DNA from: Deroplatys truncata
Taxonomy: Eukaryota; Arthropoda; Insecta; Mantodea; Mantidae
Assembly (NCBI GenBank): GCA_030765065.1
Contig: CM060983.1
Location: forward strand, 51,706,067-51,770,066
Length of the DNA stretch: 64,000 nt
Direction of reading: 5' to 3'
Below, one piece after another: positions 1 through 64,000 of this stretch. The notes below the pieces were generated by a model, which ran no database searches, was not told the origin of the DNA, and saw nothing but the letters and a program-made list of their open reading frames with translations. The number at the start of each line of letters is the position of its first letter. The first letter of the stretch is position 1. A program made the position numbers and the translations under genes.

Positions 1-95
1 TCTTTATCTATTTCATATTAATCGAGATAAACATTTGCAGATACGATCTTTTACATGCAAAGAGAATTACGTTTTACACATAGCGACCAGTTCTA
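1..95 (-). repeat. Family A interspersed repeat, fragment cut by window edge
   Basis: It matches the internal part of the better-preserved copies (for example 2127-3022 read in reverse), including the ATCGAGATAAACATTTGCAGA stretch. The copy at 96-1016 interrupts it, so it is the older of the two. Confidence 0.7.
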
Positions 96-845
96 AAAAA
101 ATTCTGATGTGTTACACTCACATGACTTTCTCTACGCTTGTACAATTTATTTTCACAAACGCTTATTCTCCATCTACTGCATGTTAATCGAGATAAACAT
201 TTGCAGACTCTATCTTATTGCTAATTTTCTTGTAGATGTAAGGGGAATACATATTTACAAGGGCAATATCGAAATACAGTAGCCTTTAAGCACATACATA
301 TCTCTTAATAGCTGGTTGCTAGGTGCACCAGCATTCCCTTTCCCACAGATTAATACTCTTTGCATATCCAAGACAAAAAAAATGCATAACGAATTCCCAT
401 TTGAGAAAATAAGTACTGAAAAATTTAAGGGAATAACAAGTAATATCTCGAAAATGGTTCACTCAACAAAAAAAATGTGAATGACATAAATTGTCTATTT
501 TAACGCGATCTACATTTTCTGTGTAGTAAAATTTTGTCTATCTCTTATGGTTTACCAGTTATGCAAAAGTCGTTCACAACGAAGAATACCTTTTGGAGGT
601 ATTCCCAGAAAATTCAAGATATACATTTTATTTGCCATGAAAATATCTTAAACATATGATATTTTAATCAAAATCGTTAGAGCCATTTTTGAGAAAATTA
701 AAATTTTCGAAAAATGTTCCATATAAAGGGTAATCTGAGGTTGGGGAATTTTCTTGAAAACCTTCGTGTCGCATCTCTGGAAGATACTGAACCTAAATAC
801 CAAGTTTGCTGTTTATCCGACTGTTCGTTTCTGAGCTATGCTGTT

Positions 846-878
<33 letters not shown>

Positions 879-1016
879 ACACACGGACATGTTTCCAAAA
901 ATGCTCTTTTTGGGTTCGGGGGTCTCAAAACATACATTTCCGGTGAAATCTCGGTATCGAATTTTTGGGTGGAATACAATACTTCGCCTACTTACTATAC
1001 GTGGTAGAGAAAGTAA
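96..1016 (-). repeat. Family A interspersed repeat, near full length
   Basis: It starts with TCTGATGTGTTACACTCACA and ends with GTGGTAGAGAAAGTAA, the two edges shared by all long copies in the window. I call it minus because the 42057 and 59431 copies define plus. It has no convincing coding frame. It is probably a non-autonomous element, since both edges contain an imperfect inverted ACTTTCTCTACT motif. The class is not established. Confidence 0.75.
846..893. repeat. (CA)n microsatellite inside a family A copy
   Basis: An alternating CA run with a few interruptions lies where other family A copies have only a short GTGTGTGTCTG tract. It is an in-place expansion of the repeat's own seed. Confidence 0.9.
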
Positions 1017-1215
1017 TAAGCTTACGTGAGAATATATTTCATTACCAACTAATAAGCAATAGAGCTTAGAGAAAATCATGTGAAGCTAACACAAGATTCT
1101 CTTAAAATGTTCTTTTTTAATCTGGGCCTCAAAACATGCATTTTGGGGGAAATCTCGTTATGAAATTTCTTATGGAATGGAACACTTTCTCTGCCTGCCA
1201 GCTACGTAGTAGAGA
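1017..1215 (-). repeat. Degenerate A/B repeat fragment
   Basis: It shows the family edges (CTAACACAAGATTCT near 1088; ACGTAGTAGAGAAAGT at about 1203-1218) with most of the interior deleted. It is an old remnant next to the 96-1016 copy. Confidence 0.5.
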
Positions 1216-2126
1216 AAGTTGAACGAGGTTAAAATTTGGTCATTTTGTTTCGCGTGAATGTATGAAATAAATACAACTAACCTCTTGAATACGCTTAGAG
1301 TTATTTGTCTAGGAAGCTTACCTTGGTTCCAAAGGTGCGCTACAGCTTCGTACTCCCACGGAAATTGACAGGTATACTTATCTGGAACAGAGAGTAACAC
1401 CCAAATTATACCTCCAAAGTTAATAAATCATTATTTTATTTATTAATTCAATTTAATTACTGGCTGGTAATTAATTTCTGCACACTAATCATTTGCTCAC
1501 TAGTAATTCGCTCCCAAAATTGATTGTCACTAATTAGTTAATTTATTTGTACATTCAACAATAGCTTTAGGTATTACAAAATTGCAAATTATCACAATAA
1601 AGGATTAATTTGCATGTCACATGGAAAAAAGTATCATTACTCATTTTAAGGGAAATGTATAAAGCTAATTCGATTTCCGAACAGACAAGTTCCTAAGGTA
1701 AGAGGCGTTAGATAGTGACATCGTTCATCACCCACCCACTTCAGTGTATACTTGGAGAATTTGGTGCAGGGTTATTTTCTCAGAATAAGGGAGAAATGGT
1801 AGTAAGTGGAAAAAGACAAACGTGTAAACTTTTTTATGATTTTTATGTCACTACCAGTAGAAGAGGAAGCTAATAAATGACAACGGTGAGAAATATAAGA
1901 AGACAAATGCAATAAAGGCAAAGACCCTTGGAAGACAATCAAAAGAATCGCTTAGGCATTGGAAATGAGGTGGTGGAACAAATGGCCAGCTCGGGATGAA
2001 CCAAATATCATCTGCTGTCAATAACTCATCCAAAGAACCCTTCAATAAAGAACTAACGAAGATATCTTTGAAACTGGTACAGTCCAGAATATGGAAACGT
2101 AACTATGTTTTTGGTTTCCTATGGAT
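1216..2126. other. Unassigned AT-rich DNA
   Basis: I see no gene, RNA or recognisable repeat here. The short open frames lack any recognisable motif. Confidence 0.5.
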
Positions 2127-3022
2127 TTTTACTTTCTCCACTACGTATAGTAAGTAGGGGAAGTATTGTATTACACCCAAAAATTCGATACCGAGATTTC
2201 ACCGAAAATACATGTTTTGAGACCCCCTGAATCCAAAAAAAGGCATTTTTGGAAACATGTCCGTGTGTGTGTCTGTCTGTGAACAGCATAACTCAGAAAC
2301 GAACAGTCGGATAAACACCAAACTTGGTATTTAGGTTCAGTATCTTCCAGAGATGCGACACGAAGGTTTTCAAGAAAATACCCCCACCACAGAGTACCCT
2401 TTACATGGAACATTTTTCGAAAATTTTAATTTTCTCAAAAATGGCTCTTAACGATTTTGATTAAAATATCATATGTTTAAGATATTTTCATGACAAATAA
2501 AATGTATATCTTGAATTTTCTGGGAATGTCTCCAAAATGTTTCTTCATTGTGAACGACTTTTGCATAACTGGTAAACCATGAGAGATAGACAAAATTTTA
2601 CTACACAAAAAATGTAGATCACGCCAAAATACACGATTTATGTCATATACATTTTTGTTGAGTGAACCATTTTCGAGATATTGCTTGTTATTCCCTTAAA
2701 TTTTTCAATACTTATTTTCTCAAATGGGAATTCGTTATTCATTTTTTTGTCTTGGATATGCAAAGAGTATTAATCTGTGGCAAAGGGAATAGTGCTGCAC
2801 CTAGCAAGCAGCTATTAAGAGATATGTATATGCTTAAAGGCTACTGTATTTCTATATTGCCCTTGTAAATATATATTACCCTTACATCTACAAGAAAATT
2901 AGCAATAAGATAGAGTCTGCAAATGTTTATCTCGATTAACATGAAGTAGATGGAGAATAAGCGTTTTAAAAATAGTTTGTACAAGAATAGAGAAAGTCAT
3001 GTGAGTGTAACACATCAGATGT
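2127..3022 (+). repeat. Family A interspersed repeat, near full length
   Basis: It begins TTTTTACTTTCTCCACTACG and ends GTGTAACACATCAGAT, opposite in orientation to the 96-1016 copy. The pair therefore forms a large imperfect inverted repeat separated by about 1.1 kb. Confidence 0.8.
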
Positions 3023-3496
3023 TTAAAATTGTATTGGTTAAAAAAAAAGCAAAGTAGCAATGCTGTTTGCTATCCCCATGGTTTGGCGGGAGCCAAAGAA
3101 GCATCATGACATTACTACTTTTGTAGTGTGAATATTACTGGTTTTACTTTAAAAACGAAATATCAGATAGCCTATACCAGTCTGCAGTCCTCTATAAGAC
3201 AAACTCCGCATTGTGAAATTTTGCCAATCGCTAAACCATCAGACACAGTAATGTTATTTATTGAACAAATGGAATTTGTAGACCCAACATTAGTCAAAAG
3301 AGAGCAATCTTCTGGCAGTGAATACGCACCATATCAGGAGGAATTGAATTACCCTATAAGAGACTCGTCTCGTTCTAAAGAAGCTTCAGAGTTGCTTGCC
3401 TCTAACTAAAAGAAAAGAACCTCTGGAGGGGCATGTGAAACTGTCTTTCTATCAAGAAAGAAATTACGTGTTAAAAAGTCGTTTACAGTTGTTGGT

Positions 3497-4319
3497 TGAC
3501 GCAGTATTTTATATCACAACAATGTAAATGCCAGAGTGATTATAGTGTAAATAAGCATTATTGTATGACATTGATTTGAGATGTTTGTTAATTATAAGCA
3601 TTGTTAGGAAATAAGTTTCGCTGAAACTGACAATAAGAGCGGGTAACAATGAGCGAGGGGGTGAGTTGTTTATCAATTATTAGAGACAAGCAAATGACGT
3701 CAGATTGGCGCGCTTTTCTTAGAAATGGAGGGAATTTCTTCCCTAGAGCATATGTGTTCGTAATTTTGATTGGATATAAAAATAGACGCTAATGTTGGCG
3801 CGTTTTATTAACCAATAGCAGCTCTGTTATAATGTTTAGGCATATTCGGGTGAGCGAGTATAAATTCCATGCCAGAGTCGGGTAACGCGCAGTTTGACAG
3901 AATAATTCACAAGGCAAACGTCGCTCAGTTCATCAGAATCATTCACGCGTTAAACGTCGCGCAGTTCTACAAAATCTCTCGCGTCGTAAAGTTAGTTATA
4001 AATGTGAAATACGCGAATTAATAATGTGCAGCAAATAAGTGATTATAGTGATATTAGAAAATATAACAGTTTCAGTCTGGCGTATATCAAGAGTCAGTAC
4101 GTGAAATTAACTAATTGTGACGGTAATAAAACTGTAAAAACAAATTCTTTTATAATTGTTATCTTTCAGTAACAAATCCTTTCCGTTTACACACCCTGTT
4201 CAAGAGATATGCTCGACTGAGTAGTAATAATAGCTAGCCGGAGGTCAATGAACCCAACATTCAAAGTAGTGAAACAATAACAGGCGCCCAGCAATAGATA
4301 ACACGAAGTTACCGCGACA
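3497..4319 (+). mobile_element. Solo LTR (old LTR retrotransposon, probably Ty3/Gypsy-like)
   Basis: It runs from TGACGCAGTATTTTATATC to TTACCGCGACA and matches the reverse of 4769-5633 and 8913-9846 along most of its length. It contains a TATA-like GATATAAAAATAG and nearby CCAAT-type sequence, as expected of an LTR. It lies inside the arthropod-gene pseudogene, with no clear target duplication and no internal region, so it is a fossil of an older insertion. Confidence 0.7.
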
Positions 4320-4768
4320 AATTGGCTCCCATACGTTGTGCAGATAAACATGAAGCATCTTCCAACCACCAACAAATATAATCTACTTCATGGTCCTATG
4401 GTATTTAGCAATTATGTCAATGGTCTCTTCAAGGAGTCGAAGAAGAAATTATTGCCACTGACTGGAGACGTTTCGTTGATTCCTCAGTGCGATGTTGAGA
4501 GCAGTATTGCTTCACAATGGGTATTCAAAACCATCTATTCCAATAGGTCACTCCGTTCACTTGAAGGAGATGTATGATAACATCAAAACACTCGTGGAGG
4601 CCATACAACATAACCTTCACTAAGGGAATTGTGGAGATGTGATTATCATGGTTATACTCTTGGGGATGCAAGGAGATTTCACGCAATTCTGTTGCTTCTC
4701 ATTTCTATGGGATAGCCATGCTAAAAATGCACATTATGAGAAACGAGATTGGGATCTGAAGCGCGTAT

Positions 4769-5633
4769 TGTCGCGGTCACTTCGTGTTATCTTTTGCTGA
4801 GCGCCTGTTATTGTTTTATTATTTTGCATTTTGGGTTCTTTGTCCTCCGACTAGCTATTATTTCTCAGTCGAGCATATCTCTTAAACAGGGTGTGTAAAC
4901 GGAAAGGAATTATTACTGAAAGATAACACTGAAAAAAGAATTTGTTTCTATACTTTTATTGCCGTCACACTTTATTCATTTCACATAACTATTCTTGATA
5001 CACGCCCGACTGAAACTGTTATATTTTAATGTTACTATACTCACTTATTTACTGCACATTATTAATTCACGTATTTCACATTTATAACTAACTTTACGAC
5101 GCGAGAGATTCTGTAGAATTGCGCGACGTATAACGCGTGAATGATTTTCTTAAACTGTGTGACGTATAACCTGTGTATCCTTCTGTTGGACTGAACGACG
5201 TTTCCCTTGTGAATTATTCTGTCAAACTGCGCGTTACCCGTCTCTGGCACGGAATTTATACTCCCTCACCCCAATATGCCTAAACATTATAACAGAGCTG
5301 CTATTGGTTAATAAAACGCCCCAACATTAGCGTCTATTTTTATATCCAATCAAAATTACGAACACATATGCTCTAGGGAAAATATTCCCTCCATTTCTAC
5401 AGAAAAGCGCGCTAATCTGACGTCATTTGCTTGTCTCTTCTAATTGACAAACAACTCACCCCCTCGTTTCATTGTTATCCGCTCCTATTGTCAGTTTCAA
5501 TGAGGCAGTATAAACTTATTTCCTAACAATGCTTATAATTAACAAACATCTCAAATCAATGTCATACAATAATGCTTATTTACACTACAATCACTCTGGT
5601 ATTTACATTGCTGTGATATAAAATACTGCCACA
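4769..5633 (-). mobile_element. Solo LTR, same family, reverse orientation
   Basis: It runs from TGTCGCGGTCACTTCG to ATACTGCCACA, with TG...CA ends and a perfect 4-bp duplication GTAT at 4765-4768 and 5634-5637. A 4-bp duplication suits Ty3/Gypsy-type integrases. Only the LTR remains, so internal recombination presumably removed the rest. It splits the pseudogene at 3053-6170, which dates it after that gene copy. Confidence 0.85.
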
Positions 5634-6170
5634 GTATGAACCAGGAAGATACAGAGTTGAAAATATGCCTTTGGTGAATCAGTAGAAAATACTTGTTCCT
5701 CTGCTCCATATTAAATTGGGATTAATTAAAGTTCTTGTTAAAGCTATGAGCAAGACAAATGCTAGGGGACTTAAGTATCCGTGTGAAATTTTTTCCAAGA
5801 TCTCATCAGCAAAATTAAAAGAAGGGGTTTTTATGGGGCCACAAATACATGAAATCTTCAAAGATTGTGCTTTTATGGAAAGTATAAATAATGAGAAAAG
5901 GGATGCTTGAAGGAGCTCTGTGTGGGTTTGTAATAATTCTTTGGCAAACACAAATCCTCAGATTTCAAAGAAGGTGTGGAAAATTTTTTTGAGTTGTTAC
6001 AAAGCATGTCGGATGTCACTAAAGCTACATTTTCCACACTCCCTCTTGTACTTTTCCCCATAATCCTGGTGAAATCGTGATGAGCAAGCAGGAAGGTAAT
6101 AAGCAAAGATATTAAGGATGGCAGACTTTTGCAATACCACAGAAAAGTAAAATCATCTGATTTTCAACAT

Positions 6171-7548
6171 ATGAACGTGTGAAATACGGCGATAAATTGT
6201 AATTCTGTCAGCATTTATCGTTAGGCTGAGAAAAACTTTATTAATAATTTCTTGCAAGAAATTTTCAGTGTAAACAATTTACTAACTTTTCAACTTTTAT
6301 TGTGTACGGTACTGAAAAAACTATACCTGATATAGTTTTTCATCTCAGATGGTTAAGAACTTTGTTTTTTTCTGTAGAAAGGTGTTACCTTCCACACTAA
6401 CCCTGGGTAAGCCAAGTTAATGGTTTGAATTCAAGTCCGAATCATACCCATTAGTCTATGAACAAAAATATGACCTAGGTGAGCGGCGAAAGGGGAGGAG
6501 TACAGAAACTATGCACCTGAGTTGTAAGAAAACATGCTTTGCAACGATGGTCTACACCAGCCCCAGGATGAGTGCGTCTCGTATTGGTTTGATGCAAAAA
6601 TCTGGCACTCAAACAGTATGTTTCAGGCTCAGGAGTGAAGGAAAAGCGAAGAAGTAAGACAAATATTAAGTGGAGTGCTAGAATCAGGTAAGGGACGTGG
6701 CACTGCGAGTTACACTGCATTATTCCTTGCAATCGAATGTACACAGAGGAATTATTGTTTTTCTTTCGAAAATTCCTATTCGGGTTTTATTATAAACACT
6801 GTTTTGAAGTCCTTGAACCAAAGCAAGCATATTCAGAAACACCTGTATAGTATGTTGCTCTCTATAGTGTGGAAACGTTGATATTGCTTCAAAGCCAGGA
6901 AAAACGATGGAGACATTTTAATAAGTCTGCAGAAACAGTAAGAAATATTAAGGTAAACAGTTCATATGCGCAGATAAACAGATAAGTGGAAAAGAATGAA
7001 CAACGGAGGAGGCTGGCTTTGCAGTGAAGCAAGTGCCTTTGGGCAGAAAGCTATTATATACGATTTTTGCTTGAAACTTACACTTAAAATGACACGATTT
7101 ATTTCATTTCAGTTCCATTTAAACCAAAAACACGCCAAGGAGGCATTTAAAATAGGATTATTACATTACAGATTACACTCCTCGTGGTAACCGTCTCATT
7201 TTTAAGCGGTATTTCAAATGCAACTCCCCATATTTAAAAACTTGTTAATATTTTATTCCTATGCTCTCAAATTGATTACATTCTTTCGTTTTGATAATTA
7301 GGAACAAATTGAATTTCGACCAAGAATAAATAACTCAGTGGAATGAAAATGTGTTTTATTTTGAGGCATTTCCTGCCTGTAATTAATTCCATTTATTAAA
7401 CTAAATGGTGAACACTTGGTGTATTGTTTTCTACACGATGATACAATATATTTCGAAACTCCTCGCGAACCTTCTAGATTGTTTCTTGGCTAATCCAACT
7501 ACATTCTTGGATTATTTTATTATGCTAACACGATAGAAAACAAACAAT
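6171..7548. other. Unassigned AT-rich DNA
   Basis: I recognise no gene or repeat. Open frames of 60-90 codons here show no family motif. Confidence 0.45.
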
Positions 7549-8398
7549 TTGATGTGATAAATTCCCATTACTTTCTCTAGCCTCTATCGTTCATTACGAG
7601 TGTACAAACTATTTTTATTAAACCATATTTTTCTACATACTACATTTTAATCCAAATAAACCTTTGCAGAAACAGCTACATTACAAATTTCGTTATAGAC
7701 AAAATGAGGCAGTGACAGTCAAATGTTTTAGAACTGGACGCTAAATGCTCCATACTGTTTCCATGCAATCACGAGAAACAACTGAATGTAGGAAGGTCTT
7801 TAAAGAATGGCCAAGAAATGAACAATTCGAACCATTAATAACGGATATCTTTAAAATGGCTTATGACACAAAAAAAACATTTGAAATAAATTGTGTTTTA
7901 ACAGATCTACATTCTTTTGTTTAGTGCGTTTTCGTCCATCGCTTAATGTTTACCAGTTATACAAGATTATACAAAATTCCTTCCTAATGAAGGCTTTCAA
8001 AGCTTTTCCCAGAAAATTTAAGATCTACATTTTATTTTTATGTATCTAAATATCTTTAATAAATGTTATTTTAATCAAAATCTTTATTCATTTTTTTGAA
8101 AATCAATTTTTTTTAAATGTCTATGTATTGGGTAGTTAGCGTGGGGGGATTCTCTTGAAAATCTACGTGCCGCATCCTTGAAAGATACTAAACTTAAATA
8201 CCAAGTTTGGTACTTACCCAACTTTTCGTTTTTGAGTTATGTCGTTCACAGGCACACAGACAGACATGTTTCCAAAAATGTTTTATTTGAATTCAGGAGG
8301 CCTCAAAGCATGCATTTCCGGTGAAACTTTGGTGTCGAATTTTTGGGTGGAATGAAATGCCTTTTCTACCTAATAGTTACGTGTATTGAAAGTAAAAA
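7549..8398 (-). repeat. Family B interspersed repeat, near full length
   Basis: It shares its edges and internal order with family A but belongs to a diverged subfamily. Diagnostic stretches are CCTCTATCGTTCATTA near the start, CAATCACGAGAAACAACTGA, and an ending of GTGTATTGAAAGTAAAAA. No coding frame is evident. Confidence 0.7.
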
Positions 8399-8695
8399 TG
8401 TGAGAACAAATGTATAAGACGAACTTACAGATTACTGCTGCTTCAAAATTAATTATCACAATAGAATTTGAGAGCGTGAAACCTAAAACTAATTATCCTA
8501 GATTTTAAAATTTCTCCTAAATCTCAACATTGATTTGTTTTGGTTTAAATTAAGCTAAATTTAAATAAATAATAATAATTGTAGAGTTTTGAAACGAAAT
8601 CCCTAACATAATATAATAAACAGAGAAAATTTGCGTTGTTATGAATGCGTATATAGGGTGTTCCCGGTAACCATTAAATCTGATTTTGATCCATT

Positions 8696-8726
8696 GCTTA
8701 CGTCCTTCTTACCGAAGGACGTAAGC
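8696..8726. repeat. Perfect 13-bp hairpin
   Basis: GCTTACGTCCTTC at 8696-8708 and its exact reverse complement at 8714-8726 are separated by 5 bases. It sits in otherwise unassigned DNA (8399-8908) and could be the remnant of a small inverted-repeat element. Confidence 0.7.
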
Positions 8727-8912
8727 TGTGATTCACCTCAATTCTATCCCTTTAACTAAAACAATACGTCCTGGATACTAGAATATGAACACTTTGGAGC
8801 ATAAAATAATATATTTGAGAAGTAGATTTCGACTTTCTTTGACCATCCATAGAGCAGAAATTACTCTTGTTGTTACTTCCGTAGAAAATAGGGTAGAAAT
8901 AAGGCAATAGAC

Positions 8913-9846
8913 TGTCGCGGTTACTTCGTGTTATCTATTTCTGAGCACCTGTTATTGTATTACTAGTTTGAGTTTTGGGTTCTTTGTCCTCCGGCTAGCT
9001 ATTATTTCTCAGTCGAGTTTATCTCTTAAACAGGGTGTGTAAACAGAAAGGATTAATTACTGAAACATAACACCGATAAAAGAATTTGTTTTTACACTTT
9101 TATTGCCTTCACACTTTATTCATTTCACACAATTATTCTTGATACACGCCCGACTGAAACTGGTATATTTTACATGTTACTATAATCACTTTTTTGCTGC
9201 ACATTATTAATTCCCGTATTTCACATTTGTAACTAACTTTACGACGCGAGAGATTCTGTTAAACTGTACGACGTGTAACCCGTGAATGATTCTGATGAAC
9301 TGAGCGACGTATAACCTTTGTATGATTCTGTTGGACTGCACGACGTATTACCCGCGAGTGCTTCTGTTGGACTGAACGACGTATTACCCGCGAATGCTTC
9401 TGTTGGACTGAACGACGTGTAATGCACGAATGTTTCTGTTGGACTGCACGTTACTTTAGCTTTAGCTTTTTATACTCCCTCACCCCGATATGCCTAAACA
9501 TTATAACAGAGCTGCTATTGGTTAATAAAGCGCGCCAACATTAGCGTATATTTTTATATCCAATCAAAATTACGAACACAAATGCTCTAGGAAAGATATT
9601 CCCTCCATTTGTAAGAAAAGCGCGCTAATCTGACGTCATTTGCTTGTCTCTTCTAATTAATAAACAACTCACCCCATCGTTTCATTGTTACCCGCTCCTA
9701 TTGTCAGTTTCAGTGAGGCCGTGTAAACTTATTTCCTAACAATGTTTATAATTAACAAACATCTCAAATCAATGCCATACAATAATCTTAATTTACACTA
9801 CAATAACTCTGGCATTTACATTGTTGTGATATAAAATACTGCCACA
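8913..9846 (-). mobile_element. Solo LTR, third copy of the same family
   Basis: It runs from TGTCGCGGTTACTTCG to ATACTGCCACA, flanked by a perfect 4-bp duplication AGAC (8909-8912, 9847-9850). It includes an internal stretch of short repeated TTCTGTTGGACTG units (about 9250-9450) that is longer than in the other two copies, which explains its 934-bp length. It is a solo LTR with no internal region. Confidence 0.87.
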
Positions 9847-9850
9847 AGAC

Positions 9851-10262
9851 GAGATAATTTTATTTAAAGAACATAAAACCGAAAACTGTTTGGCGGAAGG
9901 GGGGACATCATTTCTTCCATCCCCATACGGAATAAGAGGTGCAGAATGTTCGGCGGGTGTAACTTTGAGGATATTGCGCGCACACGGGCTGTTTTCTCAA
10001 TACCAAAAGGATAAATGTTGCTCTTTTCATTCTTCTAGGGTTGGTAATGCGAAAAACCGCCCTAATGGAGGGTAGGGTTGACAAATGTTAGTTGGAGGCA
10101 ATCGGAGGATGTTCAGTACGGGTGAGAGATTCTGCGAAGCTGAGGGGATAAAATTGCTTTAATTCATTTAAAAGTGAATAAGCAAATATATGGAAAACTG
10201 GTATTTACCAAATCCGTCGGAGCTCGGGCAACGTCAGGTAATTCTGCTACTTAGCAGTAATA
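9851..10262. other. Unassigned DNA
   Basis: I see no recognised feature. A 61-codon frame at 9890-10075 shows no family motif. Confidence 0.4.
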
Positions 10263-10436
10263 AATAAGGCTCGGAACTTGGGACCCGACGTGTTCTGCGG
10301 TCAACTGGGGGCTACAGGTATAACAAACAAAACTAAAACAACGCGTACGCAATACCTTTTAGTTGGTAGCAGATGTTTGTTGACATAGAGCATGGGTGCT
10401 TAGAACACAGGGTCCCAACTTCCGAGCCTTTGTTAT
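10263..10436. repeat. Imperfect fold-back (about 35-bp arms, 104-bp loop)
   Basis: A segment at 10263-10297 containing GGCTCGGAACTTGGGACCC pairs with 10402-10436, which reads GGGTCCCAACTTCCGAGCC. The arms are similar but not perfect, so this may be the remains of a small inverted-repeat transposon. Confidence 0.6.
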
Positions 10437-10772
10437 AAACGAGCATAGGAACTTTTAAGCAGTTGGTTTGAAGTTATCTGCACTCAAACCATTATCACTA
10501 TAAGGGATGTAAACAATAACTGCCGAAGTTCATTTGATAGGTAGGTAAAAACCGGTCCCAGTGGTGCAAACCACAAACGAATGTACGAGGGATGCGGTCG
10601 GTTTGTTATCCGCGACGTTCCTATCTGTAGTCCAGTAACAGTTCAACCTATTTCCTTTCGCCTGACTTTAATGCTAAGAAATTCCTTGCCTGGTAATAAA
10701 GAATATGAGGAAGTTAAAATAATTCAACAAATATACAAATACATGGGTAAAGCTAATAAAAGACAATATTTC

Positions 10773-10774
<2 letters not shown>

Positions 10775-10822
<48 letters not shown>
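10775..10822. repeat. (GT)n microsatellite
   Basis: An uninterrupted GT run of about 24 units. It is not inside a recognised family A or B copy. Confidence 0.95.
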
Positions 10823-10823
<1 letters not shown>

Positions 10824-11278
10824 GTGCATGAGAGACATTTGTTTCTGGCAAAATTAAAATACCACAATTAAATACGGCAAGATATAAATAATTAAATAAA
10901 GTAATCATAATTAGATAAAGAAATAACTGCAATATATAATTCCCGTATACTAAATCGGTGTATAACGCAATAAGCCTGAGTTGCAAGATTTGTCCGGAAC
11001 GAAAAAGCTAATTAGCAGGCTATGTAAGAAGGATATTAGTAACAGCCAAGTATAGAATACATTAGCTTAAAGGTTCTTGGAATGCAGTAAGGGTTTAGTT
11101 CAGTACATTTGCAAAGTCATGTAGCCAGCAATTCTGTCAATTGGAAAAGTGAAAGGCACGAAATAGCAACAAGGTAAGAGACGCACATGTAGGATTTTAT
11201 GATTGGATCGCGCGAGGAGCGTTGATAAGGGTATTATATTTGGGCGGAGCTTAACTTAAGAAAGGTTCGTGCGCTTTG

Positions 11279-11279
11279 A

Positions 11280-11319
<40 letters not shown>
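11279..11319. repeat. (CA)n microsatellite
   Basis: An uninterrupted CA run of about 20 units. Confidence 0.95.
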
Positions 11320-11321
<2 letters not shown>

Positions 11322-11452
11322 TACTCTCCTGCGTAATTTTTAAGTTCTGTAGCGTACATGAAAGCGCCGGTGTTAGAAATCTTTTAGCGGCCGTTGCGAG
11401 GGATCTTTCCGAGCAACATTTCTGCGACTTACGGCAACTTACGCTTCACTTA

Positions 11453-11503
<51 letters not shown>
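11453..11503. repeat. (ATT)n microsatellite
   Basis: A pure TTA/ATT trinucleotide run of about 16 units, only 134 bp after the CA tract. Confidence 0.95.
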
Positions 11504-11594
11504 TAAGAAGTAAGTAGTTTATAAATTCAATAGTCTGCTTCTCTTCTGAAATTGAACATTTTTATCCACATTAAAATTTTATCCCTAATTAAAC

Positions 11595-11807
11595 TGGTGT
11601 TATCCTTTCAAAATACTCAAGCATATCCTGAGATACAGGACTCATAGCTATACCACTACAGCAGCTAGCGCCCAAGACAACGCAGAACGAGCTACGGGAT
11701 GACATAAAGCTCATCAACAGAGCAGGTAACATTAAAAAATTTGAAGCTGGGAGCGGCATCAAAGTTGTCACATCACGAACGGTTTCAAAAATCAATGAGG
11801 GACTTTA
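11595..11807 (+). other. Possible coding remnant, family unknown
   Basis: The plus strand reads as protein-like sequence rich in charged residues (PKTTQNELRDDIKLINRAG, then KKFEAGSGIKVVTSRT) ending in a stop at 11807. One in-frame stop lies near its start. Codon choice looks more protein-like than its surroundings, but I do not recognise the family. A chance open stretch is a fair alternative. Confidence 0.25.
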
Positions 11808-12784
11808 AATCAGAGAAAAAGAAACGAATAATTGTGATCGGATTAGCGCCATCCAGTTAAAACAACTTTTTTTTGCATTTTATGATAAGAAATGTTGCAA
11901 TTATAAGTTTTAGAATACGGTTCCGAGCCAGTGAGGGAATTTCTGGACAGTGTGTACATTTTGTTCACCGTTTTATCTTTTCACCTTCTTACATTTGAAC
12001 ATAATTTTTTGTTGTGTTACTTCACGAGTGATTCTGCTATAAATGCTACTGGTAAAGTCATTCCCACAGAAATCAATAAATCATACGTACAATAAAAAGA
12101 AATAAGACGCCGGCAAGGCAGTCTTTCCATTTAAACATCGCAAACATGAAAAATTCAAAAGAAGATAAGAGCAACAGGAAGGAAACGAGTCGGGTGAAAG
12201 GAGGAGTTAGGAGGGAAGCGTGAGAGATACCAGGATGCTGCAAGGAAGTGCTTCAGAACCTTAAACAAAACTGATTATTGCCCGCATGAGGCGAGATAAA
12301 TAACTCCCACATATCGACAGGTTTTACTCCTCCCACGGAATGGAAAACGAAGTGAATGCCTGAACTGTGTTACCGACATGATCCGGGTCACGTCAACAGC
12401 GATTCAATGCAGCGAGCAGAAAGGGACATTGCAACGCGGTCATCTCCCAGCTTATGATATATAGGGTAGGAGTCCCAGTGCCGGTCGCTGAGCAGCGTTA
12501 CGTGCATGATCCAGGTTAGGTCAATAGTGATTCCATGCAACGAGTTCATGAATGGGGGAAACTGGTTACTAACAGGCATAGAAATTTCCAAACATTAAAG
12601 CCAGGACGAAAGTAAATGAAACGCCAACACATTCCTTGTGCAGTGTGTTGGCGTTTGTAGACCTTACTAAACAGACCGTGTTTACCTGCCGTCAGTGAGC
12701 ACAATCGCTGTTGTTTACATTTTTGTATTGACGTAATGATTTGAGTTGTAGCTAACATGAGGGAAAATTCTTAAAAACAATGAC
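11808..12784. repeat. Unassigned DNA with an approximately 128-bp direct duplication
   Basis: The segments at 12376-12416 and 12504-12545 share the order CATGATCC, GGTCA, TCAA, GTGATTC/GCGATTC, CATGCAACGAG, indicating an old direct duplication. A related stretch recurs near 14828-14900. Nothing else is recognised. Confidence 0.45.
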
Positions 12785-13492
12785 TGGTTTTTATTTTCTG
12801 TAGCACTCACATACGCTAGGTATAGGAAATGTTGTATTCCACCCAAAATTCGATAAACACAAGTTTTGGGATTCTTTAAATAAAAATAAGCAATTTTAGA
12901 AAAAACGTGAGCGTGGGTGTATTTTTGTGATTAGCAACTTTTACGGGATCAAATTTTTACATGTAACAATTTTTCCTTTGGAACTTATTGCCTATTGGCA
13001 ATGGTGTTAACTCGTGTAATTCATGTCGTTGGGTTTCTTGCACTTTGGTTTTTAATCATTGGATCATACACACATTCACACTCTCATTCATATTTCACGA
13101 CTCTGGGGAGAATAGGGAATAATCTTGGCTAGAGAAAAATTCCCACCCCCGGCCGGGAATTGAACCCGGGACCCCTAGCACAACAGGCAGGTGCTCTACT
13201 GACTGAGAGACGGGGCCTGCCGTCTGTCTCTTTTGGCTGATTATTTATGCAAAATTATACAAAAATTAACAAATGAAGAGTGCTTGATGAGTTATTCGCA
13301 AAAAATTGGAAATAAAGCTTTCAAACACGCAAATATCTTTAGATATAGCACAAAATCAATCAGACTGAAACATTTTATACGTAAAGGGTAGGATGAGATG
13401 GATTCTTTAAACACTTGTGGTGCATTCTTAAAAAATGCAGAACCTAAAAACTAAACTTAGTACTTTTCGACTTTTCGTATTTCAGTTCACAG

Positions 13493-13495
<3 letters not shown>
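12785..13495. repeat. Old family B fragments interrupted by a SINE
   Basis: The left part (12785-12975) is in plus orientation, with TATTCCACCCAAAATTCGAT. The right part (13232-13495) is in minus orientation, with ATTATACAAAAATT and TTTCAGTTCACAG. Both are strongly diverged, and a SINE sits between them. Confidence 0.5.
12985..13221 (-). repeat. tRNA-derived SINE (family S1)
   Basis: Read on the minus strand, a tRNA-like head has an A-box-like TCAGTCAGTAGAGC and a B box GGGTTCAATTCCC. A body with GTGGGAATTTTTCTCTAGCC follows and is shared with the copy at 40740-40935. The head resembles a tRNA, but body sharing between copies makes it a SINE rather than a tRNA gene. Confidence 0.8.

Positions 13496-13539
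<44 letters not shown>
13493..13539. repeat. (AG)n microsatellite
   Basis: A nearly pure AG run at the point where a family B copy would carry its CA tract. Confidence 0.93.
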
Positions 13540-13542
<3 letters not shown>

Positions 13543-13572
13543 GCCTGTGAAGCCCTCCTCATTCTGAATTAA

Positions 13573-14364
13573 TTGCTTTCTCTACCACGTACAGTAAAGT
13601 ATTGTATTCCACCCAAAAATTCGATACCGAGATTTCACCGAAAATATACGTTTTGAGGACCCCTGAATCCAAAAAAAAACCATTTTTGGAAACATGTCCG
13701 TTTGTGTGTCTGTCTGTGAACAGCATAACTCAGAAACGAACAGTCGGATAAACATCAAACTTGGTATTTAGGTTCAGTATCTTCCAGAGATACGAAACGC
13801 AGGTTTTCAAGAAAATCCCTCTACCCCAGATTACCCTTTACATGGCACTTTTTCGAAAATTTTAATTTTCTCAAAAATGGCTCTAACGATTTTGATTAAA
13901 ATATCATATGTTTAATATTTTCATGACAAATGAAATGTATATCTCGAATTCTCTGGGAATGTCTCCAAAAGTATTCTTCATTGTGAACAACTTTTGCATA
14001 ACTGGTAAACCATAAGAGATAGACAATATTTTACTACACAAAAAATGTAGATCGCGTTAAAATACACAATTTATGTCATATACATTTTTTTTTGTGCGAA
14101 CCATTTTCGAGATATTGCTTGTTATTCCCTTAAATTTTCTAATACTTATACTTTTTCTCAAATTCGTTATTCATTTTTTTTGTCCTGGTAATGCAAAGAG
14201 AATGGAATACTCCACATAGCAACCAGCTCTTAAAAGATTTGACTATCGCTTAAAGCCTACCATATTCCCCTTGCATCTACAAGAAAATTAGCAATAAGAT
14301 TAACATCTCGATTAACATGAAGCATATGGAGAATAAGCGTTTGAGTGTAACGCATCAGATTTTT
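13573..14364 (+). repeat. Family A interspersed repeat
   Basis: It has the canonical edges, TTTCTCTACCACGTACAG at the left and GTAACGCATCAGATTTTT at the right. It is slightly shortened near the right edge compared with the 42057 copy. Confidence 0.78.
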
Positions 14365-14712
14365 TCAATATACTTTTGTATAATAACTGGTAAATCGTAA
14401 GGGATAAACACAATCTTACGCACAAAGGATGAAGTTCTCGTTAAAATACTCAACTTAAGTCTAATGAACCGTTTTGGCATTAACCACTTCGGAGATATTC
14501 GTTGTTATTGCCAACATATACTGATCCGCATTATAAAATTTTACTGTTACTTCAGGTTACTGTATCCCTCTTATACCGAAATGAGTAATGAAACCATTTC
14601 TGTAAGCGTTTATCTCGATTAACACGAAATAGACAGAAAATAAGCTTTTGTAAGAATGGTGCACAGAAGAGACGCTAGAGAAACATGTGAATGTAACATA
14701 TCAGAATTTTTG
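14365..14712 (+). repeat. Family A/B fragment, right-hand portion
   Basis: It matches the second half of the repeat (AACTGGTAAATCGTAAGG through GTAACATATCAGAATTTT) and directly abuts the preceding copy. Confidence 0.55.
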
Positions 14713-15156
14713 TTCTCTGTGTTAAAATAAAAAGTTTTAAAGACAAAATGTCACTGTAATTCTTCATTCGTCTGTGTGGAGAGAATCAGCTTCCACAGAT
14801 GACTGTATATCTCTTCCAAAGAATATAAGGTAGCAGTCACAGTGCTGGTCAGTGAGTGCTGTTATCAATATGAACCGGTTACTTCAACACTGTGTAGCGG
14901 ATAGAAAAGGATATGTCATTGGAGTCATCGCTCGTCTTAGGATAAGTTATACTGAAAGTTCCTTTCCACTGGTGGCACAGGAAGTAGTTATAGATTAAGT
15001 TATTTTACTCAAACGTCCTTCAACTGCCAGTGTTTTTAAAGGAACTCGCTACGGCATACTAATTTCTATTAACTCAAACAATTTTCAACACTGTTTATTC
15101 ACTTAATACATTTTTCAAAAAATAGACTTTGATGCTATAAAGTGAATTCTCAATGT
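14713..15156. other. Unassigned DNA
   Basis: Apart from a stretch similar to the 12376-12545 duplication, I see nothing recognisable. Confidence 0.4.
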
Positions 15157-15817
15157 AAAATTCTGATATGTTACACTCACATGACTTTCTTTAATCTTCT
15201 ACAAACTACTTTTACAAACGCTTATTCTCCATATGCTTCATGTTAATCGAGATGTTAATCTTATTGCTAATTTTCTTGTAGGTGCAAGGAGAATATGGTA
15301 GACTTTAAGCGATAGTCAAATCTTTTAAGAGTTGGTTGATATGTGGAGCATTCCATTCTCTTTGCGTTACCAGGACAAAAAAAATGAATAACGAATTTGA
15401 GAAAAAGTATAAGTATTGGAAAATTTAAGGGAATGACAAGCAATATCTCGAAAATGGTTCACTCAACAAAAAAAATGTATATGACATAAATTGTGTATTT
15501 TAACGCGATCTGCATTTTTTGTGGAGTAAAATTGTGTCTATCTCCTATGGTTTACCAGTTATGCAAAAGTCGTTCACAATGAAGAATACTTTCGGAAACA
15601 TTGCCAGAAAAATACATTTTATTTGTCATAAAGTATCTTAAACATATGAGTATACTGTTCCCAGACACACAGACAGGCACACGGACAGGTATACGGACAT
15701 GCATCCAAAAAAATCCGGGGGACTCAAAACATGTATTTTCGGTGAAATCTCGGTATCGAATTTATGGGTGGAATACAGTACTTCCCATACTTACTATACG
15801 TAGTAGAGAAAGTAAAA
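15157..15817 (-). repeat. Family A interspersed repeat with internal deletion
   Basis: It starts TTCTGATATGTTACACTCAC and ends CTATACGTAGTAGAGAAAG. About 200 bp around 15640 is missing relative to complete copies. Confidence 0.75.
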
Positions 15818-16219
15818 AAAGAAGATAAATGTTTGTGGTTTAATACAACTAGCTTTCTAAGAAAATATATTTAAAAGACTAAAAATCGAGTCTGTACTCA
15901 GTATGGTGAAACTTTGCAAATTATAAATCTTTAAATTGTGCATATATTCCTGGAGTACACTGGATCGCGATTCTACAATGTTTGAGGACTTTTTTCAATG
16001 GAAATTTGAAAAAGCAACTGCCGAAAATTTGGAATTGAATGCAGGCGAAAATGCCTTTCTCTTTCGAGTCATCAAATATGCAACACGCACTACACCACTC
16101 AGCAGTACATGGAAAACAAATGAATAGACGGCTAGAAAAGGAGTTGAGCCTGCGATTCACAGGGCCTCGCGAGTCGCGCTTTCGCCACCACAGATCTAAA
16201 GGATATATAATAACCATGA
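15818..16219. other. Unassigned DNA
   Basis: Overlapping open frames occur on both strands (around 15921-16229) without any recognised motif. Confidence 0.35.
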
Positions 16220-16855
16220 AAAATACCAAAAAAGTATTTCATGTAAAGGGTAGTTTGTGCTGCGGATATTTTCTTAAAAATTTCGTGTCGCATTTTCGGA
16301 AAACATTGAACTTAAATTCAAAATTTGGTATTTATCCAAAAAAATTTCTTGATATATGCTTGTCACACGCGCGCGCGCACACACACACACACACACGTGA
16401 GCGTAGAACTCTTTTTAACCTCTACTGGTTATGTTTAATAATTATTGCATTCCACCCAAAAGTTCGATACCGAGATTTAACCAGAAATGCGCGTCTTCAC
16501 ACTCCTTGATCACAAAAAGTAGTTAGAAAAAGGTCCCTGTGTTTGCGTGGGTGTGTTAACAGCATAACTAAAAGTCAGTTGAATACCAAGATTTGTATTT
16601 AAGTTCACTATCTTCCAAAGATGAGACTCCCCCATCCCTCATTACAAACTACTCCTTACATGGAAACATTTTATGTTTTATTTTATCAAAACTGGCTGGA
16701 AAGCCTTTCATTAAAATAGCATACAAAACATTTCCATGGCAAAAAGCATGTTTATCCTGAATTTTCTGGGAATAGCCTGTGAAAACCTCTTCATTGTGAA
16801 TGACTTTTATAACATTGATAAACCGCAAGAGATAGACAAAATCTTACTATACAAA
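16220..16855. repeat. Two family A/B fragments in opposite orientation
   Basis: At 16220-16410 a minus-strand fragment ends in a GC/AC tract. At 16434-16855 a plus fragment starts at ATTGCATTCCACCC and runs to ACTATACAAAAAA. The orientation change at about 16410-16434 marks an inversion or nested insertion. Confidence 0.55.
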
Positions 16856-17081
16856 AAATCTGATGTGTTACACCTACATGACTTTCTCTACTCTTGTAGA
16901 AAATATTTTTACAAACACTTATTCTCCATATGCTTCATGTTAATCGCGAGATCGATATGTTAATCTTATTGCTAATTTTCTTGTAGATGCAAGGGGAATT
17001 GCTAGGCTTTAAGCGATAGTCAAATATTTTAAGAGCTGGTTGCTGTGTGGAGTATTCCATTCTCTTTGCATTACCAGGACA
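16856..17081 (-). repeat. Family A fragment, edge portion
   Basis: It begins with TCTGATGTGTTACACCTACA and is cut at TTACCAGGAC, where the next copy begins with its own edge. Confidence 0.65.
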
Positions 17082-17718
17082 AAAAAAATTCTGATGTGTT
17101 ACACTCGCATGACTTTCTCTACTCTGGTACAAACTATTTTTACAAAAGCTTATTCTCCACCTACTTCATGTTAATCGAGATAAACATTTGCAGACTCTAT
17201 CTTATTGCTAAATTTCTTGTAGGTGTCAGGAGAATATGGTAGGCTTTAAGCGATAGTCAAATCTTTTAAGAGCTGGTTCCTATGTGGACTATTCCATCCC
17301 ATATGAAATTCCCATTTCAGAAAAAGTATAAATATTGGAAAATTTAAGAGAATAACAATGAATATCTCGAAAATGGTTCACTAAAAAAATGTATATGACA
17401 TAAATTGTACATTTTAATGCGATCTACATTCTTGCCTATGTCTTATGGTTTACCAGTTATGCAAAAGTCGTTCACAAGGCAGAATACTTTTGGAGACATT
17501 CCCACAAAACTCGAGATATACATTTCGTGTGTCATGAAAATATCTTAAACTTGTAATATTTTAATCAAAATCGTTAGAGACATTTTTAAGAAAATTAAAA
17601 TTTTCGAAAAATGCACCATGTAATGGATAATCTGGGGTGGGGGAATTTTCTTGAAAACCTTCGTATCGCATCTCTGGAAGATACTGAAACCAAATACCAA
17701 GATTGGAGTTAATCCGAC
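17082..17718 (-). repeat. Family A interspersed repeat, 3' end missing
   Basis: It starts TTCTGATGTGTTACACTCGC and runs through the interior to GTTAATCCGAC, where the sequence jumps back to an internal position of the repeat. Confidence 0.65.
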
Positions 17719-18279
17719 TAATAAGGAATATCTCGAAAATGGTTCACTCAACAAAAAAACTGTTTATGACATAAATCGTGTATTTTAACGCGATCTACAT
17801 TTTTCTGCGGTAAAATATCGTCTATCTCTTATGGTTTACCAGTTATGCAAAAGTCTTTCACAATGAAGAATACTTTTGGGGACATTCCCAGAAAATACAG
17901 GATATACATCTTATTTGTCACAAAATTATCTTAAATATATGATATTTTAATCAAAATCGTTTGAGCCATTATTGAGAAAATTAAAAGTTTCGAAAAATTA
18001 TTCAACGTAAAGGTTAATCTGGGTTAAGGGGATTTTCTTGAAAACCTTCGTGTCGCATCTCTGGAAGATACTGAACCTAAATACCAAGTTTGGTGTTTAT
18101 CCGACTGTTCGTTTCTGAGCTATGCTGTTCATAGATACACTACACGGACATGTTTCCAAAAATGCTTTATATGCATTCAGTGCACCTCAAAACATGTATT
18201 TCCTGTGAAATCTCGGTATCGAATTTTTGGGGGAATGCAATACTTCCCCTATTTACTATACGTAGTAGAGAAAGTAAAA
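17719..18279 (-). repeat. Family A interspersed repeat, 5' part missing
   Basis: It begins inside the repeat (AATATCTCGAAAATGGTTCA) and reaches the canonical edge at CGTAGTAGAGAAAGTAAAAA. Together with the previous entry it implies unequal recombination between tandem copies. Confidence 0.65.
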
Positions 18280-18477
18280 ACATTGATCTCTTTAAAGCAC
18301 CCAATTTATATTAAATAAAACTCATTTTAGCGTTAAACATTTTCGAAATTAGGTTTGTCATCGCTTTGAATTTCCAATTAATTATATTTTTTTTTCTAGT
18401 GGTAACTCGTTATTCCTTTTTTTCTTGTTATCATCCAAAAAACATGTAATTTCAAAGCCATCACATAGAGATCCGCT

Positions 18478-18998
18478 TTTTAAAATTCTGATGTGTTATT
18501 TCCCATGACTTTCCCTACCCTCTATCGCTTATTAGTGGGTATCTAGGCTCTTCTTGCTAAAGAAGTTTTCCTATTTCCTACATTTTAATTCAAAAACACC
18601 TTTACAGACATAGCTACATTACACATTTCGCTGTAGATATAAAGGGAACAGCGATAGTCAAATGTTTAAGAACTAGACAGTATATACTGGCCTTAAAATT
18701 CCATAGTGTTTCCATGCTATTGCGAGCAACAACTGAATGTTAAAAGTACTTTAAAGAATGTCCAAGTAATGAACAATTGGAACCATTAATGACGAAATTC
18801 TGAAATGGTTGATGGCATACAAAACGTTATTTGACATAAATTGTGTTATTCAAAGAGATCTGCATTTCTTGTATGGTACATTTTCGTGTATTGGTCAACG
18901 TTTATTAATCATACAAGATTATACAAAACTCCTCCCAAATAAAGAATACTTCACAGGCTATTCCAAGAAAATTCAAGAGATACATTTTATTTGTCACG
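18478..18998 (-). repeat. Family B repeat, left half of a copy split by the palindromic element
   Basis: It starts AAATTCTGATGTGTTATTTC and carries the B-type markers CCTCTATCGCTTATTAG and GCAACAACTGAATG. It runs to TTTGTCACG, where the element with its TAAATG duplication interrupts it. The match resumes at 36896. Confidence 0.75.
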
Positions 18999-19004
18999 TA
19001 AATG
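18999..19004. repeat. 6-bp target-site duplication, left
   Basis: TAAATG is repeated at 36890-36895. Other B copies have TGTAAATATCTTTAAT at this point, so removing the element and one TAAATG restores the repeat. Confidence 0.9.
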
Positions 19005-19034
19005 AGTAGGATATATAGGAGAGAGCTGGCGCAG

Positions 19035-19950
19035 TTTTTTGCGTTTATATGGGAAAGGATAGGGAAAACGAGGCTAGATGCGACGGTTCAAGGAGGAAAA
19101 TGCGTTTATATGGGGGAGATAGGGAATACGAGGACTGACGCTAGGCTAGACAGTGGTAGGAGGGAGAGTGCGCTTTATATGAGAGAGGTAGAGGAATATG
19201 AGGAGAAGTGCTAGGCTAGACAGAGGCTGAGTAATGTATGGTTTATATGAGCGGTATAGGAAAACGCGGAGATGTGTTAGGCTAGACAGGGCTTGAAACG
19301 TAGTGCATGGTTTATATGAGAGATATAGGAAAACGAGGAAAGGTGTTAGGCTAGACAGAAGTCGAGGAGTAGAGTATGGTTTATATGAGAAGTATAGGAA
19401 AACGAGGAGAGGTATTAGGTTAGGAGAATTGAGTTTGTGTTTATAAGGAGAGACGAGAAAACGGAGAGAGATCCTATGCTAGGATAGACAGGTGTTAAAG
19501 TTAGGTTAGATAGGAAACCAAGGAGTGATACTCAGCTAGAGGGGGGCAGGAGGGAATGAGCTTTTGAGAGGTAGGGGATACGGGGAGTGGTGTTAGACTA
19601 GACAGAGGTTTAGAGTATGCGTTTATATGTATGAGAAGTATAGGAACAGGAAGAGGGGTGCTAGGCTAGTCAGAGGTTGAGGAGTAGAGTATAGTTTATA
19701 TGAGAGGTATAGGAAAACGAGGAGAGGAGTTAGACTAGACAGAGGTCGAGGAGCAGAGTATGGTTTATGTGAGAGTCATAGGTAAACGAGAGAGGCGTTA
19801 GGCTAGACAGAGCTAGAGGAGTAGAGTATGGTTTATATGAGAGGTATAGGAACAGGAGGAGAGGTGTTAGGCTAGACAGGTAGTGTAGCAGTAGGAATAT
19901 GGACTTATATACAGGAGAGCTAGGGAATATGAGGTGCTAGACTTGAAAGC
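19035..19950 (+). repeat. Subterminal minisatellite, about 67-bp unit (left arm)
   Basis: Degenerate tandem units contain GTTTATATGAGAGGTATAGG, AAACGAGGAGAGG and GTTAGGCTAGACAGAGG. There are roughly fourteen units with variable spacing, and the order is the same in the mirror copy. Confidence 0.85.
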
Positions 19951-20032
19951 GACTTTAGACGTGAACTTAGTGGAAAACTGTTTCATGTCAATGTTCTAGA
20001 CATACCCATCACGTAACCTATTCAGGGAAAAG

Positions 20033-20222
20033 GTGACTCGTTCAGGGGAAAAAGGTGACTGCTCAGGGAAAAAGGAGGTCCACAAAGGGAAAAAGTTGAC
20101 TAGCAAAGGGAAAAACGTGACCAGCAAAGGGAAAAAGGCGACCAGCAAAGGGAAAAATGTGACCAGCAAAGGGAAAAAGGTGAGCCATAAAGGTAAAAAG
20201 GTGACCTGCAACGGGAAAAGCT
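20033..20222 (+). repeat. 18-bp minisatellite (left arm)
   Basis: About ten tandem copies of an 18-bp unit (GACCAGCAAAGGGAAAAA). The period is a multiple of three and lacks stops, so both strands stay open: a lysine-rich 63-residue frame inward and a hydrophobic 71-residue frame outward. I regard both as by-products of the repeat. Confidence 0.9.
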
Positions 20223-20229
20223 AACCCAC

Positions 20230-22000
20230 TAACACTAACAGGTAAGTAATTCAGCTAGTATTGCAAGAGGTTGACTGCATCATAGCAGTGTATGATTTCA
20301 CATGTAATTCAGCTAGTATCGTATGTATTTAGGCTAATTCATCTAGTAACACAGAATAGATTCCAGAGGCTAACTGCATCATGGCTCTGCATAATTTCAC
20401 AGATAATTCAGCTAGTATCGTAGGTATTTAGGCTAATTCAGCTAGTATCACAAGAGGATAGATTCTAGGGTTGGGTATAGCTTAGTGTCGTATTTCACAG
20501 GTAATTCAGCTAGTATCGTAGGTATTTAGGCTAATTCAGCTAGTATCACAGGAGGCTAGATTCCAGGGTTGGGTATAGCATAGTTTCATATTTCACAGGT
20601 AATTCAGAGGGTATCGTAGGTATTTAGGATAATTCAAGTAACATAGGTGTTTAGAGTAATTAAGCAAGTATCACAGGAGGCTAGATTCCAGGGTTGGGTA
20701 TAGCATAGTTTCGTATTTCAGAGGGTATCGTAGGTATTTAGGATAATTCAAGTAACATAGGTGTTTAGAGTAATTAAGCAAGTATCACAGGAGGCTAGAT
20801 TCCAGGGTTGGGTATAGCATAGTTTCGTATTTCAGAGGGTATCGTAGGTATTTAGGATAATTCAAGTAACATAGGTGTTTAGAGTAATTAAGCAAGCATT
20901 ACAGGAGGGTAGGTTCCAGGGGTTGGTTATAACCTAGCTTCGTATTTCACAGATAGTTCAGGTAATATCGTAAGTATTTGAGGTAATCGACAGAGCTTTA
21001 CAGATATTATTGATAATTTCGATCAGAGATTTGTATCACAGCTATTTAAGGTAAATGCAGATGATTCAGGTTGTATCAATGGTATTTGAGTCATCTTAAC
21101 AGGTAATTCAGATAGTATCACAGGTGCTCGTGCTAATTTAGAGCAGGAATTCGTATCAGAGCTAGTTAAAGTAATTTCACATGATTCGGGTAGTATCACA
21201 GGTATTTAAATCATTTTCATAGCCAATTCAGCTAGTATCGTGAGCATTTAAGCTAATTCAGCTAGTATCACAGGAGGCTAGATTCCAGAGGCTAACTGCA
21301 TCATAGCTATGCATGATTTCACAGCTAATTCAGCTAGTATCGTAGGTATTTAAATCATTTTCATTGCCAATTCAGCTAGTATCGTGAGCATTTAAGCTAA
21401 TTCAGCTAGTATCACAGGAGGCTAGATTCCAGAGGCTAACTGCATCATAGCTATGCATGATTTCACAGCTAATTCAGCTAGTATCGTAGGTATTTAGGCT
21501 AATTCAGGTAGTATCACAGGAGGCTAGATTCCAGGGTTGGGTATAGCATAGTTTCATATTTCAAGGTAATTCAGAGGGTATCGTAGGTATTTAGGATAAT
21601 TCAAGTAACATAGGTGCTTAGAGTAATTAAGCAAGCATTACAGGAGGGTAGGTTCCAGGGGTTGGTTATAGCCTAGTTTCGTATTTTACAGATAGTTCAG
21701 GTAATATCATAAGTATTTGGATAATCAGCATAGTTTCACAGATGCTCGTAATAATTTCTATCAGAGATTTGTATCACGGCTATTTAAGGTAAATGCAGCT
21801 GATTCAGGTTGTATCAATGGTATTTGAGTCATTTTAACAGATAATTCTGATAGTATCACAGGTGCTCGTACTAATTTAGAGTAGGAATTCGTATCTGAGC
21901 TAGTTAATGTAATTTCACTTGATTCGAGTAGTATCACAGATATTTAAGTCATTTTAACAGGCAATTCAACTGGTATCACAGGTACTCATGGTAATATAGA
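20230..22000 (+). repeat. Degenerate 30-bp/116-bp minisatellite field (left arm)
   Basis: Many variants of AATTCAGCTAGTATCGTAGG and TATTTAGGCTAATTCA occur. Some are arranged in higher-order blocks of about 116 bp that include GCTAGATTCCAGGGTTGGG, most regular around 20660-20900. No coding potential is visible. Confidence 0.85.
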
Positions 22001-22370
22001 GAGTAATTCGATTATAAAACTTTTCTCATCCAGCGTTACAACAATTTATATACTTTTTTCTAAATCTTACAAATTTTTATATGTTAAACAGTTATTGTAC
22101 GATGCAGAGAGGGATAAACTGTATATGGTTTACAAACTGAAAAGCTTTGCGTCAACATACCTTTATTTCAGTTCGTTATAGATGTCTCTCCCCTTTTATC
22201 TAGGCTTGAGACTAGCACTAGGATTGCTCCTAATGGCAGGGTTACCACCTTCCCTTCCATCTTCCTCTTTCTTCATCAGGCGTCAGCTATCTGCATATAC
22301 AGCACACAGATAACCTTCTTTTTAAGATTGTAGACTCACGAGAAAATCTTTATCTTTAACTTACATTCTT
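22001..22370 (-). other. 3' flank of the left polymerase gene
   Basis: It includes a poly(A) signal read on the minus strand at 22162-22167 (AATAAA), about 205 bp after the stop codon. The interval 22168-22370 is therefore the likely 3' untranslated region. Confidence 0.55.
22162..22167 (-). promoter_or_regulatory. Poly(A) signal of the left polymerase gene
   Basis: AATAAA on the minus strand, 204 bp beyond the stop codon, with the identical site at 33727-33732 in the other arm. Confidence 0.6.
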
Positions 22371-25300
22371 TTAAGCACTGTTTGTAATGGCGTAATGTCC
22401 ATACGCATATGTCGTTATCCCATCCTCAGCAATAATTCTTTTATCATCAAACGGAGTCAATGCAATTTTATTCACTTGCACTGTAGCAAGAGCATGCTTT
22501 CGTGATAGGATCAGACTCATAGGTGTTCTGATGATTTCACAGGTTTTAAGACAGTCTGTATAGCTGTCAAACGAAATGTACTGCTTAATAGCGCTACGTT
22601 TTATACCTTTAATCTTTTTTATCATTGACCCTTGAATATCTAAGGCATACATCTTAGGACGTAGTCCAACAAAGCGTAGGATGATTTTGCTATTAGCCTC
22701 ATCTTTAAATTTTCCCAATACCTTCTTGTTCTGAGAAGAGTAACATATATGGTTGGCAGGGTAATCAGATGTATCGAGATGCTCAAGAAAACGTAGCTTG
22801 TCCTGGTACACATCTTCAGTTGTTACACGATGAATGAACGAATCAGTGTCCATATACATAAGCTTCAGGTTTTCAGCTCCATAATAAGGCAACAAAAAGT
22901 CGTAATGATAGTTATACATTAATGTCTTGGAGATGTCCAACACACTCATACCAATGTATATAGGCTTGTTGAATACAATCTGACGAGAGGCCATATGTAC
23001 AGCAGCTAGATTATCAGCATATATCGTCCTGTCGATAAACGTAGGCTTGGCGATCAGCTTCTCTAGAGTTTTTTCATTGGTCACCAGTCGTATATCCATA
23101 CGGTTACGCAGGTTCTCCATAGTTTTTCCAAACATAGCGTTGTTAAAGAGCTTGTAGAGATCCTTCTCGAAATCATTTGCAGCTTGTTGTCGTAGCCTGT
23201 TGTTAAATTCCACATAAGGTTTCAACCACTGAGACTGTCGGAATTGTAGCACACGATGGATTTTTGTTAGTCGTAGTCCATGACTAAGAGCTTGCTTCAA
23301 AGCCATGTAATGCACTACATACTTCTTTCGAGGTCCAAGATGAGGTATCAGTTTCTTTGTAGATGATTCCAATGGTTTCATACACTCTGGCAGGAAAGGT
23401 AGATCGTTGTGTAGATCGTGAAGTTCAGCAGGATACTCGATGTCGACTTCTAATATGTACCCATGAGGATCATCTTCTTGTAGTGTTTCTAAGTTGATTT
23501 CTTCAGGCGACACCCACTGAAATCCACCAAAAGGAAGGGCGTGACACATTGCCCACCCATATTGGTTATTAGCGTCCTCGTATGTGATAAATTGGGTTGG
23601 TCTCGACGGATCAAACTTATCCATATAAGTGTTATTAGCCTCAGCATACCGATGGGAAACTTGGCATAAACCTCCTCTTATACCTGATTCCACCATGAGT
23701 AGTTGATCATAATCTTGTAACAGCTCCAGTTTAATTTCAGTATACAGTAACATGGCGTCCCATGTAAGACCTGGAGAGGTAAAATAATGGGCAGGATCAA
23801 CTTTGTGTGTTTTAAGGGTTTGCTCTCTGAACGTCTCAAAGACATCAGCTAGGAGAAGTACATCCGAAGTTAAGTAGAGATCGCTGTACTCTCCCAGGTT
23901 TCTCACATTAAACAGCTCCCATACATTTCTAGCATGATCGTAGTCAGTATCAGTAATTTCTTCTTCGTTTAATCTATTGTAGAAGCAGTCCTTAGGAGGC
24001 AAGCAGGTCTCGTTCAGGACATCCCATGACGTAACAAAATCATAGGGAAATACACCCTTACGGGTCATCAACTTCAATTTGTCTTCTCCAAAGTACTTTA
24101 GAGTTTCAGGATACGAGGTTAGATTTTTTACCAACTTATCCAAGCTTGTACTGAGGAATCGGAAGCTATCCACAAATCGAAGCTTTATATCTCCTACATA
24201 CTTGGTGAATGAGATATAGCTTTCTTCAGAGTTAGGAATTACCTCCACACGTTCACTTGTACAACCCAGCTCCTTAACAATGAAATGAGAGTCATATCCG
24301 CTAAGGTTATGCATGAAGACTGGTATATATTTAGGTGTTTTACAGGCTAAATTACATTCATTATGAAGACTTCCACGATATTCACCGCTGATGTGATCAT
24401 GGTCGCGTACTTTATAGTTCTCTTCTGTAAAGGGTTTTCCACACAAGTAGCATGCTGAAGAAGACTCAAAATCCTTTTGCTGTTGTTCCGTAAGTTTCAG
24501 AGGCTTAGCAGATTTGTATATATTACCAATCATTTTTGCAAGAGATGTAAGGTACAGCATAAACTTCTGAGCAGCATCTGCACCACGATACACATAGGGC
24601 TGCTTAGGAAGACCAGTTTCGAGATGTTCAACACTGGATGTAGGCTTCACGTAAACACAGAAGCTCATTGGTGTGTGCTCTTGATAAGGGGTTGTATAGG
24701 AAGTTTCAGGATTGGGTATACACGTATGGCATGGAGTGAGAATACTCTCAAAATCAGCATAGATGACATAAGGTACTTTCAGCATCCTCTCAACATTTTT
24801 AAACTGAACAATTGATTTCTCCTTGGTAGGCATAACTACCCTCGCAACACCATGTTGAATACAGAAGGCTGCATGTTCTTGTAGTTTTTCCTGTCCACTT
24901 CGTCCATATCGATCATCAAAATGTGTAAAGCAGCGCTTACAAGTATAAACCCGTCCATTATGGTTAGTTTTCTGGCGTCGAACGAGTTTCTCAAAATTCT
25001 TTATATACACGTAGTGATGTTTTCCACTGCTGTCATTCAATAGTAGCAAGTCGCGATGTTCAGGTAGTTCAATGTCAGCAACCTTTATTGGATACACTTC
25101 ATGCTTCTCATCCAGCCCGAAAACGTTAATGGATATCTTGTTAAACTTCTCAAATTTAGGTATTTGAGAAAGTGGAGTAGGGTAGGAAACACAGCTGAAG
25201 TCGTACTTATCTTGAAGTTGTTTGTATTTGCTGACGCGTTGAGGCTTGATGCTCACGAATTTGGCCAGTATAGAGTACATGAAACATTTCTCGTCGCTAA

Positions 25301-26024
25301 AGTTCTGGATGTTTATACATGCTTTCCTTGCTTCAACAGCTGAAGGTAGTGGTATGTAGCTACTTCCTCGTAACGGGTTGTACTTGTTGATACGAAGTCG
25401 AACTCCTTCCACAGCAAGCAAAGCCCAGCTGCTACCCTTAAGCTGAGACTCCTCCATTTCAGTCACCAATTTCTTGAATTTCACTTCCATCGTTGCCTCC
25501 AGATCAGTTTCCAGGAAAACAGCTTGATTCCGTGTTTTAAATGTTTTGTCACAGGTTTCTCCAATACTGTTAACAAATCGACACTCAGCCAGCAGATTAA
25601 TTTTAACACTCTTATGAATGCTAAGCTCCTTATGCACAGCCTGGATTATACGTTGTTTTGCCTCTTGCAGATACATATTCAGGTCCTTAGCTGATTCGCA
25701 TCGTATAAAATACGATTTCAATCGTCCTTCGAATGAAGTTTCGTATTCTTTCATATCACAGTCCTCCATTGTTGACAGTAACTGATGTTTAGTTGGCTCC
25801 AATCTTCTTTTCTTCTGAGGGCTGCTTATTTCACATATATCTTCGTGTCGCTGCCCCTTATAACCATCTTTGAAGGTTACATTACAATGTTTACATTTGA
25901 AGAGCTTCTTGCAGCTCATCTCGTGTCTTCTCTTGTCATAACCTCGGAGGAACTTCTTCCCACATTTTCCGCATGCATATCCAGTAGCGCTTGGAATAAT
26001 ATCCTTATACGCTGAGTTATTCAT
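22371..26024 (-). CDS. Protein-primed-type DNA polymerase B with internal endonuclease VII domain (left copy)
   Basis: It would replicate the element's DNA and is likely nuclear. The protein has 1,217 residues. Order of parts: two C2HC-type zinc fingers (C18/C21/H34/C38 and C44/C47/H60/C64), then a region typical of multi-copy arthropod polymerases (about 90-345). A third finger follows (C362/C365/H384/C388), then exonuclease motif I (YADFE, 422-426). An endonuclease VII-like HNH segment spans about 525-561 (C525/C528, DHDH 541-544, C557/C561). Next come exonuclease II (NLSGYD, 573-578) and III (Y717/D721), then the polymerase motifs: GIRGG 781-785, motif A around D817, motif B KLFNNAMFG 958-966 and motif C YMDTDS 1057-1062. 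Polymerase and exonuclease signatures are all present. The start is the first ATG after a TATA/Inr promoter. It is identical in protein sequence to the copy at 29870-33523. The family is known from Polintons and arthropod repeats, and the primer role of a terminal protein is inferred. Confidence 0.9.
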   Translation of the reverse strand: MNNSAYKDIIPSATGYACGKCGKKFLRGYDKRRHEMSCKKLFKCKHCNVTFKDGYKGQRHEDICEISSPQKKRRLEPTKHQLLSTMEDCDMKEYETSFEGRLKSYFIRCESAKDLNMYLQEAKQRIIQAVHKELSIHKSVKINLLAECRFVNSIGETCDKTFKTRNQAVFLETDLEATMEVKFKKLVTEMEESQLKGSSWALLAVEGVRLRINKYNPLRGSSYIPLPSAVEARKACINIQNFSDEKCFMYSILAKFVSIKPQRVSKYKQLQDKYDFSCVSYPTPLSQIPKFEKFNKISINVFGLDEKHEVYPIKVADIELPEHRDLLLLNDSSGKHHYVYIKNFEKLVRRQKTNHNGRVYTCKRCFTHFDDRYGRSGQEKLQEHAAFCIQHGVARVVMPTKEKSIVQFKNVERMLKVPYVIYADFESILTPCHTCIPNPETSYTTPYQEHTPMSFCVYVKPTSSVEHLETGLPKQPYVYRGADAAQKFMLYLTSLAKMIGNIYKSAKPLKLTEQQQKDFESSSACYLCGKPFTEENYKVRDHDHISGEYRGSLHNECNLACKTPKYIPVFMHNLSGYDSHFIVKELGCTSERVEVIPNSEESYISFTKYVGDIKLRFVDSFRFLSTSLDKLVKNLTSYPETLKYFGEDKLKLMTRKGVFPYDFVTSWDVLNETCLPPKDCFYNRLNEEEITDTDYDHARNVWELFNVRNLGEYSDLYLTSDVLLLADVFETFREQTLKTHKVDPAHYFTSPGLTWDAMLLYTEIKLELLQDYDQLLMVESGIRGGLCQVSHRYAEANNTYMDKFDPSRPTQFITYEDANNQYGWAMCHALPFGGFQWVSPEEINLETLQEDDPHGYILEVDIEYPAELHDLHNDLPFLPECMKPLESSTKKLIPHLGPRKKYVVHYMALKQALSHGLRLTKIHRVLQFRQSQWLKPYVEFNNRLRQQAANDFEKDLYKLFNNAMFGKTMENLRNRMDIRLVTNEKTLEKLIAKPTFIDRTIYADNLAAVHMASRQIVFNKPIYIGMSVLDISKTLMYNYHYDFLLPYYGAENLKLMYMDTDSFIHRVTTEDVYQDKLRFLEHLDTSDYPANHICYSSQNKKVLGKFKDEANSKIILRFVGLRPKMYALDIQGSMIKKIKGIKRSAIKQYISFDSYTDCLKTCEIIRTPMSLILSRKHALATVQVNKIALTPFDDKRIIAEDGITTYAYGHYAITNSA

Positions 26025-26157
26025 CTTTATTCTTGATGTAATAACGTATTAATCACTGATCAATTAAATGTAGACCTCTTCACCTTGACACCACTTTAGA
26101 AAGCTGATTATTCTTGGAGAGAACACGATGTTAACACCTCAAGACTAATTAGCGCAA

Positions 26158-26190
26158 TGAACTCCAATGCCCTAGATCACCGTATTTATA
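26158..26190 (-). promoter_or_regulatory. TATA/Inr core promoter of the left polymerase gene
   Basis: On the minus strand TATAAATA occupies 26190-26183, and an insect-type initiator TTCATT places the start at about 26158, 32 bp downstream. This leaves a 133-134-bp leader before the ATG. The spacing is what RNA polymerase II promoters need. The mirror copy is at 29704-29736. Confidence 0.65.
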
Positions 26191-26668
26191 GAGGGAGCAC
26201 GAGCCTTTTAGATCAATCATAAACTCGCTCCATAGCTACCTGTATATGTTTGCTCCACGCGTATTAACCTCACGCCCAGAGTCAGGATGTTTATGACGTC
26301 ACACCCAGAGACAGGATGTCTGGCAGTATCAAACACGTTTAAACTCGTCTCATAACTACCTGCTTATGATGTCACACCAACAAGAGAAGTATTCCCACAC
26401 GTTCATTCAGACATATATTTCAAATTCAAGCCCACCACCACCATCACCACCTATTGTACCAAGGTTAATTCAAGCTTTATTATCACAATACTTAAAAGTG
26501 AAAGCTTAAAAGGAAACCTAGAAGATTTTCCCCCTCATTTACTTAATTATTTCATGTTTTTATTCCCTTTTCAATTCTTCCTTTCCATCTTCTCACAGAA
26601 AGACCATTACATTTCACTACAATCATGAGAAAAGCAATTTTTCCAGAGTTACACAGATTCTAAGCTTC
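26191..26668. other. Promoter-upstream region (left arm)
   Basis: It contains a short direct duplication around GTTTATGACGTCACACCCAG (26275-26320) and CACCACCACC near 26440. No gene is seen. It may hold regulatory sites, since a TGACGTCA core, the CRE/ATF consensus, is present at 26293-26300. Confidence 0.4.
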
Positions 26669-27783
26669 TAAATCGAACCCGGTAATACTTTTAATAAATG
26701 TATTTTAGCTCCCCAATATCAGCATCTACCATTTAATCTTTACTCGAACCTGATATGATCCATAAGCTTGAAGATATATGAAATCACCCTTCGGGATTCG
26801 ATCTAAGTACTTTAAAGTAATTTTTGTCACGATAACGATATTTAAGGACTAGATACTCTGTTTACGTTTACCTTGACATGTCTATCTAAATTAAATTACG
26901 AGTTATTAAATGTTTGCAAGTAAATTTCATTGAATCGGTATTCGAACCCAGAACACCAGGAACAAAATAATTTATAATATTAGTCTGACATGTTAAACAA
27001 AGTTGTATGCAGTTACATCATCGATCTAGGTGATATATTCTAGTGTACAGAGGAAAATTAAGGAAGTCATTAAAAGATGAGGAATCGAACCAAGCACAAC
27101 TGATTGACAATTATATACAGCATTAATCACCCATCATAGAAGCTATCAATCATGCTTTGCTGCACTCCTCTACCTCACTTAGTTCCCGAGATAATGAAAA
27201 TTTAAAAATTAAGGATCGAACCCAGGACGTCAGGTATCTAATTACACATTTACAAGATACTACCTAATATCATAAACGCAATAAAGTTTATTTGGCGTCT
27301 TTATCTTAATTGGTTTAGGAGTTATTAAATTTATAAGTAAATTCCATCGAATCAGTATTCGAACCCAGAACACCAAGAACAAAATAATTTATAATATGAG
27401 TTTGGTATGCTTAAAGGTGCTGTACGTAGTTACAGCATCAATCTAAGTGATATTTTATAGAGTATAGAGTAAAATTAAGGAAGTCATTAAAAAATCGGGA
27501 TTCGAACTAGAGACAACTGATTAAAAATTATATACAGTATTAATTACACATTATAACAGCTATCAAACATGCTTTGGTCCATTCCTCTAGCTTTCTTAGT
27601 TTCCGAGATAATGAAGTTTTTAAAATTAAGGATCGACCCCAGGACACCAGGTACCCAAATATACATTTACAAGCAACTATCTAATAACATTAATGTAATA
27701 AAGTTTATTTGGCGTCTTTATCTTAATTAGTCTCCGAGTTATTAGAAGATGAATTTGTAATCACTCGTAGGATTCGAACCCAG
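26669..27783 (-). repeat. B-box-like motif array (left arm)
   Basis: This is the mirror of 28111-29225. Ten GGTTCGAATCC-like motifs on the minus strand point toward the polymerase gene, mostly 131-144 bp apart. On the plus strand they read as GGATTCGAACCC. Details are given with the right-arm copy. Confidence 0.75.
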
Positions 27784-27911
27784 GCATCCCGGTCAACTTG
27801 GAACAATGTTCTAATGACGCGGCGCATTCCAAAGAATTGATTAGTTTTTATCCCATTGTTCTATCTCTTTTCATTCAGGAGATATAAGCGATTAAACAGT
27901 AGAAATAGAAT

Positions 27912-27982
27912 GGACGGAGCTTGCCGGCATAGATCAAAGAACTTTATCAGATGTCGGCATCTCTCTGTGCGCTCAAACCGGT
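27912..27982. other. 71-bp unique centre of the palindrome
   Basis: This is the only part of the element without a mirror partner. It contains GCCGGCAT near its left third and ATGTCGGCAT further right, a short imperfect inverted pair. It would be the loop of a giant hairpin. No coding potential is visible. Confidence 0.85.
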
Positions 27983-28110
27983 ATTCTATTTCTACTGTTT
28001 AATCGCTTATATCTCCTGAATGAAAAGAGATAGAACAATGGGATAAAAACTAGTCAATTCTTTGGAATGCGCCGCGTCATTAGAACATTGTTCCAAGTTG
28101 ACCGGGATGC

Positions 28111-29225
28111 CTGGGTTCGAATCCTACGAGTGATTACAAATTCATCTTCTAATAACTCGGAGACTAATTAAGATAAAGACGCCAAATAAACTTTATTACA
28201 TTAATGTTATTAGATAGTTGCTTGTAAATGTATATTTGGGTACCTGGTGTCCTGGGTTCGATCCTTAATTTTAAAAACTTCATTATCTCGGAAACTAAGA
28301 AAGCTAGAGGAATGGACCAAAGCATGTTTGATAGCTGTTATAATGTGTAATTAATACTGTATATAATTTTTAATCAGTTGTCTCTAGTTCGAATCCCGAT
28401 TTTTTAATGACTTCCTTAATTTTACTCTATACTCTATAAAATATCACTTAGATTGATGCTGTAACTACGTACAGCACCTTTAAGCATACCAAACTCATAT
28501 TATAAATTATTTTGTTCTTGGTGTTCTGGGTTCGAATACTGATTCGATGGAATTTACTTATAAATTTAATAACTCCTAAACCAATTAAGATAAAGACGCC
28601 AAATAAACTTTATTGCGTTTATGATATTAGGTAGTATCTTGTAAATGTGTAATTAGATACCTGACGTCCTGGGTTCGATCCTTAATTTTTAAATTTTCAT
28701 TATCTCGGGAACTAAGTGAGGTAGAGGAGTGCAGCAAAGCATGATTGATAGCTTCTATGATGGGTGATTAATGCTGTATATAATTGTCAATCAGTTGTGC
28801 TTGGTTCGATTCCTCATCTTTTAATGACTTCCTTAATTTTCCTCTGTACACTAGAATATATCACCTAGATCGATGATGTAACTGCATACAACTTTGTTTA
28901 ACATGTCAGACTAATATTATAAATTATTTTGTTCCTGGTGTTCTGGGTTCGAATACCGATTCAATGAAATTTACTTGCAAACATTTAATAACTCGTAATT
29001 TAATTTAGATAGACATGTCAAGGTAAACGTAAACAGAGTATCTAGTCCTTAAATATCGTTATCGTGACAAAAATTACTTTAAAGTACTTAGATCGAATCC
29101 CGAAGGGTGATTTCATATATCTTCAAGCTTATGGATCATATCAGGTTCGAGTAAAGATTAAATGGTAGATGCTGATATTGGGGAGCTAAAATACATTTAT
29201 TAAAAGTATTACCGGGTTCGATTTA
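28111..29225 (+). repeat. B-box-like motif array, ~140-bp period (right arm)
   Basis: Motifs start at 28114, 28255, 28386, 28529, 28672, 28803, 28946, 29090, 29144 and 29215. The first matches the tRNA internal promoter B box GGTTCGANTCC exactly, and the others differ by one to a few bases. Steps are 141, 131, 143, 143, 131, 143 and 144 bp, then 54 and 71. The intervening DNA also repeats: units 1, 4 and 7 resemble each other, as do 2 and 5, and 3 and 6, giving a higher-order unit of about 416 bp. All motifs point toward the polymerase gene. No full tRNA cloverleaf or clear A box was found. They could be TFIIIC-binding sites, tRNA-derived tandem repeats or iterons. Confidence 0.75.
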
Positions 29226-29703
29226 GAAGCTTAGAATCTGTGTAACTCTGGAAAAATTGCTTTTCTCATGATTGTAGTGAAATGTAATGGTCTTTCTGTG
29301 AGAAGATGGAAAGGAAGAATTGAAAAGGGAATAAAAACATGAAATAATTAAGTAAATGAGGGGGAAAATCTTCTAGGTTTCCTTTTAAGCTTTCACTTTT
29401 AAGTATTGTGATAATAAAGCTTGAATTAACCTTGGTACAATAGGTGGTGATGGTGGTGGTGGGCTTGAATTTGAAATATATGTCTGAATGAACGTGTGGG
29501 AATACTTCTCTTGTTGGTGTGACATCATAAGCAGGTAGTTATGAGACGAGTTTAAACGTGTTTGATACTGCCAGACATCCTGTCTCTGGGTGTGACGTCA
29601 TAAACATCCTGACTCTGGGCGTGAGGTTAATACGCGTGGAGCAAACATATACAGGTAGCTATGGAGCGAGTTTATGATTGATCTAAAAGGCTCGTGCTCC
29701 CTC
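29226..29703. other. Promoter-upstream region (right arm)
   Basis: Mirror of 26191-26668. It includes a TGACGTCA element at 29594-29601, about 140 bp before the inferred transcription start. Confidence 0.4.
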
Positions 29704-29736
29704 TATAAATACGGTGATCTAGGGCATTGGAGTTCA
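29704..29736 (+). promoter_or_regulatory. TATA/Inr core promoter of the right polymerase gene
   Basis: TATAAATA at 29704-29711 and an insect-type initiator TTCATT at 29733-29738 give a predicted start at A29736, 32 bp downstream. The leader to the ATG at 29870 is 134 bp. Confidence 0.65.
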
Positions 29737-29869
29737 TTGCGCTAATTAGTCTTGAGGTGTTAACATCGTGTTCTCTCCAAGAATAATCAGCTTTCTAAAG
29801 TGGTGTCAAGGTGAAGAGGTCTACATTTAATTGATCAGTGATTAATACGTTATTACATCAAGAATAAAG

Positions 29870-32800
29870 ATGAATAACTCAGCGTATAAGGATATTATTC
29901 CAAGCGCTACTGGATATGCATGCGGAAAATGTGGGAAGAAGTTCCTCCGAGGTTATGACAAGAGAAGACACGAGATGAGCTGCAAGAAGCTCTTCAAATG
30001 TAAACATTGTAATGTAACCTTCAAAGATGGTTATAAGGGGCAGCGACACGAAGATATATGTGAAATAAGCAGCCCTCAGAAGAAAAGAAGATTGGAGCCA
30101 ACTAAACATCAGTTACTGTCAACAATGGAGGACTGTGATATGAAAGAATACGAAACTTCATTCGAAGGACGATTGAAATCGTATTTTATACGATGCGAAT
30201 CAGCTAAGGACCTGAATATGTATCTGCAAGAGGCAAAACAACGTATAATCCAGGCTGTGCATAAGGAGCTTAGCATTCATAAGAGTGTTAAAATTAATCT
30301 GCTGGCTGAGTGTCGATTTGTTAACAGTATTGGAGAAACCTGTGACAAAACATTTAAAACACGGAATCAAGCTGTTTTCCTGGAAACTGATCTGGAGGCA
30401 ACGATGGAAGTGAAATTCAAGAAATTGGTGACTGAAATGGAGGAGTCTCAGCTTAAGGGTAGCAGCTGGGCTTTGCTTGCTGTGGAAGGAGTTCGACTTC
30501 GTATCAACAAGTACAACCCGTTACGAGGAAGTAGCTACATACCACTACCTTCAGCTGTTGAAGCAAGGAAAGCATGTATAAACATCCAGAACTTTAGCGA
30601 CGAGAAATGTTTCATGTACTCTATACTGGCCAAATTCGTGAGCATCAAGCCTCAACGCGTCAGCAAATACAAACAACTTCAAGATAAGTACGACTTCAGC
30701 TGTGTTTCCTACCCTACTCCACTTTCTCAAATACCTAAATTTGAGAAGTTTAACAAGATATCCATTAACGTTTTCGGGCTGGATGAGAAGCATGAAGTGT
30801 ATCCAATAAAGGTTGCTGACATTGAACTACCTGAACATCGCGACTTGCTACTATTGAATGACAGCAGTGGAAAACATCACTACGTGTATATAAAGAATTT
30901 TGAGAAACTCGTTCGACGCCAGAAAACTAACCATAATGGACGGGTTTATACTTGTAAGCGCTGCTTTACACATTTTGATGATCGATATGGACGAAGTGGA
31001 CAGGAAAAACTACAAGAACATGCAGCCTTCTGTATTCAACATGGTGTTGCGAGGGTAGTTATGCCTACCAAGGAGAAATCAATTGTTCAGTTTAAAAATG
31101 TTGAGAGGATGCTGAAAGTACCTTATGTCATCTATGCTGATTTTGAGAGTATTCTCACTCCATGCCATACGTGTATACCCAATCCTGAAACTTCCTATAC
31201 AACCCCTTATCAAGAGCACACACCAATGAGCTTCTGTGTTTACGTGAAGCCTACATCCAGTGTTGAACATCTCGAAACTGGTCTTCCTAAGCAGCCCTAT
31301 GTGTATCGTGGTGCAGATGCTGCTCAGAAGTTTATGCTGTACCTTACATCTCTTGCAAAAATGATTGGTAATATATACAAATCTGCTAAGCCTCTGAAAC
31401 TTACGGAACAACAGCAAAAGGATTTTGAGTCTTCTTCAGCATGCTACTTGTGTGGAAAACCCTTTACAGAAGAGAACTATAAAGTACGCGACCATGATCA
31501 CATCAGCGGTGAATATCGTGGAAGTCTTCATAATGAATGTAATTTAGCCTGTAAAACACCTAAATATATACCAGTCTTCATGCATAACCTTAGCGGATAT
31601 GACTCTCATTTCATTGTTAAGGAGCTGGGTTGTACAAGTGAACGTGTGGAGGTAATTCCTAACTCTGAAGAAAGCTATATCTCATTCACCAAGTATGTAG
31701 GAGATATAAAGCTTCGATTTGTGGATAGCTTCCGATTCCTCAGTACAAGCTTGGATAAGTTGGTAAAAAATCTAACCTCGTATCCTGAAACTCTAAAGTA
31801 CTTTGGAGAAGACAAATTGAAGTTGATGACCCGTAAGGGTGTATTTCCCTATGATTTTGTTACGTCATGGGATGTCCTGAACGAGACCTGCTTGCCTCCT
31901 AAGGACTGCTTCTACAATAGATTAAACGAAGAAGAAATTACTGATACTGACTACGATCATGCTAGAAATGTATGGGAGCTGTTTAATGTGAGAAACCTGG
32001 GAGAGTACAGCGATCTCTACTTAACTTCGGATGTACTTCTCCTAGCTGATGTCTTTGAGACGTTCAGAGAGCAAACCCTTAAAACACACAAAGTTGATCC
32101 TGCCCATTATTTTACCTCTCCAGGTCTTACATGGGACGCCATGTTACTGTATACTGAAATTAAACTGGAGCTGTTACAAGATTATGATCAACTACTCATG
32201 GTGGAATCAGGTATAAGAGGAGGTTTATGCCAAGTTTCCCATCGGTATGCTGAGGCTAATAACACTTATATGGATAAGTTTGATCCGTCGAGACCAACCC
32301 AATTTATCACATACGAGGACGCTAATAACCAATATGGGTGGGCAATGTGTCACGCCCTTCCTTTTGGTGGATTTCAGTGGGTGTCGCCTGAAGAAATCAA
32401 CTTAGAAACACTACAAGAAGATGATCCTCATGGGTACATATTAGAAGTCGACATCGAGTATCCTGCTGAACTTCACGATCTACACAACGATCTACCTTTC
32501 CTGCCAGAGTGTATGAAACCATTGGAATCATCTACAAAGAAACTGATACCTCATCTTGGACCTCGAAAGAAGTATGTAGTGCATTACATGGCTTTGAAGC
32601 AAGCTCTTAGTCATGGACTACGACTAACAAAAATCCATCGTGTGCTACAATTCCGACAGTCTCAGTGGTTGAAACCTTATGTGGAATTTAACAACAGGCT
32701 ACGACAACAAGCTGCAAATGATTTCGAGAAGGATCTCTACAAGCTCTTTAACAACGCTATGTTTGGAAAAACTATGGAGAACCTGCGTAACCGTATGGAT

Positions 32801-33523
32801 ATACGACTGGTGACCAATGAAAAAACTCTAGAGAAGCTGATCGCCAAGCCTACGTTTATCGACAGGACGATATATGCTGATAATCTAGCTGCTGTACATA
32901 TGGCCTCTCGTCAGATTGTATTCAACAAGCCTATATACATTGGTATGAGTGTGTTGGACATCTCCAAGACATTAATGTATAACTATCATTACGACTTTTT
33001 GTTGCCTTATTATGGAGCTGAAAACCTGAAGCTTATGTATATGGACACTGATTCGTTCATTCATCGTGTAACAACTGAAGATGTGTACCAGGACAAGCTA
33101 CGTTTTCTTGAGCATCTCGATACATCTGATTACCCTGCCAACCATATATGTTACTCTTCTCAGAACAAGAAGGTATTGGGAAAATTTAAAGATGAGGCTA
33201 ATAGCAAAATCATCCTACGCTTTGTTGGACTACGTCCTAAGATGTATGCCTTAGATATTCAAGGGTCAATGATAAAAAAGATTAAAGGTATAAAACGTAG
33301 CGCTATTAAGCAGTACATTTCGTTTGACAGCTATACAGACTGTCTTAAAACCTGTGAAATCATCAGAACACCTATGAGTCTGATCCTATCACGAAAGCAT
33401 GCTCTTGCTACAGTGCAAGTGAATAAAATTGCATTGACTCCGTTTGATGATAAAAGAATTATTGCTGAGGATGGGATAACGACATATGCGTATGGACATT
33501 ACGCCATTACAAACAGTGCTTAA
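29870..33523 (+). CDS. Protein-primed-type DNA polymerase B with internal endonuclease VII domain (right copy)
   Basis: Its protein sequence is identical to the product of 22371-26024, where the domains are listed. It has three zinc fingers, a 3'-5' proofreading exonuclease with an HNH endonuclease VII-like segment between exonuclease motifs I and II, and a palm with motifs A, B and C ending in YMDTDS. It is transcribed outward from the palindrome centre, so the two genes are divergent and about 3.8 kb apart. No other protein-coding frame of note lies in the arm; frames on the opposite strand are shadows. Together with the ends of the element it would supply replication. Integration functions are not encoded. 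Fusing a Holliday-junction-type nuclease fold to a polymerase is notable in a palindromic DNA, but any link is an inference. Confidence 0.9.
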   Translation: MNNSAYKDIIPSATGYACGKCGKKFLRGYDKRRHEMSCKKLFKCKHCNVTFKDGYKGQRHEDICEISSPQKKRRLEPTKHQLLSTMEDCDMKEYETSFEGRLKSYFIRCESAKDLNMYLQEAKQRIIQAVHKELSIHKSVKINLLAECRFVNSIGETCDKTFKTRNQAVFLETDLEATMEVKFKKLVTEMEESQLKGSSWALLAVEGVRLRINKYNPLRGSSYIPLPSAVEARKACINIQNFSDEKCFMYSILAKFVSIKPQRVSKYKQLQDKYDFSCVSYPTPLSQIPKFEKFNKISINVFGLDEKHEVYPIKVADIELPEHRDLLLLNDSSGKHHYVYIKNFEKLVRRQKTNHNGRVYTCKRCFTHFDDRYGRSGQEKLQEHAAFCIQHGVARVVMPTKEKSIVQFKNVERMLKVPYVIYADFESILTPCHTCIPNPETSYTTPYQEHTPMSFCVYVKPTSSVEHLETGLPKQPYVYRGADAAQKFMLYLTSLAKMIGNIYKSAKPLKLTEQQQKDFESSSACYLCGKPFTEENYKVRDHDHISGEYRGSLHNECNLACKTPKYIPVFMHNLSGYDSHFIVKELGCTSERVEVIPNSEESYISFTKYVGDIKLRFVDSFRFLSTSLDKLVKNLTSYPETLKYFGEDKLKLMTRKGVFPYDFVTSWDVLNETCLPPKDCFYNRLNEEEITDTDYDHARNVWELFNVRNLGEYSDLYLTSDVLLLADVFETFREQTLKTHKVDPAHYFTSPGLTWDAMLLYTEIKLELLQDYDQLLMVESGIRGGLCQVSHRYAEANNTYMDKFDPSRPTQFITYEDANNQYGWAMCHALPFGGFQWVSPEEINLETLQEDDPHGYILEVDIEYPAELHDLHNDLPFLPECMKPLESSTKKLIPHLGPRKKYVVHYMALKQALSHGLRLTKIHRVLQFRQSQWLKPYVEFNNRLRQQAANDFEKDLYKLFNNAMFGKTMENLRNRMDIRLVTNEKTLEKLIAKPTFIDRTIYADNLAAVHMASRQIVFNKPIYIGMSVLDISKTLMYNYHYDFLLPYYGAENLKLMYMDTDSFIHRVTTEDVYQDKLRFLEHLDTSDYPANHICYSSQNKKVLGKFKDEANSKIILRFVGLRPKMYALDIQGSMIKKIKGIKRSAIKQYISFDSYTDCLKTCEIIRTPMSLILSRKHALATVQVNKIALTPFDDKRIIAEDGITTYAYGHYAITNSA

Positions 33524-33893
33524 AAGAATGTAAGTTAAAGATAAAGATTTTCTCGTGAGTCTACAATCTTAAAAAGAAGGTTATCTGTGTGCTGTATATG
33601 CAGATAGCTGACGCCTGATGAAGAAAGAGGAAGATGGAAGGGAAGGTGGTAACCCTGCCATTAGGAGCAATCCTAGTGCTAGTCTCAAGCCTAGATAAAA
33701 GGGGAGAGACATCTATAACGAACTGAAATAAAGGTATGTTGACGCAAAGCTTTTCAGTTTGTAAACCATATACAGTTTATCCCTCTCTGCATCGTACAAT
33801 AACTGTTTAACATATAAAAATTTGTAAGATTTAGAAAAAAGTATATAAATTGTTGTAACGCTGGATGAGAAAAGTTTTATAATCGAATTACTC
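33524..33893 (+). other. 3' flank of the right polymerase gene
   Basis: Mirror of 22001-22370. It holds the probable 3' untranslated region up to shortly after the poly(A) signal at 33727-33732. Confidence 0.55.
33727..33732 (+). promoter_or_regulatory. Poly(A) signal of the right polymerase gene
   Basis: AATAAA, 204 bp after the stop codon. Confidence 0.6.
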
Positions 33894-35664
33894 TCTATAT
33901 TACCATGAGTACCTGTGATACCAGTTGAATTGCCTGTTAAAATGACTTAAATATCTGTGATACTACTCGAATCAAGTGAAATTACATTAACTAGCTCAGA
34001 TACGAATTCCTACTCTAAATTAGTACGAGCACCTGTGATACTATCAGAATTATCTGTTAAAATGACTCAAATACCATTGATACAACCTGAATCAGCTGCA
34101 TTTACCTTAAATAGCCGTGATACAAATCTCTGATAGAAATTATTACGAGCATCTGTGAAACTATGCTGATTATCCAAATACTTATGATATTACCTGAACT
34201 ATCTGTAAAATACGAAACTAGGCTATAACCAACCCCTGGAACCTACCCTCCTGTAATGCTTGCTTAATTACTCTAAGCACCTATGTTACTTGAATTATCC
34301 TAAATACCTACGATACCCTCTGAATTACCTTGAAATATGAAACTATGCTATACCCAACCCTGGAATCTAGCCTCCTGTGATACTACCTGAATTAGCCTAA
34401 ATACCTACGATACTAGCTGAATTAGCTGTGAAATCATGCATAGCTATGATGCAGTTAGCCTCTGGAATCTAGCCTCCTGTGATACTAGCTGAATTAGCTT
34501 AAATGCTCACGATACTAGCTGAATTGGCAATGAAAATGATTTAAATACCTACGATACTAGCTGAATTAGCTGTGAAATCATGCATAGCTATGATGCAGTT
34601 AGCCTCTGGAATCTAGCCTCCTGTGATACTAGCTGAATTAGCTTAAATGCTCACGATACTAGCTGAATTGGCTATGAAAATGATTTAAATACCTGTGATA
34701 CTACCCGAATCATGTGAAATTACTTTAACTAGCTCTGATACGAATTCCTGCTCTAAATTAGCACGAGCACCTGTGATACTATCTGAATTACCTGTTAAGA
34801 TGACTCAAATACCATTGATACAACCTGAATCATCTGCATTTACCTTAAATAGCTGTGATACAAATCTCTGATCGAAATTATCAATAATATCTGTAAAGCT
34901 CTGTCGATTACCTCAAATACTTACGATATTACCTGAACTATCTGTGAAATACGAAGCTAGGTTATAACCAACCCCTGGAACCTACCCTCCTGTAATGCTT
35001 GCTTAATTACTCTAAACACCTATGTTACTTGAATTATCCTAAATACCTACGATACCCTCTGAAATACGAAACTATGCTATACCCAACCCTGGAATCTAGC
35101 CTCCTGTGATACTTGCTTAATTACTCTAAACACCTATGTTACTTGAATTATCCTAAATACCTACGATACCCTCTGAAATACGAAACTATGCTATACCCAA
35201 CCCTGGAATCTAGCCTCCTGTGATACTTGCTTAATTACTCTAAACACCTATGTTACTTGAATTATCCTAAATACCTACGATACCCTCTGAATTACCTGTG
35301 AAATATGAAACTATGCTATACCCAACCCTGGAATCTAGCCTCCTGTGATACTAGCTGAATTAGCCTAAATACCTACGATACTAGCTGAATTACCTGTGAA
35401 ATACGACACTAAGCTATACCCAACCCTAGAATCTATCCTCTTGTGATACTAGCTGAATTAGCCTAAATACCTACGATACTAGCTGAATTATCTGTGAAAT
35501 TATGCAGAGCCATGATGCAGTTAGCCTCTGGAATCTATTCTGTGTTACTAGATGAATTAGCCTAAATACATACGATACTAGCTGAATTACATGTGAAATC
35601 ATACACTGCTATGATGCAGTCAACCTCTTGCAATACTAGCTGAATTACTTACCTGTTAGTGTTA
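33894..35664 (-). repeat. Degenerate 30-bp/116-bp minisatellite field (right arm)
   Basis: Mirror of 20230-22000. Units read CTGAATTAGCCTAAATACC and ACGATACTAGCTGAATTA on the plus strand. Confidence 0.85.
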
Positions 35665-35671
35665 GTGGGTT

Positions 35672-35861
35672 AGCTTTTCCCGTTGCAGGTCACCTTTTTA
35701 CCTTTATGGCTCACCTTTTTCCCTTTGCTGGTCACATTTTTCCCTTTGCTGGTCGCCTTTTTCCCTTTGCTGGTCACGTTTTTCCCTTTGCTAGTCAACT
35801 TTTTCCCTTTGTGGACCTCCTTTTTCCCTGAGCAGTCACCTTTTTCCCCTGAACGAGTCAC
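35672..35861 (-). repeat. 18-bp minisatellite (right arm)
   Basis: Mirror of 20033-20222. The plus strand reads TTTTTCCCTTTGCTGGTC units and gives a hydrophobic open frame (35683-35898) downstream of the polymerase gene and in the same direction. Confidence 0.9.
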
Positions 35862-35943
35862 CTTTTCCCTGAATAGGTTACGTGATGGGTATGTCTAGAA
35901 CATTGACATGAAACAGTTTTCCACTAAGTTCACGTCTAAAGTC

Positions 35944-36859
35944 GCTTTCAAGTCTAGCACCTCATATTCCCTAGCTCTCCTGTATATAAGTCCATATTCC
36001 TACTGCTACACTACCTGTCTAGCCTAACACCTCTCCTCCTGTTCCTATACCTCTCATATAAACCATACTCTACTCCTCTAGCTCTGTCTAGCCTAACGCC
36101 TCTCTCGTTTACCTATGACTCTCACATAAACCATACTCTGCTCCTCGACCTCTGTCTAGTCTAACTCCTCTCCTCGTTTTCCTATACCTCTCATATAAAC
36201 TATACTCTACTCCTCAACCTCTGACTAGCCTAGCACCCCTCTTCCTGTTCCTATACTTCTCATACATATAAACGCATACTCTAAACCTCTGTCTAGTCTA
36301 ACACCACTCCCCGTATCCCCTACCTCTCAAAAGCTCATTCCCTCCTGCCCCCCTCTAGCTGAGTATCACTCCTTGGTTTCCTATCTAACCTAACTTTAAC
36401 ACCTGTCTATCCTAGCATAGGATCTCTCTCCGTTTTCTCGTCTCTCCTTATAAACACAAACTCAATTCTCCTAACCTAATACCTCTCCTCGTTTTCCTAT
36501 ACTTCTCATATAAACCATACTCTACTCCTCGACTTCTGTCTAGCCTAACACCTTTCCTCGTTTTCCTATATCTCTCATATAAACCATGCACTACGTTTCA
36601 AGCCCTGTCTAGCCTAACACATCTCCGCGTTTTCCTATACCGCTCATATAAACCATACATTACTCAGCCTCTGTCTAGCCTAGCACTTCTCCTCATATTC
36701 CTCTACCTCTCTCATATAAAGCGCACTCTCCCTCCTACCACTGTCTAGCCTAGCGTCAGTCCTCGTATTCCCTATCTCCCCCATATAAACGCATTTTCCT
36801 CCTTGAACCGTCGCATCTAGCCTCGTTTTCCCTATCCTTTCCCATATAAACGCAAAAAA
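35944..36859 (-). repeat. Subterminal minisatellite, about 67-bp unit (right arm)
   Basis: Mirror of 19035-19950. Units contain CCTCTGTCTAGCCTAAC and CTCATATAAACCATAC. Confidence 0.85.
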
Positions 36860-36889
36860 CTGCGCCAGCTCTCTCCTATATATCCTACT

Positions 36890-36895
36890 TAAATG
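36890..36895. repeat. 6-bp target-site duplication, right
   Basis: TAAATG, identical to 18999-19004. Confidence 0.9.
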
Positions 36896-37119
36896 TCTTT
36901 AATATATGGTATTTTAATCAAAATATTTAGTGCCATTTTTTAGAAAACCAAAATTTCGAAAAATGTTTTATATAAAGAGTAGCTTGGGGTGGGGATGTTC
37001 TTGAAAATTTTCGCGTCGCATCTTCAGAAAATACCAAACCTAAATACCAAGTTTGATGCTTATCCGACTTTTCGTTTTGAGATATGCTGTTCACAGACAG
37101 ACACACGCGGACCTTTTTC
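36896..37119 (-). repeat. Family B repeat, right half of the split copy
   Basis: It continues the copy at 18478-18998 (TCTTTAATATATGGTATTTTAATC) until another B copy abuts it near 37120. Confidence 0.75.
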
Positions 37120-37976
37120 TAAAACTCTGATGTGATACATTCACATGACTTTCTCTACTCTGTCGTTTATTAGTGAGTATACAAGCTATTCTTATTAAAA
37201 CTTATTTTTATATGTATTAATAAACAAAATAAACCTTTTCAGAAATAGATACTTTATACATTTCGTTATAGATACAAACAGAACAGCAATAGTAAATCTT
37301 TTTAAGAAACTGGATGCTATATACTGACCTTAAAATTTCATACTGTTTCCATACAACGGCAAGAAACAGTTGAATGTTGACAAGACTTTAAAGAATGACC
37401 ATGAAATGAACAATTCAATCCATTAATAACGGATATCTCAGAAATAGCTTAGGCCACTAAAAAAAGCTATTTGAAATAAATTGTGTATTTTAAAAAGATC
37501 AACATTGTTTTGTATAGTACGTTTTCGTCTATCCCATAACGTTTACTAGTTACACAGATTATACAAAATTCCTTCCGAATGAAGAGGACTTCACAGTTCC
37601 AATCCGGAGGAGGGTGATGGATTTTTTGGGCGTAAAAAATCCTTAGCATGGCTTCCTCCAGAATGGAAGTAAAGCCGGTGGCCCCCTGTCGTAGATTTAC
37701 GGCACGTAAAAGAACCTCAAGCCTGACAAAGAGACTTCTGAGCAAAATTACCAGTCTTTCACGCCCAATATAGAATGGGACGCTAAGGACCATAGTAGTT
37801 AAAGAGAGTCCATAAATGATCAATTTATTTATCTTTTCACACACGGACATTTTTCTAAAAATCCTTTTTTTATTCAGGGGCCGCAAAACATGTATTTCAG
37901 GTGAAACCTTGGAATTGAATTTTTGGGTACACAATACCTCCTCTACCTACTATTTACGTGGTAGAGAAGGTAAAAG
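37120..37976 (-). repeat. Family B repeat containing a SINE
   Basis: It starts AAACTCTGATGTGATACATT and ends ACGTGGTAGAGAAGGTAAAA. A family S2 SINE has replaced part of its interior. Confidence 0.7.
37597..37820 (+). repeat. tRNA-derived SINE (family S2), head mostly missing
   Basis: It matches the reverse of 41003-41287 over GATGGATTTTTTGGG, GCATGGCTTCCT, AAAGAACCTCAAGCC and GGACCATAGTAGTTAAAGAG. The tRNA-like head is missing. Confidence 0.75.
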
Positions 37977-38035
37977 ACTGACCATAGCTTTAGCCTACTC
38001 TAACCTTATATCTATAAAGAAATATGTAAATGTGT

Positions 38036-38145
38036 AATAAACGTTTATCTCGATTAACAAGAAGTAGACAGAAAAACAAGCTCTTGTAAGAATAGTTTGT
38101 ATAATTGAGTAGAGAAAGTCGTGTGAATGCAACATCGGATTTTTA
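38036..38145 (+). repeat. Family B fragment, right edge
   Basis: It reads GTTTATCTCGATTAACAAG through GAGTAGAGAAAGTCGTGTGA to the CATCGGATTTTT edge. Confidence 0.65.
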
Positions 38146-38894
38146 ACTGGGCTTTCCGATTAGATAATGTGATAATTTTGGATTGAATACTGCTTACCAT
38201 AGGTTACCACAGAGAGAAGAGAAATATCCAAAGCATTTTAAACACAGTGTAAACGAACAGAGGAGGCAGAGAGCTATTTTGTTGCAAATATAACTGGTTT
38301 TCCTCTCTGGCGTGTACTCATAGACTGTCAAATAAACTGTAATCTCTGCTGCAGGTGCCATCCATTGCAATGGGATAATAATTTAAGCTGGTGGTATTTG
38401 ATAGTGTGGATTCGAAACCGAATATATGAAAATACCAGGAATATTCTGCTAATGCAGTTCAATGTGACGAGTTTCAGCTCTGTCATAATGAAATGAAATG
38501 TTAGTAGGTAATAATAATTAAATGGAGGTATCAGTGTCATTCTCTAAAAGCTCTGATGTCATTTGCTTATAATGCACAGAGGTACTGAAAATTATAGAAA
38601 TTATGTTTTCATAAATTAGGGTTTGTTTCCGCAATTGCCTCAAAAGGAAATGTGAAAATAATAACTCAGCTAGTTATAGTAATGCATTGTTAAGGTTTTA
38701 AACCTATGTTCAGTGCAATGAAAGCTGGTTCATAAAATTCTTAGGTTAAATTTAATTATCACCAGGAGCTCCAATGAAATGTTTTCTCGTGCCAAAGAGG
38801 CACGAGGTTATAGGAGTTAATTATTAAGCCTAGGACATGTCTTAGCTCTACCAGCATAATACTTTTATTTGCTTTACAACGTAGGTACATACTA
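38146..38894. other. Unassigned DNA
   Basis: I see no gene or known repeat. Confidence 0.4.
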
Positions 38895-40645
38895 GATAGA
38901 GAAGGCATAACATTCCACCCAAAAATTCACTAACAAGGTTTTCGCCAGAAATATGAAGAAGATTTGTTTGTATTGTAAACTTGTTTGCAAAACGCTTTTA
39001 GCGTCAGTTTGAAAAAGGTTGTACTGAAAGAGTTGTATTATAGTTCAACTGTTGGGGAACCGAACTTGTATTGGTTGCCACCGCGCGTATGTAAAACAGT
39101 TTCCGGTAGTCTTCGCCCCAAATGTACTTTCAGGTGGCCTTTGCCCCAAGTTTAAAAAAAAATATTAACTTTGTAATTTGACTGTGTTTGCCTCGGCTGC
39201 GTCAGTATTATTGTTAGAGACACGTTTCTCTTGGGCAGGGTTGTGATGTGACAAGAATGTAGGCTTACATAGATTTTTAGTTTTAATTCACTCCTGTTTA
39301 TTAATCCTTGATACAAATTAAATAGCACTTCACTGATATCGAGAGCTGTGAGATTCTTTTATTTCATACTTGCACTTTTTTAACACGTATACTATTTTCG
39401 TCTCACTCGAATACATAATGAATTTCTCGAGGACACATCTCGCGTTTGGTTATGAGCACTGTTTGGAGGCAATACGTCTAAACTTGTAAATTTCTGTATT
39501 TCCAGTCTGTGATTGGCTAATCTACTCCAATAGAATACCTGCAATTAACTGAAGCTTTTTCTGGATGTTGATTGGCTATTTTTAAACTGACTCAAAATTA
39601 CATTATTGCTGCTCTAATAATGACTAGTAGTATTTAAACTTCCTTACTCATTATTGCCTTAAGGTTACCTCATTGTTACCACATTGTTAGCAACTTTAAA
39701 CCTATTATTCTCAGAGCTTCTAGATTATTAAATTACGTAATGTATTCACATAACATTATTACACATGGACATACAATAATATAAACATTTGAAATGACTG
39801 TTACATGCATTTTACAAATTATTACATACACATATTGCTTCAAGGTGGGCTGTTATTGAATTTATATATTATATAATTTAATTTAAATTACTCAAGTGTT
39901 AAAAACACTGCCTCAAATACAGATTTTGAGGCACTCTAAATTCTGAAAAAGGAAATGTCGGAAATACCAAACCTAGTATTTATGTTCAGTATCTTCCAAA
40001 TATGCGACACGATGATTTTCAACCACTCCAACTACCCTTTACATGGAAGATTATTTTTTCGAATTTTTTCTTTTCTGAAAAATGACTAACTACTTTGATT
40101 AAAATACAATATATTAAAGATAATTAATTACATCACAAATAAAATGTATATCTTCAATTTTCGGGGAATAGCTTCGGTAGCCCAATTCATTCAGAAGGAA
40201 GTTGAAATAATATTGCATAACTACTAACGTTAAGCGATAAACGAAAGCGTACTACGCAAAAAAATGTAGATCTCTTTAAAATACACAATTTTTTTATTCA
40301 AATAACTTTTTTGTGGCATTGGACATTTCTGAGATAGCCGTTATTAATGGTTCGCATTGTTCAATACTTAAGTCATTCTTTTCAAGTCGTTTTTCAGTTG
40401 TTTCTCGCGATATCATGGAAACAGTATGGAATTTTAAGGCGAGCATATAGCGTCCAGTTCTTAAACACTTGACTAATGTTATTCCCTTTGTAAAAGAAAT
40501 GTATAATGCAACAATTTCCAGAAATGTGTCTCGATTAAAATGAAGTGGTAGGAAAATAAACTTTCGTAAGAATAACTTATATACCACTAATAAGCAATAG
40601 ACGATAGAGAAAGTCATGCGAATGTAACACATCAGATTTTTTTTA
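38895..40645 (+). repeat. Family B repeat split by a ~960-bp insertion
   Basis: The left edge is at 38895-38956 (ACATTCCACCCAAAAATTC) and the match resumes near 39918 (AGATTTTGAGGCAC), running to GTAACACATCAGATTTT at about 40640. The two parts are in register, so the DNA between them is an insertion. Confidence 0.65.
38957..39917. mobile_element. Insertion of unknown class
   Basis: It is about 960 bp placed within a B copy, with a possible 5-bp AAATA duplication at its edges. It contains CCAAT-type motifs (TGATTGGCTA) near 39513 and 39569 and no protein-like frame. A solo LTR of an unrecognised family is possible, but neither edge shows the expected TG/CA ends clearly. Confidence 0.35.
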
Positions 40646-40739
40646 TTAATGTAACATTCATAAGCAGCCTTTAACATCTTAAGTCATGATGCTCGCTTTT
40701 TTACCTTTGGAACAATAATAATTGCCCATCACTATGATG

Positions 40740-40935
40740 TTTTCAGACTAATAGCGATGTTAATCCTTGGGTTGGTATTGCTTTTAGTTATTGCATTAAA
40801 TTCACACACACAATCACACTGTCACTCGTACTTCCGGACTCTAGGGAGGACGGGGATAATTCTGGCTAAAGAAAAATTCCCATCCTCCAACCAGCAATCG
40901 AGTCCGGGACCTCCGGATTTGGAGGTTAGCATGAG
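40740..40935 (-). repeat. tRNA-derived SINE (family S1), degraded head
   Basis: On the minus strand it reads GGTCCCGGACTCGATTGC followed by GGGAATTTTTCTTTAGCC, as in the copy at 12985-13221. A CACACACAATCACACTGTCA tail motif is also shared. Confidence 0.7.
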
Positions 40936-41002
40936 TTCATTATCATGCTTAGGAAATGACTTAGCTCTAATAACATATTATTTTTTAGCCTTACTACTAA
41001 AT

Positions 41003-41287
41003 TGAGTTTTATTTATGGACGCTCTTTAACTACTATGGTCCTTAGCGTCTCATTCTATATTGGGCGGGAAAGACCGGAAATTTTGCTCAGAGGCCTCTTT
41101 ATCAGGCTTGAGGTTCTTTTACGTGTCGCAAATCTACGACACGGAACCACCGGCTTTACCTCCCTTCTGAAAGAAGCCATGCTAAGGATTTTTAAGCCCG
41201 AAAAAATCCATCGCTCTGCGTCGGGTTTGAACCCACGAACTTGGGAACTAGAGGCTAGCATGGTAACCACTACACCACGGAGGACGA
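41003..41287 (-). repeat. tRNA-derived SINE (family S2), complete
   Basis: On the minus strand the tRNA-like head GTCCTCCGTGGTGTAGTGG carries an A box (TGGTGTAGTGGTTAC), and a B box GGGTTCAAACCCGA follows. A body shared with 37597-37820, 51763-51852 and 57000-57236 comes next, ending GCGTCCATAAAT. It is the reference copy for the family. Confidence 0.85.
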
Positions 41288-41735
41288 CAGCCTTACTACT
41301 GGTCATATTATTCGCTATAAATACAATGTTGAATATATGTTACTATCATGAATTCTCTATGCAAGTTTTATTCTATGCCCTAATAATATAATTATCCTTA
41401 TTAGCTGCTTTATGTTTAACCGAAATTTACTATGAAATGCGCAAAGAACTGAAAAAAACAATGAAAGAAAAGGAAGATTTGCTTAGATACGAGATACAAG
41501 TTTCTCTTGAATGACGCAACTGGTGGTTCGCGTCTTCCACGGTCCTACCGATGTAACTCAAATAATTTCTGAATTTGTAATTGTTAATGTTGTATATATA
41601 ATTCGTATATATAATAAAATTCTAATCAAATTAGGACTAATAATTAAAAATATATTGACAATACAAATATTAAGACTAAAAAACAACAAATCAATTTAAT
41701 GATATATCTTCTATTATACACGCAGTAGCGGCGGA
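41288..41735. other. Unassigned AT-rich DNA
   Basis: No feature is recognised. A 62-codon frame at 41511-41699 is not supported by any motif. Confidence 0.4.
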
Positions 41736-42052
41736 TCAGCCCACAGTTTCTCACCTAGATAATGAAGTAAGTTACGCTTACCTTTCGTTATAAAACCTGT
41801 TCGAAATGATGTTCCTCTGCGTCTATACAAGTCTGCTACCTATCCAGCATATTATTGAACACTCGACGAATTTCTACAGTGGAAATATTGGAAAAAGCAC
41901 GCTGTATATTGTCTTCTATTTCACGGGGCGTATGGGAACTTGAAGAATTTATCTTTAAGCATTCCTCACAAAATATAATCACATGAATTTATATCTTGAG
42001 AGCGAGCAGTCCAGGCTGTAATTCTGTCATGAAAAATGTGTCCCTATCTCGT
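41736..42052 (-). pseudogene. mariner/Tc1-type transposase fragment, C-terminal
   Basis: The minus-strand translation gives ARSQDINSCDYIL, then GMLKDKFFKFPYAP and, after a frame change, RRVFNNMLDR and CIDAEEHHFE. This is the order seen at the C-terminal end of insect mariner-like transposases (SPDLNPCDF, then WGYLKDKV, then a final xGGHFE-type motif). The fragment contains stop codons and at least one frameshift, and it covers about the last 100 residues. No terminal inverted repeats were found. A family A repeat begins immediately beside it at 42057. Confidence 0.6.
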
Positions 42053-42056
42053 CTAA

Positions 42057-42923
42057 TTTTTACTATCTCTACTACGTATAGTAAGTAGGGGAAGTATTGT
42101 ATTCCACCCAAAAATTCGATACCGAGATTTCACCGGAAATACATGTTTTGAGACTCCCTGAATCCAAAAAAAGCATTTTTGGAAACATGTCCGTGTGTGT
42201 GTCTGTGTGTGTGTGTGTGTGTCTGTGAACAGCATAACGCAGAAACGAACAGTCGGATAAACACCAAACTTGGTATTTAGGTTCAGTATCTTACAGGGAT
42301 GCGACACGAAGGTTTTCAAGAAAATCCTCCCACCCCAGGGTACCCTTTACATGGAACATTTTTCGAAAATTTTAAATTTCTCAAAAATGGCTCTAACGAT
42401 TTTGATTAAAATATCATATGTTTAAGATGTTTTCATAACAAATGAAATGTATATCTCGAATTTTCTGGGAATGTCTCCAAAAGTGTTCTTCATTCTGAAC
42501 GACTTTTGCATAACTGGTAAACTATAAGAGATAGACAAAATATTACTACACAAAAAATGTAGATCGCGTTAAAATACCCAGTTTATGTTATATGCATATT
42601 TTTTGTTGAGTGAACCGTTTTCGAGATATTGCTTGTTATTCCCTTAAATTTTCCAATACTTATACTTTTTCTCAAATTCGTTATTCATTTTTTTATGTCC
42701 TGGACATGCAAAGAAAATGGAATGCGCCACATAGCAACCAGCGTTAAAATATTTGACTATCGCTTAAAACCTACCATATTCCCCTTGCACCTACAAGAAA
42801 ATTAGCAATAAGATTGACATCTCGATATCTCGATTAACATGAAGCATAAGGAGAAAAAGCGTTTATAAAAATAGTTTGTACAAGAGTAGAGAAAGTCATG
42901 TGAGTGTAACACATCAGATTTTT
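42057..42923 (+). repeat. Family A interspersed repeat, reference copy
   Basis: A complete copy: ACTATCTCTACTACGTATAG at the left edge, GTAACACATCAGATTTTT at the right edge, and T-rich DNA at both boundaries. The internal tract GTGTGTCTGTGTGTGTGTG lies at 42190-42222. There is no coding frame. Confidence 0.85.
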
Positions 42924-44076
42924 ATTGGTTAGAACCGTTAGCTATGTATTTAAAAGTTGCTAACAACCTTTAAGGTGCAGATTTGTTAAGAATAGTGGCA
43001 CCAGGGAATTTCTGTATAAATACAAGCTGGCAGTCCACATGTTACTCAGTACAAGCAAAACCTAACACAATAAACGCACTTGTTCTGTGGTATACACCGT
43101 CACAACTTCACATACCGTTACTTCTATTACATAAACAACACGCCCTCCGTAGGGCGTGAGCTAGGATACCGTAGAACAAGGCTATTTTTATCCTGATACT
43201 TGCTACGTATCCGCCAGTTGCGTTAAGGAAAACAAAAACCTGGTACTAGTGATTTATTTTAGGATTAATGTTACTGTTCTGAGAGATCCAACAGTTTCAC
43301 TGTGAGTCTGCAAAGCTGCACAGTAACGGGGACGAATACCCGGCGGTTTCTTGATATTATGTCTCTAAGTGTATATGTAAGATGATATGAGGAAGACAAT
43401 GCTGCAGCGCAGAGATTTTTCGCCGCGCTTTCTTTCTTGCCGAGATTTTCGGCAACCAGACAAATATACGGGGCGCACTCGTCCAGAATAGCTCGCTAAA
43501 CTTCCTCCAAAGCAAGTTCTAATTCTAGAGGCGGCGGCGGCGGGCGGCGAGTCCAGATAAGACAGGATTATTACGCTAAGGGAGCGCGAGGATTTTCCTT
43601 GATCCTCTTCATCCTGCAGACGGGTTGGGGAAGAAAAAACAAAGGAGTGTGCCAATGTATGCGGTAGTCGAATGGCATAATTTAGATGCCTTGTTGTCAC
43701 GCTAGATCTTAACATCTGTGAGGCTTTTTCAGCAATGAAAATGCAAATTCAAGCATGACTATCACAAAAACCCAGAATTTAGTGGTTGAAGCGTCAGACC
43801 AGGGATGGTGAAACTACGACACGCATGTCACAAGGAGGCAGGCGGACCGTTTTCTTTGACATGTCAAATGTACGCATTCAATGGACAACCATCATCATCG
43901 TGTATTATTTTCTCTACAACATACCTAAACTAGTATCCGCACACTATTTTTAATTTGTTGTAGGTTGGCTGTATCGGTTTGTGCGCGCGCACTTCGACAT
44001 GCTGTTCCTTTGTCTCCGCTTGTGGAATGTTTGACTGTTAATACTCCAGTGAGTATTGCATTGTTGCATAATAAGC
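42924..44076. other. Unassigned DNA, partly GC-rich
   Basis: It includes a small GGCGGCGGCGGCGGGCGGCG run near 43531 and a short hairpin ACGCCCTCCGTAGGGCGT near 43141. A 116-codon minus frame (43365-43715) has no recognised motif. Confidence 0.4.
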
Positions 44077-44365
44077 ATGGCTGCACCACTCACCGTTTGC
44101 ACCAAAGAAGAACAGCGTACAGTTATCCGGTTTTTTATCGTGTGAAGGTGTACCAGGAGCCGATATCCATTGAAGACTTTTCGCACAATATGGGGGCAAT
44201 GTTTTACCTAGGTGAAATGTGTACGTATGGGTTGAAAAGCTTAAAAATGGTCTGACAAACTGTAAAGGACGAGGAAAGAACAGGACGCCCATGTATATCC
44301 ACCAGTGACACAAACATTCAGCAAGTCCACATCCTGATTCAGAGAACCGAAGAAACGTGAAACGT
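44077..44365 (+). pseudogene. mariner-type transposase N-terminal remnant
   Basis: Starting at the ATG, the translation is MAAPLTVCTKEEQRTVIRFF. This resembles the start of the helix-turn-helix region of insect mariner-like transposases, which recruits the enzyme to the transposon ends. The frame stops after 22 residues. Further similarity (SIEDFSHNMG-like, then GRPCISTSDTNIQQVH-like in other frames) shows at least two frame changes. The catalytic half is absent. Confidence 0.65.
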
Positions 44366-44889
44366 GTTCTTTTGACCCAAGAAGAAGTGCATTAAATTAG
44401 GAATAATGGCAGATTCCTACTTGAAAATATATTCCATAAATTAGTTAACAAGCCGAATTTCTTCCATTTAATAAACTGACACTTCAATAACATAGATAAT
44501 TACAATTTACAAAACCCTTATTCGTTCACCATTCTTTACGGCTTCAGTGCTTTAAATTAAATTACAATAATTACAGAATTGCTTCCTGCTCTCACATTTA
44601 CCGATATATTTCAAAACTAACAGCAATAAGTCTATAGTTCAGACGATCAATGTGTGCGTAGGTGTCACTTGAATGCCATGTGGACTTTATGCTCACCAAA
44701 TGTGTGTATTCTGTGAGTTTACGTAACTGCTCAGATGAAACCGTCTGTAAACTATATACGCCAGGATCTGGAACCAACGTGTATTTCTACATGTTTATGG
44801 ACATACGCCTGATATGAAACCTGAGAACGTAGGTGATTTTTTAAAACCAAGTATTCCGGAAGTTTGTTGCATCCATTACCATCCTGGAA
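44366..44889. other. Unassigned DNA
   Basis: Nothing is recognised between the mariner remnant and the LINE. Confidence 0.4.
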
Positions 44890-47850
44890 TCCTGGCTTAT
44901 ACTCATCATTTAAAATTACATACATGAAGAGGACTTCGCAACTGCTTTAAATCCTAATGTGTGGCCCAGTAACGCTCGAGTGAGGCATTGTTTTCATCCT
45001 CCTCGGCCAATAAACCGAGACAAAACATAGATGCAACTAGTTCTGTAGCATCTCACATGCCATATGACGTATTTTTCATTAATATACAGTGTATTAGGAA
45101 CAAAATTAATGAACTTGAAATACTATGTAGTGAAAAGACTATAAAATTTTATGTTTTGCAGAACACTGGTTAATTGATGGTGAAAGCAACGTGTATCACA
45201 TTGAAGGTTATACAATGGCAGCTATTTTTTGTCTTAAGACAATTAAAAATGCTGGGGTGTGTATTTTTATGTCTAAAGAAATCAGCTTTTTTGAAAGTGA
45301 TGTAACTAATTTTTGTATTGAAAAGCATATTGTAGTGGCGATTTGTGTAACTCACCTTAAAATAATTGTAATTTGTCTTTAACGCTCACCCAGTGGTGTT
45401 CCTGAAATATTTATGAATAAGCTTGAGGAAATGCTGATACATTTCAATAGAGAAAAATTTAATGTAGTCCTATGTTGAGATTTCAATATTAATATGTTTG
45501 GTGAATGTCCATTACACTACCAGTTTAAAAATTTGCTTAGATCTGTTGGGCATTTCTGTACCAATTCTGAACCTACAAGAATCAACTCATGTTTGCATAA
45601 CATTGTAACTAATTTAGATATGCAGCGGTATAATATTGTAGTTTTTGACCCTATACTATCCGACCATTCTGCTGTAGTTTTATCATTTTTAAGCCTGTGA
45701 TTAAACCCAAATATATAACACCTTTTATTAGACCATATAGTGAAGATAAATTTACTTATTTTATTGATTGTTTATCTCAAATTGAATGGAGGATGATTCT
45801 ATTCAGTAATAATTTGAATTCTGAGCATACTTTTAATGAAATTTTAACTATGTTCTTAATGCTGTTTAATTTGTGTTTTCCTAAAAGGAATGCTAGAATT
45901 TTAATGGTGAAATTCATGGCAAAGCAAATAATAAATTTTGGTTTACTTCTGAACTTAAAGAGATGAGGAAATATTTACTATTCCATTACAATATATATAA
46001 ATGTACACTTACTGAAGATGCTAAAAATGATTTTAAGCGGGTTAGAAACCAATATAGAATATTAATGTCACAAGCCAAGAAACTTACACATGTTAAATTT
46101 ATTGAACTTTCTAATAACAAAGTTAAAACCTTAAAGGAGAAAAGTCTGATTCTATTAATTTTTCTCCTAATTAGGTTAATAGTTGTTTTATAGAATCTGT
46201 ACAAGAGGTAAAGAGAAATATTTTAAAGCGTAATAAACTGGCGCTTGATTACTTGTCAAATTGTAAGGTGCCTGTTTCATTTCAACTTAAGGAAGTGTCA
46301 TGTGATGATGTCTTGAACGCCGTTGCTAAAACGCATAATTCTGATTCCAGAGATATATTTCAAATAATTTGCTAAAGAAATGATTGGTTATATTGTCTTG
46401 CCATTAACTATATGTATAAATAAATGCTTCAATGAGGGCATATTTCCAAGCAAACCTAAATTAGCAAAAGTAATACCGGTTCATAAAAAATATATTAAAT
46501 CATTGGAAAATTATATACCGATATCACTGGTGCCAGTGTTTTCTAAAATATTTTAGGTATTAATCCACAACCAAGTGTATTACTATTTCGAACAAAATAA
46601 AGTCTTTTCTATCGATCAATTTTGATTTAAGGCTGGTAAATCTACTATTGATGCCGTTCGATTACTTATTGATAATATAACGAATCCTTTGAATCAAAGA
46701 GCTTTGCTTGGGTCACATGTTGTGACTTAAGGAAGGCCTTTGATTGTGTGGATCATTGTATACTGTTGGATAAATTAGCACATTATTGTATTTGTGGTAC
46801 GCCTAATAAATTGCTCTCTTCTTACCTCTCTAACCGTAAACAAGTTGTTCAAATTAATGATAAGGTTTCGGATATGGCTTCAATAATGCGCGGTGTTCCT
46901 CAGGGTTCTGTTCTGAGTCCTCTGCTATTCCTTATTATGATTAATGATTTACCATTCAATACTGAATCTAAAACCATATTATTTTCTGATTACACAAGCT
47001 TTATTCATAATAATGCAAATATAAAGTACCTTGAAACTGAGGTTCAAAATAATATAAAGTATACATCACAATGGTTTCAAGCATGTTGTTGTCCCGAAGC
47101 TTTGTACTGATGTAAAACGTTTAAGCATTTTATTCATCTATTTTTAACTTGGGAGCCAGATATTACATTTTTATACAGAAAGTTGTCAAGGGTTGTATTC
47201 TTGTTGAGGAATTTAGTCAATTCTGTACCCTTTGAGTATATGCGTGTCTCATATTTTGCATACTTTCACAGTATTATTAATTATGGTATTTTACTTTGGG
47301 GTAATAACTCATATATCCAAGATGTATTACTTATGCAAAAGAAAGCTATAAGAATTATGGTTAAGATATCTAATAGAACACATTGTAAACCCTATTTTAA
47401 AAGATATAATATTTTGACTGTTATAAATTTGTATACTTATACTGTATTGGATATTATGAAGCAGATCAACATATGCAGGACATAGTCATAATTATAATAC
47501 CTGAAATGGTCAGCTGATTGATATTCCTCATCATAGACTTAAGCAAACTTATCAAAGTTACTCCTATATTGACATTAAGCTTTTTAATAAGCTACCTCAA
47601 GTTGTAAATGTTTTGCCTTATAAAATATTTTGTAAGCAATTGCATTCTTGTCTTGTGAATAATCCATTTTATTCTATTAATGAATACATTGATCATGATC
47701 TATATGACATTGATATTTAATTTTTATTGTTGCTGTAAAGTTCTACAAGGTGTAGTTTATATAATATTATTGTTTTGTATTTCATTGTATATACTGACAG
47801 TATCTATTCCAGTTATATAGCTGTTTAATGGCAATAAAATTGATGTTGAT
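44890..47850 (+). mobile_element. LINE (non-LTR retrotransposon), degraded
   Basis: Parts in order: the end of an ORF1-like protein (SSFKITYM, then NPNVWPSNARVRHCF, about 44905-45000); an apurinic-type endonuclease region beginning NIQCIRNKINELEIL near 45085 and closing with a VVFDPILSDHSAVV segment at 45640-45690; and a reverse transcriptase. The reverse transcriptase includes GVPQGSVLSPLLFLIMIND at 46892-46950 and a decayed FADDT-box equivalent, FSDYT, just after. Last is a C-terminal region with IINYGILLWG near 47280. The order and the NIQSIRNK-type start suggest the CR1/Jockey group. Frames are broken repeatedly, so it is inactive. The 3' end is probably near 47850, after short TGATAGTGATATTGA units. 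Confidence 0.8.
46748..47110 (+). pseudogene. Reverse transcriptase fragment of the LINE
   Basis: A 120-residue open stretch contains the palm of a non-LTR reverse transcriptase. LDKLAHYCICG is followed by SSYLSNRKQVVQI, then MRGVPQGSVLSPLLFL (motif 4/B-like) and ILFSDYTSF, where an intact enzyme would have FADDT. Loss of both catalytic aspartates in that box, and an early stop, mark it as dead. It belongs to the LINE at 44890-47850. Confidence 0.8.
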
Positions 47851-48111
47851 AGTGATATTGAACGATAATATGCCCGCCTTTTAGCCTTATCCGTCTCAAG
47901 CAGCTCATGAACAGGGTTATCCCTTACGGCTTTAAGCCGGCCCTTTGCAGCTCTCTTACACATCGCATGTGACTATCCGGTATACTATGACGACGTCTTA
48001 AAGACTTACTGGTTGACCACTGCATTCGCTCCTGAACGTCCACAGCAACCAACCGAAGTCTAGACCAATGATGCTTGCCCCAACGCCAGTATTGAGTTCT
48101 TGTCTGGACAC
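47851..48111. other. Unassigned DNA
   Basis: A minus-strand 68-codon frame overlaps its left side (47757-47963). It has a lysine/arginine-rich start but no family I recognise. Confidence 0.35.
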
Positions 48112-48665
48112 GGAGCGGGATGGCTCAGACAGCTACCTCTGTGGCCTGTAATTGGGAGGTCGTGAGCTCGATTCGCCTGGTCGACATTCCTGACCTATGC
48201 ATTTTTGGGGGATTTCCCGGGTCGCCAGGCGAATGCTGGAAAGGATTCTCACAATTCCCTAATTTCCTGTCCCTCCATTTCCTCTCCATTCTCATTTCAC
48301 TTCATCTTTCATCCGTTGCTCTCTTTCAGGATTGGGAGTGCCGGCGATGGTGTTTCGGTGCAGTGTGGCAGGGAAAAAGGGTGCTCTTTGTGACTCTCTC
48401 CGTCCCTCGGCTTTAGGCTGACTACGGGGGTATCCGAGTCCCCTTGAGGGGCGTTGAACCCCCTCTGGGCGGGGTACGATCCCCGGTCTGCCTGTTGTCT
48501 GCCGGAGGGTTTACATTTGCAAACTTAGGGACCCTGCCATTCCTGTGCCGTCAATCCTGGTTCCGGACGCACGGTGTCTCGTCTCACCTCATCCTTCCTC
48601 CCGGGGACGCCCCCTTGTGGAGCATAGATAGAATATTCCCTATGTGTATCAGTGCTGAATCCTCT
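48112..48665 (+). repeat. tRNA-derived SINE (family S3)
   Basis: The tRNA-like head GCGGGATGGCTCAGACAGC leads to a B box GAGCTCGATTCGCC. A body containing CGAATGCTGGAAAGG, a pyrimidine-rich stretch and a GGCGTTGAACCCCC segment follows. A second copy lies at 56535-56960. Confidence 0.7.
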
Positions 48666-48935
48666 CCGTAACCAATCCAATCCAATACAATCCTGTGTAC
48701 CCTTTGCATGACCATGACCGAGTTCGTTATTCAATAGTTTTAAGAAGAAATACCCCTTGCTGTAATGTGTACTGCATCTTGATTGACATTGATGAAACAT
48801 TAATGACGCCTGAAACTATCAAACGACAATGACAACTGTAGCGGGAATTAATCCAGTTACGCTTAATTTAAAAGCCTGGGGAAATCAAGTAAATGAATAT
48901 GAAACTATTTATAACAAAGCAGGTAGCAAAAGTAA

Positions 48936-49813
48936 AAACTCCGATTTGTTATACTCACATGACTTTCTCTACTCTTGTACAAACTCTTTTTATAAACGCT
49001 TATTCTCCATATGCTTCATGTTAATCGGAATATCGAGATGTTAATCTTATTGCTAATTTTCTTGTAGATGCAAGGGGAATTGGTAGGCTTTAAGCGATAG
49101 TCAAATATTTTAAGAGCTGGTTGCTATGTGGCGTATTCCATTCTCTTTGCATTACCAGGACAAAAAAAATGAGTAACGAATTTCCATTTGATAAAACGTA
49201 TAAAAATTGGAAAATTTAAGGAAATAACAAACAATATCTCGAAAATGGTTTACTCAACAACAAAAAAATATGTATATCACATATATTGTGTATTTTAACG
49301 CGATCTACAATTTTTGTGTAGTAAAATTTTGTCTATCCCTTATAGTTTACCAGTTAAGCAAAAGTCGTTCACAATGAAGAATACTTTTGGAGACATTTCC
49401 AGAAAATTCGAGATATACATTTCATTTGACATGAAAATATCTTAAACATATGATATTTTAAACAAAATCGTTAGAGCCATTTTTGAGAAAATTAAAATTT
49501 TCGAAAAATGTTCCATGTAAAGGGTAATCTGGGTTGGGGGAATTTCTTGAAAACCTTCGTGTCGCATCTCTGGAACTTACTGAACCTAAATACCAAGTTT
49601 GGTGTTTATCCGACTGTTCGTTTCTGAGTTATGCTGTTCACAGACAGACTGACAGACAGACACAGCAGACACACACACGGACATGTTGCCAAAAATGCTT
49701 TTTTTGGTTTCAGGGGGTCTCAAAACATATATTTCCGGTGAAATCTCGGTATCGAATTCTTGGTAGAATACAATACTTCCCCTACTTACTATACGTAGTA
49801 GAGAAAGTAATAA
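48936..49813 (-). repeat. Family A interspersed repeat, near full length
   Basis: It starts AACTCCGATTTGTTATACTC and ends CTATACGTAGTAGAGAAAG. The internal tract is CAGACAGACTGACAGACAG at about 49640. Confidence 0.82.
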
Positions 49814-50224
49814 ATTATAAGAATACAAATGACAAATTCAAATTTATATAGTTTCACATCAAGAGAAGAAGAGTAAGAAGAAAGCCATGCATGCAACCAC
49901 GTAAAATTTATGAGTAACACTTATAAATTAATTTATGAAAATAAAGAAATGCATTGTAAAACAAAATCTCAAGAAAAAATGAAAACACAGTAACAGGAAT
50001 GATTTAAATAAGTACTTAGTTAAAAATTCATTGTAAACAATAACCGAAATAAGTGAAGAACGCTAGCAACGCAAAACACAACAACGCAATTCTTGTTGTC
50101 AAAGACGAACAAAATCAACATGAAACGCCACTGTAACTTTGAAAGCACCAGACGTGTTAAAATTGCAGAACATATTCGACGAAGACAGAAGAAGTGATAG
50201 TGATTCAGTAAGCTTGAACAAGTA
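49814..50224. other. Unassigned AT-rich DNA
   Basis: No gene or repeat is recognised. Confidence 0.4.
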
Positions 50225-50835
50225 TTATCGCGAGATCATAAATAGTTAAGTGAGCCTTAAAATTCCACACTGTCTCCATGCAATCGCGAGAAACAACTGA
50301 ATGTTGAAAGGACCTTTCAGAGAATGACTAAGAAATGAACAATTCGAACCTTGTGTGTTTTAAATAGATTTACATTTTTTGTGTGGTACGTTTTCGTCTA
50401 TCGCTTAACGTTTACCAGTTATACAAGATTATACAAAATTCCTTTCGAATGAAGAGGACTTCCTAGGCTGTTCCCAGAAAATTCAAGATATAGTTTTTTT
50501 GTGATGTAAATATCTTTAATATATTGTATTTTAATTAAAATTGTTAAGAGCCATTTTTTAGAAAATTAAAAATTTCGAAAAATGTTCCATGTACAGGTAG
50601 TTGGTGATGTCGGATTAGTTGAAAATTTCTCATGTGGCATCTTTGAATGATATGTAACCAAAATATAAATTTGGTAGTATCCGACTTTTCGTTTTTGAAC
50701 TATGGTGTTCAGAGACACATGGACATGTTTCCGAAAATGCTTTATTTGTATTCAGCGGGCCTAAACTCTACATCAAATTTTTGGGTGCAATATAATACTT
50801 CCCCTACTTACTATATGTAGTGCAGAAAGTAGAAA
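50225..50835 (-). repeat. Family B repeat, left part missing
   Basis: It begins at the internal stretch AATTCCACACTGTCTCCATG and ends CTATATGTAGTGCAGAAAG. Confidence 0.7.
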
Positions 50836-51200
50836 TTAATCCCAAGTACCTAGACTAGATTTATGGCGAAATGGAGATAGGAACTTATTGCTCCCGACTA
50901 AGCGTAATTAACTGTAATAAGAATAAGAAGAAATTAACTGCAAGGTACGCGACTGCAGAAGTTGATCAAACTTAGATGAAGATCAAACTTAGATGAAATC
51001 AGGAACGTAACAATAATATCGTTCTTTAGATTTTGCTAACTAGAAAGAAAACATTTTAAATACATGTTGGAACTTTCAGCATTATACTAAATTAAATATC
51101 AAACATTGCAAATGGCAACGGTTAGACAAAAATAATGTGTCTCACCACAGCAATAAAGAAGAACATTTGGAACGATAATCGTTAACTACATTTAACTATG
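50836..51200. other. Unassigned DNA
   Basis: It contains only a 14-bp tandem duplication of CAAACTTAGATGAA near 50970. No gene is seen. Confidence 0.4.
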
Positions 51201-51350
51201 GAATTAATTGTTCTTTCACACAAGCCATGTGTTGGACAAGATTGGAAAGGTAGAATCAGATGACTGAAAAATTCAATGCCATAGCCGGGATTTGAACAAC
51301 GGATCTCCCGGTCTCCGTCCGGTTGCTCTAACCACTGAGCTACCATGGCA
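51201..51350 (-). repeat. tRNA-headed SINE-like element
   Basis: At 51277-51350 the minus strand forms a tRNA-like shape: TGCCAT...ATGGCA acceptor, GCTCAGTGGTTAGAGC D-arm, and a 7-base anticodon loop with GGA in the anticodon place, closed by about four pairs. A B box GTTCAAATCCC is also present. The T-stem pairs poorly and position 33 is not U, so it is not a working tRNA. The body ATTTTTCAGTCATCTGA continues to about 51200. Confidence 0.6.
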
Positions 51351-51418
51351 ACATGCCGACACGACATTAAATTCTCCAGCTGATTCGCATTTTTCCCAGT
51401 AAACCACAAGGAGATCTC

Positions 51419-51535
51419 AAATTGTATTGAGATGTCATACCCCAATGGCGACTTACATTCATTATAAAGCCCGGGATTTAAAGTACTTACAAAGAATGTA
51501 AGTCGCCATTGGGGTATGACATCTCAATACAATTT
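51419..51535. repeat. Perfect 42-bp inverted repeat with 33-bp loop
   Basis: The arms at 51419-51460 and 51494-51535 are exact reverse complements, beginning AAATTGTATTGAGATGTC. The right arm runs straight into a family B repeat, and the left arm lies about 70 bp from the tRNA-headed element. Confidence 0.95.
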
Positions 51536-52133
51536 ACTAGTTATGCAAAATCCATTCACAAAGAAGGAGACTTTTGGGGACATTCCCAGAAAATTTAAGA
51601 TATACAGTTCATTTGTTATGAAAATACCTTAAAAATATGATATTTTAATCAAAATCGTTGGAGCCATTTTTGAGAAAATCAAAATTTTAGAAAAATGTTC
51701 TATGTAAACAGTAGTCTGGGATGGGGTATTTTCTTCAAAATCTTCATTTGTTTTTTTATTATGATATATGGACGCTCTTTAACTGTTGTGGTCCTTGGCG
51801 TTCCATTCTGTATTGGGCGTGAAAGACCAGTAATTTTGCTCAGAGGCTTCGTGTCGCATCTTTCAAAGATACTGAACCTAAATACCAAGTTTGGCATTTG
51901 TCCGACTTTTCGTTTTCGAGTTATGCTATTCACAGCACACAGATATACATCCACACAGGCACACAGACACATACATGGGCCTCTTTTCTAAAAAAAAACA
52001 AAAACAAAAACAAAAAAACTCTTTTTTATTCGGGGTACCTCAAAACATGTATTTCAGGTGAAATATCTGTATAGAATTTTTGGGTGGAATGCAATACTTC
52101 CACTACTTACTATACGTAGTAGAAAAATTAAAA
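51536..52133 (-). repeat. Family B/A repeat interrupted by a SINE piece
   Basis: It runs from AGTTATGCAAAATCCATTCA to CTATACGTAGTAGAAAAAT. An S2 SINE fragment occupies 51763-51852, and a CAAAAACAAAAACAAA stretch lies near 52000. Confidence 0.7.
51763..51852 (-). repeat. SINE family S2 fragment
   Basis: It matches the tail of 41003-41287: GGACGCTCTTTAACTG, GTCCTTGGCGTTCC and TTTTGCTCAGAGGCTTC. Confidence 0.75.
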
Positions 52134-52324
52134 AACCGCTCCACAATGAACAACTGCAAGTTAATCTCCAACTGCAGTACAAATAAATAAAATAAAACTC
52201 TTGATAAATTACTAAGGTTCCCGCGCAACCTGCAGTCAAATTACAAGCACTTTCGTGAAATTTAAAATGTAAAGGAAACATTTCGTCGTATTCCTATTCT
52301 GATAGTGGAAGAAAGAAAACTCAG

Positions 52325-52821
52325 GAGTTTTTTTATGAATCACTCCGTACAAGCCATTCTTACAAAAGCATATTCTGCTATCTACTTCTTATTCATCGAG
52401 ATAAACTTTTAACACACATTTACACATTCGTTGCAGACTAAAGCAACAGACAGGTATTTGAAAACCTGCTCACTATGTGATGGCTTTCAAATTCCATATT
52501 CTTTGCATGTCAACAAGAAAAACACTTGAAAAAAATCAATACTTATTTCAAAATTCAAAAAATAAGAAATAATATCTCGGAAACGTTTAACGCCACAAAA
52601 AAGTTATTTGACATAAGTTGTATCCATTAATACGATCTCCACTTTTTGTGTAGTAATATTTTGTCTCTTTCATTTTACCAATTCTAAGAGATTCGTTTAG
52701 AATGAAAAGGATTTCAAGGCTATTCACAGAAAATTCAAGATATACATTTTATTTATCATGCAAAACGCCTTGAACATATGCTGTTTTAGTAAAATCGTTT
52801 AGAGTTTTGAAAAAATAAACA
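52325..52821 (-). repeat. Diverged A/B repeat fragment
   Basis: It contains ACAAGCCATTCTTACAAAAG, CATCGAGATAAAC and CAGAAAATTCAAGATATAC in family order. It is abutted by the next copy at 52822. Confidence 0.55.
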
Positions 52822-54471
52822 ATTCTGATGTGATACATCCACGTGACCTTCTGTACCCTCTATCGTTTATTAGCGGTATACAAACTATTCTCACTAAAGT
52901 TAATTTTTTTGTCCACTAATAAACCTTTGCAGAAAAACCTACATTACACATTTCGTTATACATACAAAGAGAACAGCGATAGTCAAATGTTTAAGAACTG
53001 GACGCTACATACTGGCCTTAAAATTCCATACTGTTTCCATGCAATCGGGAGAAACAACTGAATGTTGACAGGACATCAAGAGCATGACCGAGAAATGAAC
53101 AATTCTAATCTTTAATAACGGATATCTCGGAAGTGGCTTATGCCACTAAAACAAACTTATTTGAAACAAATTGTGTGTGTTAAAGAGAGCTACATTTTTT
53201 GTGTAGTACGTTTTCGTCTAACGCTTAAAGTTTACCAGTGATACAAAATTTCCACCAAATGCAGTAGACTTCACAGGCTATTCCCAGAAAATTCAAGCTA
53301 CACATTTTATTTGTCATGTAAGTATCTTCCATATATGGCGTTTTAATCAAAATCGTTATGGTCATTTATAGAAATTCAAGGTTTTCGAAAAGTGTTCCAT
53401 ACAAAAGGTAGTTGGGGAGATTTTTTCGAAAATCTTCGTGTCACATTCTTGGAAGATATCTCCTGAATTCAAACACCAAGTATATCCGACTTTTTGCTAA
53501 ATCTAAAAATGCTTTTTTTTTTACTCAGAGGGTAGAAAACGTGTATTTCCAGTGAAATCTAGGTATCTAATTACTTTCTCTACTACGTATAGTAAGTAGG
53601 GGAAGTATTGCATTCCACCCAAAAATTCGATACCGAGTTTCACCGGAAATACATGTTTTCAGACCCCCTGAATAAAAAAAAGCATTTTTGGAAACATGTC
53701 CGTGTGTGTCTGTGTGTCTGTGAACAGCATAACTTAGAAACGAAAAGTTGGATAAACCCCAAACTTGGTATTTAGGTTCAGTATCTTCCAGAGATGCGAC
53801 ACGAAGGTTTTCAAGAAAATCCCCCCACCCCAGACTACCCTTTACATGGAAGATTTTTCGAAAATTTTAATTTTCTCAAAAATGTCTCTAACGATTTTGA
53901 TTTAAATATCATATGTTTAAGATAATGTCATGAGAAATGAAATGTATATCTTGAATTTTCTGGGAATGTCTCCAAAAGTATTCTTCATTGTGAACGACTT
54001 TTGCATAACTGGTAAACCATAAGACATAGACAAAATTTTACTGCACAAAAAATGTAGATCGCGTTAAAATACACAATTTATGTCATATACATTTCTTTTG
54101 TTGAGTGAACCGTTTTCGAGATATTGCTTGTTATTCCCTTAAATTTTCCAATACTCTTACTTTTTCTCAAATTCGTTATTCATTTGTTTTATGTCCTGGA
54201 CCTGCAAAGAGAATGGAATGCGCCACATAGCAACCAGCGTTAAAATATTTGACCATCGCTTAAAACCTACCATATTACCCTTGCATCTACAAGAAAATTA
54301 CCAATAAGATTGACATCTCGATATCTCGATTAACATGAAGCATATGGAGAATAAGCGTTTGTAAAAATAGATTGTACAAGAGTAGAGAAGGTCATGTGAG
54401 TGTAACACATCAGATTTGTTTGGGTGGAATACATTAGCTTCTCTACCTATGTATACTGGTAGAGAAAGTAA
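52822..54471 (-). repeat. Family B repeat split by a family A insertion
   Basis: The left part (52822-53572) starts AATTCTGATGTGATACATCC and ends inside the AGGTATC-TAATT motif. The right part (54418-54471) resumes at TTTGGGTGGAATAC and ends GGTAGAGAAAGTAAAA. The two halves fit, so the A copy between them inserted later. Confidence 0.75.
53573..54417 (+). repeat. Family A repeat inserted in a B copy
   Basis: It begins ACTTTCTCTACTACGTATAG and ends GTGTAACACATCAGATTT. Because both flanks belong to one B copy, this gives the cleanest view of the A boundaries. Confidence 0.85.
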
Positions 54472-54477
54472 AACTAA

Positions 54478-54790
54478 TGAAAATCTTCCATGTAAAGGGT
54501 AGTTTGGGTTGGGGAAAGCTTCTTGCATGTATTTGTGTCGCATCTTTGGGAATTACTGAAACCAAGTTTGGTATTTAACCAACTTTTCGATTTTGAGTTA
54601 TGCTGTTCAAAAACATAGCACACACATTTTTGAGTGTAATGTACTACTTCTTCTACCTGCTACTGGTAAGTGGTAGAGAAAGTAAAAACGAAATGTAGAA
54701 TACCAAACTTAGTATTTAATTAAATTCAGCAACTTCCAAAGATACAACCCAAAGATTTCCAACAAAATTCTCTCTTAAACTGCCCTATAT
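54478..54790. repeat. Short A/B fragments, two orientations
   Basis: A minus fragment lies at 54478-54690 (CTTCCATGTAAAGGGTAG to GTGGTAGAGAAAGTAAAA), followed by a plus fragment (AATACCAAACTTAGTATT). Confidence 0.5.
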
Positions 54791-55709
54791 CTCTTCCGTT
54801 ACTTTTGACACTGTTTCAGAACATATGGGCAAACGAAGGACAGTACTGTAGCTCATCAGGATAGGGTACAGCATTTATTGAGGTACTGGATTTGAAGAAA
54901 ATATGCTGGCTAAATATTTAGAACGATTAAGATAAATGGCTCATATGTGGAGACAAGACGAGTGCGAGAAAAAGGAAAGGACGAACGGGCTCCTCTAGGT
55001 CAGAAAATTAGTATCAATTTATCGTTTGATTCAATGACAATCTTTACCTCACAAAATAGAGGCGACTTGGAAATACGGGGTTAGTTGTGTGTTTCTGGTC
55101 AAATTGAACACCACGTAATTATCAGCTCTTCGAGGACAATCAGCCCGACTTTGTCTGCATGCACAGCAAGTGATCAAAACCGGCCCGCTAAGTGGAAACT
55201 CCTGCCTCATTAGTCCAAGTGAATCACCGCATAGGTCCATTGTCTTAGTGCAACACGGCCTAAAGGCGCGTGCCGCTCACTCCGTTCCTATTGGAAACTA
55301 ATAACAAGCGTATCGGAGCGGTGGATTAGTTAGTTCAAATGTAACACTACAAAGTCTTGTCATGCATGACCTGTTTTTTAAAACATGCTGTAAGCATTAG
55401 ACAGTTGCCGTTTTCTTGATATTCCACACAAATTAGCACGTTATGGGTCAAAACAAGCACTATATTTATCTTGAATAACGCAACTGGCGACCGTTTTATC
55501 TGACTCATAGCGAATGTCGAGTTGAATGACTTGTGGCTGCGGTAGCCTAGCTCACGGGCCTACGGAGAGTGACTGCATTTGACTTCAGTCTTGTTGTTTA
55601 GCATAGTATATAGGGGACGTAGCCTAACTCATGCTACTAAAAAACTAAAGATGGCTGGTACCGCAGTCAGGGCTATCAACGTTCTAACTTGAGTCACTAG
55701 ATATACTGG
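54791..55709. other. Unassigned DNA
   Basis: No gene, repeat or RNA is recognised. Confidence 0.4.
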
Positions 55710-56470
55710 GTGTTAAAAAAGGGTATTCCATACCCGTTCTTCCATTTTTTTTATTACGAACGTTGAGGACCACATTTGCCACTACGACTGAAGAAAACAT
55801 CTCAAAAATCCACAATACGGTTAAATGACAGACGAATCAAAGTACGTTAGGTTGTTAACATTGCCAAGATATTGTGCCATTGCTGTTAACCGCCGATCAG
55901 AAGCGCGTCCGTAGGAACATCTCACGGAGTACTTGGACAGTTTCGAGACAACTGGATCAACCGATTTTTTGAGTTGTTACCTGACAGGCGACGAAAAACG
56001 GATTTATCAATACACACCATAGATAAAGTAGTTGTTCAAACAATGGGTTGAAGAGGGTAATAGGGGCCCAAGAAGGCCAACTGTGCTCCTTCATCACGAA
56101 AGGTGATGGATGACCAGAATGTCCTGGGATGTCGGGAGTGTTTTGTTGGTAGACTATTTAAAAACCGCAAAACCGACGACAGAGAGTATTATGCAGCTTT
56201 TCTGAAATAGTTCAAAGATACTATGAAGTCCAAACGCTAGCATTTGTTGCAGAAGAAAGTTCTTTTACAAGATAATGAATCGGCAAGTTTCATTACCTGT
56301 GCTTTGGACTGCTGCCACATAACCATTCATCAAATTTGGATCCCAGTTTTTTGGTCTTCAAAAATTTGAAGAAATGTTTCGTTGGACAGAGAGCTACCTT
56401 CAGATGCGGAGATCAGGGGGCGCACAAACATTTATTTTGCAGTTGGACTAATCATCTTATACCGAAGGTA
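55710..56470 (+). pseudogene. mariner-type transposase pseudogene
   Basis: In several frames, the plus strand follows the order of a Mos1-like mariner transposase. VTGDEKRIYQYTP (the first catalytic aspartate neighbourhood, ITGDEKW in active enzymes) is near 55980. RRPTVLLHHE and a REYYAAFLK segment near 56187 follow. Then come a decayed DN(A/E)SA stretch, where active copies read HDNAPAH, and KNLKKCFVGQ near the end. Many stops and frame changes are present. A possible terminal sequence ACTGGGTGTTAAAAAAGGG lies at 55710. Confidence 0.65.
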
Positions 56471-56534
56471 TGAAGAAGTTAAGCAGTATCGCTGGTCCAA
56501 GTGTATAGAGTTGGGAAGTAACTATGTTGAGAGG

Positions 56535-56960
56535 GGACCGAGCGAGATGGCTCCGTGATAACGTGCGGGACTTGCATTTGGGAGGTCATGGGTTGGATTC
56601 CTGGGGCCGGCCATTCTTACCATGGAGCTTTCGCGGTTTTCCTTGGTTGACTAGGCGAATGCTGGCGGGTTTCTCTTCTATCACGAATTTCCTTTCTCTC
56701 ATTTCCTTCCATTTCGATTTCCCTTTCATACTTCAGGTGGTTTAAAGGCTCATGGTTCCGCCAGAGGGAAAACCTCTCTGAGCAACCCTACCGCTGTGAC
56801 CGGGTCATCAAGCTTGGAATCGTTAGGAACCTCTGATTGTGTCTGTCGGCCAATTGTCTCCTGCGGTTCCATCAATTTATCGTTTCCTCTTGGGGGTGGT
56901 AAGCACGAAAAATCCGCGTTGGATCGAAGTGCGAGGTGTCCCCTGGTCGTTCATTCATTT
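56535..56960 (+). repeat. tRNA-derived SINE (family S3)
   Basis: The head GAGCGAGATGGCTCCGTGA and a B-box-like GGGTTGGATTCC are followed by the body shared with 48112-48665 (TTGACTAGGCGAATGCTGG and a pyrimidine-rich stretch). Confidence 0.7.
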
Positions 56961-56999
56961 TGGGAGGGGAGCAAGCCTCAAACTAAATTAAGTAGAATT

Positions 57000-57236
57000 T
57001 TATTTATGGGCAGTCCTTAGCGTTCCAATCTATATTTGGCGTGAAACCAGAAATTTTGCTCAGAAGCCTCTATTAGGCTTGAGGTTCTCTTATGTGCCGC
57101 AATCTAGACACGGAATCACCGGCTTTATTACCCTTCCGAAGGAAGCCATGCTAACTATTTTTATGTCCGAAAAAATCCTTTGCCCTCCGCGACATCGGGA
57201 ACCGGAGGCTAGCATGGTACCCTTAGGAGGACGACA
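57000..57236 (-). repeat. tRNA-derived SINE (family S2)
   Basis: It matches 41003-41287 with scattered differences and small gaps. The head near GTCCTCCTAAGGGTACC is decayed. Confidence 0.78.
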
Positions 57237-58074
57237 ACAGTAACCCTCGTACATCATAATACCGTTTATGGTATTTATCCAATCGAAAATTGCCAGAAAT
57301 ATCTTTATTAATAACCAAAAATACACTATTTGCAAACTTCGGCCTGCCCCTTACGTTAACAGCTACTCTAACGTAAATATGTTTCACTACAGATTGACAT
57401 CAGAAGTCTCTGAATACACAACATATGTTCGGAACAGATTACGTCAGAGTTGAGCTGCGTATTTTGCCAAATACAAGTTTATGGCAGCCCCGGTAAAGCA
57501 GAGAAGCACAAAAGCTTGTGTTTACATATTTGTTGTAGGTAGATAATTACTACTGGGGTTCTTGAATCTAATAGGAAGGGTTTGGGGGCTTTTACGCGAC
57601 TGAGCTACTTGTGGCTAAGGGCGAAACTTCCTCTACACAGGTAAGCATCCAAGCTCCATGCCAAAATGCCTTTCGACCAACATAATTCAACGACAAGCTT
57701 GTCAGATATTCAAATTTAGATGCTTCAGAACGTGATGTGGGTGTTTCCCCCTTGTAGACATAACAGAATGGCATAATCATCTCTATGAAGGGCGAGATTA
57801 TTGAAAGATAATTTCTATTGCAATGTACGTGTACTAGAGCGAACGCAGAAATAACGCACGATGTGTGCGCGCTACCGTTCCCCTACCTAAAGAACAACCG
57901 CCATCCTGTAACCCCCATATCCCGTCACTACGTGGTTAAGCCCTAATTAGGGCAGGTACACGCCTAAACACACCATCGGGTTGCCCTCAACCTGTCATCT
58001 TGACGCACGCACGCGCTACCGTCTCCATGGAAATCCAGGTCTCTATTGGATTAATTATTTTCACTCCCCGATTT
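57237..58074. other. Unassigned DNA
   Basis: No family is recognised. A GC-richer part lies at about 57840-58020 without a coding frame. Confidence 0.4.
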
Positions 58075-58404
58075 ATTAAAAATCTTATGCGATACGTTCA
58101 CATGATTTTCTCTGGCCAATGTGATTAGCTTCTACAAAATATTCTTGTGCCATCTACTTCATGTAAAACGAGATAAACCTTTGTAAGATAGCTTTATTAC
58201 ACGTTTCGTTGTAGATGCAAGTAGATTCAGGAGGGTGAGTCAGATCGATGAATGCTGGTCTTGGAATTCTATACTCTCTCTATAATATCGCGAGAAAGAA
58301 GTGAATAGCACAACTCTTTAAAAAACGACAAAAGTATTGAAGAATTCAAACCAATAATAACGCACATTTTGGAAAAGGCTGTGCCACAAATATACACACA
58401 ATAT

Positions 58405-58909
58405 TGTTATGTACTGCGGTGAGGCCAAAACGTTTGCAGCTAGATATTAAATTTTAGTTACCCCAGCATATACATTGGGAGGCATAGCTGCAGAGGCAGC
58501 AAGAGAACCAGAATCTTAAACAACAAATTTCAGAGCAGGTGTGGGATAGTTATAACAAAATACACAGAATTTCACATTAATCACATTACCTGTGGTTTAT
58601 TCAGTATAAGCACGGTGCCTCAACATCACACACAAAAGATAAAGGAAGAAATTGAGGGCAGATGCTACACACACAAGGTTACATTCACACAACTTCACAT
58701 ACAACCTTACAGAATCAACAATCGAGCAAAGGTGACGCTCACACACACCACAAAGAAGTCACGCTCACTTCCCCCACTCTCCACCGCTAGTCAGGATCGC
58801 CAGCTAGACGGAGGCCAGTCACCACGCCAGAGGAACCTCAAAACCCAAAGCCGAAAGAACTACCCCAACAATCTGTCGCCAACGACGCAATAATATGTCT
58901 GGCGTGACA
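58405..58909. mobile_element. Possible solo LTR, unrecognised family
   Basis: It starts TGTTATGTACTGCGG and ends GGCGTGACA, giving TG...CA ends, with ATAT/ATAC at the flanks as an imperfect 4-bp duplication. It is 505 bp long and inserted in a B repeat. The frame at 58615-58893 shows no known motif. Confidence 0.35.
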
Positions 58910-59005
58910 ATACATACATACATACATACATACATACATACATACATACATACATACATACATACATACATACATACATACATACATACATACATACATA
59001 CATAC
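58910..59005. repeat. (CATA)n tetranucleotide tract
   Basis: About 24 uninterrupted CATA units begin exactly at the edge of the possible LTR. Open frames across it are artefacts of the 4-bp period. Confidence 0.97.
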
Positions 59006-59430
59006 ATGCCACGTGACAAATGTTTTGAAGAATTCAAACCAATAATAACGGACATCTCGGAAATGGTTGATGCCCCAAATATACACACAATATATTTGAA
59101 ATAAATTGTGTGTTTTAAAGAGATCTACGTTTCTGGTGTAGTACACTTTTCGTCTCTCTTAACTTTTACAGTTATACAAGATTATACAACATTCTTTCCG
59201 ATTGAAGAGGACTTCACAGGCTATTTCCAGAAAATTTAAGATATACAGTTTATTTGTTATGTAAATACCTTTAATATATTGTATTTTAACCAAAATGTTT
59301 TATCTATTTTAGAGAACATTCCCGAAAATCTTCCATGTAAAGCTTAGCTGGGGTGGAGAGGGGATTTTCTTGAAAATCCTCTTGTCGCATGTTTCGAAGC
59401 ACCGAACTTTAATACTAAGAAATGCGTTTT

Positions 59431-60250
59431 TACATTCTCTACTACGTATAGTAAGTAGGGGAAGTATTGCATTCCACCCAAAAATTCGATACCGAGATTT
59501 CACCGGAAATACATGTTTTGAGACCCCCTTAATAAAAAAGAAGGATTTTTTAGAAAAAGGTCCGTGTGGTGTGTGTCTGTGTGGATGTGTATCTGTGAAC
59601 AGCATAACTCAAAAACGAAAAGTCGGACAAATACCAAACTTGCGACAGCATTTCAAGAAAATCCCCACCCAAGGCCGTGCTTTACATGGAACATTTTTCG
59701 AAAATTTTTACTTTCTCAAAAAAGGCTCTAACGATTTTGATTAATATCTCATATGTTTTAAGATATTTTCATGAAATGAAATCAAATTTATATCTTGAAT
59801 TTTCTGGGAATGTCCCCAAAAGTCCTCTTCATTGTGAATGGGTTTTGCATAACTGGTAAACCGTAAGAGATAGATAACATTTTTGTATACAAAAAACACA
59901 GATTTCGTTAAAACAGACAATTTTATGTCATAATTTTTTTGAGTGAACCATTTCCGAAATGTTCCTTGTTATTTATTTGAAGTTTTCAATACTTATACAT
60001 TTTCTCAATGGGAATTCGTTATTCGTGTTTTTATGTCCTGGACAGGCAAAGGGAGTGGAATGCTCCACATAGCAACCAGCTCTTAAAACATTTGACTATC
60101 GCTTAAAGTCTACCATATTCCCCTTGCATCTACAAGAAAATTAGCAATAAGATTACCATCTCGAGTAACATGAAGTATATGGAGAATAAGCGTTTGTAAA
60201 AATAGTTTGTACAAGAGTAGAGAAAGCCTTGTGGGTGCATCGCATCAGAT
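59431..60250 (+). repeat. Family A repeat inserted in a B copy
   Basis: It starts TACATTCTCTACTACGTATA and ends GTGCATCGCATCAGAT. The flanks belong to one B copy. Confidence 0.8.
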
Positions 60251-60384
60251 ATTTTATATCTTTATTCGGGGGGCCTCAGAACATGCATTTAGGTGAAACC
60301 TCGGTTTCGAATTTTAGTTGGAACATTTCACTTCTATCTACTATAAGTAGTAGAGACTGTAAAAAATAATTCGTTCATTTTATT

Positions 60385-60882
60385 CATCATGAAGTGGTTT
60401 ATCTCTCATGAAAACATGTGTTACAACTATTTAACTTTCTTTACCCTGTATCGCATATTACTGGGTATACAAACTATTCTTATGGAAGTTTATTTTTCTA
60501 TCTACTACATTTTAATCCAAATAAACCTTTCCGGAAATGGCTACATTACACATTTTGTTATAGATACAAAGAGCGTTAGTGAAATGTTTTAGAAGTGACG
60601 CTATATGTTGCCTTAAAATTCCAAACTCATTTCACGACAAATAATTGAAAATCTTTGTATCACATCTTTAGAATGTACTGAACCTAAAAACCAAATTTGA
60701 TATTCATACAACTTTTGGTTTTTGATTTATGCTATTTCCCCCAATACAAGGGTTTTTCTTAAAAATGTTTTTTTTTATTTATTCAAGGTGCCTCAAAATA
60801 TTTATATACGGTAACATTTCGATATCAAAATTTTGGATGGAATGCAATACCTTCTCTACCTACTATGTACCAGGGATGTTTT
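60385..60882 (-). repeat. Family B repeat
   Basis: It contains ACCCTGTATCGCATATTAC, ATTTTAATCCAAATAAACC and, near the end, GAATGCAATACCTTCTCTACC. The middle portion is deleted. Confidence 0.65.
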
Positions 60883-60886
60883 AAAG

Positions 60887-61550
60887 TACCGCTATTTTTT
60901 TTAAAAATAACAACATTATTTTCCAAATACTTTATCATCATTCATGATCTTACACTACTTCTCCACATAGTCACCGCCGTTATTCAGGCACTTGTTGTAA
61001 GGGGAAACCAGTTATTGTAAGGTCTTCGTCAAAGAATGATGCCGCCTGTGATAAAAGCCAAGTCTGCACTTCTTGTTTCACACCATCATTGTCGTTGAAA
61101 TGTTTTCCACCAAGGAATTTCTTCAGATGAATAAACGTAGAAATCGCTTGGCGCAAATCCGACTGTAGGGAGGGTGGTCAAATTGTTCCCATACAAATGA
61201 TGCAATCAGATCTTGGGTTTGTTTGACTGTGTGTGGCCAGGCGTTGTCACTCATTATTGCTTCCCCATAAACCACACACAATTGGCGATCAGTGCTTGCT
61301 GGCGTAACATTTCACTCATTCAAAAAACAAATCACTGATCTTAGTTTATAGACGCCGAGTCGTTCGATTGTTTTGAATATTTCGAAACACTCTAACAACA
61401 GTAAAACACAAAATGGCCAGCGCTCACAGCTGCGTCTGGCTTCCTAATGAATGCAGAAAGTGATCGCGTGTGCTCAAAATCGCGACTGCAGCGCTGCAGC
61501 GGCAAAATATTAAAACGGTAGTTACTTAAAAAAAAAACACCCACGTACGC
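60887..61550 (-). mobile_element. mariner-type transposon, internally deleted
   Basis: On the minus strand, translation gives the C-terminal part of a mariner transposase: DNAWPHTVKQT (active enzymes read HDNARPH), then a FDHPPYS motif, FKKFLGGKHF and a VQTWLLSQAASFF segment (61000-61260). Imperfect terminal inverted repeats with GTTTTAAAGTACCGC at the left and a matching TTTTTTAAGTAACTACCG on the reverse strand at the right bound it. The first half of the gene is missing, so it is non-autonomous. Confidence 0.7.
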
Positions 61551-61616
61551 GGTGGAGAAAGAAAAACTGGAAGACCTGTCAACAAAATTATGACAGCTAT
61601 GTACCTAAATAATACA

Positions 61617-62636
61617 GGGTGAGACTAAAGACTACGAACCGCCTGCGCGGTGCTTTTCCTATCCTCGCCCTCGGCGCTCGTTGCCGTTTGCTGCTATCAT
61701 AGAAAGGCGCGGATGAAACCATACAACTTTACTTACCAAGTTTATGAAAGGAAATGCTGAAACTGGCCATCGTCGTTGTCTATACATTTTTGGCACCTCT
61801 TTAGGAAACTATCCATCGTTGAATTTTTGGGGGGAATTTTCCAAACGATAACCGATGTCGTCTAATGTTTCTTCGGTAAGAACCGAACGCCGTCTTTTAG
61901 ATTTCTTAGCCTCAACACTTCCTGTGCTCTGAAATTTACTGTTAAGTTCATGGATTGTTGTACGGCCTGGAACTTTTACACCTGGAAATCTTTCTGCAAA
62001 TCGTACATTCACTTGGCGAGCTGACCGAGTTAACACATAAGAATCATAAATAAATACACGCTGTGCAGTAGAAAACATATACTAAGCCATAACATACTTT
62101 GTGACTAAGTACAGGACAAAATAATAAATAACTCGTAATAACTGAACTACATCACATCACCGTCAACTCAATACTGCACTTCATACTGCACAGCAAAACC
62201 GCAACAGCGTGACTTTGTTTATAGCAGCAGTGCGTTATCATGTTTTTATCATATTTCCACACGCCCAGTGGAAAATCACCGCGTAGCCGGTAATATTATT
62301 CATAAACTACCCCTCTAGTGTAACTTAAAGCAATAAAGTGTATAAGCCAAATCCACACACCTGGAATTAAAACAAAATATCCGTCAGGAAATTTTTCAAC
62401 GTGAACTACGGCGAGTGATGGGTAGTTTCCTAAAGAGGTGCCAAAAATGTATGGACAATGACGCAGGCCAGTTTCAGCATCTCCTTTCGTAAAGTTGGTA
62501 AGTAAAGCCTTTAAAAGCAGTTTTAAAAATGTTGTATGGTTTCATCCGCGTCTTTCTATGATAACGGCAACGAGCGCCGAGGACGCGGACAGGAAAAACA
62601 CCGCGCAGCCGGTTCGGAGTCTTTTGGCTCACTCTG
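61617..62636 (-). mobile_element. Tc1/mariner-like transposon with ~200-bp terminal inverted repeats
   Basis: The ends CAGGGTGAGACTAAAGAC and (reverse) CAGAGTGAGCCAAAAGAC start inverted repeats of roughly 200 bp (61617-61818 and about 62413-62636). They share AACGAGCGCC and the AAGAGGTGCCAAAAATGTAT motif. The interior holds the transposase N-terminal remnant. It is about 1.0 kb and clearly a deletion derivative. Confidence 0.72.
61809..62078 (-). pseudogene. Transposase N-terminal domain (helix-turn-helix, DUF4817-like)
   Basis: An 89-residue frame starts MFSTAQRVFIYDSYV and contains RFAERFPGVKVPGRTTIH, then TGSVEAKKSKRRRSVLTEETLDDIG in two motifs. This matches the DNA-binding N-terminus of insect mariner-like transposases (DUF4817). 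The frame runs into the terminal inverted repeat, and no catalytic domain remains. The start is the first ATG, immediately inside the right part of the element. Confidence 0.72.
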
Positions 62637-63806
62637 TTTAAGTAGCACGAGTTCTTGGAATTTCACTCATTGGCCTGCTTCTAGGAGCATGCTGACTTAA
62701 AGTATGAAATTATATAACATATTTTGCATTATCAGCATGTTAAGAAACAGCTGTTTGATAGATGGTGCTACTTTTATCACCCCGTGACAGAGAAGTGTGT
62801 ATAGTGGAACATTGCGGTTTGCACACGTCCCAGTATCCTTAAGGGATGTCAATTAAGAACTGAAATATTAAAAAGGACTACAAATAATACTAAACACTTG
62901 CAATGGCCATTCAAACAGTCCCCGGAGTTAAAAGTAGGTAACTATAAAAGGATAATTAATGAGGTGGATTAAAACTGCATTGCTTTCACAAAGGTAAAAT
63001 TGAATAATAAAACGAACCAAATAATTTACTGCTCGATATGCGCATTTCCAAAACAAAAGAGCCTATTATCCTAAAGGTAAAAATTCAATTTCCAGCACGA
63101 GCAAAAACCTCGTGCATAGTTATAATCCAGCCCTAGGAGTGTCTCATTAATGATGCAACGCTATAAAACCACTTACGTTACAGGATTGCATTATAAATGT
63201 TTCTGTATTTACAAAGGTAATTTGGCTGGGAAAATTGATTGCAAAACAAAATCCGTATAATTATTTGCGTGAAATTGCAAAGCATTTAAACGGAATAGAA
63301 GGGGCTATTTTTGGGTGGAAGGGGTTGTTTCATTGCGTTATGCACTATAATGCGATTATAAATTTTGCTTTCTTAAAAATCTGAAATGGATTGTGATAAT
63401 TATTGCTACGTCCAGAGGGATGCGTTTGAAAATCTGGGCAAACAAAACATTTTGACACGAGTGTGCTCAACACGAAAAGGTCAAGCCTTAGCTTATCTAA
63501 TGTGCCACTTTCTCTGCCCACTAACCTATGTTTTTCATAGCTTCTACAAACAAAACTTTGTCGCCATCATCATCATTACTGCACAAGCCATGTGGCTTGT
63601 TCCGTCTTCAAGAAAACTGATCTGTCCACTTTATTCGCGGTCTTCCAAAACTCCTCCTACGCATTGGTTTATACTTTTGTATTATTTGTGGTGTTCCATC
63701 TTCATCCATTTTGTTTACAAGACCCTGCCATTTTCGTCTGTATCCAATTATTTTTTCATTTATACTCTGGATCTGCAACTTTTCTCTAATGTCTTCGTTC
63801 CTTTTT
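62637..63806. other. Unassigned DNA
   Basis: The 161-codon frame at 63386-63871 runs into a family A repeat and has no recognisable motif, so I do not call it a gene. Confidence 0.4.
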
Positions 63807-64000
63807 TACTCTCTCTGCTGCATATACTCGTAGTAAGTAGAGGAAGTATTGCATTCCACCCTAAAATATGATGTCGATATTTCACCGCAAATACATGTTT
63901 TGAGACGCTCTGAATCCGAATAAAGAATTTTTGGAAACATATCCGCGTGTGTGTGTGTGTGTGTGTCTGTCTGTGAACAGCATAATCAAACACGAAAAGT
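63807..64000 (+). repeat. Family A repeat, cut by window edge
   Basis: It begins TACTCTCTCTGCTGCATATA, continues TATTGCATTCCACCC, and has a GTGTGTGTGTGTCTGTCTG tract before the window ends. Confidence 0.75.

What the first reader, a model, noticed from the sequence alone, without database searches (positions are those of the whole stretch)
19005..36889. A 17.9-kb mobile element that is one giant palindrome carrying two polymerase genes
Two 8,907-bp arms mirror each other exactly in coordinates around 27947, each with the same intact polymerase gene, leaving only 71 bp unpaired. Known Polintons have terminal inverted repeats of hundreds of bases and a set of different genes in between; here the inverted repeat is the whole element. 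This could be a new class of polymerase-only element, or a head-to-head dimer made by template switching or by copying a hairpin end during protein-primed replication.
Basis: partly seen in the sequence, partly recalled or inferred. Interest (0 to 1): 0.95.

Follow-up and report, generated by a model that had tools for sequence, protein, structure and literature searches.

The report
Mobile palindrome carrying twin DNA polymerases
A large eukaryotic genome contains hundreds of copies of a mobile DNA element that is almost entirely one 18,000-base mirror image, each half carrying the same DNA-copying enzyme, and the two halves change together, which suggests that each half is copied from the other when the element multiplies.

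Summary
Arms 19005-27911 and 27983-36889 mirror each other at 8,905 of 8,907 positions around a 71-nt spacer, and each carries an open 1,217-aa PolB gene. A 6-bp duplication (TAAATG) flanks the palindrome, so it inserted as such.

It is not a one-off. In the 4.29-Gb host assembly the 25-nt tip occurs 1,104 times and the spacer 511 times, with none in reversed-pattern controls: perhaps 500-550 elements. All 14 copies read at both ends have perfect 6-bp duplications, no two alike. Of copies with a usable marker, 10 of 12 (centre) and 8 of 8 (gene pair) are symmetric to within 2 bp although lengths differ. In nine copies the two pol genes differ by 0-6 of 3,654 bp; between copies the median is 21. 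A 12%-diverged lineage is palindromic too.

Best reading: a Polinton-derived element whose only recognised gene is PolB, spreading as a palindrome; arms are probably equalised during protein-primed replication through a full-length hairpin, with integrase supplied in trans. Palindromic mobility is shown; the replication mechanism is inferred. The open-access listings seen here show no such family. New variant of a known kind.

The parts
18999..19004 (.). left copy of the 6-bp target-site duplication TAAATG
36890..36895 (.). right copy of the 6-bp target-site duplication TAAATG
19005..27911 (+). left arm (8,907 nt)
   Evidence: 8,905/8,907 complementary to the right arm
27983..36889 (-). right arm (8,907 nt)
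27912..27982 (.). unpaired 71-nt central spacer; its first 37 nt occur at 511 places in the host assembly (up to 3 mismatches)
22371..26024 (-). PolB gene, left copy (1,217 aa)
   Evidence: open frame; DNA_pol_B_2 1e-27 and Endonuclease_7 5.5e-6 on residues 401-1217 of the identical protein
29870..33523 (+). PolB gene, right copy (1,217 aa, identical protein)
19005..19029 (+). left tip AGTAGGATATATAGGAGAGAGCTGG, shared by the family
   Evidence: 25-nt pattern, up to 1 mismatch: 555 + 549 places, reversed control 0
36865..36889 (-). right tip, the same sequence on the other strand
19174..22010 (.). subterminal tandem repeats of the left arm (units of 20-228 nt), no recognised gene
33884..36720 (.). 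mirror of the subterminal tandem repeats in the right arm
   Evidence: mirror coordinates
26883..27744 (.). 417-nt tandem duplication between pol and centre, left arm
28150..29011 (.). the same duplication, right arm
   Evidence: mirror coordinates; (I2, I3)

Best explanation
A high-copy mobile family derived from Polinton/Maverick elements in which the whole element is the inverted repeat. Each unit has two polB-bearing arms joined head to head at a short spacer, with the same tip at both outer ends. SHOWN by sequence: palindromic units sit at many sites between 6-bp duplications; one spacer is shared by hundreds of copies; the arms of one copy are more alike than different copies are, and most length differences are mirrored; the polymerase is under purifying selection. 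INFERRED: the element replicates by protein priming at its tips. A displaced single strand folds into a hairpin as long as the arm, so one strand alone restores the duplex origin. Copying through the loop, together with mismatch repair of the hairpin, makes the two arms identical before the next insertion. An integrase supplied in trans, probably by ordinary Polintons, inserts the product. The founding palindrome probably arose once, by fold-back synthesis of a displaced strand of a Polinton that thereby lost its other genes.
For: Mobility: 14 of 14 copies read at both ends have perfect 6-bp duplications, no two alike: window and 9 copies, one, one, two short copies. Copy number: 1,104 tips and 511 centres, reversed controls 0. 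Palindrome as rule: of 150 scored Endonuclease_7 hits, 52 adjacent divergent pairs within 12 kb, 0 convergent, 1 same-strand, 44 unpaired; control: 76 PolB genes from the listed DNA_pol_B_2 rows give one neighbouring pair within 20 kb, of two different lineages by frame length and score. Mirrored length: 46 end pairs of 4.4-23.0 kb; 17 held a listed marker; centre at the midpoint within 1.5 bp in 10 of 12, Endonuclease_7 pair within 2 bp in 8 of 8. Co-evolution: 9 arm pairs differ by 0-6 of 3,654 (sum 10) against a minimum of 42 in 20,000 random pairings; window pols differ by 0 and by 28-48 from every other of the 30 read. All 16 bases private to the window copy are on both arms. Diverged pair L066/L067: 99.6% to each other, 88% to the window, spacer 79% alike over 89 nt. 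Purifying selection: dN/dS 0.11-0.28 in 10 chosen comparisons. PolB: DNA_pol_B_2 over positions 7-463 of 468, 1e-27. Equalised before rather than after insertion: one-sided indels persist (2 of 12 centres off midpoint; flank out of register on one side in 4 of 9 arm pairs), and two internally deleted copies have arms at 99.2-99.4%.
Against: No reads, replication intermediate or activity were seen. No integrase, capsid, ATPase or protease was recognised in the arm, and no donor Polinton was read, so supply in trans is untested; the ATPase-like places in the genome are weak matches (29.5-34.3 bits) of a family that also rings in 2 of 14 control genomes. The terminal-protein domain was not tested (structure prediction off). 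Of the 16 private window changes 8 are non-synonymous, a weaker constraint than the pairwise dN/dS. The 30 polymerases were taken for closeness to the window, so 30 of 30 open frames is biased. In 3 of 9 pairs another copy is as near (2) or nearer (1) than the partner arm. Mirror symmetry is not perfect everywhere: 4 of 9 pairs have a one-sided indel near pol, two of 13 pol pairs have shortened centres, and the C6 centre leaves 445 nt unpaired between arms 91.6% alike. Gene conversion after insertion is not excluded.
Confidence: 0.62

Rival explanations
1. The palindrome inserts as such, but arm identity is kept afterwards by gene conversion between arms in the chromosome, as in mammalian Y palindromes (comparison recalled).
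For: Arms of one copy are nearly identical while copies differ; a copy of a 12%-diverged lineage, with frames of only 759 and 935 aa, still has 99.6% identical arms in the 957 nt compared.
Against: One-sided indels are not repaired (2 of 12 centres off midpoint by 343 and 1,180 bp; 4 of 9 arm pairs); two internally deleted copies have arms at 99.2-99.4% against 8,905/8,907 for the window; the centre of the C6 copy has arms only 91.6% alike over 167 nt.
Confidence: 0.2
2. A defective, helper-driven derivative: an ordinary Polinton or adintovirus supplies all functions including the polymerase, and the twin pol genes ride along, as in symmetrical defective adenovirus genomes (analogy recalled).
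For: No integrase or capsid gene recognised in the arm; the genome holds other PolB lineages and 38 listed weak Pox_A32-like places.
Against: dN/dS 0.11-0.28 and 71 of 150 scored frames of full 1,225-codon length suggest that the pol itself is needed.
Confidence: 0.15
3. Assembly artefact or a single inverted duplication after insertion at this locus.
For: One 25.2-kb copy holds a run of exactly 1,000 N between two partial palindromes, so palindromes do trouble this assembly; no reads were available.
Against: Flanks are not mirrored; 6-bp duplications at the edges in 14 of 14 copies; the spacer at 511 places.
Confidence: 0.02

Closest known systems
Polinton/Maverick elements (polintoviruses, adintoviruses)
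   Same: PolB of the organellar/viral type; 15-20 kb size (PMC4028283, passage seen); 6-bp target duplication and AG...CT tips (both recalled as Polinton hallmarks)
   Different: no integrase, ATPase, protease or capsid gene recognised; the inverted repeat is the whole element instead of short ends; pol present twice
Symmetrical (palindromic) defective genomes of adenoviruses (recalled)
   Same: one end of a protein-primed linear genome duplicated head to head
   Different: those are by-products of infection; here one palindrome founded a chromosomal family of hundreds of copies with subfamilies
Protein-primed linear plasmids of fungi and plants (invertrons)
   Same: linear elements with PolB and without a morphogenetic module (PMC11071308, passages and sections 6 and 9 seen)
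   Different: extrachromosomal with short terminal repeats; no integration with target duplications (recalled)
Foldback transposons (recalled)
   Same: very long inverted repeats
   Different: not known to carry a polymerase gene in each arm
Bidnaviridae
   Same: PolB taken from Polintons (PMC11071308, passages seen)
   Different: encapsidated single-stranded DNA viruses

Membership tests
Polinton/Maverick | protein-primed type PolB | tested here: met
   DNA_pol_B_2 1e-27, positions 7-463 of 468; priming by protein itself not tested
Polinton/Maverick | 6-bp target-site duplication | tested here: met
   14 of 14 copies read at both ends; that this is the Polinton hallmark is recalled
Polinton/Maverick | AG...CT termini | tested here: met
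   AGTAGG...CCTACT; hallmark recalled
Polinton/Maverick | RVE-type integrase gene | tested here: not met
   no other frame of 200 aa or more; ten of the shorter frames outside pol: no integrase by Pfam at E 1
Polinton/Maverick | FtsK/A32-type ATPase, cysteine protease, capsid genes | tested here: not met
Polinton/Maverick | terminal-protein domain and vOTU-like protease domain at the PolB N-terminus | tested here: inconclusive
   a Cys (DEKC, within residues 241-256) and a His (HHYV, within 334-344) that could belong to a vOTU domain, by eye (domain order from PMC11071308); structure prediction off
Palindromic defective adenovirus-like genome | non-propagating by-product that depends on a helper | tested here: inconclusive
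   hundreds of insertions and purifying selection speak against a mere by-product; helper dependence not tested

The most novel reading that the evidence does not exclude
A class of mobile element whose entire genome is its own inverted repeat and whose only protein is a self-priming polymerase. Replication runs through a full-length hairpin, so every round copies one arm onto the other: the element needs no single-strand binding protein or second strand, keeps two identical polymerase genes and corrects one arm with the other, and borrows an integrase for insertion.
Probability: 0.45. Interest if true: 0.92.

Novelty: new variant of a known kind. Interest (0 to 1): 0.86.

Why it matters
[quoted passage not shown] A successful family reduced to a doubled polymerase and its ends would show how little a protein-primed element needs, and that an almost perfect palindrome of 18 kb, usually thought unstable (recalled), can be a heritable and proliferating form. 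Hundreds of copies of different ages make arm homogenisation, hairpin replication and palindrome stability measurable from one genome. It also bears on assembly, since such loci are easily collapsed or misjoined.

Tried and rejected
Assembly artefact and single-locus duplication: rejected (see rivals). Single-armed progenitor: sought by reading unusual lengths; L057 (9.1 kb) and L058 (4.4 kb) are internally deleted palindromes with 6-bp duplications; the 25.2-kb copy is two partial palindromes joined across 1,000 N, with intact pol frames in its outer arms. Thirteen of 16 pairs of unusual length, among them five of 19.4-23.0 kb, and the unpaired ends (10 of 100 listed; 8 of 100) were not read, so a progenitor could be among them. 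A fifteenth copy (C3:131165145 on) was read at its left tip only; the right stretch that I asked for missed its end. Pol relatives in IMG/VR: 9 pattern matches, none confirmed. Phage records: the 20 of 400 records listed match only around residues 437-575, the endonuclease VII stretch. Rfam: no match in 19005-36889 at gathering scores. PDB by sequence: only zinc-finger matches, best E 0.21. PHROGs: endonuclease VII only. A gradient of arm mismatches towards the centre was considered (both window mismatches lie near it) and dropped, since another copy has ten clustered mismatches near its tips. The full-length Pfam scan gave no PolB hit; residues 401-1217 apart gave 1e-27. Literature, rows seen of papers found: searches (20 of 24; 25 of 37; 10 of 10; 25 of 29; 12 of 15; 40 of 135), and on protein-primed or defective palindromes 33 (15 of 26), 61 (8 of 8), 85 (15 of 87): no palindromic Polinton family in the titles or starts of abstracts listed; open-access papers only. 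Passages seen by term: PMC11071296, PMC11071308, PMC10680173, PMC6431247, PMC4028283, PMC2836005; sections 6 and 9 of PMC11071308.
Full report
WHAT IS THERE. The window holds a palindrome of 17,885 bp (19005-36889): two 8,907-nt arms, complementary at 8,905 positions, around a 71-nt spacer. Each arm has one long open frame, a 1,217-aa protein, read outwards from the centre. The edges carry AGTAGG...CCTACT and a direct 6-bp duplication, TAAATG. Beyond the duplication the two flanks differ. So the palindrome was inserted as one unit by an enzyme that makes 6-bp duplications, which, with AG...CT tips, is the Polinton pattern (recalled).

THE GENE. Residues 401-1217 match Pfam DNA_pol_B_2 at 1e-27 across nearly the whole model, with an Endonuclease_7 stretch before the match; a scan of the whole protein had missed this. 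Exonuclease and polymerase motifs (recalled) are read by eye: DFE, HNLSGYD, YMDTDS, present in 30 of 30 pols read. The N-terminal part has zinc-finger-like stretches and a Cys and a His that could belong to the vOTU-like protease described for Polinton polymerases (PMC11071308, sections 6 and 9 read); this was not tested further. Outside pol the arm is largely tandem-repeat DNA with short frames. Ten of these frames gave no Pfam family at E up to 1 except one chance-level hit (E 0.094).

A FAMILY, NOT A CASE. The window lies in a 4.29-Gb assembly. The pol gene has 40 listed matches, two of them the window's at 100% and 38 more at 99% (one of these partial); only 39 candidates of 4,248 were scored. 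The 30-nt tip (up to 1 mismatch) occurs 295 + 292 times and its first 25 nt 555 + 549 times, with 0 in the reversed control. The first 37 nt of the spacer (up to 3 mismatches) occur 239 + 272 times, control 0; at least one place holds several close together. Among the first 100 listed tips, 45 make inward-facing pairs and 10 are unpaired; 29 of 45 pairs span 17.0-18.2 kb. Among the first 100, 46 pairs and 8 unpaired; 30 of 46 span 16.0-18.2 kb. Fourteen copies were read at both ends, and all fourteen have a perfect 6-bp duplication, each different. Nine of them had been picked because both tips were among the 40 best matches.

PALINDROMY IS THE RULE. Of 150 scored Endonuclease_7 hits (6,896 candidates), sorting by position gives 52 divergent neighbour pairs within 12 kb, 0 convergent, 1 same-strand and 44 unpaired hits, the usual distance being about 7.1 kb; unpaired ones may have unscored partners, and many are short. 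As a control, 76 PolB genes from the 150 listed rows give only one neighbouring pair within 20 kb, of different frame lengths and scores. The eight of these read (L001-L008) are 26-32% identical to the window protein where they match, and by eye none of the 76 coincides with a place. In 46 tip pairs, 12 hold a listed centre: 10 lie within 1.5 bp of the midpoint, two are off by 343 and 1,180 bp. Eight hold an Endonuclease_7 pair: 8 of 8 are centred within 2 bp. An earlier set of nine copies, the window among them and two shared with the 46, gave offset 0 in six, and 4, 49 and 71.5 bp in three. As the copies have different lengths, most length changes must occur on both arms.

ARMS EVOLVE TOGETHER. 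In nine element pairs, the two pols differ by 0, 6, 1, 0, 1, 0, 1, 1 and 0 of 3,654; between copies (426 comparisons) the minimum is 0, the median 21 and the maximum 52. The sum of 10 compares with at least 42 in 20,000 random pairings. Seen from the first arm of each pair, the partner is strictly the nearest of the 30 pols in 6 of 9, tied in 2 and beaten in 1. The window copy is 28 or more from any other copy and 0 between its arms; its 16 private bases are all on both arms, 8 silent and 8 not. dN/dS between copies is 0.11-0.28 in ten chosen comparisons. A pair on C6 is 88% like the window but 99.6% like itself in the stretch read, and its centre retains a spacer 79% like the window's over 89 nt, though 445 nt lie unpaired there between arms 91.6% alike. 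So the palindrome probably predates this split. One full copy read on C4 has 11 arm differences outside the spacer in 8.8 kb, ten of them clustered, and two open pols.

DECAY. The 9.1-kb and 4.4-kb copies are palindromes with internal deletions, arms 99.3% and 99.2-99.4% alike. The 25.2-kb copy consists of two partial palindromes across exactly 1,000 N, its outer arms 99.5% alike, a sign of an assembly gap. One-sided indels remain in several copies. Together this favours homogenisation during replication over conversion in the chromosome, but does not prove it.

MECHANISM. Protein-primed polymerases start at the DNA ends and displace a strand (PMC11071308, section 6; for phage phi29 also the start of the abstract of PMC4974454). 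A displaced strand of this element can pair with itself along its whole length and so recreates a duplex tip; copying it round the spacer restores the palindrome, and repair of mismatches in the hairpin equalises the arms. This accounts for near-identical arms, mirrored length changes, one shared spacer, and survival with one gene. It needs an integrase from elsewhere. The genome has other PolB lineages (control 0 of 14 genomes) and 38 listed Pox_A32-like places, which are weak matches of a family that rings in 2 of 14 controls; complete Polintons are therefore likely but none was read. Steps shown: palindromic insertion, copy number, co-evolution, constraint on pol. Steps inferred: protein priming, hairpin intermediate, trans integrase, single fold-back origin.

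NOVELTY. Polintons are described with PolB, integrase, ATPase, protease and capsid genes (PMC4028283, passages seen). The listings named under Tried and rejected show no palindromic Polinton family. By the membership test the element shares PolB, duplication length and tips with Polintons and fails on the other genes; it is therefore called Polinton-derived, not a Polinton.

Noticed in passing
host assembly C1:291345598-291350006: Six copies of the central spacer within 4.4 kb beside a lone tip at C1:291339420, as if the centre had been amplified or rearranged.
   Followed up: no
host assembly C4:38517902-38543100 (L059, L063, L060): A copy scaffolded as two partial palindromes across exactly 1,000 N, with a shared 6-bp duplication at the outer ends.
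   Followed up: partly
host assembly, rows: Other PolB genes (open frames up to 1,350 aa), several with identical scores as if near-identical copies, not arranged as palindromes among the 76 listed.
   Followed up: partly
host assembly C14:39055201 and C14:39071829: A PolB of another lineage lies about 15 kb from a palindrome-family pol, possibly nested or adjacent elements.
   Followed up: no
host assembly C16:356267430 (L001) and C16:356285623 (L068): The best DNA_pol_B_2 match lies 18 kb from a pol that is 84% like the window's.
   Followed up: no
window 1-18998 and 36896-64000: Host flanks hold many dispersed 60-300-nt repeats in both orientations.
   Followed up: no
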